Origin: Aphrocallistes beatrix
Lineage: Eukaryota > Porifera > Hexactinellida > Sceptrulophora > Aphrocallistidae
Length of the DNA stretch: 64,000 bases
Assembly (NCBI GenBank): GCA_963281255.1
Contig: OY725488.1
Span: forward strand, 10,327,524-10,391,523
Direction of reading: 5' to 3'
Below, in pieces: positions 1 through 64,000 of this stretch (position 1 is the first letter of the stretch; every line of letters starts with the position of its first letter). The notes beneath the pieces are model-generated. The model was not told the origin of the DNA. It was given only the letters and a program-made list of their open reading frames with translations, and made no database searches. A program made the translations under genes and the position numbers.

Positions 1-394
1 ATAAGTCTATAACTCGCGAGTCTTGAGTCTCATGACTCGAGTCATCGGAATTTGGGACGAGTCAGATGACTCGATGACTTGTGAAAAGCCCTGGATAATT
101 TCAAGGTTATTCTCATTCATTTTGTCATCAATATATACTATTAAAACTATCGTATCTCAACAATGTAGTACTCCCACATAGCCCATTATGATAAAATTAA
201 AATATAATAAGTATGTTCAATCCCGGGATCTTGGGATTAAACAAGATGCCAATCCCGAAATTCCGGAACTGTAAAAATACCCCGGGAGTGGAGTCCTTAT
301 TTCCAATGATTTAAATAAATGGAAAACAATCCTACTGAATACTGGCCTAATAATAACAAATTAAAATTTGTAAATTGTAGTATAAGTTCACATA
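1..394. repeat. Degenerate repeat fragments, no gene
   Basis: Bases 10-95 carry several copies of the short palindrome ACTCGAGTCA and its variants, and end in AAAAGCCCTGG, which resembles a hAT-type transposon terminus. Bases 220-290 carry CCCGGGA and AATCCCG motifs like those in the 600-bp hAT element at 30305. No flanking target duplication was found and no coding sequence is seen. Confidence 0.35.
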
Positions 395-2749
395 TCAGAT
401 GATGAGTGAACTTGAAAGTATCCCCTCGCCAACGTGAAGCGCCAGTTTCATCATCACGGGCTGGCATTCCTTTTCAAGGTCCTTCTGATGGAACTCGAAC
501 TCTTCCTTCGTCGCGGTCTGGATAGAGCAGAGCCAGGTGACTGCTTCCTTCACTTTGTCTAACACCTTCTTCTTATCCTCTTCCGTGATCTTGTTCTTCA
601 CTCTGTCATCCTCTACCGTGCTCTTGACTTGGTAAGCGTAGCTTTCGAGGGAATTCTTGGCTTGGATGCGTTCTCTCTGTGCTTCATCTTCACTTTTGAA
701 CTTCTCTGCCTCATCAACCATTCGCTTCATCTCAGCATCTGAGAGTCTGCTCTTGTCATTCTTGATGGTGATCTTCTCCATCTTATTGGTGCTCTTGTCC
801 ACAGCACTCACGTTCATGATTCCATTACCATCAACGTCGAAAGTCACGTCGATCTGTGGTACACCTCTGGGCGCAGGCGGGATTCCAGTCAGTTCGAATT
901 TTCCTAGCAAGTTATTGTCGGTAGTCAAGGCTCGTTCTCCTTCGAACACTTTTATAGGGAGGACTGACTGGTTGTCTGAGTAAGTGGTCAACGTGAGATG
1001 CTGCTTGGTGGGGATGGAGGTGTTACGCTTGATAACGGTGGTCATGACGCCGCCTGCAGTCTCAACTCCGAGTGAGAGCGGAGCTACGTCGATGAGAAGA
1101 ACGTCTTGTAACACTTCAGAGGTGTCTCCTCTCAAGATGGCAGCCTGGACAGCTGCGCCATAGGCTGCAGCCTCGTCGGGGTTGATACTTCTGTTCAATT
1201 CTTTCCCATTGAAAAAGTCCTGGAGAAGTTTCTGGATCTTAGGAATGCGACTGGAGCCACCTGCCAGCACGATATCTTGGATTTCACCCTTGCCTAGGCC
1301 CGCGTCTCTGAGGGCTTTCTCCACTGGCTCCAGCGTCCCTCTGAACAGGTCCTGGTTCAGCTCCTCGAAGCGTGCCCGGGTGATGCTAGTGTAGAAGTCG
1401 ATCCCTTCGAAAAGCGAGTCAATCTCGATGTTAGCTTGAGCGCTGTGCGAGAGAGTTCGTTTGGAGCGTTCGCAAGCCGTCCTGAGACGACTTAAAGCGC
1501 GCTTGTTGGTGAAGAGGTTCTTTTTGTTCTTGCGCTTGAACTCGCCTAAGAAATGGTTCACCATTCGATTGTCGAAGTCTTCTCCGCCCAAGTGGGTATC
1601 ACCAGCTATGCTCTTCACTTCGAAGATTCCCTCATCGATTGCAAGAACTGAGACGTTGAAAGTCCCGCCGCCCAGGTCGAAGATGAGCACGTTTCTCTCT
1701 CCACCGGTCTTCTTGTCCAGCCCGTAGGCGATAGCGGCTGCAGTAGGTGCGTTGATGATTCGAAGCACGTTCAGTCCAGAGATAATTCCGGCGTCTTTCG
1801 TAGCTTGTCGCTGCGCATCGTTGAAGTAAGCGGGAACTGTCAAAACCGCGTCCGAGACTGTCTTTCCGAGGTAGTCTTCCGCTGTCTCCTTCATCTTCAG
1901 CAGGACCATGCTGGAGATCTCCTCAGCGTAGAAGTTCCTCTTCTCGCCCCTGTACTCCACTTGGATCTTGGGCCGACCAGCATCGTTGATGACAGTGAAA
2001 GGCCAGTGCTTCATGTCGCATTGGACGATGGGGTCATCGTAGCGACGTCCGATGAGACGCTTCGCACCGAACACAGTGTTTGAAGGGTTCATGGCGACCT
2101 GGTTCTTGGCTGCGTCTCCGATCAGTCTCTCTGTGTCGTTGAAGGCTACGTAGCTGGGTGTGGTGCGGTTTCCTTGATCGTTTGCAATAATTTCCACTTT
2201 CCCATGCTGGAATATTCCCACACAAGAGTAGCAGGTACCGAGATCAATGCCGACTGCTGACATATTCCCATTCTTAGACTTGGTCGCTATACCTGATGGA
2301 AGATAGAGTTGAGTGTATCCACAACGACACATTCTATTTATACAATCTTTTAATTCATTCACTCTCCACGTTAACTTCACATTAGGAATATCAATGTCCA
2401 TTTCTCTCTTCGGACTTTCTATTGCTTCAGAAAGTTCAGAAAAATGTGTCTCAGTTGGATTGAACTTTCGAAGAATTCCATCAATCTTAAATTCTAATTC
2501 TCGAATGTGCTTTTGAGTTTCAATTATCTTCTTTTCTACTCCAGCATTCACTTCGCACAAAATATTCTCCAATTCTCCTATTATTGATATTTCTTTCTTT
2601 TCGATAAGATTTCTCATTTCTTTGCAGACTATTCTTACTTCCGACTTCTTTCTTTCAATCATTTCTCTAAACGAGTTCACTTTATTCTGGAGTTTGTCAC
2701 TCACTTCGAATAAACTAGCAGGTACAGATCCTGGATCTGCTGTTGCCAT
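395..2749 (-). CDS. Chimeric protein: NHL-family coiled-coil N-terminus fused to HSP70
   Basis: One uninterrupted 784-residue frame. Residues 1-about 145 match the N-termini of the NHL proteins at 4777 and 11280: the MATADPGS start, a coiled coil, the DIPNVKL-WRV segment and the CRC motif. About 13 residues of a first NHL repeat remain (QLY-PSGIAT). At residue 163 an HSP70 begins ([10 protein letters not shown]) and runs through the ATPase domain, the substrate-binding domain ([11 protein letters not shown]) and most of the lid. P-loop-like DLGT, catalytic Lys (residue 230, K71 in bovine Hsc70) and IFDLGGGT are present. Asp206 of Hsc70 is Asn here (residue 365), and Asp69 is Gly (residue 228). 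The tail ends in LSSSLII without the cytosolic EEVD motif. The HSP70 part is intronless and clearly more GC-rich than the N-terminal part, as expected for a retrocopy. The start ATG and 5' flank are those of the NHL paralogues, so the chimera probably uses their promoter. Confidence 0.9.
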
Positions 2750-3371
2750 TATAGACTTGCTATTATTTTATTTGAGAACAGTTCAGTTATACAAAAGTAT
2801 ATTTTATTCAGAATATTAAATTAAATTAATTTAAATACATTAGTAATAACATCTCATTGAAATACTATACTCTTTCATAGGACTATAGTTTGTGAAATCT
2901 TATATATTAAAACGCTAGGAATTTTTGCTTATCTGGATTGATTGAAGAATTGGGAAAGTCGTAGAGATAAGAAAATTGAAAATTGCAGATATTGACTCTT
3001 TGTGTAAACTAAAACAATGTTGTTAACTATCATTAAAATATACTGAAATTGAATAAAATGTAGCGATTTTTGGAAGAGTATAATCTAAAAAGTTAATGTC
3101 ATTCCCAAATAAATAACAGTCATCATGTTAACGTGATATATTCAAATCACAGAGGATGATTAGTAATGTGAGTTCTTTCGAATGCTTGGGATTTTTTAGA
3201 CTTTACTACACTTCGGTAGCTTCTTTCGTATGAATTAATTTCAGTTGCATTTTGTCTGAACTTCAACTACAGATTGACTGGACTCGATACTCACAAGAAT
3301 CATTAGCTATGTGATGAGTAAATCTTGAAAATCGTGTTAAAAGACAGTTTAGAGGGTCAATATATGCCTAA
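2750..3371. other. 5' flank of the chimera, AT-rich, otherwise featureless
   Basis: The first 60 bases upstream of the ATG (TATAGACTTGCTATTATTT and beyond) match the same positions before the NHL genes at 6042 and 12512, so the 5' UTR or promoter is shared by the three paralogues. Beyond that I see no gene, RNA or repeat. Confidence 0.5.
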
Positions 3372-3593
3372 CTATGCACAGCTAGCAGTGCGAAATCGAA
3401 CAAGGGGTTGAATTTCTTTCTCAATCCCTTCTCCCCTGTAGCTAGCTACTAGCTGATCTATCTCTGATAACAGCATTGCTTCTCTATCATGTAGTAGTTG
3501 GTGAGAATGAAGAAACTTGGATCTTATCTCTTCTCTTACTTTCTCCACCTGAGATAGGAATGATTCACTTCCAGAATTATTCGAACTTGCCAT
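3372..3593 (-). pseudogene. Short coiled-coil N-terminal fragment, truncated
   Basis: From an ATG at 3593 a 73-residue frame reads MASSNNSGSESF, then a charged helical stretch (QVEKVREEIRSKF, LLHDREAMLLSEID). It resembles the N-terminal coiled coil of an NHL or B-box-type family and stops in TASCA. No NHL repeat or splice donor is evident after it, so I call it a truncated copy or an isolated first exon. The function is unknown. Confidence 0.45.
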
Positions 3594-4776
3594 AACATAG
3601 AAACTAATCAAATGAGAGACCTTAAAAATTACAACGAGTTTGAATTGTAAATGGTGACAGTTTTGCTAAGACGATCGAAGTACTGTTGAGATTTGTGATA
3701 TCATTGCGTAGTCAGACATTGAAATATGTTTGTTTATAACGAATACATTAAATGGTAATACTTGTGTCGCACACTACATTAAGATCGTGGGACCATAAGA
3801 TAGTGCACAATAGGTCATATACTGTATTACGAGCCTATACAGTACACGAACAAAAGCATTTGACCAACATGAAAACTTCCATACAAATAGTATTAAAGTG
3901 GGTTTAATAATATAGGAATATGTACTCGAACTGTAAGAAATACTCTAACTTGATTTTAAATAAATAATCTACACATTCTATTCATGCATAATTGGGGGCC
4001 TCAACTCAATAGCTAACTCCCTAGTTTAAAAAGATCCACTTTTGATACGATACCTGATGCCATTTGTAGTGACATAAAGTGACAGGTTGATAATTTTCTA
4101 AATGAGGATAAGTATTACAAAGTTTCAAAACTGCATAAATGTATTTACAATAAGAGTATATGATAGCACTGATTAGAACTTTCTGACCGCCCTAAGTAAC
4201 TCTGACAAAAGATTTAATTTCCTAAATTCAACTCTGACTAATTCGAATGCGTATTATTCGAATCTGGAATCCGATTAGGTACATTCTATACTGTTTAGAA
4301 GCAATCCTCTTCATGAATAGACCCATTTTAGTACAATTTGTATTTGAAATAATGAAGTGTTCAAATATGTTTGTCCCTTTGGTACATATAAGAGGTTGCG
4401 TATATTTAGCATTACATTCGAGGAATGCGATGAGTTCTGGAGTTGGAATACAAGCAAAAAGATAATTGCGACAACTTTTGAACTTTTATGCCAAATTAAA
4501 GTCATTTACCAATAGTTTGTACTTATATGGAGGTAACCTCAAAATATCTGGCGAAAGCGTTACTCACAAAAGTATCGCATTTCGGAGGTTCATGGTCGTA
4601 ATTAATTATAACATTTCAACACAAGATTAAATAGTTATTACACATCAAAATTTTCAATCGAAACTATCGTGATAACAAATGTGGAATAAATGTAAAACTA
4701 ACAAAATCAAAAGTCAATAAAAATAGAAAAAGGAAGCCAACAAATAAATTCAAGTTTCAAAGTTGTATAAAAAAGT
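3594..4776. other. AT-rich intergenic DNA, nothing recognised
   Basis: No convincing coding sequence, RNA gene or bounded repeat on either strand. The short open frames here (for example 4247-4465) show no domain and no paralogue elsewhere in the window. Confidence 0.5.
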
Positions 4777-6042
4777 TTATAAATAAGAAAATATTTGTAA
4801 TATATGACTCCTATTACGATCAATCGTAAAAATAGTCCCGAAATCATTCACTGATATCACAAGAAGATCTTGAAACTGTCCTTTCTCAGATCCTTTCTCA
4901 CCGAACTGGATGAGTAGCTTCCCTTCATTGAAAAATATCTTCACTTTAGAGTCTCCATTGTCTGCTACTAAGATGTTCTGTTGCTGATCTAGACATAAAC
5001 AATAAGCACAGTTAATGCTATCTTTCTTAACAACACATCTTGTCAAAATCCCTTCTCTAGAAAATACTTGAATTGGAAAATCAGTTTTGATTAGCAAAAT
5101 GTAAAACAGTTCTTGAGATAGAGATATATCACTGATTTCAGTATCTTGATTACAGAATCCAGTCTTGAGAGATATTCTGCCATCCTCAATCAAATCTTGA
5201 GTTAACACTATTAAAGTCATTCCCTTCCATTGACCGACATAAATACGGATATTATCCGTACACATACTTCTGAGATTAAAATCATAAGATTTGGACTTTT
5301 CTACCTTCTCAGTGAATCCATTCAACTTAAGAATTGCTTCATAACATTGTACATAAATTGATTGGTTGAGAAACAGAATATTTTTTGGATTTTGGATTTC
5401 ATTATCTTTAACAGATCTGATCCATTCTCCTTCTCTAGAGAAAATCTGGACTCTGTGACTGTCAGCTACATAAATGTTCTCATTCATAGGGTTAGTCGCT
5501 ATACCCCATGGATTATAGAGTTGATTGTCTCCTCTTCCTTCTTCGCATTTACTCCATTTCAGTTGATACTGATTTTCTTCGTTATAAACTAGAATATGTT
5601 GATCACAACGACACATTCTATTTATACAATCTTCCAATCCATTCACTCTCCAATTCAACTTCACATTAGGAATGTCAATATCTATTTTTCTTCTTACCGA
5701 AGCTATTGAATTAGATATCTCAATTTGGGGTTTTAAATCTGGATCTAATGTTTCAAAAACTCTTTCCATTTCTTTCTTGTGCATTTCGATCTCTTCAATC
5801 TTTTCCTCAGTTTCAGTTTTCTTCTTCTCAATTTTAGTATTCACCTCTTCCCAAATGGTATCCAATTCTCGGATTATTGCTTCTTCTTTCTTTTCGATAA
5901 GAATTCTCATTTCTTTGCTGACTCTTCTTACTTCCAACTTCTTCCTTTCAATCATTTCTCTAAACGAGTTCACTTTACTCTGGAGTTTGGTACTCACTCC
6001 GAATAAACTAGCAGGACCAGATCCTGGATCTGCTGTTGCCAT
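4777..6042 (-). CDS. Coiled-coil and NHL-repeat protein
   Basis: A 421-residue intronless frame. It has an N-terminal [14 protein letters not shown], a Glu/Lys-rich coiled coil (about residues 15-110), the family linker DIPNVKLNWRV with a CRC cysteine motif (about 145-150), and then NHL-type beta-propeller repeats to the end. Repeat signatures include PWGIATNPMNENIYVADS, REGEWIRSVKD, QQNILVADNGDSKVKIF and GTIFTIDRNRSHILQIF. The organisation is TRIM- or NHL-like, but no RING or B-box is present. NHL propellers bind protein or RNA; the partner here is unknown. The paralogue at 11280 is clearly homologous over its whole length. The start is supported by the same MA-ADPGS start in all three paralogues. 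Confidence 0.85.
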   Translation of the reverse strand: MATADPGSGPASLFGVSTKLQSKVNSFREMIERKKLEVRRVSKEMRILIEKKEEAIIRELDTIWEEVNTKIEKKKTETEEKIEEIEMHKKEMERVFETLDPDLKPQIEISNSIASVRRKIDIDIPNVKLNWRVNGLEDCINRMCRCDQHILVYNEENQYQLKWSKCEEGRGDNQLYNPWGIATNPMNENIYVADSHRVQIFSREGEWIRSVKDNEIQNPKNILFLNQSIYVQCYEAILKLNGFTEKVEKSKSYDFNLRSMCTDNIRIYVGQWKGMTLIVLTQDLIEDGRISLKTGFCNQDTEISDISLSQELFYILLIKTDFPIQVFSREGILTRCVVKKDSINCAYCLCLDQQQNILVADNGDSKVKIFFNEGKLLIQFGEKGSEKGQFQDLLVISVNDFGTIFTIDRNRSHILQIFSYL

Positions 6043-6122
6043 TATAGACTTGCTATTATTTCAATTAAGAATAGAGTAGAAACAACTACAATTTATTTAA
6101 AATGAAATTAATATCATATACG

Positions 6123-6308
6123 CACTGGCGTAGCTTACACCTATGTCGCCCGGGGCGGATGTATTTCATGCCGCCCCTCAACACATATTTCAGGAAAAAT
6201 TCTGAGTTTACCAACATATATTTTATGAAACACAAGGTCAAGTGCCGCCCCCTATTAAGCGCCGCCCGGGGCGGTCCGCCGCCCTCGCCCTCCCTAGCTA
6301 CGCCACTG
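6123..6308. mobile_element. hAT-type MITE with exact 8-bp target duplication
   Basis: Termini CACTGGCGTAGC and GCTACGCCACTG are inverted. They are flanked by identical CATATACG at 6115-6122 and 6309-6316. CAGTGGCGTAGC is a widely seen hAT-type end. The interior is GC-rich and has no coding capacity. Confidence 0.85.
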
Positions 6309-6461
6309 CATATACGTACTATAAACTCATACTTATCCTAAGATTGTAATTTACCACAAAGAAATTATATATCCCAGTGACTTGCACTCCAGTCTTATTC
6401 TTAGTTTACTTTGATACAACTATGAATGTATGTGTATGCTTCATAACTGCATCTTCATAAG

Positions 6462-6798
6462 GGGCGCATGCATTTGTCCGAATTTCTTACTAATTTTTGT
6501 GCATTTGTCCGAATGGAGCTTTGTAAGTTCTGCATTTGTCAGAATTTCATAGTTTGCAAATAAACATCACTCCTAAAAACTGCAAAATCCTAGCATTACA
6601 ATATATCCCCCGACCAAAATGCCTCAATGGTCCCAAAGGGGAGCAAGATGCCTCACCTAAAAGGCCTCTACACACACCCCTTTATTCAGAAAAACACTTT
6701 TAGGACAAATGCATACTTCAGTCGGACAAATGCATACTTCAAAATTCGGACAAATGCAGAACTTACAAAAATCAATTCGGACAAATGCAGCTTCCCCC
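6462..6798. mobile_element. Fold-back MITE built of CATTTGTCCGAA subrepeats
   Basis: The left arm holds three copies of GCATTTGTC(C/A)GAA, and the right arm holds four copies of its complement (TCGGACAAATGC). TCATAAG flanks both ends (6455-6461 and 6799-6805). The interior is non-coding. Confidence 0.7.
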
Positions 6799-6805
6799 TC
6801 ATAAG

Positions 6806-7287
6806 TATGCATATTTAGGAGATAAATAATATTAGATCGGCTACGATCCAGTAGATTTTTTAAGAGATGATGAACAAAACAATGCTAGACTCTCCCTCGC
6901 TTCTTGAACAACATTATGCATATCAGCAGCCAGTGGGGCAGATTTAGATGAAATTCAAACTACGATTACGGATAATACTAGCCTAGGAGGTTTATGTCAT
7001 TTCGATGGTGTACCAATCTGACTTCTGTATGACCTCCAGTGACAATTTTTCACAATAATTAAGTAGTGATTGAAATCGAGTATCCTTAATGAATGTGATG
7101 TTAAAACAGGATCAATTTTGACCTTAACAGTTAGCATTAATCTTTAAAACATCCCTACAACCAATAATACAGTAACAGTATTTAACTGGACAAATACTAT
7201 ACATCAAAATGATTGACATTTTGATAACTAGAAACTTTATGCAAGAAACATTAATAAACGTTCAAGATACATATGTAAACACGCAGT
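6806..7287. other. Intergenic, nothing recognised
   Basis: AT-rich DNA between the MITE and the 3' end of the ZYG11-like gene. I see no gene or repeat. Confidence 0.5.
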
Positions 7288-9639
7288 TTATTTAAATTCT
7301 GCACATTTTCGAATGATTTCAAGCAACATTATGATTTCTTGGCACAACTTATGATAAATGGAGTCTTTAGGATGTGAAGACAAGATGTCCTGTATTGTCT
7401 TAATGGCTTCTATACTGAGAAGTTCCAGGTAGTACTCGGGCGTTTTATACACCAAATTACAGATAATCCATAAGGAACACAGCAGAATTCGTTTGTCCTT
7501 TGCTTCCAAGCATTCCACTAACAAATCCAATGTATCATAATCCACAGATCTAGCAATGCGATAATCTAGTTGACCAATCACCTCAACGGCTAGAGATAGC
7601 GCTTTTTCCCCACTCTCCTCCCAGCCCCACTTCTCATGTCCCATCGCGAAGTAAGCAGTGAATGCAATGGCACACGAGATTGCATCTTGGTTGTACTTGG
7701 TGTGTTTCTTTAGTACGGTGACTACTGGAGCTAGCAGCTGACGGGAAACAACTGCTGACTCATCTTGAAGACATGACGATGCGATGTTCTCAATGCAACC
7801 CATTATCATACCGATCAATTCCTTATTTTTAGAGTTTTTGCCTAGAACCCGAACCAGTAGTTTGCAATGCTCTCTCTTGCTCAGTCTCAGACAGTTTGGG
7901 AGGCATCGGTATGTGATGCTCATGAGTGAATCACTAGTATCACATAGATCTTCATCTATCGAGTTGTGTGTTATTTTCATATTAATGAGGCACATTAGAA
8001 TGTCTACTCCCCTTAGATCTATCCCAATGTATGCCTTCTGCACGATATCCATTCTAAATAATATCCTGTGTAACGTGCGTAGCGATTCGCTCAGAATGAA
8101 AGGGAGACCGATTCCCATGCTGGAGCATGCTTTTTCTACTACACCCAAAATGAACTTGGAGAGCACGTAATACATTGTCTGATGCGACTGTTTGAAAGAG
8201 GGGATGCATGAAAACAATGAGAAAATCGTATAAGCATTCACCACGAGTCTACCTACTTTTGGTAAGTCTATCTCATTCATTCCAATCCTATGCAGTAGTG
8301 CTACCGAAGTCTCTATTGAACGGCGAACAAGTGTATCACTCAGACTTTTGCGAATAGGATATTCCAACGCATAAAGACAGGCAGTACAACCAATCATTCG
8401 TTCTATATATTGCCAGGAGGGGCGTGAGGAAGACAGGAGAGTTATTATATAGTAATCCAATGCGTCCAACACTAAAGGGATCAATCTAACAGAGAAATCC
8501 TCAGAGTAAATAACAGATTTATTCATTTTGTTGTCAAATATGTGTAAGTACAGCTTTTGCAAGTAATCACTGTTAGTTTTATAATAACGGGCTACAGTGG
8601 AAATCAGGTATTTCTCTTCGCATAACCCTGTAATCTCCTCAGAATGTAGCATAAATTCAAACTTCTCATCTGTGATTGGAGTGTCGTAGAGTCCAAAAAA
8701 GACCAGATTCTTACTGAGAGATGTTAAGAGTTTACCTGGTATCTCATCAAGGTACGGCCAACCAGATATATCAAGGTGAGTGAGGGAGGTGAGTTTGGAG
8801 AGAAAGTCATACATAGGATAAATTTTGTTAAGATAAAATTCGACATCATCAATCAGGTCCGTGATTATAGGGTTCATGTATAGATATAGTTCTTGTAGCA
8901 TAACATCTTTTAAGAAATCGAATGAAGTATCCACACTTTTGACTGAAAAATCGTCGAAGAAATTGGTGAAGTGAAGGTCTAGAATTTGTAGATTATTTAA
9001 AGAAGACAGGATTAAGGCTAGAGTTCCTAAGCAACTTGTGTCCTCCAAATCGAGATAGTAATTATCACTCAAATCTAACTCGACTAGGTTCGAGAAACAA
9101 AAGAGAATTGAGACGCGATGGAATTCCTCACAGTCTTGAAGTTTCAAAGTTTTTAAGGATTGACAAACTTTAGATCCGACTAATTCTTCAAGGATATTGT
9201 CTGATATGTTAAGATTCCCGGAGAAATCGAGCGTTGATAAATTGTACGATTTGAGGTGAATGATCCTAGAAAATGTATAATCTACACTCCGAACACCAAG
9301 CGTTACTTTTGAAAGAGAACATATTTTATCAGAGAAGAATTCTTCAATAAAGTCCATTGGAAAATCTTCATCTTGAAACGCGTGATTGTAGAGAAGATCT
9401 GAAATCCAATAAGGCAAAGCGGACTCTGTAGAAATAGAGAGATTGGAGAATGACCTGAAATAGGAAACTATGTCTGAAATTCCGTAACGGCTGTGAGGAG
9501 TGGCAGAGTCTGATTTCGACTTGTAGGAGTTCCTGACTATATTTGAGAAGGATAAGATGCACATTTCCCAAAGAGGCAGCAAACGCTGGGAATGAATTGA
9601 GAAGTTATTGTCCTCTCCTCTCACTGCCACCCAATTCAT
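7288..9639 (-). CDS. ZYG11: ZYG11-family substrate receptor of a cullin-2 ubiquitin ligase
   Basis: A 783-residue intronless frame, slightly longer than vertebrate ZYG11B (about 740). The N-terminus has a possible Elongin-C (BC-box-like) helix, LWEMCILSFSNI. Residues about 110-340 hold leucine-rich repeats (LDFSGNLNISDN, LVELDLSDN, LTHLDISGWPYLDEI). The rest is helical and ARM-like. The C-terminus keeps family features: a YFA segment, a Trp-rich turn (KWGWEE), then LLVECL and SLWIICNLVYKTPEYYLELL, matching the ZYG11 pattern of LL, W-A-WA and NP-RYC-LL. In animals ZYG11 proteins recognise substrates, including N-terminal glycine degrons, for CUL2-Elongin ligases. The same role here is inferred from family membership. 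Confidence 0.8.
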   Translation of the reverse strand: MNWVAVRGEDNNFSIHSQRLLPLWEMCILSFSNIVRNSYKSKSDSATPHSRYGISDIVSYFRSFSNLSISTESALPYWISDLLYNHAFQDEDFPMDFIEEFFSDKICSLSKVTLGVRSVDYTFSRIIHLKSYNLSTLDFSGNLNISDNILEELVGSKVCQSLKTLKLQDCEEFHRVSILFCFSNLVELDLSDNYYLDLEDTSCLGTLALILSSLNNLQILDLHFTNFFDDFSVKSVDTSFDFLKDVMLQELYLYMNPIITDLIDDVEFYLNKIYPMYDFLSKLTSLTHLDISGWPYLDEIPGKLLTSLSKNLVFFGLYDTPITDEKFEFMLHSEEITGLCEEKYLISTVARYYKTNSDYLQKLYLHIFDNKMNKSVIYSEDFSVRLIPLVLDALDYYIITLLSSSRPSWQYIERMIGCTACLYALEYPIRKSLSDTLVRRSIETSVALLHRIGMNEIDLPKVGRLVVNAYTIFSLFSCIPSFKQSHQTMYYVLSKFILGVVEKACSSMGIGLPFILSESLRTLHRILFRMDIVQKAYIGIDLRGVDILMCLINMKITHNSIDEDLCDTSDSLMSITYRCLPNCLRLSKREHCKLLVRVLGKNSKNKELIGMIMGCIENIASSCLQDESAVVSRQLLAPVVTVLKKHTKYNQDAISCAIAFTAYFAMGHEKWGWEESGEKALSLAVEVIGQLDYRIARSVDYDTLDLLVECLEAKDKRILLCSLWIICNLVYKTPEYYLELLSIEAIKTIQDILSSHPKDSIYHKLCQEIIMLLEIIRKCAEFK

Positions 9640-9888
9640 GCTAATATATTACAAATATATTAATTCTCCAGATTGACATTTTAAAAGAAAAATTACCTCC
9701 AAAAAAAAGAATGGAGATTCTAAAGATTAAACATTGTGGTCAAAATACTGAAATATTAAATGAAAAATGTCAAAAGCAAATCTAGATCACTCTTAACAGG
9801 CTCATTTATCAGGAATACTACGGATTACAACACCAAGTAATACCGATCAGATATCCTTAGATTTGGGAACTATCATTAAAGTTTTCTA
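9640..9888. other. 5' flank of the ZYG11-like gene
   Basis: AT-rich. No distinct promoter element or repeat was recognised before the MITE terminus at 9889. Confidence 0.4.
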
Positions 9889-9927
9889 TAATCCTTACTA
9901 TTAAAACTCGATTAATGTTTACATATA

Positions 9928-10115
9928 CAGTCGACTCCGCTTAATAGGGCCACTGTTTAATCGGGTCAGCCGCTTAATCGGGTCACTATTGGCAGGAGCG
10001 GAATAGCTCTCACACATAGAAGCTAATACAAAATATTTTCGGTTAATAGGGGCTTCCGCTTAATCGGGGCAAAATGTCCTCTGGCCGATGTGGCCCTATT
10101 AAGCGGAGTCGACTG
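9928..10115. mobile_element. pogo/Tigger-like MITE, TA target
   Basis: Near-perfect inverted termini CAGTCGACTCCGCTTAATAG and its complement, flanked by TA on both sides. The interior repeats CGCTTAATCGGG motifs. No coding capacity. Confidence 0.8.
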
Positions 10116-10129
10116 TATATATATATATA

Positions 10130-10292
10130 CAGTTGACTCCGCTTAATAGGGCCACATCGGTCAGAAGACATTTTGGCCCGATTAAGCGGTGTATTAGCTT
10201 CTATGTGTGAGAGCTATTCCGGTCCTGCCAAAAGTGGCCCGATTAAGCGGCTGACCCGATTAAACAGTGGCCCTATTAAGCGGAGTCGACTG
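10130..10292. mobile_element. Second pogo/Tigger-like MITE, adjacent copy
   Basis: The same family as the preceding element (CAGTTGACTCCGCTTAATAG terminus and complement), separated from it by only 14 bp of TA repeat, with TA on both sides. The two copies appear to have inserted independently in the TA-rich part of a family A MITE. Confidence 0.75.
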
Positions 10293-10774
10293 TATATATA
10301 TAAACAAGCGCGCTTCGCTTGCTTGCGCTGCGCGGCTGGCGGATACTTTGTGTCCGCTGGAGGCTCCCTGCGGGCGCCTGGGGTCACATTGGTTAAATTA
10401 TAAGGAAGATAAAATCTCCAAATAGGCTGTCCTACTGTTATAATCGATATCGCACGAAAAATCACCAAATTTGACAATTTTTCAAATTTTTGATGCATAA
10501 TGATGACGTCATAACAAAGTGATGAGTCATCATTTTTTATGATAGTTGCATCATATGTTAGGTATGTTAGTATACATATTCTATTAAAGTTTCAGCCTTC
10601 TATCTCCTATAATGGCTGAGTTATGCTCGAATAACTGCATTGCTTAACTTTTAAAAATGTGACAATGACGTCATAATTCCATGATGAGTCGACATTTTGC
10701 TCTGACCTCAAAACTTAGTGGAGCCATAGCCAAAATACTCCCACATGCCAAAAATCAGCTTCCAAGGATGCACA

Positions 10775-11110
10775 GGGTGACCCATAAGTTCTGTTACAAG
10801 CTTCATTAGGTATAAAATTGTTTATACTCAAACGATCTTAGTTATTACTATGGTTCTTAGAGATTGTAATTCGAATATTTTCAATGATTTTAAAAGATTT
10901 TTCGATTCTATGACTTAGAAATGTGTTTTGTATAGTGAGTTTTGAGAAAAAAAATGTGTCCTGGTACGCAGCGAAAATCATGAATCAGAGCCCACTGCTT
11001 TTCAAGCTATCTTCCCAGAGACATTTTCCTCGACCACTCTAAATTTGTAGAGATATAAGATGTTCAGATCAGTGCATTTTGAAGACCAATTGGGTCAGAT
11101 CTGAAACTCC
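10775..11110 (+). mobile_element. Partial MITE B (GGGTGACC terminus)
   Basis: GGGTGACCCATAAGTTCTG and the next roughly 330 bp match the left arm of the complete element at 52975-53739 (TGTTACAAGCTT, a TGTCCTGG-ACGCA-CGAAAATC segment and AGATGTTCAGATCAGTGCAT). The right arm is absent. Confidence 0.75.
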
Positions 11111-11279
11111 TCATCAGAGATTTGATAACTTACACTATTTATGCCATAAGGACATCTCCTATAATAGGAGCTGCAGTAAAAGAGATATTATAAGAAAATA
11201 TAGAATAATTCAGAAATAAAAAAAGTTATATTAAATGTTAAATCCAGAGAAATAAAAATTCTAAAGAACTCCCTTGTTT

Positions 11280-12512
11280 TTAATCGTGGTAGAAAAGTTG
11301 AAGTTTGTCTTGATACTTTTCATAATTTGTAGTAATGATACAATCATGTTGAATGAGAGAAATACCTTGAAGTAGAGAGAACTGTCTATCTCGAGATCCT
11401 TTCTCACCGAACTGAGTGAGTAGCTTCCCTTCATTGGAAAATATCCGTACTTTGGAACCTCCACAATCTGCTACTAAGATGTTGAGTAGCTGATCTAGAC
11501 AGAAACTAGAAGCACATTCAAGGCTATACTTCTCAATGACACATCTGGTCAGAATGCCTTCTTTAGAAAATGCTTGAATTGGAAATTCTGCTTTGAAAAG
11601 TAAAATGTAAAACAAATCTTGCGAAAAACATATATGACTGATTTGAGTATCTTGTTGACAGAATTCAGTCTTGAGAGAGATTCTTTTTTCCTCAATCAAA
11701 TCTAGAGTTAACACTATTAGATTCATTTCCTTTGATTGACCGACATAAATACAAATTTTATCTGTACAGATACCGCTGAGAGGAAAATCATAAGATTTAG
11801 ACTTTTCTTTCTTCTCAGTGGATTCATTCAATTTCAGAATTGCGTTAAGGCATTCAACGTAAATTGAATTGTTGTGAAATAGAATATTGTTGGGATACAT
11901 CATTTCGTCATCTTTCACAGTTCTGATCCATTCCCCTTCTCTAGAGAAAATCTTAACCTTAAAATTAAATCGGTCAGCTACATAAATATTCTCATTCATA
12001 GGGTTAATCGCAATACCAGCAGGACGCAGGAGTTGATTGTTTCCATTCCCTTCTTCGCACTTGCTCCATTTCAGTCGATACCAAGGATCTTTATTATAAA
12101 CTAGAAGTTGTTGCTCACAACGACACATTGTGTCTATACAATCTTTCAATTCATCCACTCTCCACTTTAATATCAAGCTAGGAATGTCAAAATCCAGTTC
12201 TCTTTTAACTGAATTGTGTTTTTCTGAAATATCATCTAGTGGATTTATTCCTTCGGATACTTCTGTCATTTCCTCCTCAACTTCACTTTTTGTACTCTGC
12301 ATTCTAGTTCTCATTTCTTCCCAAATAGCATCCAATTCTCGGATTAGCTCTTCTTCTTTCTTTTCGATAAGATTTCTCATTTCTTTGCTGACACTTCTTA
12401 CTTCCAACTTCTTCTTTTCAATCAATTCTCTAAACAATTTCACTTTACTCTGGAGTTTGGTACTCACTTCGAATAAACTAGCAGGACCAGATCCTGGATC
12501 TGCTTTTGCCAT
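11280..12512 (-). CDS. Coiled-coil and NHL-repeat protein, second paralogue
   Basis: A 410-residue intronless frame with the same plan as the gene at 4777: MAKADPGSGPASLF start, coiled coil to about residue 110, LILKWRVDELKDCID linker with a CRC motif, then NHL repeats (RPAGIAINPMNENIYVADR, LLNILVADCGGSKVRIF, EGKLLTQFGEKGS). The coiled coil is shorter than in its paralogue. The 5' flank (TATAGATTTGCTATTATTT) is shared with the other two family members, which suggests common regulation. The binding partner is unknown. Confidence 0.85.
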   Translation of the reverse strand: MAKADPGSGPASLFEVSTKLQSKVKLFRELIEKKKLEVRSVSKEMRNLIEKKEEELIRELDAIWEEMRTRMQSTKSEVEEEMTEVSEGINPLDDISEKHNSVKRELDFDIPSLILKWRVDELKDCIDTMCRCEQQLLVYNKDPWYRLKWSKCEEGNGNNQLLRPAGIAINPMNENIYVADRFNFKVKIFSREGEWIRTVKDDEMMYPNNILFHNNSIYVECLNAILKLNESTEKKEKSKSYDFPLSGICTDKICIYVGQSKEMNLIVLTLDLIEEKRISLKTEFCQQDTQISHICFSQDLFYILLFKAEFPIQAFSKEGILTRCVIEKYSLECASSFCLDQLLNILVADCGGSKVRIFSNEGKLLTQFGEKGSRDRQFSLLQGISLIQHDCIITTNYEKYQDKLQLFYHD

Positions 12513-12755
12513 TATAGATTTGCTATTATTTCAATAGAGAACAATTAAACTTTATCTAATAAGAAAAGAATATCATAGCCTATACATTTATACTCGATAG
12601 TAAACTCGTAATGTGCAACAAAAATTCTATATCTTAGTGACTACACTTCAACCTTATTCTTAGTTTCACAATCAAACGTTACTAATCAACGGAAACTAAA
12701 TGGACGACTATATTAATTTCATACTTAAAACAAGCACATTTTTCTAACACAAATG

Positions 12756-14096
12756 CTAACATCTGCAGATACTGTTATGGATTGCAATGCTGAGAAATCC
12801 AGCTAGCGTGATTCCACAGGAATCAGCAATACTCACCACGCCCATCGAGAACTCCACTCTCTTACTCTCGATCTCGTTACGCACACGGTAGAAGGCATTC
12901 GCATAGGTTGCTCCTCCTAGCAACCCTTCGAACAGTATGACACAGAACGTGATTAGGATGAATGGAATGAACATGAACTCTGCTTCTAGGTAGAACAGAA
13001 CGAAGATGGCTGCTTGCAAGAAGGACATCAGCCATAGGTATTTGATTCTGAAGAAGATGACACTTGAACGGGAAACGAATACACCGAATTGGTACAGAAA
13101 CTGATAGACCCTGTACTGTGTGTTTTGGTCTATGCAGGCATTCTTGTAGTAGAGCAGCTCGAATAGTCCTTGAGTGATCATGTACTCGAACACGTAGACT
13201 ATAAATAGCGGACACATGTAACGCAGTAGATATCGGATGAATAGGGTGCGTACTAGGAATTGAGTAATATTCTCTTTCCATGACTTCTCTTGCTTGGTAG
13301 AAGATATATCTTCGCTTGGATCAGCAAATACAGCCTCCTCTTCTTCTGGATCATAAACTTCGTCATCATTAATTAAACGCTCTTCGTTTACAGTCTGTTC
13401 CAACTCTTTTCGTCTGTAGATTTGTGGTAGTTTTATTTTGAGAAGTGTGAGCTGTGGAATGAATAGAAGACCCCAGAATGCAATCCCCATAATGAACGGA
13501 ACTACTACCATGAGAAAGATCGCAGTCCTGGGAGATAGGAAAAAAGTTAGAATGAGGTAGGATAATGCTCCAGATATTCCAGCTGCTCCTGTTCCACTAG
13601 ACCAGGCCGCAACCTCGCTTTTACTATATATCGCAGTCAGACTGAGGAATGTAATCTCTCCAAGTCCCTCCCCAATACTGGCAAACACGACTCCTAACAG
13701 TATCAGTCCAAGCTGGTAGGAGGAAGCGATGATAAGGAGACTTGCTAGATTAGAAATAATGCACACTGACACTCTAATGTGATAGGAAATGTAGTCCAAG
13801 CACCAGGAGAGAGTTATCTTCACTACCAGACTCGGGATAATGCTTGCTAGGAGAATGACACCTGTGGAAAGTCTGTTACATTTGCGCCCTGAATCGGCGT
13901 CATAGCACACTGCTTTGGTAGAGTTTAAATGATTGGAGTTGTTATTGCTGGGACGTGCGGAGTCGTCCAGAAGATCATAAGCCGCACTCAGTATGAGAAA
14001 GTAGGCGTAGCTGCTGATGAGGCCAATTATCCAGAATCCGATTATTGACAGCTTCTTTGCAATATTGATTTGTTTGCTCGTAGGCGCGAGTTGCAT
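12756..14096 (-). CDS. CLN3: CLN3 (battenin) lysosomal membrane protein, copy 1
   Basis: A 446-residue multi-pass membrane protein from the ATG at 14096 (MQLAPTSKQ), which aligns with MEPAPTNKQ of copy 2. An in-frame ATG at 14138 would add 14 residues. CLN3 signatures run throughout: IGFWIIGLISSYAYFLILSA, LGVVFASIGEGLGEITFLSL, AWSSGTGAAGISGALSYLI, FEYMITQGLFELLYY, YRVYQFLYQFGVFVSRSS and EGLLGGATYANAF. The charged loop (about residues 240-275) is the least conserved region, as in the family. Vertebrate CLN3 lies in late endosomes and lysosomes and is needed for lysosomal efflux of glycerophosphodiesters. The length matches human CLN3 (438). The C-terminus is SICRC, not a CaaX box. It is divergently paired with a paralogue at 15568. 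Confidence 0.9.
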   Translation of the reverse strand: MQLAPTSKQINIAKKLSIIGFWIIGLISSYAYFLILSAAYDLLDDSARPSNNNSNHLNSTKAVCYDADSGRKCNRLSTGVILLASIIPSLVVKITLSWCLDYISYHIRVSVCIISNLASLLIIASSYQLGLILLGVVFASIGEGLGEITFLSLTAIYSKSEVAAWSSGTGAAGISGALSYLILTFFLSPRTAIFLMVVVPFIMGIAFWGLLFIPQLTLLKIKLPQIYRRKELEQTVNEERLINDDEVYDPEEEEAVFADPSEDISSTKQEKSWKENITQFLVRTLFIRYLLRYMCPLFIVYVFEYMITQGLFELLYYKNACIDQNTQYRVYQFLYQFGVFVSRSSVIFFRIKYLWLMSFLQAAIFVLFYLEAEFMFIPFILITFCVILFEGLLGGATYANAFYRVRNEIESKRVEFSMGVVSIADSCGITLAGFLSIAIHNSICRC

Positions 14097-15567
14097 TTTC
14101 AAATCTAATGAGTCAATGACAAAAGTTGTCTTAATCATAAAGCACTAGCTACTCTGCTCGTTTCGAAATGAATGCTTTGGCTGATCTAAATGAGTATGAT
14201 AAACTGTTTTGAATTTGACAGAATTACAAAGCACTTACAAGTGCATATAATTGCTTATTGTCAAAGGCTAAATGGTCAAGTAATTATGATATTTCCATCC
14301 AGGGAAGTAGGAAGGGGGCGGGTGCGATCCCAACCCCACGATCCAGAGCAGAAAATGCTGCCACCAAAAATACTATAATTCGGACGGGGGAGTTAAAGGT
14401 TTCCCCAATTTATGTGGTGTTTGAACATTAAAACACCATAACTCGCAAAAACCTCGATGAGGGGCTTTGGTGAAAGCTGAGACAATTCTGCGTCGATTGA
14501 AGAAAATCAGGATAGCATGTAGCTCGCTGAGTTATGCTCTACAAAAGATAAGGGGTTGGAAATTCTGCAAAAGATCGATTTGCAAGTTATTCACAAGAAT
14601 CACAATTTTGGTATCCTAAAAGCTCACTTTAAGCGCTTCTGGGGTTTTTGACACCTCGCTTCCTCTTACCAGTCCAAGCTGGAGGTATATATTTCCTTAC
14701 CCCTCAGCAGTGGCATAGCCACTGTTGAGTGGTAAGGAAATATTACAATAATAATTACAGATTTCCGATTAAATAAAGAACTGTATATGTAGATTCCGCA
14801 CGTAGTACGAAGTAATAGTACTTGTACAATTAGTTCAAATCGAAAGTTTCAAGATTATACAACCAGGTGTGATCTCTGTTTCAGGGCGCCAAAACGAAAG
14901 CGCGCTCACTTTGTAAAACACGAAGTGGAGATTAGTGTGCGCTTAAAAACAATTTTGAAACTATTGAAAGCTGTCGTCTGAATTAACTGTATGTACCCTA
15001 ATATTCATTGTTGCAGAATTTTGAGTGGAATTACATCTTTGAAGTAAAGGTGAAATTAATTCCAGTTCTTCTAAATCAATTATTGCCTCTATGTTACAGC
15101 TTGCTGAGAATAACTGTATAATAAACTCGATAACTGATTTCGGATAACAGTATTCTAAACCTAATTAGATAATCACATGAATCAGATACGCAGATGTCTT
15201 TATGAATATCAATAGATGTTATAGAATGGAATAAACATTAGTCTCTTAGAGTAATAGCATGATTCAAACTCGCACATTTATATCTGCATACAAGATAACC
15301 TCAACATAAGAACACAAGAATGCACGATGGAAATATGGGAATCACTTGACTGCTAACCTTTGAACAATTATCAGGGATATGTACTTATTAATACTTTATA
15401 GTTCTATTATATAAACACAAACTTATTAAACTAATTTGATATATTAGCTATAGCTACCATTTAGATCCAACCAAAACATTCACTTTGAATAGCGAGTAGC
15501 AGGAATAGGCACTACTTGTAAGTAAGTATATAATAATTAAGACAAGGTTTGGTCATTGTATTAGAAA
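14097..15567. other. Intergenic region between divergent CLN3 genes
   Basis: About 1.5 kb separate the two start codons and presumably hold both promoters. Apart from the hairpin at 14689-14743 I recognise no bounded element. The stretch 14280-14680 is less AT-rich and looks like old repeat DNA. Confidence 0.5.
14689..14743. repeat. Inverted repeat, 26-bp arms, 3-bp spacer
   Basis: ATATTTCCTTAC and on to CAGTGGC pairs with its complement at 14718-14743, with two mismatches around the spacer ATA. It could form a hairpin or be a small palindromic transposon relic. No target duplication was confirmed. Confidence 0.7.
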
Positions 15568-16905
15568 ATGGAACCCGCACCCACCAACAAACAGGTCGCT
15601 TTTGCGAAGAGACTGTCTCTTATCGGATTCTGGATAATAGGCATCGTGAACAATTACACCTACGTTGTAATCCTGAGTGCAGCTTATGATCTTCTGGACG
15701 ACTCAACAATTCCTAGCAACTCTACAATGCCCAGCAACTCTACCAACCTGATGTGTTATGACGCTGCTTCAGGGCGCGAATGTAACGCTGTTTCCACAGG
15801 TGTCATTCTCCTAGCCAACATTATCCCGACTTTAATTGTGAAGACAACTCTCTCCTGGTGCTTGGACTACATTTCCTATCACATTAGAGTGGCAGTATGC
15901 ATTATTTCTAACCTAGCAAGTCTCCTTATCCTCGCTACTTCTTACCAGATAGGACTGATACTGTTAGGAGTCGTGTTCGCTAGTATTGAAGCTGGGCTTG
16001 GAGAAGTCACATTCCTCAGTCTGACTGCGATGTACAGTAAAAGCGAGGTCGCGGCCTGGTCTAGTGGAACAGGAGCAGCTGGAATAGCTGGATCACTCTC
16101 CTACCTCATTCTAACTTTTTTCCTATCTCCCAGGACTGCGATCTTTCTCATGGTAGTAGTCCCGTTCATAATGGGGATCGCATTCTGGGGGTTTCTATTC
16201 ATTCCACAGCTCACACTTCTTAAAAAAAAACTACCACAAATCTACAGACGAAAGGAGTTGGAACGTACTGTGAGCGAAGAGCATTTAATCAAAGATGACG
16301 AGGATTATGACCCAGACAAAGGGGAAGATGGATTGGCTAGGCCAAGCGAAGATATATCTTTTGTCAATCAAAAGAAGACATGGAAAGAGAATATTACTCA
16401 ATTCCTAGTACGAACCTTATTCATTCGGAAGCTACTGCGTTACATGTGTCCTTTATTTCTTGTCTACGTGTTCGAGTACATGATCAATCAAGGACTATTC
16501 GAGCTGCTCTACTACAAGAATGCCTGCATAGACCAAAACATGCAGTACAGGGTATATCAGTTTCTGTACCAATTCGGTGTATTCGTTTCCCGTTCAAGTG
16601 TCATCTTCTTCAGAATCAAATACCTATGGCTGATGTCCTTCTTGCAAGCAGCCATCTTCGTTCTGTTCTACCTGGAAGCAGAGTTCATGTTCATTCCATT
16701 CATCCTAATCACGTTCTGTGTCATACTGTTCGAAGGGTTGCTAGGAGGAGCAACCTATGCGAATGCCTTCTACCGTGTGCGTAACGAGATCGAGAGTAAG
16801 AGAGTGGAGTTCTCGATGGGCGTGGTGAGTATTGCTGATTCCTTTGGAATCACGCTAGCTGCATTTCTCAGCATTGCAATCCATAACAGTATCTGCAGAT
16901 GTTAG
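15568..16905 (+). CDS. CLN3: CLN3 (battenin) lysosomal membrane protein, copy 2
   Basis: A 445-residue frame with the same family signatures as copy 1 (IGFWIIGIVNNYTYVVILSA, GLGEVTFLSLTAMYS, FEYMINQGLFELLYY, EGLLGGATYANAF) and the same C-terminal SICRC. From about 16530 to the stop and roughly 20 bases beyond, the DNA is almost identical to copy 1. The N-terminal third and the cytoplasmic loop (about residues 225-275) differ much more. That suggests a duplication with later gene conversion of the 3' half. The function is inferred as for copy 1. The two copies may differ in expression, because their upstream DNA is not shared. Confidence 0.9.
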   Translation: MEPAPTNKQVAFAKRLSLIGFWIIGIVNNYTYVVILSAAYDLLDDSTIPSNSTMPSNSTNLMCYDAASGRECNAVSTGVILLANIIPTLIVKTTLSWCLDYISYHIRVAVCIISNLASLLILATSYQIGLILLGVVFASIEAGLGEVTFLSLTAMYSKSEVAAWSSGTGAAGIAGSLSYLILTFFLSPRTAIFLMVVVPFIMGIAFWGFLFIPQLTLLKKKLPQIYRRKELERTVSEEHLIKDDEDYDPDKGEDGLARPSEDISFVNQKKTWKENITQFLVRTLFIRKLLRYMCPLFLVYVFEYMINQGLFELLYYKNACIDQNMQYRVYQFLYQFGVFVSRSSVIFFRIKYLWLMSFLQAAIFVLFYLEAEFMFIPFILITFCVILFEGLLGGATYANAFYRVRNEIESKRVEFSMGVVSIADSFGITLAAFLSIAIHNSICRC

Positions 16906-17659
16906 CATTTGTGTTAGGAAACTGGACTTGTTTCAAATTTAGTTTTGTTGTATGGTTATTTTAACTTTATATGAAATTTTCAGAGATAAATAATATAATT
17001 TGAAAATAATATAAATTGGGCTCGAATACAATACGTATAGCAAAACATTACAATTTAGTACAGTAGTTCAAATATCCTAAATCTACGTCTATTCCCTTGA
17101 CATTTACTAGATTCAAAAAATTGGACCAGGGATATGATTGAAGTCCATTCAGTAAATACAGGATTGGCCAAAATCGTCAACCATGCAAGATATTCCTCAA
17201 TAAAGTATTAACAGCATCTTTACTATTAAAACTCGATTAATGTGTATGTGTATATATATATATATATATCTGTAACGAATTGAAAATTGTTTCACTTAGT
17301 TCAGCAAATAATTGAAGCATATTAAATCAGATTAGAATCTTAAAATTACTATTTAAAATTGTCAATATAAATTGAACATGAAATTATTTCAGGTTGGAAA
17401 TGCAGTTCAAAATAGAGAAATATTGAAAAAATCGTAATTTTAATTCAAATATATTTAAGAATAAGCAATTCGATACATTTAACGGTCTTGAATTAACAAA
17501 ATTCAAAACAAATTTATCTCATAAACAAAATTAACTCTTAAAATAAAACGAGGTCTCTGCAACTTAAAATATAATTCCGTAAATAGTTTAAAATGTAAAA
17601 AAAATGAGAGAAACGATTTCTATCGTTTACTGATGAAACCTCTCATTAAGCAGATCTAG
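16906..17659. other. Intergenic, with an isolated MITE A terminus
   Basis: Bases 17217-17282 hold TTTACTATTAAAACTCGATT, a TA microsatellite and CTGTAACGAATTGA. This is the left end of MITE family A, truncated. The rest is AT-rich with nothing recognised. Confidence 0.6.
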
Positions 17660-20600
17660 CTAAACCAGCACATCCTCCTCAGTTAGATCTGCCCAATGCT
17701 CCACATCCGGGTTGTATGTGTAACCGTAATGGTGAACAAATTCAAAGCGGAAATAATAGAACACCCATTGCCAGTAGTTATTATCGGCCGCATCTTCGCC
17801 AAGGATTTTCCATGAGGCGAAATGCGGATTGATTCGTTTGTAATCTGTGTATTTGAATCTCTGGTTATTATAGACGATAGTGTGATCAGTATTCATGCAG
17901 TGGGTGCACTCTATAATCGAGAATGTGTTCGAAGTTTCGTGGAAATACCCAACTAACCCCTTGGGTCGATGTAGTGACCCGCAATAGTGGCGGTGACCTT
18001 CTGAGGACATGAGACAGGGCTCTTTGCAGAAGGGACAGAGAGACTGGCAGGTGACAAGGAGCTTGTGAGGGATCGCGTGTTGGTGTATGAAGCATCATTG
18101 ATAGTTGTATGGATCAATCCCAGCCAACCGAATCGACTAGACATGTGGTCGAATGATCGGGTGAAGAACTCTACGAAGTCTTCCTCATGGTCCACAGGAT
18201 TCTGATATACGTCTAGAATATCAAAGTCACTTCTTCTCAGCTCTTTGGAGTATGATTTGATTTTTTCATAGAAGATAGGTTTCCAACTAGATTTCGAAGT
18301 CTTGATAAAAGACTTCAAATCAGCAATGTAAGACTGCTTCAGTTTATAAATGCTGGGATCTAAAATGCTAGCTTTAATTTCCTTTTGTACTTCTTTATCT
18401 TGGCAGTAGATTTTAAATTTAGTTTCGATCCAATTCCGAATGAAATTGATGGGATCGTGAATGTATGCGATGTATTGATCGAAATCCTTTTTGATTGCCA
18501 ACTCTCTCAGAATTCTGAGCTGAAGAGAACTTCTCCTTTTGAAGGTATCAAGGTTTCTAGGATCGTTCTGGAAATGATGTATGATATCCGTTAGCAATTC
18601 AGATTCCAAATAATTGACCATTTTCGCGAATACAATTTCGGCTAAGGCCCGTGCGCACGATAGGTTAGTCTGTGTACCTTGACACAGCTGAATGAAAACA
18701 GGCTTCAGCTCTATCCTGAGATTTAAGAGTTGAGCAGTTGCGTTGGTGTCACAATGAAAATCTCTCTGTAACATTTTGAGGTGTGTAACACCTTTACAGC
18801 AAATGTAGAAAGAAAATTCGTACATGAATAACTCTGTCAACACGATTTGTTGAACAGTGTCGCTTTTTTCTTTATCATTGAACTCCGCAACTTGGCTACA
18901 GACAATATTAATCAGATGAGAGAAGGACTGGTTTGAATAGGGAACAGATTTGTCAAGGGAGTATAAAAATTCTTGGCACAATGATGAAACGATTTGAATA
19001 AGTTGACAAATTTTTTCTTGGGAATTATCTGGTGTCTCTGTCAAGCCTTCTAAATTATGGCGTAGCGAGTAGTCGTAGAAATCAGTGAAGGTACAGTTTG
19101 GAGAAATGAATCCTTCATTATCAGGAATTAATATTTTGAAATGACTCGATCCGAAGTGAAAGCCTAACAATCTTATATCATCAAACTTTTCACGATCTCC
19201 TACAAGGAGTTCTCTTGATTCTTTTGATATTTCAAAGTTAGCGAGAACTGAGTTAAATCTGAATTCTGCCTGAAGATCTGATTGTATATCAACAGGCAAA
19301 GAGTCGCAGTTCTTACTCAAAGTAGAATCCCACTTACTCCAATGACGATCAAACAGCATCTCTAGTTGCAAGTTGGGCTTAGTCCAGTCGCCCTTCTCAT
19401 TGTGTCTAATTATATCTTCTTTAGCTTGTTTAAGGATTACTTCACGCATCTGATTGGGATCTGCTTTGATTTTGAGTACGTCTTTCCTTTGCTTGTAATG
19501 CAATTCAATTTGTTCTTGAAGTGATTCTTGTTTTTGATATCTTGTTGAGTCAAAATACTTCTTTGCATCTTTCTCTCGTTCCTGCTGAATTTCTTTATAC
19601 TCACTCTTCTGAAACAAATATTCCACAGTTCTCTCCTCCAATTTACCAGCCGCATTCCTACACCACAGTCTAATCAAATCCTTACTCATATCATAAACTG
19701 AATCGATGTCTTCCAACACCGCATTTGAAATATAAACTATTTTTCTATTTAAATGATTAAGAGTATCGGCATCATACTGGTATCTCCATTTAGTCAACTT
19801 ATCATCAAATTCGAAAGCTGCATAACATTCTAAGATGGTTTTGTATTTCAAGATAAATTTTTGGCTCAGCACTGAATTCCAAATATCTTTCAATTTTTGT
19901 GTCCACGTAGCTATGCTTTGAAAGTGTATGTTCCTACAGTACTCCTGTGTAATCTTCCGTTTAAGAGTTTCACAGCGAGCGCTGTAGTCAGACGATAGCA
20001 CGGACATAGGGGAATCTGAACTATACAGACCAGGGATTAAATAAGTATCAAGGTGCACGTTGTAGTCAATGACGTCAGTAAACTTTGTGAAGTTTGGGAA
20101 GCCTTCAAGCTTAGCTGCGTGAACCGTTGTATAGTCAAGGAACTTAATGAGCTGTTCTTTCCCTGCAGAGAGGTTTTCACTCGTGTTTACATTCTGGTGT
20201 ACGAATATGCACCTGACTGGCTTAGCAGATGCCAATTGAATTTTCATAAGCGCTAGGATTGCAATTTGGAGAATCTGTTTAAACTTAGCCTGATCCTCAC
20301 CGAAAAGATTGATAATGACCAAGTCACTAATTCCTGTAACGAATGTGGCCAACTCGTTATCATGGGAGGCCGGGAGGATCCCCGTTAACTCGGGAGCTCC
20401 AAATCCCTCAGTATCCAGCACTACGAGATAATGATAGCCCAATTTCTCACTCGCTGACTTGTCCACTGGGATTATCTGCATGAAGATACCTCTAGTGCAA
20501 CGCCCTGATTTGAAAGGAAATTGTGAGCTGAACATTGTGTTGAGTAACGTTGACTTTCCACTGCTCTGAGTTCCTAAAATTCCGATAACAAAAATACGTT

Positions 20601-22424
20601 TATCTTCACCTACCTCTCCACTCAGCTCCTTCAACACACTAGACACCCAACAGAGTGGAATATGAGTAACAGACCCGTCCAATATCTCAAAGCTGTGGCC
20701 AGAGAGAATCAGTTTAACATCTGAAGGGTTGAAATCAAGTTTTTGGATAATTTCATTTTGCTTTAATCTCGCGTTCACGAAAATTTCATACACCTGCCCT
20801 AATTCCCGCATGATGTGCTCGATGCCGAGTGTTTTTGCCATCGGTGATGCGCTCTCTCTCCAATCCAGCATTTTCCTGCTTCGATTCGTCGTTATCTGTC
20901 GACCTCCTATTGAGTGGGTACAGATACTTCAAGGACAACCGATCCAAGCAAGTTTGCAGGATCCTCCACAGGTACACCATGTCGTTACCCACATTATGAG
21001 CACAAATCGTTCTGAGAATTGTGAGGAAGAATTGGCAAGGTCCTGGCGGATTGATCAGGTAGCCAATCTGGTTGTTGCGGGCCAGGTTCAGAGTTCCTCT
21101 TAACTTCGTCAAATGGGCCTCTCTGCACTCGATACCCATTTTATAGCCCTTCAAAGCGAACCACTCACGATCTGCACTCGCCCACTTCTGCCATTGCTCA
21201 AGTTGTAAAGGCAATAACTCCGATTTCAGAAGATACAGATTGTCCAATAGCTCTTCATTCTCCCGAAGCACGTCACTGAACAGCTGATCGATCTTCTCCT
21301 GGAAAGGAACAGTCATTCTAGTCACATCTGTGTCCTCGTCGAAATCAATATTGTGTTTAAGTGCCACTTCTTTGCACATATCAAGCGACATCTTAGGAAG
21401 TTCACATCTCTTGAGAATCCCGTTCATACTCGCAATGACGTGTTCTGGAATGTTCGCACGATTGGAATACTTGCTGATGAGGTAGAATGTTTTATTCTCT
21501 TGAATGGTCAGGGGACGAAATCTCTTTAACTTGGGGGACTTTCGGTCCATAATTACCAAACATACCTTATGTCTATACGATTCAAGAATTTTTTCGACCT
21601 CATTCAACTCACTCTCAGTTGCTTCTTCAAGAGAAATAAAAATATAGACAAGAGTTGAGATATCGAGAATGAAATCTAACTGTTTTTTGAATGAAAAAGC
21701 GTTACCTCTCAAATTCAGGAAGAGAAGTGGTTCATTATAACATTCCATTTTGCCTTCGAGGTTGGCAGGCAAGAACCAATTAATCTCAACTAAACCTTTG
21801 AAATGTACTTTAGGGGTGGAATTCCCTTTTGTTTCATTGTGAAAGAAACAATTAGGTATTCCCAGTAAGCTATTCAAAGTCTTTTTTATAACTACTTGTA
21901 CACATCCAAGAGCGAATGAATGAGATGTAGTAGATCTTCTCTGTGAAAATAGGAATTATCTTAGTCTGGTTCAATGTTTTATCAATTTTATAGCTCTGAG
22001 TGAAGATGGAATGGTAGGAAAGGGAGAAGAGGGTAGGGTTGCCAGTACGGGGGTTGGTAACAATCAAAGGTAAGGAGAGCTGACATTTTGCTACATGAGA
22101 AAGAAAAATCTGTCTGAATATGTGGTCGCATTCTAAAAACAGTTTCAAGAATATATCCATTGTGTTAATCTCATCATCTTCGTCTCCATCTTCATATGTC
22201 GAGATTACAGAGGACATATTACGACTGTCTGGGTCCAAGCCTAAGATGCATTCCAGCATTCTCTCTGACAAAGCATCGATCTTTCTGTCAAGTGGAGATT
22301 CACCTTCTTTCCCCTCATAAGTTTCAGTCAAACTTTCGTTCGTATCAAGCAGTTTTATTCTTGTACATTGAAAGAAACTGAGTTTTCGACACGGATTCAA
22401 ATGTTCCGCAGGGCTTGTAGCCAT
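17660..22424 (-). pseudogene. VLIG-type very large inducible GTPase homologue, broken by three frameshifts
   Basis: Coding sequence runs in four successive frames: 22424-about 21885, 21877-about 20875, about 20871-18060, and about 18060-17660. The first frame has LDPDSRN and FLKLFLECDHIFRQ. The second continues from KTLNSLLGIPNCFF. The third holds the G domain: P-loop GTQSSGKST (about 20550), DTEGFGAPEL (Walker B/G3) and FVHQNVNTSE (G4 region). The last has a cysteine/histidine cluster, CPFCKEPC with HRHYC. Reconnecting the first three frames needs one base fewer at A-runs (T-runs at 21882-21887 and 20871-20874 on the plus strand). The last needs an opposite shift near 18040-18075. Summed length is about 1580 codons, versus about 2400 in mammalian GVIN proteins. 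With no other stops in 4.7 kb, either decay is very recent or the shifts are assembly errors. VLIG GTPases are interferon-induced in vertebrates; the role here is unknown. Confidence 0.8.
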
Positions 22425-23100
22425 CTAGAATTACAGAGAAATAATACTTGAATTGTCGTAGACTACAATATCTTTATTTAGGGAATACTAGCAAATAATT
22501 ATGATGGATTGAATAAAAAAGAGAACGATTCCTAAGATCGAAAACAATTTCAAGCAGGAAGATTGGGGCACAACCTATTTAAGGTAGGGCACACATTTCG
22601 TAAAATATTTTCGTTTTGATAGCTGTTTCTTTTTTTATGGTAGAATTTGGAAGGGATGATGGTTGCATACTCCCACAATTCAATCCCTATCTGGCCTTAT
22701 CCTCGCGCCGTTGCTGGTTTCAAGTATCCATCATTTGAGAGGACCTTTGGGCGCTTGGGACCCCTTTGATAACATGCTGCCTGAAATCTCTAAAGTACTT
22801 TATAACCAATTATACCAACCGATATAGTAGATACATCGTGAACAAAAATAAACAAAATATTTATTATATATATTAGAAGTCTAAATCCCTAAAACTCCCA
22901 TGTCAAATATCTAAATTTGGTGGATTTCAGATGGCTGACAGGTATAAACAAGGAATTCGGACACTGGAAATCTAATTTTAAGAGTGTGAATCAATTGGAC
23001 TTGATTTGTGTCCATTACCTGAACTAATGAAAGATTGCAGGCAGATGTAATAACAGAAATTATGAATCAAAATATTCTATTCAAAAAAACAATCTAAAAA
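22425..23100. other. Intergenic, nothing recognised
   Basis: Lies between the start of the VLIG homologue and the 3' end of the UBR5-like gene. A GC-richer stretch (about 22560-22800) looks like old repeat, but I found no termini or paralogue. Confidence 0.4.
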
Positions 23101-26100
23101 CTAAGAAAATGCATAGTCCTGGCACTGAATGGCCTCCAGTACCTTCTTCTTGAGTGTGGCATAGTTCTTGTAACGTGGCAACCGCATGGTACGCCCACAA
23201 GTGGAAGCAGTTGGGAGATTTTCATATTCCCCTTCTAACACGTACACTGAGAGTACGGCAGAGTCTGATGCTAACAGAGCAGATCCTGTAGCGAAGTAGA
23301 GGAGTTGCTGTCTCTGTGAATTCTTCATATGTCTGATCAGTCTGTAGAAGTTGCTGGTGAATGCAACTCTGTCCTCCTCTGTGATTCCCAACGAGAACTG
23401 AATGGCTGTCTGTCTCTTCAGTCGGGAGTAGGAGACCACCGCACTTCCACCGGTTAGGATTAGCTGCAAGTCTTCGGCTGTTAGATCGCGAATGAAGTTG
23501 GCAGGAATCACAGTCACGAAGCCTTTCCGTAACTCCTCCAGTTCTTCCTTCAGACATCCGACCATCAAGTACATGGAGTAGAGCCGCACATACTCCTGCA
23601 CATTATCAGGCGTAACCGGGATGGATTTCCCGCCTGGCTTCAACTCACAGATGGTGTCATTGACTGCCACTTCGAAGTTTAGCATGTAAATGGCTTGGAA
23701 GGATTCTTGTGACATGTTTTCTTCTTGGCAGTGTTCTAGCATGCGGCGGAGACCTTCGTACAAGTCTGCATTGTAGAAGCCTACGTCATGCCACGAGATC
23801 TGTCTGCCCAGGATGTACTTGAGCACGTGGCGTGTCAGGAGGAAGGGGATTGGCTGTTTGTAGTAGATAGCAATGCCGAAGAATTTCCCGATGGCCTACA
23901 GGGATACGTACTCATTTAAGGATGGGATATTTTCTAGGAAGGAGAACCTATTTTAGATCGGTAGCTATTCTGTAATTGTATTCGCAAGGCCAAACTTCTG
24001 AAATAATGAAAGTTTGCAATTTTATGTTCGTGTTTTCAGTTCCAATAAAGTTGAAAAACTTTCACATAATATGCATCATAATGGGGTAGGCCTAATTTCC
24101 TGGAAGGGACGGGGCATCCCGGAGAATCTAGATACCTAATTTCCAGGAGACATCTTAAGTCCGGAAATTAAGTATCTGAACTCGTCCCATTCCGGAGATT
24201 AGGAAATTAGGTACGTAGATTCTTACGGGATGATATCGTCCCGGAAATTAGGCATGCCCATCATAATGGACATATAAACAGATGTATTGGGATACTATCT
24301 AGGAACGGAATAGTTCCCATACATAGAAGCTAATTAAAAATTAAATCATCGGGAACTCCGCTTAATCGGGACAAATATCAAGACTCCACAAGTCCCGATT
24401 AAGTCGACGGATCCCCACTCACCCTGTAGTAAGAGAGTCTCTGCACGAAGAGAGGATTGGAGTTGGTGAGCAGAGTGGGTGCGGGTGCGTAGAAGGTGGC
24501 CTGCTCCGGGAGCTTACCTGGCTCGTGGAACAGACAAGTGGTCCTGGGTGGCATCTTGTCTGAGGATTTCAACGCATTGGCCAGGGCAGTGTAGAACCCA
24601 GCGACCACTCCCTCCCCACCCCCCGCCTCCCCTTCGAAGTTCACATTCAGTGACTGTTGCCAGGCCCACTCAAGCGAGAATAGTTTGGTGAGACTGTCCT
24701 TCAGCAGCTCCGACCTATCTATCGTGAGGGAGAAATGCCCTCCGTAGTAGCCCGTGTTCTTGATGGAGTTGAGGAGGGTGTGGAACCGTGCCATGCGTCC
24801 TGCGAATCCGCCCCGACTGAACAGGAAGTTCTCCGGTTCCGTCCCTGGTCCAGATTGGGCGAACAAGTCAGAGAGCGCCTCTATGACTCCGCTCCATCTG
24901 CTCAATATCTCTTTAGGGGTCAGCTTAGAGGGATGGAGAGCTGGACTCTCCTCCAGCTGGGAGTAAGTCAGGGGGGAGGTGTGAAGGGGGGCAGGGGGAT
25001 CACAGGGGGTAGTGGCAGCTGTGTCGGTGGGGGCGCAGAACAGAGTGGAGGCGGACGCTTCCGGTTTCAGGAGGTGAGGTTTCTGAGCTAGCGGGATGTC
25101 CCGCTGTAGTGGGGTCTTGAAGTCCGGCTTGCCAGACAGCTGGTGCCTGTGCTTGGAGCCGATAAGGGACGGCTGTCTCAGGAAGAAGACCTGCTCCTGT
25201 CCGTTCGGGAGGTCAGACGAGGGAACTGGGGTCGAGGATTCAGATTGGGAGGATTGCCGCTCGAATAGAGCGCACTTGCTCCAGTTATTCGCGAAGTATA
25301 GCTGCGCGTCTACAATGTATGCGACGTGTTCGTAGGAGGACAGGTCCATGACAGGGAGGGTGTCTCCGCTCTCTAGCTGGTGGAGGGAGAGGAGGTAGTC
25401 CGTGTACTGCTTGGGGTCAGAGCGGGGCATCTGCTGGCCGCTCCTGTTCGGCTGCTCGTACAGATCATCGATGGGTGCTGGCTGTCGGTAGCGAGCTTCC
25501 AAATTAAACCGGCCTCCGATCTCGATTTGGTTCTGCGCCAGGTCTAGCAGTCGTGCGGCCCAGCTGAATACCGGATCCAAGATTTCCGGGACACAGTCCA
25601 GGATTCGGCGCTCGGTGGCTATTGGCAGGGACAGCACCGGCAAATCCAGTCCCGAGGACTCTGTCTTGTCATGTTCAGGGAGACAGAGCTTAACGGCGGA
25701 CTTTAAGAAACGAGAGAAGCTACGCGCGAGGATATTTGCGCCATGGCTGGAGCTGGAGTTGAGTCCTGTCTCTTGGGTGTGGTAGAATGCCATGCCACGT
25801 GACTGTGTGTTCTGCTCGGCCGTGTCCGTCAGCCAGGAGACACGGGCACTAGTGCCAGTGGACCTGGGAGCAGCAGGAGCGATACGGAAGCCTTCTTCTT
25901 CCTCTTCTGCTTCGGACCCGTCTTCTTCCCCTTCCTCCGTCTGAGGGACATCGGCCCGATCTGTGGGATCGGACTCGGATCCGGTTTCATCCGATTCGGA
26001 CGCACTCTCTAAAGCGTTCCCTTCACCCCAGTAGTCCGACCTCTCCCTGCTATCTTTGCCCCCTGCCCCCTGAGACGAATCCATCGCCCCCGATTCAGCC

Positions 26101-29100
26101 CCTGACAGACACAGTTTGATCCCTTCAGACGGAAGCTGGGGCAGTTTGGAGGCAGGCTTAGACAGGCGCTGGACACTCTCGCAGTGGAAATGCCACTCCA
26201 ACCCCTTCACACCTTGAGCATTGTGGTTGAATAGACTGATACCGTTCAGGTTCGGCGGATCGAAATCTTTGGGGTACTGCTTCGGGTTCCCGACAAGAAT
26301 GGGCCAGAATATCCCCCGAGCTGCGGCGATCATCTCCCAGACGGAGAGACTCCGGAAGCAAGAGAGAACTCGGTAGATCCGGTACTGGACTCTAATAACC
26401 CGGTTCTCTACCGGCAACGTTAGGTTAGGATTCCGATTGGGGATATCGGTTGCTATGGGTGACTCTGGTATGAGGAACTGTTTCTGAGAGACGAGGGAAC
26501 GGTTGTAAAGGCGGACCAAGGATTGGATGAACCGCCGGACAACCAAAATGGCACGCGCGGACTCCGCATCTAATCCCTCACCCGGGTCTGCGCTCATGAA
26601 TGCGGACGGGAGTTTGTCGGGGTCAATTTCTTTTAGTTTAGAGAACAGAGTGCGTAGAAACGTGACGAGTATCGCGTCAGGAGTGTCCACTAGCAGTGAG
26701 AATGTGAATGAGTCTCTATCCGCGTGACTTGAGGCTACCCCGCCTCCAGGATTGAGGATAGCAGAACTCACCACGTCCCAAGACCCAGCTACAATCTCTA
26801 GGATGGAGGGAACAGGGACTCTCTCCCCTTTCTCCTCAGCCCCGCCTACCCCGTCTGACTCCTTCGAATTTGGACTGCTACTTAGCGGAAGGCCGAGCGT
26901 AGGTCCTCCAAACCTGATTGGATTGAACAATCCGGAATGCATACTACTCTGTGAGGACCCAGAGAGAAGCGTCGTTCCGAAACAGAGCTTGAATTCGTCC
27001 GACTCTTCCCTCTCTCCCACCTTGCTCATATCCTGGAAGTACTGCACCAGCAGTTTATCGTGTAGAAGAGAGGAGAGAATGTTCTCATGCCCTGGAACCA
27101 TGGGACAGACATCTATCAACCGCCTAAACAACGACACACGTGTCAACTCAGTATCGATCACAGCACGGGAGTACTTAGCGTATCGCTTCTTCAACTCAGT
27201 CCGCCAATCAGAAGACCTGGTCCCCTCCCCGTGGTACGTCTGTATCTCAATGGGTAGGTTGGTCAGGTTGTTGAACGAGGTCCCCGTCATCAGAATGGCA
27301 CCATTCAACTCACACTGCGCACGGCGCATCTCCCAAGCACTGCTGAAGACCACCAGCTGTCTCTGTGACAGGTGCTCAGAGGTGACGCTACGGTAGAGTT
27401 CGTTAGGTTTCACGTAGAAAGTGTCCGTGTAGGTCCGTCGATCGGGTGGCGACTCTCGGGCGGTGGGACACGGGAGGACTTTCGTCTCTTCTGAGAGAGG
27501 CGAGGCGTCAGGTGCGATGGTTTCACACCTGTACGCAGAGGGGTACCGTCTCTGGAAGAGGGAGAGTAGGACTTTGGGGTTCGGTGTCAAGCGCAGACAC
27601 TGTGTCTGTATCAGGAGCGTGCGGAGTCCGAACTGTCCGTAGGGCAGAGCTGCGTTAAAAAGTAGAGCTTCCAAAGGCGAGGTTCCATCCGTGCTGGATC
27701 TGGCGACGGCGTTCTGGTAGAGATGGGACTGCTGGCGCAGCGGCGCTCTCTCTACGAACTCCAGAATCAGCTCCGCAGCGGCTAGGTCCTGGGAGAGCAG
27801 GGCCAGGAGGAAGGGGGTGCGACCTGAAGCGTCCGTCTGCATGAGCAGGGTCTGGACGAGGTGGGAGAGGGAGGGGAGGGAGAGGAGGTAGGACAATGTT
27901 TGGGTCTGTCCGGACTCAAATTCTCCTGAACGGATATTGTACGAGTTCTTACTGTAATGACTCCAACGATCCTCTTCAAAACAAAACTTATATTTCTTCT
28001 TTTTCTTGGAAGTTCGTTTCCGATCAGCGGAAAGGATGCAAGCGTGCAGGATGTTCTTGTTCCCACAAGATCTCTCTTCCAGATCAGCTGACTTAACCGG
28101 AACTAACACCTTCTCCACAGGTTCCACTTTAGCCCTCTTCACAGCTGGCAGAGGCTCCTCAGTACTGGAATCTGATTGGCTGATACAAGCGTCCATGAAC
28201 TGTTTCGCTCTGTCGAAGTCATCAACATAGGAAATGACCCCTCTCTTCCTGGGATGACACAGCACAAGATGGAAGTCCCTCTGTCTGTGCGAGATGAGGG
28301 ACTGGGAGAGAGACTCGAATGCTAGAGGGAGATGCCAGAAAGGAGGACGCAGTCGGTAGAAGGACTGGATGGGTCTGATGTACCCGTGGGCGTCTAGGAG
28401 CACGGGGGTATTGGTTAGAGGGGAAGCGGCGAACTTTGATTGGGCACTGAGTCCAGCTGTAGCAGCTGGGGTGCTCTCCTGCTCGATTGTAGCGTTCGTC
28501 CAGCTAGTCTTGCTCCTGTGGGAGCCAGCGTACACCGTGGGAGGGTCGGGGAGTTTAGGGGAGGAGAGGGAGTTGAGGATGAACGCCTGTCCGTCTGCCA
28601 CTCTCTCCAGTAGCAGGAGAGGTCCCTGGGAGTGACACGAGATGGCTAAGCACCTGTGAGAGGTAAACATTGAGTTAGAAAATGTTCCGTGAATCGGTCC
28701 GGTTATTATTAAGTATCTATCATCTCCTTTATTTACCAACAAGCGCGCTTCGCTTGCTTGCGCTGCGGGTACCTGGGGTCACAGTGATTAATTATAAGGG
28801 AGATAACATCTCTAAATAGGTCTGTCTTACTGTTATAATCGATATCACTCGAAAAATCATCAAATTTTTTGATGACGTCATAACAGTGATGAGTAATCAT
28901 TTTTTTGATGGGAGTTGTATCATATGTGAGATATATTAATATACACATTCTATTAAAATTTCAGCCTTCTATCACTTAAAATGGCTGAGTTATGGTCGAA
29001 AAACTGTAATTTTTAGTGTGCTTCCTATATTATTATATTGGATCATAGCATTCTATACATAAGGCAATGGCAGTCACTAAAAAAACAGTACCATGGATTG

Positions 29101-32100
29101 CTTAGTATATTCAATCCTAAAACCGCTAAATTAATACTGTTATTATCAACTATATAATTATAACATATTTAGCGTTCATGGGTTGATTAAATATTCATTT
29201 TTAAAATATTATGTAACCACAATATTTATATTTACTTCGCATACAACACTAGTGTATTACACTTACGTATTGTTTTATTGTATACCATTTCTATTACTCA
29301 TTTATAATGCCTCATCTGACAACACTAATTGTGTGAGTTAATATTTGGACGAGATGTCTTGTGTCGCGCCTGGCTTTACTTCCAATTACAGAGGAGTTGA
29401 ACACCCCATGAAGTTTTTTAATCACCAAAAGATGGTGCTCTTCGTGAAAATGGTATCGAACCATTCCAAGACCTGTGAAGACTACCAAAACAACAAGATT
29501 CCAAAGGTGAGTGGTTTGTTAAGACTTAAGTAATGTAAGTATTCTATAATAATGCATATAGTACTCAAGTTTGTTAGAAACAATTGACTGAATTTAAATA
29601 TTACGAAGAAGTGTTTACCTTCCCCCAATTTAGTGAATGCAATCCTCCTTACTCCAAAAACATGGTGCATAAGAACCTTATTTAATTTGGATAAATGCAA
29701 TTTATTTAAAAGTGCCCCAAATTAACATCGAAAGCCTGCTGGTCATCAGCTTGGAAAGGCAAAATATAAATTTGGCCCTTAAGGTTTCCCATGAGTCAAC
29801 TTCTGTCGAACAGTTAGCTTATAACATGTGTCGTAACTGTTTAACTATAAGTCTCAACACGTAACCGATTGTGATATAATGAATTAGTAGTAATACCTAC
29901 CTACACACACTACTTAACATCAAGAACATACCTATCTAGTACTAAATATGCTATTCACTCCCTGATAGGAAGCTCTATAAGGAGCTACTATCTGGTTGAG
30001 TTACCTAAGAACATTCTAGAATCCGTGCTAATAGATTCCTAATCAGTGTTACAACAACATGGAAAAAACGTGAGAACCAAACTGTTGAGTTCTTGAAATT
30101 CATCAATGATGTTCGGAAAATGTTCAATGTGAATTGGGTAGAGAAGAATAATCATTTTAACGACGATGTATCTGCACCCTTAGTAGAAATTTTAAAACTT
30201 TATTCTGGCTCTTCCCATACTGATCTTATTCATTTGGCATGTGCTAATATATAATTAGAACATTGTATACTTTGAGGCATTTTGCACATGCAGTACGTCA
30301 CGGTTAGGGTTTTTAATCCCGGGATTCCCGATCCCGGGATCCCGGCTTGTTTTAGCCCGGGATTGAATCCCGGGATTCATTTTTCAATCCCGGGACTGAT
30401 GATTAATGCAGTTTATACGTATATCACACATTTGTTGTAATGTCTATTTGTTTGTAAATACAAGGTTTCCCATAATTGGATGAAATAGTGATTCAATATA
30501 TATAACACACTTTGATTAATATACTATACAAAGTTGTGATACTAATAATATGGTCAAATTGAACTTGCAAGGACCTTTCTGATGTATTATAAAAGTGTTT
30601 GTATGTGACTCTTACACTTCAAATTTACAATATCTATATGATGGCTGAGAAAATCGTTTGCAAAATTTTGTAGGTGCACCCATTTGGAAATATTTCAAGC
30701 GTTCCCTATGTGGGAAATTAGCTCAGTGAATTCATGTAGTAAACAATTTCCGTAATTCAAAAATAGTCTCGTTATATGCACGTTATATATACAAATACTA
30801 GCATACCAATTCTTGAAAATTACTAATCTCGGGATCCCGGGATTCAGAATTTGTCAATCCCGAAATCCCGGGATTGGAATTTTAGACCGGGATTAAAAAC
30901 CCTAGTCACGGTGATACATTCTACCAAAGCTTTTTTCACTGTAGTTCATTATCTAATAAAGTTAAGACCTCTATATAATGCACTACCGTAGTATTGAAAC
31001 ATGATAATAGTAAACTAAACTTGCTAAATTCAAGAACTATTTTAATAATATTATTTGTTTATTTAGTCAACTTCATCATGCTGTAAAGGTCCGAGATGTG
31101 TGACTATATCCAGTTGGAAGGCCAGAGTGCGTGCTTGTTCCTTATTACTCATAGAAGTACAGTGTTCCCTTATGACGTCTCAGGTCAAATCTGTCTCTCA
31201 AGCGAAGTCAAATCTATCTCTCAAGTTAAATCGAACCTATCTCATGCTCAGTCAAGTCAATTCTCAAGCTAAGTCAAGTCTGTCTCAAACTAAGTCAAGT
31301 CTGTATCAAGCTAAGTCAACTCTGTCTCTCAAGCTAAGCTAAGTCAAGTATATCTCTGAAGCTAAATCTAGCCTATTTCAAGCTAAGTCAAGTCATAGTC
31401 TGCCATCAAGAAGTAGAAGTCCGTCTCATTAGTACTTCTCGAAATCCAATGTTTATTTTGTATTTATGAACTTAATATTTATATTATGTCATATTTGTTT
31501 TCTCCAGAATAAAAATAATTACAAAGATCAAACATGTCTTGACAATTAATGGTCATATTTATGAGTGGGGTCACCTAAAATGCTTAATTAATCATATATA
31601 ACGTATAAAGGATGAATGTCAATTTGAATATACTAAGCAATCCCTGGTCCAAAAAAAATAGTGACTGCCATTGCCTTATGTATAGAATGCTATGATTGGA
31701 TCTATGATCCAATATAATAAATAACAAGCGCGTTCGCTTGCTTGCACTGCGGGACTGGCGGACACTTTGTGTCCGCCTGAGGCGCCCTGTGGGCGGCTGG
31801 GGTCACAGTGATTAATTATAAGGGAGATAATATCTCTAAATATGTCTGTCTTACTGTTATAATACAGTTATAATTGCAAAATTAACGCGCTTTCCAATAT
31901 TCCGGAGGGAAACATTGCCTCCTAGAGCCTACGCTTATGGGCCAGAGAATGTGTCTAACGCTATATCTCACCTGAATCCCGTGGTAGCAGCTCTCTTCTC
32001 TTCTCCCTCTTCTCCTGGCTCCACGATACAGACAGGGTCTATCTGCACCCCAGCACCAGCAGCTGTCCGTATGATCTCCACCTCCTCTCTCTCCTCTCCA

Positions 32101-34346
32101 CTCACCGTCTGCAGCTCAGACAGAGGCAACAGCTGGATGTCTGACTCACTCGACGAGGTGCCGCTGTCACTGCACTATCAGAGATACGGAATGGGTAGAA
32201 TGGAATGGAGACAAAGTTGAAATTATTATAAGTATCTGTAGGCACTATTGTAGTTGCTGTTTCTTACAGCTGATACATAATAATGAAATGTTACCAAATA
32301 CTATACAAAAGATGCATTTATTTTCGACACTTATAATAATGGTTTATGAAAAGTATTACTTTTTCAATAAATCTAACCACTCGCATTATTTCATTCAAGC
32401 ATTATTATATAATATAATTATGAGGTAGAAATGGAGAAAAGTAAATAATCGCCGGATACTATTCAGGGATATAGGGTAACTATTTTAGCATTATTTCATA
32501 TCCTAAATATAGTTAACATACATGCCTGAGCAATGATAAAGGCGAAGTTTAATTTCGAGGAACATGGCGGGACGCAATAGAAAAGTATTCTCTATGGAAT
32601 CCAAAAAATCGGGACATAATGGAAAAATGTAGGTAAAACGGGACACTCGTGAAAATTAGCTCAATAGCAAAGCGAAAAAGTGTGACGTCCCGCCCAAAAC
32701 GGGACAGTTGTCCTGTTGAGTTACAGTTAGAATGAGGAGCTAGCTGAGCTTAGTACCTGAGAAACACTGACAGCTGCGAATTCCCGATTGATGGCTACCA
32801 CCTTCCCAAAGATCGGCGGTGTCTTCTCATCTTCAAGGAAGACAGTCTCAGACAACTTCCAAGTCTGTTCCTCTTCTCCTCCGCCACTTAACACCTCCAC
32901 GGACACATCACTGCCACTTCTGTCGGAAGAGTTGAGTCTGCCTAGAGCGGCGCCAGTCGGAGAGGAGAAGTTGAGGAGGAGAGAACCGTCTCGAGTTTGC
33001 GCCCCGTGTCTGAGAGAGACGAGAGAACCCGCTCGGATGTTCTGGCCGGATGGAGATGAGTGTGCGGCGGACTTCTTATCAGCTGATACGAGTCCCCACC
33101 AGAACGCCATCCCGGAGTTGGAGAGGACGCAGGAGATGGTCTCAGAGACCGACACGTCAGTGAGGAAGTCCCCCTCTGGTAAGGAAACAGCTGTGAGTGG
33201 ATGGCATAGCATATGCATCAAGTGGTTGCCATGGATAGCATCCGTGTGCTTAGTTATGCTTCTATCGTAGAGTGTAGCTACGCGGTTTGAGCGGGTAATC
33301 AAACTGGCGCGCGTTTTGGCAGCTGAGAGCGAGACAATCTCCTCTCCGGCCAGCTGAAGATCAGCTGACTTCGGATGCGGAATAACCTCAGTAGCCCCCA
33401 CCTCCCAACTGAACAGCTGTCCACACCTGACCAATAGAATCTCAGAGTTGAGCACTGCGATGTGAGTGAACAGCTGATCCTCCTTTGCCCATTCAACCTC
33501 TGACAGCTCCAAGAGCGCTGATAGGTCAGTGCGATCAGAATCCGCCGCTTCTTCTCTCAGCTGATTGGAGGCGCGGGAACGCAGACTGTGTATCCCGCCT
33601 AAACCGTCCAGTCCCGTGCCTAGACCGCCGAACATTCTCGAGCCCCCGGCGCCGGGAGGGGGACGGTTGAAGTCGGGTATCTCTGCCTCCAGCTGCGGTC
33701 TCAGCTGTCTGGCCACCTCTTCGTCCTGTGAGGTCCAGAACTCAGCTGTCGTCTCCTGTGGCGGACCCAGCACCTCCAGCTTGATACGTCCCGCCTGTCC
33801 CGCTGCGGTTAGAACACCGATACAGTTAGTTCCGATTACGCAGGCTTTCACACCTTTCGGTTCCAGTTCTGGGAGTGGGATGCTGAATGCGCCCGGCGGG
33901 ACGGGGTCAGGATCAGAGAGACTGGGCTCGGTCTCCATTGGTCCCCCTGAGTGGGGATGGGATTGGTCCGGGGGGGAAGGTGTCAGGTTAGGCGGGATAA
34001 AGGGAGGGGGGAAGGAAGGACGAGTAAGGGTAGAGGCGATTCCAAACATTGAAGGTTCACGAAGCGTATTGACGTTTTGGAACAGTGAAGTGCCAGGAAC
34101 TGCTGAGATGGAAGGAAGCATTGAAACTTCTGCGATTGCAGAGATGCTTGGAAGCATTGGTGCGGGATGAAGAGCGGAGGAGAGGTCAGGGGGAGGAGTG
34201 GGACTGGCCACGAGGTTAGGTCTGAAGGGGTGTGAACGCTCGTGTAGGGAGAGCATGAGTCTATGCTGGAAAGTGGAGAAGTGCTCTCCAGCCTTAGCAG
34301 GCAGGATGTGGAGGAAAGGAGTGCTGTCTCCGCTCTGATTGAACAT
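23101..34346 (-). CDS. UBR5: UBR5-type HECT E3 ubiquitin ligase, four exons
   Basis: Exons read downward: 34346-32757, 32174-31972, 28653-24423 and 23895-23101. Donors (GTACTA, GTGAGA, GTGAGT) and AG acceptors keep phase, and the total of 6819 nt is exactly 2273 codons with the stop. The N-terminus aligns with the UBR5 beta-propeller (ACVIGTNCIGVLTAAG, GQLFSWEV, EEIVSLSAAKTRASL, AFWWGLV). Exon 2 reads SESDIQLLPLSELQTV. Exon 3 has NKNILHAC, an ankyrin-like ASGRTPFLLALLS, an acidic region, LPVMDLSSYEHVAYIV and IPLAQKPHLL. The HECT domain spans exons 3-4 (LSYYR joined to AIGKFFGIAIYY), with catalytic Cys about residue 2241 in LPTASTCGRT. Human UBR5 is about 2800 residues. I find no UBA segment, no cysteine-rich UBR box and no MLLE insertion in the HECT domain. 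Human UBR5 builds ubiquitin chains on N-degron and orphan nuclear substrates. Exon 2 boundaries are less certain than the rest. Confidence 0.88.
24083..24259. mobile_element. hAT-like MITE in the last UBR5 intron
   Basis: Termini GGGGTAGGCCTAATTTCC and GGAAATTAGGCATGCCC are inverted. ATCATAAT flanks both sides (24075-24082, 24260-24267). It is the same family as the 86-bp element at 45951. The interior contains further CCTAATTTCC copies. Confidence 0.75.
24300..24410. mobile_element. Fragment of pogo/Tigger-like MITE
   Basis: GAACGGAATAGTTCCCATAC, ACATAGAAGCTAAT and CTCCGCTTAATCGGG match the interiors of the elements at 9928 and 10130. Termini are not intact. It sits next to the exon 3 donor of the UBR5-like gene. 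Confidence 0.65.
28738..29036 (+). mobile_element. Partial MITE family A in UBR5 intron 2
   Basis: Starts with ACAAGCGCGCTTCGCTTGC and continues through the GGGTCACAGTGATTAATTATA and TGACGTCATAACAG segments to ATGGCTGAGTTATGG. The head is shortened, lacking the GGCGGACAC palindrome. The 3' half is missing, and a 2.65-kb transposon lies directly beyond. Confidence 0.7.
29354..29505 (+). pseudogene. THAP-domain first exon of the transposase, degenerate
   Basis: ATG at 29354 opens MSCVAPGFTSNYRGVEHPMK, about 50 codons ending at KIPK before a GTGAGT donor. The THAP consensus begins with Cys-x(2-4)-Cys; here the second Cys position reads Phe (APGF), so zinc binding is probably lost. No matching C-x2-H exon was found downstream in this copy. 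Confidence 0.6.
30305..30904. mobile_element. hAT-type nonautonomous element, 600 bp, exact 8-bp target duplication
   Basis: Ends TAGGGTTTTTAATCCCGG and CCGGGATTAAAAACCCTA are inverted, and GTCACGGT is duplicated at 30297-30304 and 30905-30912. Both ends carry clusters of palindromic CCCGGGA motifs, and the centre is AT-rich and non-coding. It is nested in the P-like element, so it is younger. Confidence 0.88.
31160..31400. repeat. Degenerate tandem repeat, unit about 23 bp
   Basis: Roughly ten imperfect copies of TCAAGCTAAGTCAAGTCTGT with variable spacing. Open frames across it are by-products of the repeat. Confidence 0.75.
31726..31875 (+). mobile_element. MITE family A head fragment in UBR5 intron 2
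   Basis: ACAAGCGCGTTCGCTTGCTTG, the GGCGGACACTTTGTGTCCGCC palindrome and GGGTCACAGTGATTAATTATA, ending near TTACTGTTATAAT. It overlaps the head region of the 28738 fragment in the same orientation, about 100 bp upstream of exon 2 in the gene's sense. Confidence 0.7.
32175..32756 (-). other. UBR5 intron 1
   Basis: Bounded by the CAG/GTACTA donor of exon 1 and the GATAG acceptor of exon 2. Bases 32565-32705 hold CGGGACA and GTCCCGCC motifs facing each other, which suggests a decayed repeat. Otherwise nothing. Confidence 0.55.
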
Positions 34347-35344
34347 GCTGCTTCTACCAGAGCTGTGTGAGATCAGATGTATACTCTGCTACAGCGATTC
34401 TAATGAATATCTGAAAGGAAATAAATCATCTGAAAAAGTAATACTAAAAGTTTTCACCTATAAGGATAGCCCAATGGGAGTAATATGCGTTTCAACTGGT
34501 ACGCGGGTAAAATATTTTGCATTCATGCCCATATGGGGTCTTACCATATGAAATTGTGTCGCTTGCCATTAAAAAGTGGCACTCGACACAATTCGGTGGC
34601 GATTATTCGGCTAAACCAATGACCGTGAGAATATCAAGCAACAGAACTAGAATCTAATGCTATACACGCAGTAGTAAATCTGTCATAGTGTATGCTCATC
34701 CATGGTACCGGTAATAGAGATATCAAAACTGTCATACAACAGTGCTATTAGTGCAGAGTTGGAATCGGTTTGGGTTCAGATCTGTCTGAGGTTCATTTAG
34801 GGTTCGGGTGGGTTTTGAAAAGTGGGCTCGATTCCATCTCAGTATTAGCGACCATAAGACTGTATGGCCATCCACATACCAAATAATACTGGACAGAAAG
34901 TGTGGAGGTAAGGGCAGCTATGATTCCTATGCCACTGAGCAATAGTGTACTGTAGTATAAACTTAATTGTGAAAAACTTTTAGAGGTTTTCCAGTTTTAT
35001 AGATATTAATATAATTACATGCGGTTTGCTCATAAATTTACCTAAAAGCACCTACAAAGTCATGCAACATCATCCTATAGTAGGGAAACTACGCACCAAA
35101 GTATAAGAAACTTATCTAGCATTTTAGAACAAGCCAGAATGCTACTACTTTACTATACAGCTAGAATATACTACTACTTGTATAAATCTATTTAATAATG
35201 TCCATTTACTTGTACAATCTAAGGACGGACGAGATGCCATAAGGGAATCTCCCCACAGGAGCTGCACTAATATATTCAAAAGGTTTGTCTGTTCTAACAA
35301 CAGCTAATACAATATACAAAGAATTATTAAGAAATAGTACAGTC
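34347..35344. other. Spacer, duplicated at 37880-38900
   Basis: From about 34550 to 35330 this region matches about 37880-38900, with ATATCAAGCAACAGAACTAG, GAGTTGGAATC, GGCCATCCAC and AGGGAATCTC shared in order. No coding sequence is supported, and the conserved open frame at 38271 is not open here. The duplication spans the receptor gene between the two copies. Confidence 0.7.
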
Positions 35345-35860
35345 AGGGTTGCTTATTATGAACCCACTTAATATGAAGATCCGTTTATTATGCACTAACC
35401 TCCTATTATTTCGAATTTTGATGTTGTCATTAGTTCGAATTTTATGAACTGTCATTAGTTCGAATGGACTTTCAATGTACTGTCATTAGTTCGAATGGAT
35501 TTTCAATGTACTGTTGTGCCATTAATACGAATATATGATCTACATATTATTTATTGTTAACATCGAAGTTAACAACGTACTTTTGAGGTACGAAATTCAT
35601 AAATAAAATTATTAAAAGTTTTCATTCCACATTTTCTCATATTCTCAGCAGAAATGCTGCTTTCCCCTCAGTTCTTAAAAATATCTCTTCCAAAATGCCA
35701 CTAAATGACAGTACCTTGAAAATCCATTCGAACTAATGATAGTACATTGAAAATCCATTCGAACTAATGATAGTACACTGAATATCCATTCGAACTAGTG
35801 ACAGTTCATAAAATTCGAACTAATGACAACATCAAAATTCGAACTAATGCAACGTCCCGT
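35345..35860. mobile_element. Fold-back element built of CATTAGTTCGAAT subrepeats
   Basis: The left arm (35410-35525) carries four copies of CATTAGTTCGAAT separated by TTTTCAATGTACTGT-like spacers. The right arm (35700-35855) carries the complementary ATTCGAACTAATGA units. The centre is AT-rich and non-coding. Target duplications were not identified. Confidence 0.75.
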
Positions 35861-35864
35861 ATGA

Positions 35865-36000
35865 TGGTGTTCAAACATTGCAAAGAGACAGCAAACCCAT
35901 GTTACTAACAAGAACAATACATATTGTTAAGAACTAAACATAGAGAAAAGATATTATACTAGTGCTAAATTGATCTGAAGGAACTTAGGTAAGCAATCCT
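35865..36000 (+). pseudogene. Relic of a seven-transmembrane receptor C-terminus
   Basis: ATGATGGTGTTCAAACATTG and on to ATTGTTAAGAACTA match the last 35-40 codons and 3' end of the intact receptors (MMVFK-CKQKRQ, IVKNYH), with deletions. It starts the roughly 600-bp module that precedes each receptor gene. Confidence 0.75.
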
Positions 36001-36421
36001 GAAATCGCATTCATGTTAAAATAATACTGAATACTATCTACTACGTACATTGAAATATTGTGTTTCACCCAAAAGTTCTAATAAACTCTTCTAGAGTCAA
36101 AATCACGTAACTGAAAGTAGTCTCACCACAATATATATTATGTATTATTGAAATGAGTTCAAGATAATTACGTATGCTGACTGCCTTTAGCAAATACTGT
36201 AGTTGTTAAAGTTCATTCAGTTCAAGTACTAAACAATACATGACCACATTGGTTCGTTTAGCAACTGTTTCAGGTTTATTGCTTTGGTTTTTTGTGGACA
36301 TTAGACCATTGAGTGGTATATTTATGCTGATTTTCAGAAAATTGTCATGAGAGCATTTTCAGAATCTAAAAATTGAATGTGCGTCAGAAAATGCCTAATG
36401 GCATAACTGTGCTGTAATAAG

Positions 36422-36428
36422 TATAAAA
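36422..36428 (+). promoter_or_regulatory. TATA box of receptor gene 1
   Basis: TATAAAA within AGTATAAAACA, 78 bp before the ATG. The same box and the sequence after it (GTGCATGGT-ACATTAG) recur at the same distance before the other three copies. Confidence 0.65.
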
Positions 36429-36499
36429 CAATGCATGGTCACATTAGTTCATTCTACCATTGGATTAAACTTACACTGAACTGAATACTACAACTGAAC

Positions 36500-37537
36500 A
36501 TGGAAATTATATATGGCATTGAAATGTGCATTATCGTCATATTATGCTTCTCATTCTGTTTATTAGCATCAGTTGTCCTCATCTACTATGTTAGGAGAAG
36601 GTATCTTCTTCATCTTGATATTAAATCTATCTCTCAGGATGAGTTAATGTTGCAACCGTTTCAGAACCATCGTAAAAACCTAAGAATTAAAGCACTCATA
36701 TCCAACTTCATCATTGTTATAGTACTAGTAGAGATTGTCTTAAGCCTGTCATTTTCAATTAATTATATGCTTTCGTTGGAGGAATACTCAAAAATCAATA
36801 ATAGAAATTTCTTTAGAGCTTTATCTGGATTCATTTGTATTTCTTGGTACCTGGCCTCAATATTGTATTATTGCCATCTTCCAATACTATCGCTGCTAAT
36901 GAAGGTTCTCTGGTTGATATATCTCCATTCTCCTTACAAATACACTATCATTAGATGGACATGGTGCATAGTATTCAGATGTGTTTTGCTTTCCATTGCT
37001 TTCTATCTTCAAAATTTGAGCCAGTTTCCCATTGGTTGGTATGATATCATAAATTTCACAATTCCAATAATATATATATTTGTAAACACATCTGATATTA
37101 TTATCTATCTGGTGTATGCTCGTCGTCTGTACATTCAGCTCAAGAGTAGAGAGAAAGAAGCTAGATGGTTTAAAGACAGAACTGAGTATCGCATTGCTAG
37201 GTCTCAGCGTCTCCATTACAAAATAGCAACCATTCTAGTAGCAATAGCGATGTGTACCATCACAATTACTCAAAATTCGATAAGTTTTGAGTATTGTAGT
37301 AATTTAGCACATTTCTTTGGATATAAAATAGAGTACAAGGTATATGAATACTACCAACATTTCTGTAATTTCGGATTCATCTTATTTATGTTACTGGTTA
37401 ACCTGAACTACCTGTACATAGTTAGTATGATGGTGTTTAAGTACTGCAAACAGAAGAGACAGCAAACCAATGTTAATGACAAGATCAAACCTATTGTTAA
37501 GAACTACCATGATACTCTCTACTATACAAGATGTTGA
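36500..37537 (+). CDS. Putative seven-transmembrane receptor, family member 1
   Basis: A 345-residue intronless frame that I cannot place in a known family. Seven hydrophobic segments are visible, at about residues 8-31, 66-88, 107-140, 150-171, 183-208, 240-260 and 288-314. Basic clusters follow segments 1 (RRRYLLH), 3 (SPYKYTIIR), 5 (ARRLYIQLKSREKEARWFK) and 7 (KYCKQKRQQ). By the positive-inside rule this puts the N-terminus outside, the topology of a GPCR. There is no signal peptide, no DRY motif after segment 3, and only a weak NPxxY counterpart (NLNYLYIV) in segment 7. It is tandem with two other intact genes and several relics, typical of a fast-evolving sensory or immune receptor family. 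That role is inference. Confidence 0.8.
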   Translation: MEIIYGIEMCIIVILCFSFCLLASVVLIYYVRRRYLLHLDIKSISQDELMLQPFQNHRKNLRIKALISNFIIVIVLVEIVLSLSFSINYMLSLEEYSKINNRNFFRALSGFICISWYLASILYYCHLPILSLLMKVLWLIYLHSPYKYTIIRWTWCIVFRCVLLSIAFYLQNLSQFPIGWYDIINFTIPIIYIFVNTSDIIIYLVYARRLYIQLKSREKEARWFKDRTEYRIARSQRLHYKIATILVAIAMCTITITQNSISFEYCSNLAHFFGYKIEYKVYEYYQHFCNFGFILFMLLVNLNYLYIVSMMVFKYCKQKRQQTNVNDKIKPIVKNYHDTLYYTRC

Positions 37538-38022
37538 TGCTTATTTGGTCACATTATTGCAAGTTATGGAGAACTAGTATTATATTTATATTGTAATATG
37601 CTATTGTATCTCATATTTTTGAATTCAGTTAATTAAATTGTGAAAATATAGAATCATAGCTACTATACATAGACACCTTTATGAGCTTATACAAGGCCAA
37701 TCAATTAGTAGTCATTCCATAGTTAGTCTCCAGATACAGCTCTATGCAATTCTTTACAGTAGTCTTTACTTCATTGTCTACGCATGTACAGTCTTGGCCA
37801 ATAATTATTGAGAATTATTCTCCTTGGTTGACAAACATAATATATTAGTTTTTAGTAAGTTATACAAGTAGGAAGTAGGTCCTTGCCATTAAATTATATC
37901 ACATGACATCAAAATATGATACACGACACAAATCGGTGATTATTCGACTAAACAATGGCAGTGATAATATCAAGCAACAGAACTAGGATATAATGCTATG
38001 GGTAGTAAATCTGTCATAGTGT
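37538..38022. other. Spacer after receptor gene 1
   Basis: The first roughly 130 bases match the 3' flank of the other receptors as far as GAAAATATAGAATC. The antisense exon found there in the other units is absent. From about 37880 it is the duplicate of the spacer at 34550. Confidence 0.55.
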
Positions 38023-38264
38023 GAGCCGCATGCGTTAGTTCTACTCCAAAAATTGGCATTAGTCCTACTTTTTTCAGATGTAAGCGTTAGTTCTATTCTA
38101 AAATTCCGTTCTAAAATGCTGCTTTCCGCTTGTCATTCACATATCTCATCCAATATGCTGCTCTTCGCTTTCTTCTTACATATATCTCACTGAAATATGC
38201 TGGACAATTGTAGGAGTAGGACTGACGTCTACAAGTCAGAATTAAGACTAACGTCTACATACCC
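38023..38264. mobile_element. MITE with GTTAGTC termini, 8-bp target duplication and empty site
   Basis: CATAGTGT flanks both sides (38015-38022, 38265-38272). The duplicated spacer at about 34690 reads CATAGTGTATGCTCATCC without the insert, so the boundaries are directly shown. The ends carry GCGTTAGTTCTACTCC and, inverted, GACTAACGTCTAC. Confidence 0.85.
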
Positions 38265-38272
38265 CATAGTGT

Positions 38273-39190
38273 GTGCTCATCCATGGTCTCGGTAATAGAG
38301 GTAGCAAATCTGTCATACAACAGCGCTATTAGCGCAGAGTTGGAATCCGTTTGGGTTCAGATCTGGCTGAGGTTCGCATTAGGGTTCGGATCGGGTTTTG
38401 AAAAGTGGGCTCGATTCCATCTCTGTATTAGCGACCATAAGACAGTATGGCCATCCACGTATCAAACAATGCTGGACAGAAAGTGTGGAGGTAATGGCAG
38501 CTATGATTCCTATGCCACTGAGCAATAGCATACAGTAGTATAAACTTAATTGTAAAACTTTGAGAGGTTTTCCAGTTTTATAGATATTAATATAATTACA
38601 TACGGTTTGCTCATAATGTACCTAACAGCACCTATAAAGTCATGCAACATCATCCTATACGTAGTAGGGAAACTACGCACCAAACTATAAGAAACTTATC
38701 TAGCATTTTAGTTCCAGTCTGAATGATACTACTTTAGTATACAGCTAGAATATACTACTTGTACTACTTGTTACGGATGGATGAGATACTCCTTCCATGC
38801 CATAAGGGAATCTCTCCACAGGAGTTGCACTAATAAATGCAAAAGATTCGTCCGTTCTAACAACAGATATGACCACATAAAAAGAATTATTATGAAATAG
38901 TATTATATTTTTCCCGATTTACTAATATGCCTAAAAATTGAAGTAAAATCAATTTGAGTTCAAATTTGATTTAGTATCTATAACTAACTGTTAGACCAAA
39001 ATGAATTTACGAATATTTTCATTTTGTTCATATTTTCATTTAAAATTAGGACAAATGAAACATGCTTACAACATCAACTGCGGCATACACTAATATCATT
39101 AGATTAATAATGAGCTATTCACATACATTGTATTCATCAGATTGAATCTATTAATTAGAATCGAAGATATTAATCTGATCATGGATATTG
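38273..39190. other. Duplicated spacer, continued
   Basis: Matches 34690-35330 up to about 38890. The stretch 38995-39190 recurs at 46590-46790. A frame at 38271-38528 is open here but not in the duplicate, so I do not call it a gene. Confidence 0.55.
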
Positions 39191-39196
39191 AATTTC

Positions 39197-39340
39197 GTAC
39201 TCAGTATGATGGTGTTCAAGTACTGCAAACAGAAGAGAAAGCTAACCGATGTTAATAACACGCAAACCTATTGTTAAGAACTACCATGACTCTCGATAAA
39301 AAAGATATTATACTATTGCTAAATTGATTTTGAAATAGAG
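39197..39340 (+). pseudogene. Relic of a receptor C-terminus upstream of copy 2
   Basis: AGTATGATGGTGTTCAAGTA, GCAAACAGAAGAGAAAGCTA and ATTGTTAAGAACTACCATGA match the receptor tail, with small deletions that break the frame. It begins the conserved module leading to the gene at 39825. Confidence 0.8.
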
Positions 39341-39745
39341 GAACTTCGGTAGCATTCCTGAAATGACATTCATGGTACAATAATATTTAATAGCATCTAT
39401 TACGTAGAAATATTGCGTCTTCATCCAAATGTTCTAATAAACTCTTTGACTGAAAGTATTCCCACCACAATATATATTCTCTTACAATGAGTGAAAAGAT
39501 AATTATGCTGACTGTCTAAGCAGATAGTGGATATAGTTATTCAGTTCAAGTACAAATCAACACATGACTGTATTGATTCGTTTTTCAATTATTCCTGGTT
39601 TATTGCTGGGTTACTTGTGGACATTGGGTCATTGAGTGGTTTATTTATGCTGATTTTCAGAAAATTATTATAAAGCTTTCTCAGAATTCCTCAAGATTTA
39701 ATGTGTGCCAGAAAATGTCTAATGAACTAATTGTGCCTTAATAAG

Positions 39746-39752
39746 TATAAAA
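39746..39752 (+). promoter_or_regulatory. TATA box of receptor copy 2
   Basis: TATAAAA 79 bp before the ATG at 39825, in the same context as the other family members. Confidence 0.6.
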
Positions 39753-39824
39753 CAGTGCATGGTGACATTAGTGCATTCCGCTATTGGATTACATTTAGAA
39801 GTGAACTGAACTCTTCTATTGATC

Positions 39825-40577
39825 ATGGATATTCTAAATGTCTCTGTAGAACGCATTCTCATCGTTAGCATCATACTTTCTCTCTCATTCTGTTTGTTAG
39901 CATCAGTTGTCCTCATCTACTATGTTAGGAGAAGGTATCTTCTTCATTTTGATATTAAATCTATCTCTCAGGATGAGTTAATGTTGCAATCGTTTCAGAA
40001 CAATCGTGAAAACCTAAGAATTAAAGCCCTCATATCCAACTTCATCATTGTTATAGTCCTAGTGGAGATTTTCTATAGTTTGTTATTTTCGGTTCATGGT
40101 ATATTTTTATTAGTGCACTGGCACTACATTCTAGATTTTTCTCCGTCCAGTTTTATTTATAATCACTTGAACGTAATATTGTGCCTTTGCCAACCACTTC
40201 CAATACTATCGTTGCTACTGAATGTTCTCTGGTTGATATATCTCAATTCTCCTTACAAGTACACTATAATTAGGTGGACATGGTACATAGTAATTAGATG
40301 CGGGATACTTGTAGTTATAATATTTTGCTATCTCCAAAATACGAACCAGGTTATCAATGGTTGGTATGATATCACATGTTCCACAATTGAAGCAATATAT
40401 ATATTGGTAAACACAGCTGATTTTATCATCTATCTGGTCTACGCTCGTCGCCTGTACATTCAGCTCAAGAGTGGAGAGAAAGAAGCTAGATGGTTTAAAG
40501 ACAGAGAAATCAAGATTTTTAAAACCTTTTTATTTTTCGTAGGGATAATTCAATTCAATTTCGAATATAAATTCTGA
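39825..40577 (+). pseudogene. Truncated seven-transmembrane receptor, family copy 2
   Basis: The frame from ATG 39825 (MDILNVSVERIL) matches the family through transmembrane segment 5 and the following basic loop (SGEKEARWFKDR). After residue about 227 the homology ends abruptly, and an unrelated tail of about 20 residues leads to a stop, so segments 6 and 7 are lost. The promoter looks intact, so a truncated five-segment protein could still be made, but I treat it as a pseudogene. Confidence 0.75.
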
Positions 40578-40948
40578 TAATTTACTAGATTGTAGCTAAA
40601 TTGGCACTTAAAAATCACTTTAATCGAAACATCTTGGAAAAAACCTATTTCTACATTTTGCGGTACTGTGGAATATGTTTAGAGTTCTAACAAAATATTC
40701 TGATCTTACTTCTGACTTTTGGCCCTGGACTCCCGAATCCTGTGGACCACCTAATGTCTTCAGTGGACCACTAAAGTGGTCCAGAGAGCTCAGGTTGGGA
40801 ACTCACCCAATTTAGCGTGAACATGTTAGTGATTTTATTGAAGTTGGGAGATGCCGAATTTGGGAATGTATCAACTAGAGAATAGCCTAAATATGATTAA
40901 TTATAATCATTAATTATATGAATTTACTGATAATTCGATACTGACCTA
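40578..40948. other. Unrelated sequence replacing the 3' half of receptor copy 2
   Basis: Contains GGTTGGGAACTC and repeated TGGACCACT motifs (about 40735-40815) that resemble the end of a hAT-type element. No bounded element could be defined. Confidence 0.4.
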
Positions 40949-41743
40949 CTATTTATGAGGTTTATGTTTGAGGTAGCTGCAAGCGTTTCCAGCACAGCTG
41001 CTAGCAGAGACAGAGTATGCATAGACTGTATCGAGGAGTAGATTAGTGTTGTGAGAGTATGAGTTAGCAGGTGCTGATATGTTCTCTAGTGCTGTTCCAT
41101 TCTGTAGAGACAAGTAATAGAGATCTACAGTTCTGTCTGTAGAAGAGAGAGGAATCCAGTTCAGTGAGACTGTAGCAGAGCAAGTGTTAGGATCTACTAT
41201 GTTGGATGATGAGATGGACAACATATATGGTGCAGAAGGAGGAGCTGTGGAGATAAAGCATTTAAAACCTTTTAGAAAGGGAGTGACGTATTTATATACT
41301 AGACATTAATAGCACAAATATCAACAAACCTGCTGATATTAATAGAGTTGTTTCTCTAGTAATATCAGTAGTACCAGAACTACCTCTGAGGAAGTAGATA
41401 GCAGCACATTCAAGACGTATACCAGCATCAGAAGTTGTGTAAGATGAGAGAGTTATGCTTCCTCGTATGATATTATCACTACTGAAACTGCTATTAGCCA
41501 TAGCAGTCAGTCTAGTCAGATCCACACCTCTATATTCTCCTGTAAGAGAATTGACAGAAGAATCTGAAATGGAAATATTGGAACTCCCGACTATAAATCT
41601 AATGAAATGAGTACGGAATTTGTTGTTTTGGATCTGGATCGGCTCTCCCACACAGGCGTAAGATGGAATCTGAATCACTGTTCTTGTGAAGTGAACACAT
41701 TTAATGATAATATAGGTATTTCCAGCTTCAAGACTATCAAATT
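40949..41743 (-). pseudogene. Two exons of an Ig-like and fibronectin III surface protein, partial
   Basis: The upstream exon (about 41743-41333) reads an Ig-like domain with Cys pair NTYIIIKC and DAGIRLEC, ending RETTLLISA at a GCAG/GTTTGT donor. After a short intron, a CCACAG acceptor opens APPSAPYMLSISSSNI, a fibronectin III domain (VSLNWIPLSS, YYLSLQNG, YAYSVSASS) that stops in KHKPHK. The two exons join in phase to keep Ala-Pro-Pro. There is no signal peptide, membrane segment or upstream exon in view, so this is a fragment or a remnant. Confidence 0.5.
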
Positions 41744-41784
41744 AGTCATTAGAATGTGTTCTTATGTTTTAAAATGCATAACTA

Positions 41785-41890
41785 CAAATGACTCCGCTTA
41801 ATCGGGACACTGGTCCCGATAAAGCGGAATTCCCAATTAACCGATGAAATTTAGTATTATCATATATTTTTAGAGAAAAGGCATTTTGAA
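41785..41890. mobile_element. Fragment of pogo/Tigger-like MITE
   Basis: GACTCCGCTTAATCGGGACA, GTCCCGATAAAGCGG and CCAATTAACCGATG are related to the elements at 9928 and 24300. Only one end is preserved. Confidence 0.6.
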
Positions 41891-41895
41891 TAACG

Positions 41896-41990
41896 ACAAG
41901 CGCGCTTCGCTTGCTTGCGTTGCGCAGCTTGCGGACACTACGTGTCCGCAGAGTCGCCCTGTGGGCGCCTGGAGTTACTCAATCTAAACT
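41896..41990 (+). mobile_element. MITE A-type GC-rich head on a different body
   Basis: ACAAGCGCGCTTCGCTTGCT and the palindrome TGCGGACAC-TACG-TGTCCGCA match the family A head. The sequence that follows (AGTTACTCAATCTAAAC) is not the family A body but leads into the tandem repeat at 42015. Confidence 0.7.
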
Positions 41991-42014
41991 ATTTCTGGAA
42001 TTTTTTTCCTTTAT

Positions 42015-42340
42015 ATATATATTGTGAACAAAGGTCAACGAATAATTATTCATATGGATCCGAAAATATGATATTCGAAATCTACACCCCTGAAAACCCC
42101 ATGTCAACCGTTGAAAGCTAGTTTCTAGCCTATTTTTGTAATTTGTTTACTTTATGTATCTATTGTAAATAAAAGTATACAAATAATTTATCATATCGAT
42201 CTGAAAATATGATATTCGAAATCTACACCCCTGAAAACCCCATGTCAACCGTTGAAAGCTAGTTTCTAGTCTATTTTTGTAATTTGTTTACTTTATGTAT
42301 CTATTGTAAACAAAAGTATGCAAATAATTCATATAAGTTA
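42015..42340. repeat. Tandem repeat, about 2.4 copies of a 132-bp unit
   Basis: GATATTCGAAATCTACACCC and GTCAACCGTTGAAAGCTAGT recur 132 bp apart, with the flanking TTATGTATCTATTGTAAA segment present in partial form at both ends. Non-coding. Confidence 0.85.
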
Positions 42341-42639
42341 TTGTTTGAAGTATTAATTACAATTACAGCCTACAATATTGTCGTATAATGATTTCTATTG
42401 TGAGAGTGAAGCCGTACATAGTATTGTATAGAAAAGGTGTGAAAATTGTTTTCCATTTTTTTTGCAGAGGTGTGAAAATTTCGCTTAGATCTTAGAACAT
42501 AATCGTAGATTCATCATTTGAAACCTACATGCCAATTTTCGTATCTCTACGACTTGCCAATTCTTCAATCAATTCGGACAAACAAACAAACAAAAACAAA
42601 AAAAATCCTAGCATTTTAATATATAAGATTTTCGATCCA
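42341..42639. other. AT-rich intergenic DNA
   Basis: Nothing recognised before the minisatellite. Confidence 0.4.
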
Positions 42640-43560
42640 TCCACCAAGTGGTGGTAGTGTACAGGATTAAGTGGAGAACAGGGATTTTGGGAAACCTTTT
42701 TCAAACCCCACACCAAATTGGGATAAACTGTTACATTTTGTGGAGAAAAGGATTTTGGCTAACCATTTTCAAATCTCTACACCAAGAGAGGGTACTCTGT
42801 GGCATTAGGTGGAAAACTGACATTTTGGATAACCATTTTCAATCCCTCCACCAAGAAGGTGTATTCTGTGGCACTAGGTGGAGAATGGGCATTTTAGATA
42901 ACAATTTTGCAATCCCTCAACCAAGAGGAGGTACTCTGTGGCATTCTGTGGAGAACTGGCATTTTGGCTAACTATTTTCAATCCATCCACCAAGAAGGGG
43001 TACTCTGTGGCACTAGGTGGAGAATGGGCATTTTGACTAACCATTTTCAATCCCTCCACCAAGAAGGGGTATTATGTGGCATTAGGTGGAGAATGGGCAT
43101 TTTGGCTAACCATTTTCAATCCCTCCACCAAGAAGGTGTATTCTGTGGCATCAGGTGGAGAATGGGCATTTTGGCTACCCATTTTCAATCCCTCCACCAA
43201 GAAGGTGTATTCTGTGGCATCAGGTGGAGAATGGGCATTTTAGCTATCCATTTTCAATCCCTCCACCAAGAAGGGGTATTCTGTGGCATTGGGTGGAGAA
43301 AGGGCATTTTGGCTACCCATTTTCAATCCTTCCCCACAAGGGGTTTTCTGTGGCATTAGGTGATGAATGGGCATTTTGGCTACCCGTTTTCTATCCCTCC
43401 ACCAAGAAGGGGTATTCTGTGGCATTTGATTGAGAATGGGCATTTTGGCTAACCATTTTCAATTCCTCCACCAGTAGGGGTATTCTTTTGCTTTTGGTAG
43501 AGTATGGTCATTTTGGCCTACCATTTTTTATCCTCCGACCTTGACCTGGTTCTCTGTGGC
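42640..43560. repeat. Minisatellite, about 13 copies of a 69-bp unit
   Basis: The unit contains CCACCAAGAAGGGGTATTCT, GTGGCATTAGGTGGAGAATG and GGGCATTTTGGCTA. The period is 69-70 bp, so frames stay open over many copies on both strands; one plus-strand frame (42907-43359) repeats a 23-residue block with HFQSLHQEGV and CGIRWRMGIL. The central copies (42990-43330) are most alike, and copies decay towards both edges, especially after 43480. Coding status is doubtful because several frames are open equally. Confidence 0.85.
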
Positions 43561-44015
43561 ATTCTGTAGAAAACAGGCTTTTGGCTAGTCCTCTGTGTGT
43601 CCTATCTGGTATTATTTGGACCAGTTGGATTTTTGCTCTTGCTTTTCAATTCCCCCACCAAGTGAGATACTCTGTTGCATTATGTTTGAAAGGCTTTGCT
43701 AAACATTACGCTCGTTGCCTTTTTGGTAGCCATTATCGATAGATACTACTCTGTATCATTATGTGTGAAGCTCCCCTTTTAGTTACTCCTTTTAACTTTG
43801 TAACTCTGTGTTTCCCTTTATTCTTCACATCAGCGATGTACATATATCTATTCTGCTTTGTAAAATTCCCTAAATTCACTTGTCACAATTTTTTAATGAA
43901 TTTGACTCGTTGATACTGCATCATAATTTTAAATCTATCCTTTGTTGATTTTCTTTTGTTATTTGGATTTGCTCCAACGCTCCGCTCCTTTGCTTTGGAA
44001 CGATTAAAAATTGTT
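43561..44015. other. Flank of the tRNA-like array
   Basis: Decayed minisatellite copies continue to about 43700. Bases 43968-44010 (GGATTTGCTCCAACGCTCCG) recur at 52255, where they precede another tRNA-like copy, so that segment belongs to the repeated unit's ancestral flank. Confidence 0.6.
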
Positions 44016-44086
44016 GACTTGCTTGGGATTCGAACCCGCGTCACTTTGTTATCAACTCAGTGTGCCAACCACTCGACCATGAAGTC
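44016..44086 (-). tRNA. tRNA-Ile(GAU)-like unit 1
   Basis: Minus strand. A-box TGGTCGAGTGG fits TRGYNNARNNG, B-box GGTTCGAATCC is perfect, and the loop TTGATAA would give anticodon GAU. The acceptor pairs GACTT with AAGTC. The D stem and two anticodon-stem pairs are poor, so it may be a tRNA pseudogene. A T5 run follows within 10 nt, as for Pol III termination. Confidence 0.5.
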
Positions 44087-44151
44087 CCACGTCTTTAAAA
44101 TGTTCTAAAATTATATTTATGTTTGTTACTTTGGAATACTGAAAAATTGTT

Positions 44152-44222
44152 GACTTGCTTGGGATTCGAACCCGCGTCACTTCGTTATCAACTCAGTGTG
44201 CTAACCACTCGACCACGAAGTC
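44152..44222 (-). tRNA. tRNA-Ile(GAU)-like unit 2
   Basis: As unit 1. A- and B-boxes are intact; one base differs next to the A-box (CGTGG for CATGG). Confidence 0.5.
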
Positions 44223-44287
44223 CCACGTCTTTAAAATGTTCTAAAATTATATTTATGTTTGTTACTTTGGAATACTGAAAAATTGTT

Positions 44288-44358
44288 GACTTGCTTGGGA
44301 TTCGAACCCGCGTCACTTCGTTATCAACTCAGTGCGCTAACCACTCGACCATGAAGTC
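44288..44358 (-). tRNA. tRNA-Ile(GAU)-like unit 3
   Basis: As unit 1, with intact A- and B-boxes and GCGC after the A-box instead of GCAC. Confidence 0.5.
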
Positions 44359-44423
44359 CCACGTCTTTAAAATGTTCTAAAATTATATTTATGTTTGTTA
44401 CTTTGGAATACTGAAAAATTGTT

Positions 44424-44494
44424 GACTTGCTTGGGATTCGAACTCGCGTCACTTCGTTATCAACTCAGTGCGCTAACCACTCGACCATGAAGTC
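44424..44494 (-). tRNA. tRNA-Ile(GAU)-like unit 4
   Basis: As unit 3, but the T stem reads GAGTTCGAATCC, a change just before the B-box that weakens the T stem. Confidence 0.45.
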
Positions 44495-44559
44495 CCACGT
44501 CTTTAAAATGTTCTAAAATTATATTTATGTTTGTTACTTTGGAATACTGAAAAATTGTT

Positions 44560-44630
44560 GACTTGCTTGGGATTCGAACTCGCGTCACTTCGTTATCAAC
44601 TCAGTGCGCTAACCACTCGACCATGAAGTC
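44560..44630 (-). tRNA. tRNA-Ile(GAU)-like unit 5
   Basis: Identical to unit 4 through the tRNA-like block. It is the most upstream copy in transcription sense. Confidence 0.45.
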
Positions 44631-44680
44631 CCACGTCTTTAAAATGTTCTAAAATTATATTTATGTTTGTTGATATCATG

Positions 44681-45480
44681 TTCTAATCATTTGTGCTGTT
44701 TTATTTTATTTGTATCATATTTTAAGGAGTGCTTTTAATATTATCAAAATATCGCCATCATAGGGAGGTTATGTTTATTTCTCTTTCCACTTCAAGGTAG
44801 TTTTGTTTCACTTTTCCCACAGTTTGAGCTTTCTATTATTCTATTTTATAAACGCATTATTTACTGAATCTCGAATTATTCTTGACTAATTTTCAGCTCA
44901 AATATCAAAAAGTTCTTACTCAGTACAAGAATTTTAGCGAATGAGGTCCGTAAGATCTTTTAGAGGAATAGGTATGTGATCAAGCAGTTACAATAGTACA
45001 AGGAAGTTATAATTAGCTTCCAAATAATTTCAATAACTATGCGTATGTGAATTCCATTATTATTTTTAGGGACTACTTATTCTAGCTTATAAGAGTAACT
45101 TCCAAAGAGAATGCCAGCAGGTAGAGTTTAACTGAAACAGAACACTGATTACACACGACTACTCCATCACATAAATCCTGACAATGACCTGTTGTCCATT
45201 CCAATTATAGTATGGACCTCGTATTCCTCGTACTTCAAGGTTTCCCCGCCTAAAATGACTTAACCGGAAATGAGTTAGCAAAATCCACAGTTAATGTGTC
45301 CTTTCCAACCCTGTTCCAAAATTATCAAATCGTCTGAAATTTAAGTATGAGTTATGAATGCATTCTACAAGTACATAAGGTTTAGTGTCTGTATGAAACA
45401 CTTTTATTGATTATCTTCAATTTTTAATTAGAATCTAATTGAGCGATTAGTTGCAATTCAGACAGAAAGAGAATCTAATA
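44681..45480. other. Spacer, partly repeated at 52470-52670
   Basis: AAACGCATTATTTACTGAAT, GTAAGATCTTTT and GAGGAATA-GTATGTGAT recur in order at 52480-52660. No coding sequence is seen. Confidence 0.55.
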
Positions 45481-46060
45481 ATGCTTAATGAAAATTTTAC
45501 TTATATAGGACTATACACGATTAACCCAAATCCCATCGCTTTTCTTTCTTTACTATTATTCACCATCATATTAACCACCTTTATAATCTCATGCTATGTT
45601 GGCTGGGCCCTCTATGCCCTGAATGAAGCAATCGTATGCAAGAGAAAGCTACGGAATCTTAACCACATATCTCGTTCCAAAGAAACGGACGATGATCTAC
45701 TTGTACAAATAATTTTTATAGCTCATTGCATATATATAATTCAGAACGACTATGATACTTCCAACTAAATTCCAACAATTTTGAAATTATTCTATCATTT
45801 TTCATTGGATCTACTATAATGGACAGAGTACGTGATTACTACGAATATTTCCATTATTCCGTATTAATCTTTCACGTCTTACTGCTTAACTTGAACTACC
45901 TGTGCATAGTCAGTATGATGGTGTTCTAGTACTGCAAACAGAAGAGACAGTGGACATGCCTAATTTCCGGACGGAACGGATCCCGTCCCGGAAATCAGGT
46001 ACCATTTCTGTCCCGTCCTGGAAATTAGGCATGCCCAGAGACAGCTAACCATAGAAATAT
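45481..46060 (+). pseudogene. Receptor relic: unrelated membrane N-terminus joined to transmembrane 7 and tail
   Basis: From ATG 45481 a frame of 95 residues has one strong hydrophobic segment (FLSLLLFTIILTTFIISCYVG), a basic loop (KRKLRNLNHISRSK) and a start of a second segment. It is not close to the tandem family's N-terminus. At about 45770 sequence homologous to the end of segment 6 and segment 7 of the family begins (CATTTTTCATTGGAT, CTTAACTTGAACTACCTGTG) in another frame. A 86-bp MITE then splits the tail. Confidence 0.6.
45951..46036. mobile_element. Small hAT-like MITE, 86 bp, in a receptor relic
   Basis: Inverted ends GGACATGCCTAATTTCC and GGAAATTAGGCATGCCC. AGAGACAG is duplicated at 45943-45950 and 46037-46044. 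Intact receptors read AGAAGAGACAGCTAACC here with no insert, which proves the boundaries. It is the same family as 24083-24259. Confidence 0.88.
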
Positions 46061-46560
46061 TTTCAATTTTCAGTGTTTTTATCAGATTAAAATTGATCTT
46101 TTTCGCAAAAAATTTTTACTTGATTCTTTCATTAATCTAGTTAATATAACACGTAGAGTGAAAGTAAAGCTAAACTAATCCATTGATTAATGATACACAG
46201 GTTAATTTTTCTAGAAATAGTGACCTCAATAATTTTGAAAACTTCAATTGTAAAATTTTATTCGATTTAGTACAAATTTTAAGATGTTTTGCTTCTATCT
46301 TTTATAAAACATTGATTATTAATTACATGAAATCCAATCAGTAAACTCTTTTCAAACTAAATTCGTGAAATTTGTGAAAAGTCAATATGGTATTATGGTG
46401 TCATCATATATAGCTTTGCCGATATCTAAAAGTCATCTTAAAATGATTTTGGACCTGTCAATGAGTATTACGAGTATTTCATAAAATAAAAAGTAGGATT
46501 TATTTAGCCAGTTATATATTTTTGTAAATAGCTAAAATAATTTGAATTTAAAAGTCTCTA
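46061..46560. repeat. Spacer segment duplicated at 50180-50560
   Basis: ATCAGATTAAAATTGATCTT, TTGATTCTTTCATTAAT and the next roughly 400 bp match 50200-50560 in the same orientation. In the other copy it adjoins a receptor fragment on the opposite strand, so one junction is rearranged. Non-coding. Confidence 0.7.
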
Positions 46561-46566
46561 AACCCT

Positions 46567-46591
46567 CTCCAAGAGCGCTGATAGGTCAGTG
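46567..46591. other. 25-bp exact copy of UBR5 exon 1 sequence
   Basis: Bases 46567-46591 (CTCCAAGAGCGCTGATAGGT and five more) are identical to 33507-33531, inside exon 1 of the UBR5-like gene. Homology stops at both edges. The sequence to the left matches the relic at about 53820 and the sequence to the right matches about 39000, so the copy sits at a rearrangement junction. Confidence 0.9.
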
Positions 46592-46806
46592 AAGGAAATT
46601 ACGAATATATTCATTTTGTTCATATTTTCATTCGAAAATTAGGACAAATGAAACATGCTACAACATCAACTACGGCATACACTCATACTTGTATCGTTAG
46701 ATTAATTATGAGCTATGCCTATACATTGTATTCATCAGACTGAAATTATCAATTAGAATGGAAGTTATTATCTGACCATGGATATTCAATTTCGTACTCA
46801 GTATGT
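46592..46806 (+). pseudogene. Spacer and receptor-tail relic, left part
   Basis: Matches 38995-39200. The last bases (TCAGTATGTGCTCAAG) are the start of a receptor-tail relic that continues at 47898 after the palindromic insertion. Confidence 0.65.
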
Positions 46807-46813
46807 GCTCAAG

Positions 46814-47890
46814 CATGGCCTACTTAATATACGGCTATATATGTCACCGAGAAGGCCATAAAACGAAGAGGCCAGTTTTAACAGTCAAAATTTAATTAGA
46901 CCGATAAATCAAAAACCGCTTCTGATAGACATTTGAAATGTATTATTACCATATACAAACATTATATCAGAATATCCAATTCGCTGTCAAAAATTTGATA
47001 TATCATCATGTGATTGCGCAATAGGCTCTTTTTAGAGCGGAAAATGTTTGCTGTTCCAGCTCATATTAAACATCGTTATCTGCATTTCTAATGCTTGATT
47101 TTTTGATAGAGCAACAATAGGAAGACCTCAAGCCAAAGAGTAAATTTTGGTTGGAATGTCTATGCATTCCTCAGTTGCTAAGGAAACAAAAAATTACATG
47201 TTTAAGCCATAACTCGATAAGTATAGATCGTAGTCGCTAGGACCATTTAATCCGTAAACTATTACTTCATATATGAGAATAATACTATTCACGTGTCTAT
47301 TTTCAATAAGTTCTGCGTTATCTAGGATTTTATCGCGATCTATAGAGAAGTAATGAGATGTGACAAAATCCTAGATAACTCAGAACTTATTGAAAATAGA
47401 TATGTGAATAGTATTATTCTCATATAGGAAGTAATAGTTTACGGATTAAATGGTAAACTTTCATAGCGTCTACGATCTATACTTTTCGAGTTATGGCTTA
47501 AACATGTAATTTTTTGTTTCCATAGCAACTGAGGAATGCATAGACATTCCAACCAAAATTTATTTTTTGGCTTGAGGTCTTCCTATTGCTGCTCTATCAA
47601 AAAATCAAGCATTAGAAATGCAGATAACGATGTTTAATGTGAGCTGGAACAGCAACATTTTCCGCTCTAAAAAGAGCCTATTGCGCAATCACATGATGAT
47701 ATATCAAATTTTTGACAGCAAATTGGATACTCTGATATAATGTTTGTATATGGTAATAATACATTTCAAATGTCTATCGGAAGCGGTTTTTGATTTATCT
47801 GTCTAATTAAATTTTGACTTTGTTAAAACTGGCCTCTTCGTTTTATGGCCTTCTCGGTGACATATATAGCCGTATATTAAGTAGGCCATG
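46814..47890. mobile_element. 1077-bp near-perfect palindrome (fold-back transposon), 7-bp target duplication
   Basis: The arms of about 510 bp are inverted copies with few differences, meeting near 47350. Ends are CATGGCCTACTTAATATACG and its complement. GCTCAAG flanks both sides (46807-46813, 47891-47897), and the relic at 54098 reads GTGCTCAAGCATTGCAGAGA without an insert. The CAT start and the 7-bp duplication match the P-like elements at 29044 and 56254. No open frame of interest is present. Confidence 0.88.
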
Positions 47891-47897
47891 GCTCAAG

Positions 47898-48010
47898 CAT
47901 TGTATTGAGACAGTTAACCGATGTAAATAACAACATCAAACATATTGTAAGAACTACCTTGATACCCTCTACTATAGAAGATAATATGCTATTGCTAAAT
48001 TGATTAAAAT
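47898..48010 (+). pseudogene. Receptor-tail relic, right part
   Basis: CATTGTATTGAGACAGTTAA, then a GTAAGAACTACC-TGATACC segment: the C-terminal tail of a receptor, frame-broken. It begins the module upstream of the gene at 48514. Confidence 0.7.
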
Positions 48011-48435
48011 AGAGGAACGGTAAGCATTCCTGAAAATCACATTGTTAAAATGATAATGAATATTATCTATAGAGATTGCGTTTCATCCTTTTGTTCCAAT
48101 AAACTCTTCCAGACAAAAATCAGGTAACTGAAAGTATTCTCACCACAATAAATACATTGTATTATGTATTAATACAACGAGAGGAAAAATAATTATACTG
48201 ATTGTCTAAGCAGATAGTGGAAATAGTTTATTCGGTACAGGTACAAGTACAAATCAACAGCTGATGCTATGATACGTTTTGCAACGGTTCCAGGTTATTA
48301 AGTGGTCTGTACATTGGATCTTTGAGTGGTTTATTTATGCTGATTTTCAGAAAGTTGTTATGAAAGGTTTCTCAGAATCCCTCAAGATTGAATATGTACA
48401 GAAAATGTCTAATGAACTAATTGTGTTGTAATAAG

Positions 48436-48442
48436 TATAAAA
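48436..48442 (+). promoter_or_regulatory. TATA box of receptor gene 3
   Basis: TATAAAA 78 bp before the ATG, same context as the other copies (AACAGTGCATGGTGACATTA). Confidence 0.65.
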
Positions 48443-48513
48443 CAGTGCATGGTGACATTAGTACATTCTACCATTGGATTAAATTTAAAGTGAACTGAAT
48501 ACTACAACTGATC

Positions 48514-49533
48514 ATGGAAATTCTAGTTGTCATTGAAATATGCATTATTATCACACTCTGTTTCTCATTCTGTTTGTTAGCATCAGTTGTCCTCATCTAC
48601 TATGTTAGGAGAAGGTATCTTCTCCATTTCGAGATCAAATCTATCTCTCAGGATGAGTTAATGTTGCAATCGTTTCAGAACCATCGTAAAAACCTAAGAA
48701 TTAAAGCTCTCATATCCAACTTCATCATTGTCATAGTCTTAGTGGAGATTGTCTATAGTTTGTCATTTTCAGTTTTCTCTGTGTTTTCATTAGTTGTCGA
48801 CAAATTTAATTGTCATCACATCAGACCAATGTTAAGATTCGAGAAGATTTTTCTTGACCTGAGCATAATATCATATCTCTGCCATCTTCCAATACTATCG
48901 TTGCTTCTGAAGGTCCTCTGGTTGATATATCTCCATTCTCCTTACAGATACACCATCATTAGATGGACATGGTACATAGTAATCAGATGTGTTTCGCTTC
49001 CCATTTTTTTAAATCTTATAAGTACGAGCCAGTATCTCAATGGTTGGTATGCTGAGTTTATACTGCCTCTAATATATACATTTATGATCACAGCTGATCT
49101 TAGCATTTATCTGGTGTATGCTCGTCGTCTGTATACACAGCTCAAGAGTAGAGAGAAAGAAGCTAGATGGTGTAAAGACAGAGCTGAGTATCGTACTGCT
49201 AGGTCTCTCCGTCTCCATTACATAATAGCCACTGTTATAGTAGCAATAGCGATGTGTACCATCACAATTAATATGAATTTCAACAATTTTGAACTTATTT
49301 CAAAAATTTTTGTTAGATATACTATAATGGACAAAGTATGTGAATACTACCAACATTTCTCTAATTTCGGATTAATCTTGTGCATAACACTACTTAACTT
49401 GAACTACCTGTATATAGTCAGTATGATGGTGTTCAAGCACTGCAAACAGAAGAGACAACTAACCAATGTTAATATCAAGATCAAACCTATTGTTAAGAAC
49501 TACCATGATACTCTCTACTATACAAGATGTTGA
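48514..49533 (+). CDS. Putative seven-transmembrane receptor, family member 3
   Basis: A 339-residue intronless frame homologous over its full length to the genes at 36500 and 54690. Conserved blocks are the first segment and loop (LLASVVLIYYVRRRYLLHF), KALISNFIIVIVLVEIV, CHLPILSLLLKVLWLIYLHS, the basic third loop (REKEARWCKDRAEYRTARS) and the tail (NLNYLYIVSMMVFKHC, IVKNYHDTLYYTRC). The extracellular stretches, especially between segments 2 and 3 (residues about 88-110) and 6 and 7, vary most, as expected if they contact ligands. The function is not known. Confidence 0.82.
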   Translation: MEILVVIEICIIITLCFSFCLLASVVLIYYVRRRYLLHFEIKSISQDELMLQSFQNHRKNLRIKALISNFIIVIVLVEIVYSLSFSVFSVFSLVVDKFNCHHIRPMLRFEKIFLDLSIISYLCHLPILSLLLKVLWLIYLHSPYRYTIIRWTWYIVIRCVSLPIFLNLISTSQYLNGWYAEFILPLIYTFMITADLSIYLVYARRLYTQLKSREKEARWCKDRAEYRTARSLRLHYIIATVIVAIAMCTITINMNFNNFELISKIFVRYTIMDKVCEYYQHFSNFGLILCITLLNLNYLYIVSMMVFKHCKQKRQLTNVNIKIKPIVKNYHDTLYYTRC

Positions 49534-49668
49534 TGCTAACTTTGATCACATAATTAAAGTGATGAAGAGCTAGCAATAATTATATTTATACTCTCGTAGC
49601 TATTGTACGTCAATTTATTCAACTTTTTTGAATTCAGTTAATTAAATTATGAAAATATAGAATCTTAC

Positions 49669-49790
49669 CTACTGTAACGCCAACCCCGAGGGCTGTCGGG
49701 ATTCGTACCACCTTAGATTCAAGATGTTCCACATGGAAAGGATTTGTATCAAATCATAGAATCCCATCAATTGGTTGATCATTCCTTATA
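49669..49790 (-). pseudogene. Antisense exon next to receptor gene 3, degenerate copy
   Basis: The minus strand encodes HVEHLESKVVRIPTALGVGV followed by a consensus donor (GTAAGATT). The upstream part has stops (GMINQLMGFYD in another frame). It corresponds to the open exon at 55851. I do not recognise the parent protein. Confidence 0.5.
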
Positions 49791-50112
49791 ATTTTATCTA
49801 AAAAATGCAGAAATTTGTTAATTATTGCGAAAATGGGAATTTGGTAATTGGGAAGTAGGAAAATCACTTCAAATTGGAGTGAGAGCGAAAGTGAGTATTT
49901 TGAAAGGTTACATGTATAAAAACTTAGTAAAGGGAACAATTTAGATACAAAATATCGTTTAATTGAGTGTAAAAGTATCATTTTATTTCGTGAGTAGGGT
50001 ACTGTGCGGTATTTTAGATTTTGTTGCAACATTTGCGGTATGCCAACACAGAGTATTTGTACTTCGAATTTGTCTTTTTCATACATTCCACTATCTGCAG
50101 TGTTGAATACTA
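49791..50112. other. Spacer, nothing recognised
   Basis: A minus-strand frame (49754-50086) is open but shows no domain and no conservation in the equivalent place after receptor gene 4. Confidence 0.4.
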
Positions 50113-50178
50113 TTTACTAACTATTTACAGGTAGTTCAAGTTAAGCAGTATGAAATACACAAATATTCCGAAATGATC
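50113..50178 (-). pseudogene. Receptor transmembrane-7 fragment in reverse orientation
   Basis: On the minus strand, ATTTCGGAATATTTGTGTA and CTGCTTAACTTGAACTACCT match the segment 7 coding sequence of the plus-strand receptors. Only about 65 bp remain. Confidence 0.7.
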
Positions 50179-50560
50179 GAAATATTTTTAATTTTCAGCG
50201 TTTATATCAGATTAAAATTGATCTTTTTCGCAAAAGAATCTTCTTTGATTCTTTCATTAATAATCTAGTTAATATAAGACGTAGAGTGAAAGTAAGGTTA
50301 AACTAATCCATTAATTAACATACACATTTCTAGGAATAGTAACCTCAATAATAATTGAAAACTTCAATTGTGAAATTTTCTTCTGATTTACTACAAATTT
50401 TAAGCTATTCTGTCTCTTCCTTTTATAAAACATTGGTTAATTACATGAAATCTAATTAGTAGACTCCCCTCAAACTAAATTCGTTAAATTTGTGAAACGT
50501 TGTGATGACGTTATCATATATAGTTTTGCAATAGTTAAAATAGTTTGTTGATTTATATAC
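50179..50560. repeat. Spacer segment duplicated from 46061-46500
   Basis: See the matching stretch at 46061. This copy lies beside an inverted receptor fragment, which marks an inversion breakpoint. Confidence 0.65.
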
Positions 50561-50689
50561 CCTCCGAATCCATGCGAATATGTTCCCAGGGGATTCACAA
50601 TCTGGGTGAGGTATGCTAAACCTACTGATAGTTACTGACTGAGGTGTATGCAACATGTGTGTATGTATATGATTGCGCGCTTACTGAGA

Positions 50690-50930
50690 AAAACTCGGCT
50701 ATCAGGAGGTAGGCAAGAAAAATAGCACTTAACTTTACCTTAAGCGAGGTGACATCCTAAGTGCTTTCAGCTCACTAAGGTTCTGCAAGAGTATAGGCTC
50801 AGATTACTTTACCGTAGCAAAGTAATCGAGGGCAAAATGCAAATGACTAGGACGAGGTTAGAACCCATGACCTCAGTCTTGGTGTTCAAATGCCCTAACC
50901 ACTGCACCACCCAAACAGATAAATTAATTA
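50690..50930 (-). mobile_element. Candidate tRNA-derived SINE
   Basis: On the minus strand the segment starts GGGTGGTGCAGTGGTTAGGG, with A-box TGGTGCAGTGG fitting the Pol III consensus. A B-box-like GGGTTCTAACC follows about 35 bp later, then a unique GC-moderate tail. The layout resembles the tRNA-like head of a SINE. Only one copy is in the window, so target duplications and tail are unproven. Confidence 0.5.
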
Positions 50931-51250
50931 AACTACGATTACTGTTTGAATAAAAGAAATTATTTTAATACAAGTAAATGTATCCTTTCGTATTTATGAA
51001 TAATTACAAATACGTATACTCATATACTATATGGAAGTTCAGATTATTGATCGATTATAAGGGTTGCACAATCGGTCTATGCACCGATATCTTTTTTGAA
51101 ATATTATTTAATAAATGTCTTACCACCCAATCTAGTTCTCCACTTAAAGTTGGAACTTCGAAGTTAAAAATAGATTTTGAAAACCAAATATTTCCATAAC
51201 AATCAAACTATTATCCCAGAAATAAAATAGCTTTATTGATATTTAATATT
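50931..51250. other. AT-rich spacer
   Basis: No gene or repeat recognised. Confidence 0.4.
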
Positions 51251-51787
51251 ACAAGCGCGCTTCGCTTGCTTGCGCTGCTCGGCTGGCGGACACAAAGTGT
51301 CCGCCAGAGGCTCCCTTCGGTCGCCTGGGGTCACATTGGTTAATTATAAGGGCTATAACATCTCTAAATAATCTGCCCTACTGTTATAATCGATATAGCA
51401 CGAAAAATCACCAAATTTGTCAATTTTTAAAATTTTGATGCGTAATGATGACGTCATAACAGAGTGATGAGTCATCATATTTGGATGAGAGTTGTATAAT
51501 ATGTGAGATATGTTAGTATACAGATTCTATTAAAAATTCAGCCTTCTATCTCCTATAATGACTGAGTTATGCTCGGATAACGGTATTGCTTAACTTTTAA
51601 AAATGTGACAATGACGTCATAATTCCATGATGAGTCGACATTTTGCTCTGAGCTCAGAACTTACTGGAGCCATAGCCAAAAGACTCCTACATGCCAAAAA
51701 TCAGCTTTCTGCGCCTGGCAGTTTCTTCAATCAATTCGTAACAGATATATATATATATAAACATTAATCGAGTTTTAATAGTAAAGA
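51251..51787 (+). mobile_element. MITE family A, nearly full length
   Basis: Head ACAAGCGCGCTTCGCTTGCT with palindrome GGCGGACAC-AAA-GTGTCCGCC, then GGGTCACATTGGTTAATTAT, two TGACGTCATAA segments, a TATATA run and the terminus TTAATCGAGTTTTAATAGTA. The left terminal inverted repeat is missing. Confidence 0.8.
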
Positions 51788-52026
51788 TACTTAAGGCAGT
51801 GCGAACCATGCATGATACCGATAGCAAATAGATGGAAAACAACTGCTAGTTGACTTCTCTATTCTCTGATTGCACATCCGGAACCACTTTGCAACCTCAA
51901 CCTTAATTGTAATAGGCAAATGTTCTATTTGAGCGATGCATATAAATGCTTATTAGGCAATTCGAAAATAATTATAAGACATGGTGTGAACCTAGTGCAA
52001 TACCTTTCTAAAGCGATATTTCAACT
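51788..52026. other. Spacer, nothing recognised
   Basis: No feature seen. Confidence 0.35.
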
Positions 52027-52250
52027 TCAACATTCCACTGAAAACAAAGCAGAACCTACTATGTAGTGCATCTCAACAAAAAGAGTTCCAAAGGGAAGGA
52101 AGAATCCAATAACATACTTGTAGAAGCAGTTTTCTTGAGTCACACTAAGAGCTTCTGTTTGCTGCTGTGTGCTGAGTATTGGTTTGTAATATGTAAGGTC
52201 ATCTGTAGAGGTAGTTGAAGAAACAAGGACCATAGTGTAGGATGACAGCG
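52027..52250 (-). other. Possible orphan exon with one membrane segment
   Basis: A minus-strand frame reads CFYKYVIGFFLPFGTLFVEM after a Thr/Ser-rich stretch (SSTTSTDDLTYYKPILS). The FLPFGTLFVE core recalls the LPFG-FIE motif of TM9SF proteins, but the rest does not match. It has no partner exon here. Confidence 0.25.
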
Positions 52251-52251
52251 A

Positions 52252-52670
52252 CTTGGATTTGCTCCAACGCTCCGCTCCTTTGCTTCTTTGCTTTGGAACG
52301 ATGAAAAATTGTTGAGTGGAATTCGAACTCGCGTGACTTTGTTATCTCAGTGCGCTAACCACTCGACCATGAAGTCCCACGTCTTTTAAATGTTCTAAAG
52401 ATATATTTATGTTTTTACTTTACGTAGAATATTGAAAAATTGTTGACTTGCTTGTTATTCTATTTTACTCTATTCTATAAACGCATTATTTACTGAATTT
52501 CGAATTAGTCTTAACTAATTTTCAGTTCAATTCTAAAATTCTTTTTCTCCGTACAATAATTTAGCGAATGAGGCCCGTAAGATCTTTTGGAGGAATATAG
52601 GTATGTGATCAAGCAGTTACAATATTAAAAGGAAGTTATAATTAGCTTCCAAATATCATTTTTATCTTTT
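52252..52670 (-). repeat. Displaced tRNA-like unit with flanks
   Basis: Bases 52311-52376 are a sixth, shortened copy of the tRNA-like block at 44016-44630 (A-box intact, several bases lost near the 3' end). Flanking sequences on both sides (GGATTTGCTCCAACGCTCCG and the stretch to 52660) match both flanks of the array. This single-copy locus may show the pre-expansion state. Confidence 0.7.
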
Positions 52671-52739
52671 TTGATGGTTTTATTGGAGGGTTGCATGACC
52701 TTTGATAAGAATTTCCTCAGATTTTTAAATATAGTGATT

Positions 52740-53800
52740 CGTATTTCTTTCCGTACGTAATATCGTATCATTGCCATCTTCCAATACTATCGTTGCTATT
52801 GAAGGTTCTCTCATATCTCCATTCTCCCTCCTTACTGATACACTATCATTAGGTGGATATGGACATATGGTACATAGTAATCAGATTTGTTTTGGTTTCC
52901 ATTTCTTTATATCTTCTAAGTAGGAACCAGGTTCACATTAGTGGGTGGGTTGAGTTAATAATACAACTAATATACCGGGTGACCAATAAGTTCTGTTACA
53001 AGCTTGATTGGGTATATAATTCTTATACTCAAACGATGTTAGTTATTTGGTCTTTAGAGATCGTAATTCAAATACTTTTAATGATTTTAAAAGATTTTGC
53101 GATTCTAATATTTAGAAATGTGTTTAATATGGAGAGTTTTGAGAAGAAAAATGTGTCCTGGCACGCAACGAAAATCGCGAATCAGGGCCCACTGCTTTTC
53201 AAGTTATCTTCCCAGAGTCTTCAAATTCTAGGAAAAATTAGCTCACACATTTTCCTCAAACACTCTAAATTTGTAGAAATATAAGATGTTCAGATCAGTG
53301 CATTTTGAGGACCATTTGGATCAGATATTTTTGTGATGTGAAAAAAGTGCCATTTGGGGAATTTTGCAAAATGTACCTAATTTGAACTGCGACTGAATAA
53401 CTTTTTCTCGTTTCTGAAAACGAATTCAGTGGATCTATGAAATATTTCTATGGCGAATGAAAGGTACCTGGTGCTAAATCGTCATGGGACATCGATTATG
53501 AAGACATTTTTTACAGAAGCAGTGGACTCTGATTCGCGATTTTCGCTGCGTGCCAGGACACCTTTTTCATTCACCAAACTCACCATACAAAACACAGTTC
53601 TATGTCTCAGACTCGAAAAATCGTTTTAAATCGTTGAAAGTATTCGAATTACAATCTCTAAAGACCACAATAACTAAGACTGTTTTAGTATAAGAAATTA
53701 TATACCCAATGAAGCTTGTAACAGAAATTGATCACCCGGTATACATTTATGAACACATCTGATTTTATCATTTATCTGATGTATGTTCGCCTATATTTTT
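52740..53800 (+). pseudogene. Receptor relic (segments 3-5), split by MITE B
   Basis: ATTGCCATCTTCCAATACTA, TTGAAGGTTCTCTC and ACTATCATTAGGTGGATATG match the receptor from segment 3 to segment 5. After the insertion, ACATTTATGAACACATCTGA and TTATCTGATGTATGTTCG continue segment 5. Deletions break the frame. Confidence 0.8.
52975..53739. mobile_element. MITE B, 765 bp, long inverted arms, TA target
   Basis: Ends CCGGGTGACCAATAAGTTCT and its near complement, with TA on both sides. Arms of about 250 bp pair (TGTCCTGGCACGCA-CGAAAATCGC against GCGATTTTCGCTGCGTGCCA). Intact receptors show the uninterrupted ATATATACATTTATGA site, so the boundaries are supported. Tc1/mariner-like by target. Confidence 0.85.
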
Positions 53801-53839
53801 TTAATTGCTAAAAATAATTTGAATTTAAAAGTCTCAAAA

Positions 53840-54045
53840 CTTTTTCCTGAAAAGTTAGTCTCCCGGACTAATTTTCCCTGAAAAAATGGTCCATTGCAGG
53901 ACCAAAATTTTCAGGAGAGGACCAATTTTGCATGAAAAAATTGGTCCCTGGACCAAAATTTTCGTGACAGGACTAACGCCTACATCTGAAAATAGTAGGA
54001 CTGTTGCCAATTTAGGAGTAGGACTAACGACGCATCCCCTTAATT
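53840..54045. mobile_element. MITE remnant with GTTAGTC motifs
   Basis: GTTAGTCTCCCGGACTAA at the left and AGTAGGACTAACGACGCATC at the right, with repeated GGACCAAAATTTTC motifs between. It is related in its ends to the element at 38023. Confidence 0.5.
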
Positions 54046-54084
54046 GGAATGGAAGTTATTATCTGACCATGGATAATCAATTTC

Positions 54085-54215
54085 GTATTCAGTATGATGG
54101 TGCTCAAGCATTGCAGAGAGACAGTTAACCAATGCAAATAACAAGATCAAACATAGTATTGTTATTAAGAACTACCTTGATACCCTCTACTATAGAAGAT
54201 AATATACTTTTGCTA
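54085..54215 (+). pseudogene. Receptor-tail relic upstream of gene 4
   Basis: AGTATGATGGTGCTCAAGCA, GAGACAGTTAACCAATG and AAGAACTACCTTGATACCCT match the receptor tail, frame-broken. It shows the empty site of the palindrome at 46814. Confidence 0.8.
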
Positions 54216-54610
54216 AATTGATTTAATAGTGGAACGGTAAGCATTCCTGAAAATCACATTGTTAAAATAATACTGAATAGTATCTAGAGAGGTTGCGTTT
54301 CATCCATATGTCCAATAAACCCTTCGAGTCAAAAATCAGGTAACTGAAAGTATTCTCACCACAATACATACGCTGTATTATGCATTAATACAATGATAGT
54401 TTATTCGGTGTAGGTACAAGTACAAATCAACAGTTGATGCAATGGTTTGTTTTGCAATTGTTTCAGGTTACTGAGTGGTCTAGACATTGGATCTTTGAGT
54501 GGTTTATTTATGCTGATTTCCAGAAAGTTGTTATGAAAGTTTTCTCCGAATCCCTCAAGATTGAATGTGTACAAGAAAAATGTCTAATAAACTAATTGTG
54601 CCTTAATAAG

Positions 54611-54617
54611 TATAAAA
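54611..54617 (+). promoter_or_regulatory. TATA box of receptor gene 4
   Basis: TATAAAA 79 bp before the ATG, in the family context (ACAGTGCATGGTTACATTAG). Confidence 0.65.
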
Positions 54618-54689
54618 CAGTGCATGGTTACATTAGTACATTCTACCATTGGATTAAATTCATAAGTGAACTGAACTCTTCAACTGATC

Positions 54690-55718
54690 ATGGATATTCT
54701 AGTTATCATTGAATTAAGCATTATCATCGTACTATGTTTCTCATTCTTCTTGTTAGCATCAGTTGTCCTCATCTACTATGTTAGGAGAAGGTATCTTCTA
54801 TATCTTGATATTAAATCTATCTCTCAGGATGAGTTAATGTTGCAATCGTTTCAGAACCATCGTGAAAACCTAAGAATTAAAGCTCTCATTTCTAACTTCA
54901 TCATTGTTATAGTCCTAGTGGAGATCGTCTATAGTTTGTCAATTTCATTTTCTTATATGCCTTCTTTATTAGAGTATTTCTCAACCACCCTTGATTGGAA
55001 CTACATTAGAGCAATGTTAAGATTCGATAATATTTTTTCTACCCTGAGCACAATATCATATCTCTGCCATCTTCCAATACTATCGTTGCTACTGAAGGTC
55101 CTCTGGTTGATATATCTCCATTCTCCTTACAAATACACTATCATTAGGTGGACATGGTACATAGTAATCAGATGTGTTTTGCTTTCCATTTTCTTTTATC
55201 TTCTAAATACGAGCCAGTATCCCATTGGTTGGTATGTTGAGTTAATAATGCCACTAATATATACATTAATGAACACAGCTGATCTTATCATTTATCTGAT
55301 GTATGCTCGTCGTCTGTACATTCAGCTCAAGAGTAGAGAGAAAGAAGCTAGATGGTTTAAAGATAGAGTTGAATATCGCACTGCTAGGTCTCTCCGTCTC
55401 CATTACAAAATAGCCACCATTCTAGTGGCAATAGCGATGTGTACAACCACAATTAACCAAAATTCCTACAATTTTGAATGTATTTTATCATTTTTCATTG
55501 GATATACTATAATGGACAAAGTACGTGATTACTATCAATATTTCTATTGTTTTGGATTCATCATCTTCTTCTTACTACTTAACTTGAACTACCTGTACAT
55601 AGTCAGTATGATGGTGTTCAAGAACTGCAAACAGAAGAGACAGCTAACCAATGTTAATAACAAGATCAAACCTATTGTTAGGAACTACCATGATACTCTC
55701 TACTTTGCAAAATACTGA
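54690..55718 (+). CDS. Putative seven-transmembrane receptor, family member 4
   Basis: A 342-residue intronless frame, full-length homologue of the genes at 36500 and 48514. Seven hydrophobic segments lie in the same places. The loop after segment 5 keeps ARRLYIQLKSREKEARWFKD and the tail keeps MVFKNCKQKRQLTNVNNKIK. The C-terminus ends LYFAKY where the others end LYYTRC. The region between segments 2 and 3 (SYMPSLLEYFSTTLDW) is the most divergent. No signal peptide, no introns. Family and ligand unknown. Confidence 0.82.
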   Translation: MDILVIIELSIIIVLCFSFFLLASVVLIYYVRRRYLLYLDIKSISQDELMLQSFQNHRENLRIKALISNFIIVIVLVEIVYSLSISFSYMPSLLEYFSTTLDWNYIRAMLRFDNIFSTLSTISYLCHLPILSLLLKVLWLIYLHSPYKYTIIRWTWYIVIRCVLLSIFFYLLNTSQYPIGWYVELIMPLIYTLMNTADLIIYLMYARRLYIQLKSREKEARWFKDRVEYRTARSLRLHYKIATILVAIAMCTTTINQNSYNFECILSFFIGYTIMDKVRDYYQYFYCFGFIIFFLLLNLNYLYIVSMMVFKNCKQKRQLTNVNNKIKPIVRNYHDTLYFAKY

Positions 55719-55850
55719 TACTAATTTCATACATTATTGCATGCGATGAAGAGCTAGCAATAATTATATTCTATCTCATTGCTATTGTATCTCAATTTAT
55801 TCAACTCTTTTGAATTCAATTAATTAAATTATGAAAATATAGTATCTTAC

Positions 55851-56059
55851 CTACTGTAGACGCCAACCCCGAGGGCTGTCGGAAGTCGTACCACTTTGGT
55901 TTCAAGATGGTCTATAGACATAATACAAATTGAGTCTATGAACTCCTCAGAGGCCATCAGTTGGTTAATCATTCCCCAGAATTTGACCAAAAGAAATGTA
56001 GGAATTTGAGTTATAGAAATTTGGGATGGGGAAAAGGACATAGATTCGAAGTAAATCAT
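55851..56059 (-). CDS. Antisense exon downstream of receptor gene 4, parent unknown
   Basis: An open minus-strand exon of about 69 codons ends at a strong donor (CAGTAG/GTAAGATA). It includes LLVKFWGMINQLMASEEFID and DHLETKVVRLPTALGVGVYS. The last 20 residues are conserved in the degenerate copy at 49669 (HLESKVVRIPTALGVGV), with the donor also kept. The exon was evidently duplicated with the receptor unit. I cannot identify the protein or its other exons. The frame is partial: the start at 56059 may be internal. Confidence 0.45.
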
Positions 56060-56160
56060 CTAGCTTCTTTATCTCTACTCTTGAGCTGTATGTACAGACG
56101 ACGAGCATACACCAGATAAATGATAAGATCAGTTATAAATGCAAATCTATATACTCATAA
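56058..56160 (-). pseudogene. Inverted receptor fragment (segment 5 and third loop)
   Basis: Minus strand reads CTGATCTTATCATTTATCTG and GTATGCTCGTCGTCTGTACA, the segment 5 to third-loop coding sequence, for about 100 bp. Confidence 0.75.
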
Positions 56161-56242
56161 TTCCATGATGAGTCGACATTTTCGTCTGAGGTCAGTCATA
56201 GTTAAAATATATATATATTAATCGAGTTTTAATAGTAAGGAT
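56152..56242 (+). mobile_element. MITE family A 3' end fragment
   Basis: CATAATTCCATGATGAGTCG, a TATATA run and the terminus TTAATCGAGTTTTAATAGTA. Truncated on the left. Confidence 0.7.
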
Positions 56243-56658
56243 TTATGGTAACGCATAGCATTCTATACACTAAGGCAATGGTGCTGATCAGTGGACTTGG
56301 ACTAGGGATTGGTTTGATCAGTCAAATTTGATTTCCTAAAAATGGTTCGATTATGCTGGTATATAGCTTCGTATATTATATACTGATCGTTTTCATGAAT
56401 TCTACATCGATTTACTTCGAAATGGTTTGAGGATAACCCTGTAGAGAATTTAATTTAAACCAACCACATTACTTTTATACATAAACATACTACTTATTTG
56501 TATTGTTTTAAAGTCAACCACATTAATTATATATTTATTTACTACCTTGTTGTGAAGTTCTACAAATCACTATCTTTTCATATACACAAATCAAACTCAA
56601 TCTGAAATACTCCTGACTGCTCATACGTATCAAATTATTATTACTCTTTCGAACGACA

Positions 56659-57060
56659 ATGTCCTGTCCAGGCTGCAAGTCTAATTATAGAAGTCAAGCA
56701 GAATCTACCTCTGAAAACCTGAAACTGAAGAATGGTTTAGAGCAATTCCACACCCACGGAAGGACTATGCAAACACGCAAATGAGAGTAAGTTTCTATTA
56801 TTGTTTCATTTACTGATCGTCAGATTTACACTTCTACTCACCGTTTAGCTATGTGTACATCATTTCAAACCAGATGACATCGAGATTTGAGAGAACCATT
56901 ACCTACCTTGACGGGCTTCGCACTGTTACAGTTTCTAGAGATAGAATAGCTCTTAATAAGCTGCAGTACCCAGTACATTCCCAACCTTCCTATCTATGTG
57001 AAACCAATTCCAAGCTAAGAGACCATCTTTGGATCACAAAGAACGTTTGCTGATGGAATC
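56659..57060 (+). pseudogene. THAP-domain transposase exons, degenerate
   Basis: ATG 56659 opens MSCPGCKSNYRSQAEST, keeping the first Cys pair of a THAP zinc finger, and runs about 42 codons to a stop beside a GTAAGT donor. After an intron, about 56851 reads CVHHFKPDDIEI, the C-x2-H half of the finger, before a stop. A second frame continues homologous-looking text (TYLDGLRTVTVSRDRIAL, CETNSKLRD). Several stops make it inactive. Confidence 0.6.
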
Positions 57061-57289
57061 TGCCTACTCTAAGAGCATAACTGACAACGAAGAAAAGGTA
57101 GATAAGTTCTTAGTTAGTTCATTTCCAGATCTTCTTTCTAGACTAAATTTAATCGACCTACGAAACGGCTAGATAGCTCATGTGTAGCAACTATTATTTT
57201 TTATTGGGAAAGTTATTTCAGAAAAATTATATATCAAAGCATTTGAAAATAAAAACGTCACAATTCCGACCTCGCGAATTTCTATAAAC

Positions 57290-57430
57290 GACACTCGCTA
57301 AGTTTTGCCCCCCCCTTGGAAATGACTTAAGTATATGGTTGAAAAAGGCCATGCCCCCCCCGCCCCCCCTATAGTTCTACAAGCCTTCATTTGCCCCCCT
57401 TACATAAAATCCTGAAAGAAACCCTGATGA
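57290..57430. repeat. C-run-rich repeat fragment
   Basis: Three poly-C tracts (TTTTGCCCCCCCCCTTGG, CCATGCCCCCCCCGCCCCCC, TTTGCCCCCCTTAC) within 110 bp of AT-rich DNA. They look like an old repeat, with no termini found. Confidence 0.4.
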
Positions 57431-57705
57431 GGTTGATAAGTATTTACTAATATTTCAACTTAATAGCTCTCAAACTGAATGTTCTATTCAAAATCATGTA
57501 GTTTTTCATCCATCACTTCGAGAGTGCAATTAATTAAGCTTATTGACTCGTCAGACCTAGACATAGGTGAAATACATACAGTGAATCTTTGAATATTTCA
57601 TTCCACTGTTTTTGGCTCCATCGACAGTCCAAGTGATCCCCCACAATTGTATTTCCAACCATTGTTCGTCCAATTCCGTTAGGGTCTAGCTCCGCGGTTG
57701 ATATA

Positions 57706-57730
57706 TCCTTACTATTAAAACTCGATTATT

Positions 57731-57798
<68 letters not shown>

Positions 57799-58334
57799 GT
57801 AACGAATTGATTGAAGAAACTGCCAGGCGTAGAAGGCTGATTTTTGGCATGTGGGAGTCTTTTGGCTATGGCTCCAGTAAGTTCTGAGCTCAGAGCAAAA
57901 TGTGGACTCATCATGGAATTATGACGTCATTGTCACATTTTTAAAAGTTAAGCAACACAGTTATTCGAGTATAACTCAGCCATTATAGGAGATAGAAGGC
58001 TGAAACTTTAATAGAATATGTATACTAACATACATAACATATGATGCAACTATCATCAAAAAATGATGACTCATCACTTTGTTATGACGTCATCATTACG
58101 CATCAAAAATTTTAAAATTGACAAATTTGGTGATTTTTCGAGTAATATCGATTATAACAGTAGGACAGACATATTTAGAGATGCTATCTCCCTTATAATT
58201 AACCAATGTGACCCCAGGCGACCGAAGGGAGCCTCCGGCGGACACAAAGTGTCCGCCAGCCGCGCAGCGCAAACAAGCGAAGCGCGCTTGTATATATATA
58301 TATATATACAATAATCGAGTTTTAATAGTAAGGA
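57706..58334 (-). mobile_element. MITE family A, complete copy with 28-bp inverted termini
   Basis: Left end TCCTTACTATTAAAACTCGA, right end its complement, both next to TA. A TA microsatellite (57733-57797) and CTGTAACGAATTGATTGAAG follow the left end. The body (GCTCAGAGCAAAATGTGGAC, TGACGTCAT) and GC-rich head (GCGAAGCGCGCTTG) are in reverse relative to 51251. This is the only copy with both termini and defines the family as about 630 bp, probably Tc1/mariner-like by target. Confidence 0.85.
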
Positions 58335-58335
58335 T

Positions 58336-58847
58336 ATATATATATATATATATATAACGAATTGATTGAAGAAACTGCCAGTCCCAGAAAGCTGATTTTT
58401 GGCATGTGGGAGTTTTTTGGCTATGGCTCCAGTAAGTTCTGAGCTCAGAGCAAAATGTCGACTAATCATGGAATTATGACGTCATTTTTCACATTTTTAA
58501 AAGTTAAGCAACACAGTTATTCGGGCATAACTCAGCCATTATAGGAGATAGAAGGCTGAAATTTTAATAGAATCTGTATCCTAACACGTCTCACATATGA
58601 TGCAACTATCATCAAAAAATGATGACTCATCACTTTGCTATGACGTCATCATTGCTCATCAAAATTTTAAAAATTGACAAATTTGGTGTTTTTTCGAGTG
58701 ATATCGATTTTAAAACTAAGATGGACATATTTAGAGATGATATATCCTTTTAATTAACCAATGTCACTTTCAGGCGACCGAAGGGAGCCTCCGGTGGACA
58801 CGAAGTGTCCGCCAGCCGCGCAGCGCAAGCAAGCGAAGCGCGCTTGT
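58336..58847 (-). mobile_element. MITE family A, second tandem copy without termini
   Basis: Starts with TATATATAACGAATTGATTG directly after the previous copy, runs through the body and head to GCGAAGCGCGCTTG. Neither terminal inverted repeat is present, so it looks like a tandem duplication of the core, not a separate insertion. Confidence 0.8.
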
Positions 58848-58909
58848 TTATGATTATAACTACAACAATGAGTGATATCGAGAGTTGATATCTATTTGTT
58901 GAGGCTCTA

Positions 58910-59380
58910 CAGCAGTAGTTCTGAACCTTTTCAGTCAGTATACCCCTTGGTGCGAAAATAAGGTTTCACGTACCCCTCTAATTTTTGTTTTATTTTGTTT
59001 GTTGGTTTGGTTTGGGATGAACTGCATGAATATATTGCTTAATTAACAAAATTTACCGCAGGTACCCCCTGGGGGTGCTATGCGTACCCCAGGTTCAGAA
59101 CTGCTGCTTGACAGGGTGTTTCAATAGTCTTAGCCCCTTGAACATTTTAACTTAAATACTACATATAATACATGCTGAATTCCATTCACTTTGAATTTCA
59201 TTTGCCAATATAATAACCTTTCAATTCTAGTACTTTCCTAACTCGATTTGACATACTACTCACTAAATTTTCTAAGAATGATTTCGATATTACTTTTTCA
59301 GCGGCCCGATTGATAATTTTTTGATTTCTTAGTTTTCGTGGCTCTATTAGAAGCGGTACCAAGACATTTGAAACACCCTG
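58910..59380. mobile_element. mariner-like MITE, interrupted by a hAT MITE
   Basis: Ends CAGGGTGTTTCAA and TTGAAACACCCTG with TA at 58908-58909 and 59381-59382. The left terminus is split after CAG by the hAT element at 58913-59106. The interior is non-coding. Confidence 0.75.
58913..59106. mobile_element. hAT-type MITE nested in a mariner-like MITE
   Basis: Ends CAGTAGTTCTGAACC and GGTTCAGAACTGCTG. The 8-bp flanks CTCTACAG and CTTGACAG agree at six positions. It contains opposed GTACCCC motifs, as in many hAT-type elements. Confidence 0.75.
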
Positions 59381-59639
59381 TATGTACTGATAATTATCTA
59401 TATCCGTTACAAATATTATTTCGAACCAAAGTTAGTACCTAATTATTGTAATATATTCTTATAGATAAATCCTCCGACATGATCTATCACTCCTGTATCT
59501 ACAACCGTCTGAATGAAATCTACTTCATCATTATCGAGGAATTCCACTAACGGCTACAATGACACTTATTCAAAACGCATCGGAATTACATTCTACCCCT
59601 ATCCAAGGTTGAGTCAAATCAATTTGATTTGAAAAAAAC

Positions 59640-60250
59640 TTCATTTTTTGATTTGATTTGATTGAGTTGGTTAATAAAAAATGATTGAGTTGATTGATCT
59701 GAATGTTGTCATTGAATAAAATAGAATGATCTGAATTATCTGAAATTTCATTTAAATTAATTGAATTGAATTGGATTGAATTGAATTGAATTGAATGGAG
59801 TTGAATTGATTTGAATTTAATTGATTTGATTTGATTTGAACTGATTTGAATTGATTCGAGTTATCTGAATTGATTTTTATTTGAATGAACGTATATACTG
59901 GAATAGTTGCCGGCCCTCGAACCATCCCCCTCCAAAAAGAAGGTTCTAAATTTCTTGGTTCACTCGTGCGGTTATATTTATCGAAAGCTCTCTTGCATAT
60001 GTATTGTGAAACATTTATTTTTCTTCAGGGGTTAAATGCTAAATGGGGCTAAAAATTATCTACGGTATCTGAATTGAATTAAATTGAATTGATTTGAATT
60101 GAATTGAATTGAATTGATTTGAATTGAATTGATTTGAATTGAATTGAATTGAGTCGAATTGATTGATTTGGGTTGAATTGAATAATTAAAATGAATGAGC
60201 TGAACGATTTGAATAAGCGCAAATGATTGAATTGATTGATCTGGTGTGTT
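59640..60250. repeat. Pentamer satellite (TTGAA / TTGAT)
   Basis: Two blocks (about 59640-59890, 60065-60240) of TTGAATTGAATTGATTTGAA-type repeats, separated by about 170 bp of unique sequence. No other feature. Confidence 0.85.
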
Positions 60251-60654
60251 TTATGTAAATGATCAGATGCAATATTACAAAAAAATAATTCAAATCATTG
60301 AGTTTGACACAACCTTGCCCCTATCATTATATCTCGCTTCTACTCGACTTTCTAAACTACCTCTATGCTCTTTTTAACTGTGAATCATATGTTACCAATT
60401 ATACTTATTTCTGCTTAATTATTTATTAATTTACTTATTACATGTCCACTATGTATTAAATTATCTCCAGACCATTCATGATTTCATAAAAGGGCAGTAG
60501 GTTACTAATTATTTACTTAATATGGGTAGTTACAGCAAATTTACAATTGTATTATAATTTTGAAATCAAAATAAACTAACTGATCTAACCAATCCCTAGT
60601 CCAAGTCCACTGATCAGCACCATTGCCTTAGTGTATAGAATGCTATGGGTAACG

Positions 60655-60958
60655 GTTCAAGATAGAAGCATTTCGATCCGAATGAAATTAAGTAGAACTG
60701 AAAATCATTATGTAACTATTCATCTAAATAGGAAAATACAATTGTTAACTTTCCTTTCTAAAACTGAAACTTTACTCACAAACAAGGAAACGACACAATA
60801 GCTTCCATACTCACATCCTCCTAACTACTTCACACTTTCACTTCTAATGCCACATCATTCCATTTCTCATACAACCAGCAGATCTCTCACATACTCACAT
60901 ACATACACTCTCATCAGCATGTGTTCCATCTAACAAAACAATACAATTCTAACTCACA
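60655..60958. other. Spacer before the NHL pseudogene
   Basis: AT-rich, no paralogue recognised. It may include the old promoter of the pseudogene. Confidence 0.35.
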
Positions 60959-62000
60959 ATGGCGACAAGATTCCCGCAAATATATCCGTCCAACATTCCA
61001 TTGGAAACATTTTGCAAGAGTGGAACAAGAGATCCGAGCATGCTTTGACACCATTATCAGGACAGTGATTATTATCAGCACCATTATCAGGACAGTGATT
61101 ATTATCAGCACCATTGTCAGGACAGTGATTAAAGATCTGAGGAAGAAACAGGTCCAAGATTTGGAGCAGATGATCGAACAGCTTGACGATATGAGTGTTC
61201 ATCAAAATTCAATGAAGAAATTCCACGAAGATCATATCGACAGAACAAAATAAGTCCTGGAGAAGGCTGAACAACCAACTCCAGTCCCTGTCCCTTGCTT
61301 CAGCTCAGAAGATCTCCAATCTCTTCTGTAACAGCTGAAGATTATAGGAAACGTTCAGGAAGTGAGGAGACTCTACTCTGAAAAACTAAAACTCGTCAAG
61401 AGTATCGGAAAGAAAGGAAACAAGAAAAGGGAGTTCTACAAGCCTCGTGGTGTCATAATAGAGGGAGATAAGATATATGTCTGTGATAGTGAGAACAGCA
61501 GAGTTCGAGTATTCTCTAACGACGGTAAATTTTTGACAGAATTCGGTAAGAGACAACTAGATTATCCTTACGACATAGCACTGTGTGATAAATGAGCGTT
61601 TGTAAGTGATAGGGGGCTACCGCATACAGTCTTAAAATTCAAAATATCTAATTTTCAGTTAATGAATACGAGTGTAGGAGGAGTGTTTAGTCGCCCTAGT
61701 GGTCCAACAGTGTATGGGAATGAAGTGTTAGTTGCAGATTGTTCTAATTATAGAATCGTAGTTCTAAATTTAGATTTACACTATTTAAGAGAGATAGGAT
61801 AAGGAATGCTTGAATCTCCATGTGATGTAAAAACCAATTCAAACAAAATATTTGTTGTTGATAGAAATAGCTCCCACAGTGTGCATGTATTCTCAAAATC
61901 AGCTGATCTGTTGTACAGTATGATAAGTGTGAAAAGTGGAACATTCTCTGCAATGCTTATGTGTTTAGATCAGTTTAGTAATGTTATAATAAGTTTTTAA
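60959..62000 (+). pseudogene. NHL-repeat protein pseudogene with one frameshift and four nonsense codons
   Basis: ATG 60959 opens MATRFPQIYPSNIPLETF. One extra T near 61010 then shifts the frame to ARVEQEIRACFDTIIRTV. From there a single frame runs to 62000, broken only by TAA 61251, TAA 61329, TGA 61593 and TAA 61800. It encodes a coiled coil (KKQVQDLEQMIEQLDDM), then NHL repeats (YKPRGVIIEGDKIYVCDSEN, GPTVYGNEVLVADCSNYR, SPCDVKTNSNKIFVVDRNSS). A 30-bp unit is expanded near the start (61051-61130). The N-terminus differs from the MATADPGS family, so this is another NHL subfamily. Confidence 0.8.
61051..61130 (+). repeat. 30-bp tandem repeat in the NHL pseudogene, 2.7 copies
   Basis: CCATTATCAGGACAGTGATT plus ATTATCAGCA repeats at exactly 30 bp, adding a ten-residue unit (TIIRTVIIIS) twice without changing frame. 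Confidence 0.9.
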
Positions 62001-62079
62001 AAATGTACAAATACGAACGTACAAAGAGTAAATGCTAAATGATTCTAACTGTGATTCATGACTGTGCCTGAATGGATAA

Positions 62080-62560
62080 CTATGGCAAGCAGATTGGCGA
62101 GAAGAACATGTTGTATCTTGCTTTTTCAAAGTAATGATAAACATCGCATATTTAGATATTTTGAAAGTAGTAATTGGTTAAGTTATGAAACTGGAATAAT
62201 TGTACATGTGCAATTATCCTGAAAGTGAACTGCTAATGATTCTGATATAATTGTGAAAGTGTATTTTATCTCAATTTGGAAGCTATAACATTGCTCTATT
62301 GTTTTTATTATGAACAGGTGGATAGCATATCATTCTGATAGGAATTTAGAAATTGTGCGGGATTGAAATTAAAAGCAGATGTTAGCAACGAAATATCTTT
62401 CCATAAAAATGCATTTTGAATGAAGAAAGTTATTTACAAGTAATTCAAACCCTAAGTACAAGCATGCACTTTTATAATTGACATCATATCCAATTATTCT
62501 ATTCAATAATGCATGAATTTACTGTAACTAAGCTTCCGAAGCTAAAATATAGGGAATGAG
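62080..62560. repeat. Duplicated segment, copy 1
   Basis: GAAGAACATGTTGTATCTT, GAAAGTGAACTGCTAATGAT, TTCTGATAGGAATTTAGAAA and GCAGATGTTAGCAAC recur in the same order at 63370-63840. It lies just 3' of the NHL pseudogene, so it may be the 3' flank of that family. Non-coding. Confidence 0.75.
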
Positions 62561-63369
62561 TATGAATATACAGTTTTAATAATAAAATCAAATATTTGTA
62601 AGTAAATCACAATTTTCACAGACAAGTCTCCGGAACCCTAAAACCTCTCGACATAATTCAGCTACAAAATCGTAGTCGTATCTAATCCAGAGTTGGAGTC
62701 GGGTCGACCTTTCAGAACGTGACCCATCCCAGAATCTGTTAATGAGCTTAAGTCCGACAATATTATAATATTACACAAAAATCGGTTCGTAGCTAGGGAT
62801 TATGCATTGTGCCATTCACTAAAACAGCTGTTGGTAGTGAAATATACACACTGTAAGTCTGCATTTCTTGTGGGAGGCTTTCAATTTGAGACAACTTTAA
62901 CCTGAACCCTACCCGAAAAACCCGAACCTGATTCTAACAATGATCTAATCTACCAAAGAACATTTCGTATCATCATAGTGTTTCTGAGATGGAAGAGACC
63001 TGTGTGTTGAGAACTGTCTCAGACATTCGCTTTGCTTTCTAAATGTCAGTGTACGTCTGTACAGTCGCTTGTATGCTCGAGTGGTAAATAATTAGTGGAG
63101 TTCCTATCTCACGGATTAGCAGATGACTGTTTGATCTTCAGAGATCCACAATAGTGAAATTGTCTAAAGTCAATCATAGTAGGCATTTTTCAAGCATACT
63201 TGATCCATGTATATGATATGTTTAATGAGAATTTGACTGCAGTATGGTTGGTAGGCCAAATTACTGATGTACAGAATAGCTGCAGTAAGTTGGAGTGTTG
63301 CATCAAAGGATACGTTCTTATAAAATTTGGCTATCTTTTCAAGCAAGCACTTCGCTAACAAAAATTCAC
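62561..63369. other. Unique spacer between the two duplicated segments
   Basis: About 800 bp in which I recognise no NHL sequence or gene. A minus-strand frame at 63170-63451 has no domain. Confidence 0.4.
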
Positions 63370-63840
63370 TAGAAGAACATGTGGTATCTTTTCTCAAATT
63401 AATGATGAACAGTGCATAATTTGATGTTTTGAAAGTCATATAATTACTCAAGTTTCCATTCCTGGAGAAAATTGTACATGTGCAACTATATATACTGAAA
63501 GTGAACTGCTAAATGATTCTGTTATAATTGTGACAATGTATTTTATTTCAACTTGAAAGATATAATAACAATGCTCTGTTGTTTCACATTATTATCAAGT
63601 GGATTGCATCATTCTGATAGGAATTTAGAAATTGAAAGAGGATAGAAATTAAAAAGCAGATGTTAGCAACTACGTATCTTTCCATAATAAAAATGCATTT
63701 TGTACCTTTCTGGCATGATTTACTAGTATGAGTGGAGTGAGTAATCAAAATTAAACTCTAAACACTTTCAGAAATGATATCAAATCCAATTATTAGTTTT
63801 TCTATTCAATAATGCATGAATTTAAATGTAACCAAGCTTC
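63370..63840. repeat. Duplicated segment, copy 2
   Basis: Second copy of 62080-62560, with scattered indels and substitutions, suggesting an old tandem duplication whose coding part was lost here. Confidence 0.75.
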
Positions 63841-64000
63841 TGAGAAAAAACTCTAGCACATTTGCAGTGGAAATAGATGATCAACTTAGATGATGCTCTC
63901 TAAATGAATTAAAAATATTTGAAACACAGAGTTAATTCCTTTTGAGAGGCAGAATAACAAAAAATATATCTAATGATTTCCCATTTCTTATGAAGTGCTG

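Follow-up and report, generated by a model that had tools for sequence, protein, structure and literature searches.

In Aphrocallistes beatrix, an NHL-family gene has lent its promoter region, start codon and coiled-coil to most of an HSP70 coding region. The hybrid lies at one edge of the window, by which we mean the whole 64,000-nt stretch analysed (G000:C1:10327524-10391523, within a searched genome of 100.5 Mb in 28 contigs), as a reverse-strand reading frame that begins with an ATG and carries the NHL-family front and the HSP70 together over 784 codons (Table 1). The in-frame fusion proposed in a preliminary description of this DNA is borne out by the length of this frame and by a Pfam HSP70 match (PF00012) spanning residues 165-768 (E=3.4e-240, profile positions 1-596 of 599). 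Its assignment of the first 145 or so residues to the local NHL family likewise held, since residues 1-143 match that family, and the jump in base composition it had seen at the junction was recovered as a rise in GC from 0.348 (2264-2749) to 0.516 (447-2263). The HSP70 is not, as had been thought, nearly whole: about 60 of 667 residues are gone from the C-terminus, including the terminal IDEVD, homology stops within the Gly/Met-rich tail, and the last residues are out of frame.

Table 1. Fusion copies, parts of the window copy (D) and its NHL-family neighbour; positions are those of the window unless preceded by C1.
Feature	Position	Strand	Remarks
Copy A	C1:10316190-10318521	-	broken
Copy B	C1:10319925-10322294	+	full frame, about 789 codons
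Copy C	C1:10323431-10325875	-	broken
Copy D (window copy)	395-2749	-	full frame, 784 codons
5' flank common to other NHL-family genes (proximal promoter/5'UTR)	2750..2901	-	homology to other NHL loci
NHL-family-derived N-terminus, residues 1-162	2264..2749	-	coiled-coil (to ~143) and start of first NHL repeat
Junction, 28 bases	2254..2281	-	NHL DNA ends AATAT; HSP70 from ATG at 2263-2261; equals C1:10329777-10329804
HSP70 in frame, 607 codons, residues 163-769	443..2263	-	nucleotide-binding domain, linker, substrate-binding domain, most of lid
HSP70 Gly/Met-rich tail remnant	419..442	-	out of frame after 13-bp deletion common to A, B and D
Non-HSP70 C-terminal codons and stop	395..418	-	EEVD absent
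3' flank common to the four copies	1..394	-	without NHL match, AATAAA or ATTAAA
Residue 173 (human T14)	2231..2233	-	Cys in all four copies
Residue 334 (human E175)	1748..1750	-	Ala in D
Residue 365 (human D206)	1655..1657	-	Asn in D
Intact NHL-family gene, 421 aa	4777..6042	-	neighbour; same family as N-terminus donor

Three further fusion copies (A, B and C) were uncovered by HSP70 searches to the left of D. The linker is complete in copy A, where homology to NHL DNA reaches ...AATAT and ends at the HSP70 ATG, in agreement with the earlier claim that the HSP70 begins at its own Met; the best NHL locus for the front of this copy (L027) is 84% identical to it over 305 bases. An HSP70 copy on contig C10 reads AAATATGACAG at the join position, so the joining may have been guided by a match of five bases, AATAT; the HSP70 gene on contig C3 reads AAACATGACAG there and would have less in common with the NHL end. 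A stretch of 72 bp of NHL linker is missing in B and D and kept in A and C. At the other end, copy C keeps the 13 tail bases deleted in the other three, but has a stop there. Compared with the closest intact HSP70, D shows no indel over the 605 codons compared and B only 3-bp indels; the N-terminus of D has a single 9-bp indel. Searches 3' of the HSP70 by blastn and tblastx (30 NHL loci) and by tblastn (two NHL proteins) found no NHL remainder, and the 3' flank of the fusions, with 25 matches in total, has nothing but short, dispersed pieces as counterparts outside the four copies.

The 28-base junction has exactly four genomic occurrences, one per copy, all within C1:10318047-10329804 (~12 kb), that of copy B being at C1:10320402-10320429. 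A genome-wide search allowing up to two mismatches returned no occurrence elsewhere, and the reversed sequence used as a control returned none. The copies occupy an array of ~14 kb on both strands of one contig, with no N in the 37.5 kb examined; their HSP70 parts are 97% (A), 94% (B) and 91% (C) identical to that of D, and the copies differ by about 3-8%. Copy A has suffered a 2-bp deletion, a stop and the loss of its N-terminus, and copy C a 2-bp insertion before the junction; this insertion falls within a brief run of TG and may reflect an error in sequencing. The copies are also mosaics: 35 sites split them as AD|BC, nine as AC|BD and three as AB|CD, and the N-termini of A and B share 294 identical bases, a mosaicism that probably arose through gene conversion.

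The preliminary description had allowed for the junction being an assembly chimera. Four similar copies in a 14-kb array do invite that thought, or that of uncollapsed haplotypes, as haplotype duplicates can mimic arrays. However, four diverged copies, with HSP70 differences of 3-8%, share the exact junction and lie on both strands of a contig devoid of N, so a chimera is ruled out for practical purposes; we rejected it, and hold any assembly or haplotype artefact to be extremely improbable. We are, conversely, highly confident that the fusion is real and inherited.

The closest intact HSP70 (C3:3179221-3181041, P; hereafter the C3 gene) is 91% identical to the fusion over query positions 2-1818. 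Its coding region is one open exon with no intron, and its protein ends in IDEVD. In a tree built on 571 of 605 codons and rooted on the HSP70s L003 and L007, the fusion clade is the sister of the C3 gene with 100% support. Omega on the branch leading to the fusions was 0.11, against 0.105 for other HSP70s (0.13 with the other topology, 0.26 in an 866-bp set that includes C10). A branch omega so like that of other HSP70s indicates that strong constraint acted during most of the divergence, whether in a lost or unfound donor or in the early fusion. The HSP70 at C10:795145 was rejected as the donor: it keeps a 5'UTR resemblance to the C3 gene and yet falls outside the fusion group in the 866-bp tree; the omega of the C10 copy (0.15) also makes it of no use as a neutral control. 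This C10 copy (L048, C10:795157-796012) is an HSP70 pseudogene with a 5-bp deletion, next to an N run.

The HSP70 part had been described as a retrocopy, which would have landed in an NHL gene. Its coding part is indeed intronless and the closest intact HSP70 sits on another contig, but missing introns prove nothing because that gene has an intronless coding region itself. The copied piece is coding only, starting at the ATG and ending inside the coding tail, and alignment disclosed neither UTR sequence nor poly(A) of the C3 gene in the fusions, nor an A-run at the 3' junction. By blastn (E<=0.01), the 3' flank of the C3 gene had no match in those of the fusions, and the sole match to its 1.5-kb 5' flank was a 56-59-bp piece ~1.4 kb above the ATG. 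This piece, 78-80% identical between the far C3 flank and the 5' flanks of B, C and D (window 2924-2979, reverse strand), is probably a dispersed repeat, and we take it to lie outside any UTR. We read the HSP70 part as a DNA-level piece of coding sequence, and consider a retrocopy improbable.

The donor of the front belongs to a large family. At least 135 N-terminal matches were scored among 150 of 193 candidates (some genes accounting for two of them), and members are mostly single open frames of ~430 aa; among the listed matches, only two frames exceed 500 aa, D (790) and B (795, C1:10319925), both of them HSP70 fusions. Very large clusters of coiled-coil/NHL genes occupy C1 9.49-10.48 Mb and C4 0.33-1.08 Mb, some of their members being truncated or carrying stops. 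The fusion N-terminus matches TRIM_CC at E=0.0053 (17.1 bits, cut-off 30) and scores better against Tektin (E=0.00062), also below cut-off; among 18 NHL members, 12 match TRIM_CC at E<=0.01, the best at 6.7e-6, again below cut-off. Pfam revealed no RING or B-box in two window NHL genes, the 18 NHL members or the fusion N-terminus. The closest solved relatives of the NHL propeller are TRIM71, TRIM2 and Thin, and only the start of its first repeat is left in the fusion. An AlphaFold model of the fusion (three sequences) was too poor to rely on, with a mean pLDDT of 39.8, a pTM of 0.26 and a long low-confidence N-terminal helix. The N-terminal coiled-coil would be expected to dimerise, and the HSP70 product to be coiled-coil-linked.

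The remainder of the window holds other gene families. Two single-ORF CLN3-type transporter genes lie inverted at 12756-14138 (reverse strand) and 15568-16905 (forward strand), with ~88% DNA identity and Pfam run on the first only. A URGCP-like large GTPase gene at 17953-21877 (reverse strand) comprises two overlapping ORFs in different frames (PF25683, PF25496), the split reflecting a frameshift, an intron or a broken gene. At 23101-28742 (reverse strand), a HECT ubiquitin-ligase domain (23101-23826) is preceded by an upstream 1447-aa ORF (24399-28742) without Pfam match. Four forward-strand ORFs (36500-37537, 39819-40577, 48514-49533 and 54690-55718) form one family of ~340 aa (252 aa for the second), with many hydrophobic stretches by eye and no Pfam match in the two scanned.

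The preliminary description placed a chaperone under the promoter of another family. An NHL-type 5' flank is supported: that of the fusion (query 240-821) is 76-82% identical to other NHL loci among the 40 of 1522 candidates scored, and the better matches extend some 90-150 bp upstream of the ATG, others starting nearer to it. We further scanned 600 bp upstream for three-unit heat-shock elements with 8 or 9 of the 9 positions matching, and with overlaps included in the count, in B, C and D (copy A, whose start is missing, was omitted). The scan yielded five elements in the C3 gene (two perfect) and eight in L003 (three perfect), and none within the 600 bp upstream of B, C, D, the two window NHL genes and the unfused HSP70 L007; the shuffled-sequence mean was 0.15-0.26. 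Expression of the fusion, if it is transcribed, would on this sequence evidence be independent of heat-shock factor.

The claim of a chaperone under another promoter is doubtful, with catalytic and pocket residues altered in every copy and a client-binding half that is near-neutral (below). Residues are given in human numbering after alignment to PDB HSPA1A (chain residues 6-610). D carries T14C, E175A, D206N and, in the substrate pocket, V438L; A carries T14C, K71S, E175A, D206N and pocket V438L; B carries T14C, T204N, F205L, D206S, R342H and pocket A406E and V438F; C carries T14C, K71N, E175A, G203E, F205L, D206S and pocket V438I. D206 and V438 are therefore altered in all four copies, and EEVD is absent throughout; every copy retains D10 and D199, with A406 preserved in A, C and D and the interdomain linker in D. 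The active site, which we take to comprise D10, K71, E175, D199 and D206, the last a catalytic residue, is incomplete in every copy, D keeping D10, K71 and D199, and B keeping K71 and E175. The PDB matches include a D206S mutant structure.

Several of these positions have been mutated in other HSP70s. According to PMC6511203, human HSP70 E175S is locked in the ADP-bound state without ATPase or refolding activity, and A406/V438 double mutants serve as substrate-binding domain mutants; PMC9691929 describes K71A Hsc70 as binding ATP without hydrolysing it. The equivalent of E175 in DnaK (E171) contacts K70 and supports force transmission, but is, according to PMC12406271, not absolutely essential for allostery. 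The canonical motifs DxGTT, EPxAA and GGxT, as given by PMC12692333, were compared at both GGxT sites: D reads DLGTC and APTAA, keeps GGGT and shows GGSS in place of the GGST of the C3 gene; all three motifs are missing from B; C fails the first two and has GGET and GGST. These residues suggest that E175A and D206N would damage the ATPase cycle of the D product, and that its client binding may be weak. Altered residues or a missing heat-shock element are not by themselves proof of lost function, because unfused L007 has such features too (N206, T406, I438, failing EPxAA). L007 (G000:C4:1890559-1892283), whose lid region is shortened by a 63-bp deletion, may thus be another altered HSP70.

We assessed selection on the fusion with omega models implemented in our own GY94 script. 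Because the copies are mosaics, a single tree is only an approximation for these estimates, so two topologies and tree-free pair counts are given. Omega was 0.105 in the background and 0.46 on the fusion branches, where omega=1 was rejected (2dlnL 31.2). With the B-D estimate of 0.52 below, this value speaks for a product having existed once the fusion had formed, the singleton test below being weaker. Single terminal fusion branches gave 0.36-0.60 (2dlnL 2.9-3.7 against 1), none reaching 5% alone; jointly they gave 0.56 (p=6e-4), and B with D 0.54 (p=0.026), the other topology yielding 0.48 and 0.49, respectively. Broken copy A (0.47) resembled the other fusion branches (0.46). The constraint was unevenly distributed, with omega at 0.34 in the nucleotide-binding domain (NBD; p=6e-10 against 1) and 0.78 in the substrate-binding domain (SBD; p=0.3), a difference of p=0.0038. 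Tree-free B-D counts gave 0.52 for the whole HSP70 (p=6e-4), 0.36 for the NBD and 1.08 for the SBD, the NBD differences (34.5 nonsynonymous to 33.5 synonymous) being enriched in synonymous ones (p=2e-5). Across the six copy pairs, omega ranged over 0.36-0.49 in the NBD and 0.64-1.08 in the SBD.

Singleton derived changes spoke less clearly. Omega was 0.70 over the four copies (61 nonsynonymous, 29 synonymous, p=0.074), 0.61 for B with D (p=0.13) and 0.44 for their NBD (p=0.088), and the four-copy totals revealed no contrast between NBD (0.70) and SBD (0.69), in a test that dropped variable codons and counted few changes (six in D). Sites at which one copy alone has its state numbered 4 in A, 8 in B, 19 in C (clustered) and 2 in D. 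In the fusion coiled-coil, omega was 0.63-0.65, indistinguishable from 1 and from the NHL background of 0.37 (pairs 0.58-1.25), and on the branch to the fusions it was 1.2-1.4. Under neutral simulation, the probabilities of a stop-free HSP70 frame were 0.13 for B, 0.135 for D since its split, 0.51 for the terminal branch of D and 0.04 for C. Fourfold-site divergence from the C3 gene was broadly even along the gene, with a low stretch at codons 241-300 (1/24 in D). With divergence so even, the contrast between NBD and SBD is not readily put down to conversion from that gene, and as a cause of the low omega such conversion was rejected on the evenness outside codons 241-300 and on the above counts of sites with a state peculiar to one copy. 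Collectively, these data support, without proving, past purifying selection on the ATPase domain, and the array, once established, probably yielded a product. Whether that product is, or recently was, under selection we judge to be evenly balanced.

Our best reading is that the product, if made, would not be a working chaperone but an HSP70 ATPase domain with impaired catalysis, linked by its coiled-coil and not heat-inducible. The sequence of events may have begun with one DNA-level join that brought a cytosolic-type HSP70 coding region, beginning with its ATG and reaching as far as the onset of the Gly/Met-rich tail, into an NHL gene of the C1 cluster, a single event being suggested by the junction that all copies share. 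Copying and partial inversion of the hybrid then gave the four-member array, with gene conversion suggested by the mosaic patterns. If transcribed, it would be driven by an NHL-type promoter without heat-shock factor, and would yield a coiled-coil-linked NBD with a damaged ATPase cycle, a drifting client-binding half and no EEVD. The likeliest use of such a product would be a non-folding one, its ATPase domain, where constraint is clearest, acting as a nucleotide-state-locked scaffold or decoy for J-proteins or exchange factors, tethered by the coiled-coil. The explanation as a whole, from fusion and array to NHL-type expression and a scaffold or decoy ATPase domain, has in our judgement about an even chance of being right. 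The scaffold or decoy role itself is possible and rather unlikely, and we are more doubtful still of its strongest form, a new HSP70 architecture of TRIM-like coiled-coil and NBD that selection keeps as a co-chaperone scaffold or decoy, non-inducible and altered in catalysis, its client-binding half decaying meanwhile.

The main rival sees here a dying chimera, a chance fusion that was duplicated locally, was once constrained and is now decaying without a useful product, its open frames being mere survivors. Two of the four copies are broken, every copy has lost D206 and V438 and adds further catalytic changes of its own, the C-terminal tail has gone, the coiled-coil omega is not below 1, and the singleton omega of 0.70 is not clearly under 1. 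This account nevertheless has to accommodate reading frames that stay open over 784 codons in D and about 789 in B, the synonymous enrichment of the B-D differences in the NBD (p=2e-5) and the unequal omega of NBD and SBD; we regard it as a serious contender that falls somewhat short of an even chance. The reading of the preliminary description, in which a functional HSP70 chaperone has come under an NHL-type promoter and oligomerises through its coiled-coil, draws on the nearly full-length Pfam match, on the K71, D10, D199, A406 and interdomain linker that D keeps and on its NHL-type 5' flank. E175A, D206N, T14C and V438L in this same copy, the loss of EEVD and an SBD omega near 1 make it very unlikely.

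Set beside the canonical HSPA1A and HSPA8, D retains the order of NBD, linker, SBD and lid as well as K71, D10 and D199. It differs in its 162 extra N-terminal residues, in the alteration of T14, E175, D206 and V438, in the absence of EEVD and in an upstream region where no heat-shock element was found. In function, the closest parallel is HSPA13 (STCH), an HSP70 whose NBD matters without a client-binding half: PMC9691929 reports that it lacks an SBD, is an active ATPase, and affects protein import more as an ATPase mutant than as wild type. HSPA13 is an ER protein in which the SBD is absent, whereas the fusion still encodes a drifting SBD and adds a coiled-coil. With the TRIM-NHL proteins (TRIM2, TRIM3, TRIM71, Brat and Thin), the parent NHL family shares a TRIM_CC-like N-terminus (below cut-off) and the NHL propeller; unlike them, the NHL genes scanned have no RING or B-box that we could find, and the propeller is gone from the fusion.

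Chimeric genes as such are familiar, and those formed by partial duplication resemble the present case in building a new frame out of pieces of two unrelated genes and then being amplified locally. Few proteins are as conserved as HSP70, which is not known as a partner in coiled-coil gene fusions. We found no precedent for an HSP70/NHL or HSP70/TRIM-like fusion in open PMC text; HSP70 variants with partial domains are known (PMC12692333). The junction, close relatives of both halves and four differently decayed copies share one genome, so that the path by which a fusion changes its function or dies becomes readable and testable. The fusion would also offer a natural example of an HSP70 that has escaped heat-shock control and whose two halves apparently differ in the selection acting on them; if the scaffold or decoy architecture is true, it would be an HSP70 caught en route to an ATPase-core-only protein.
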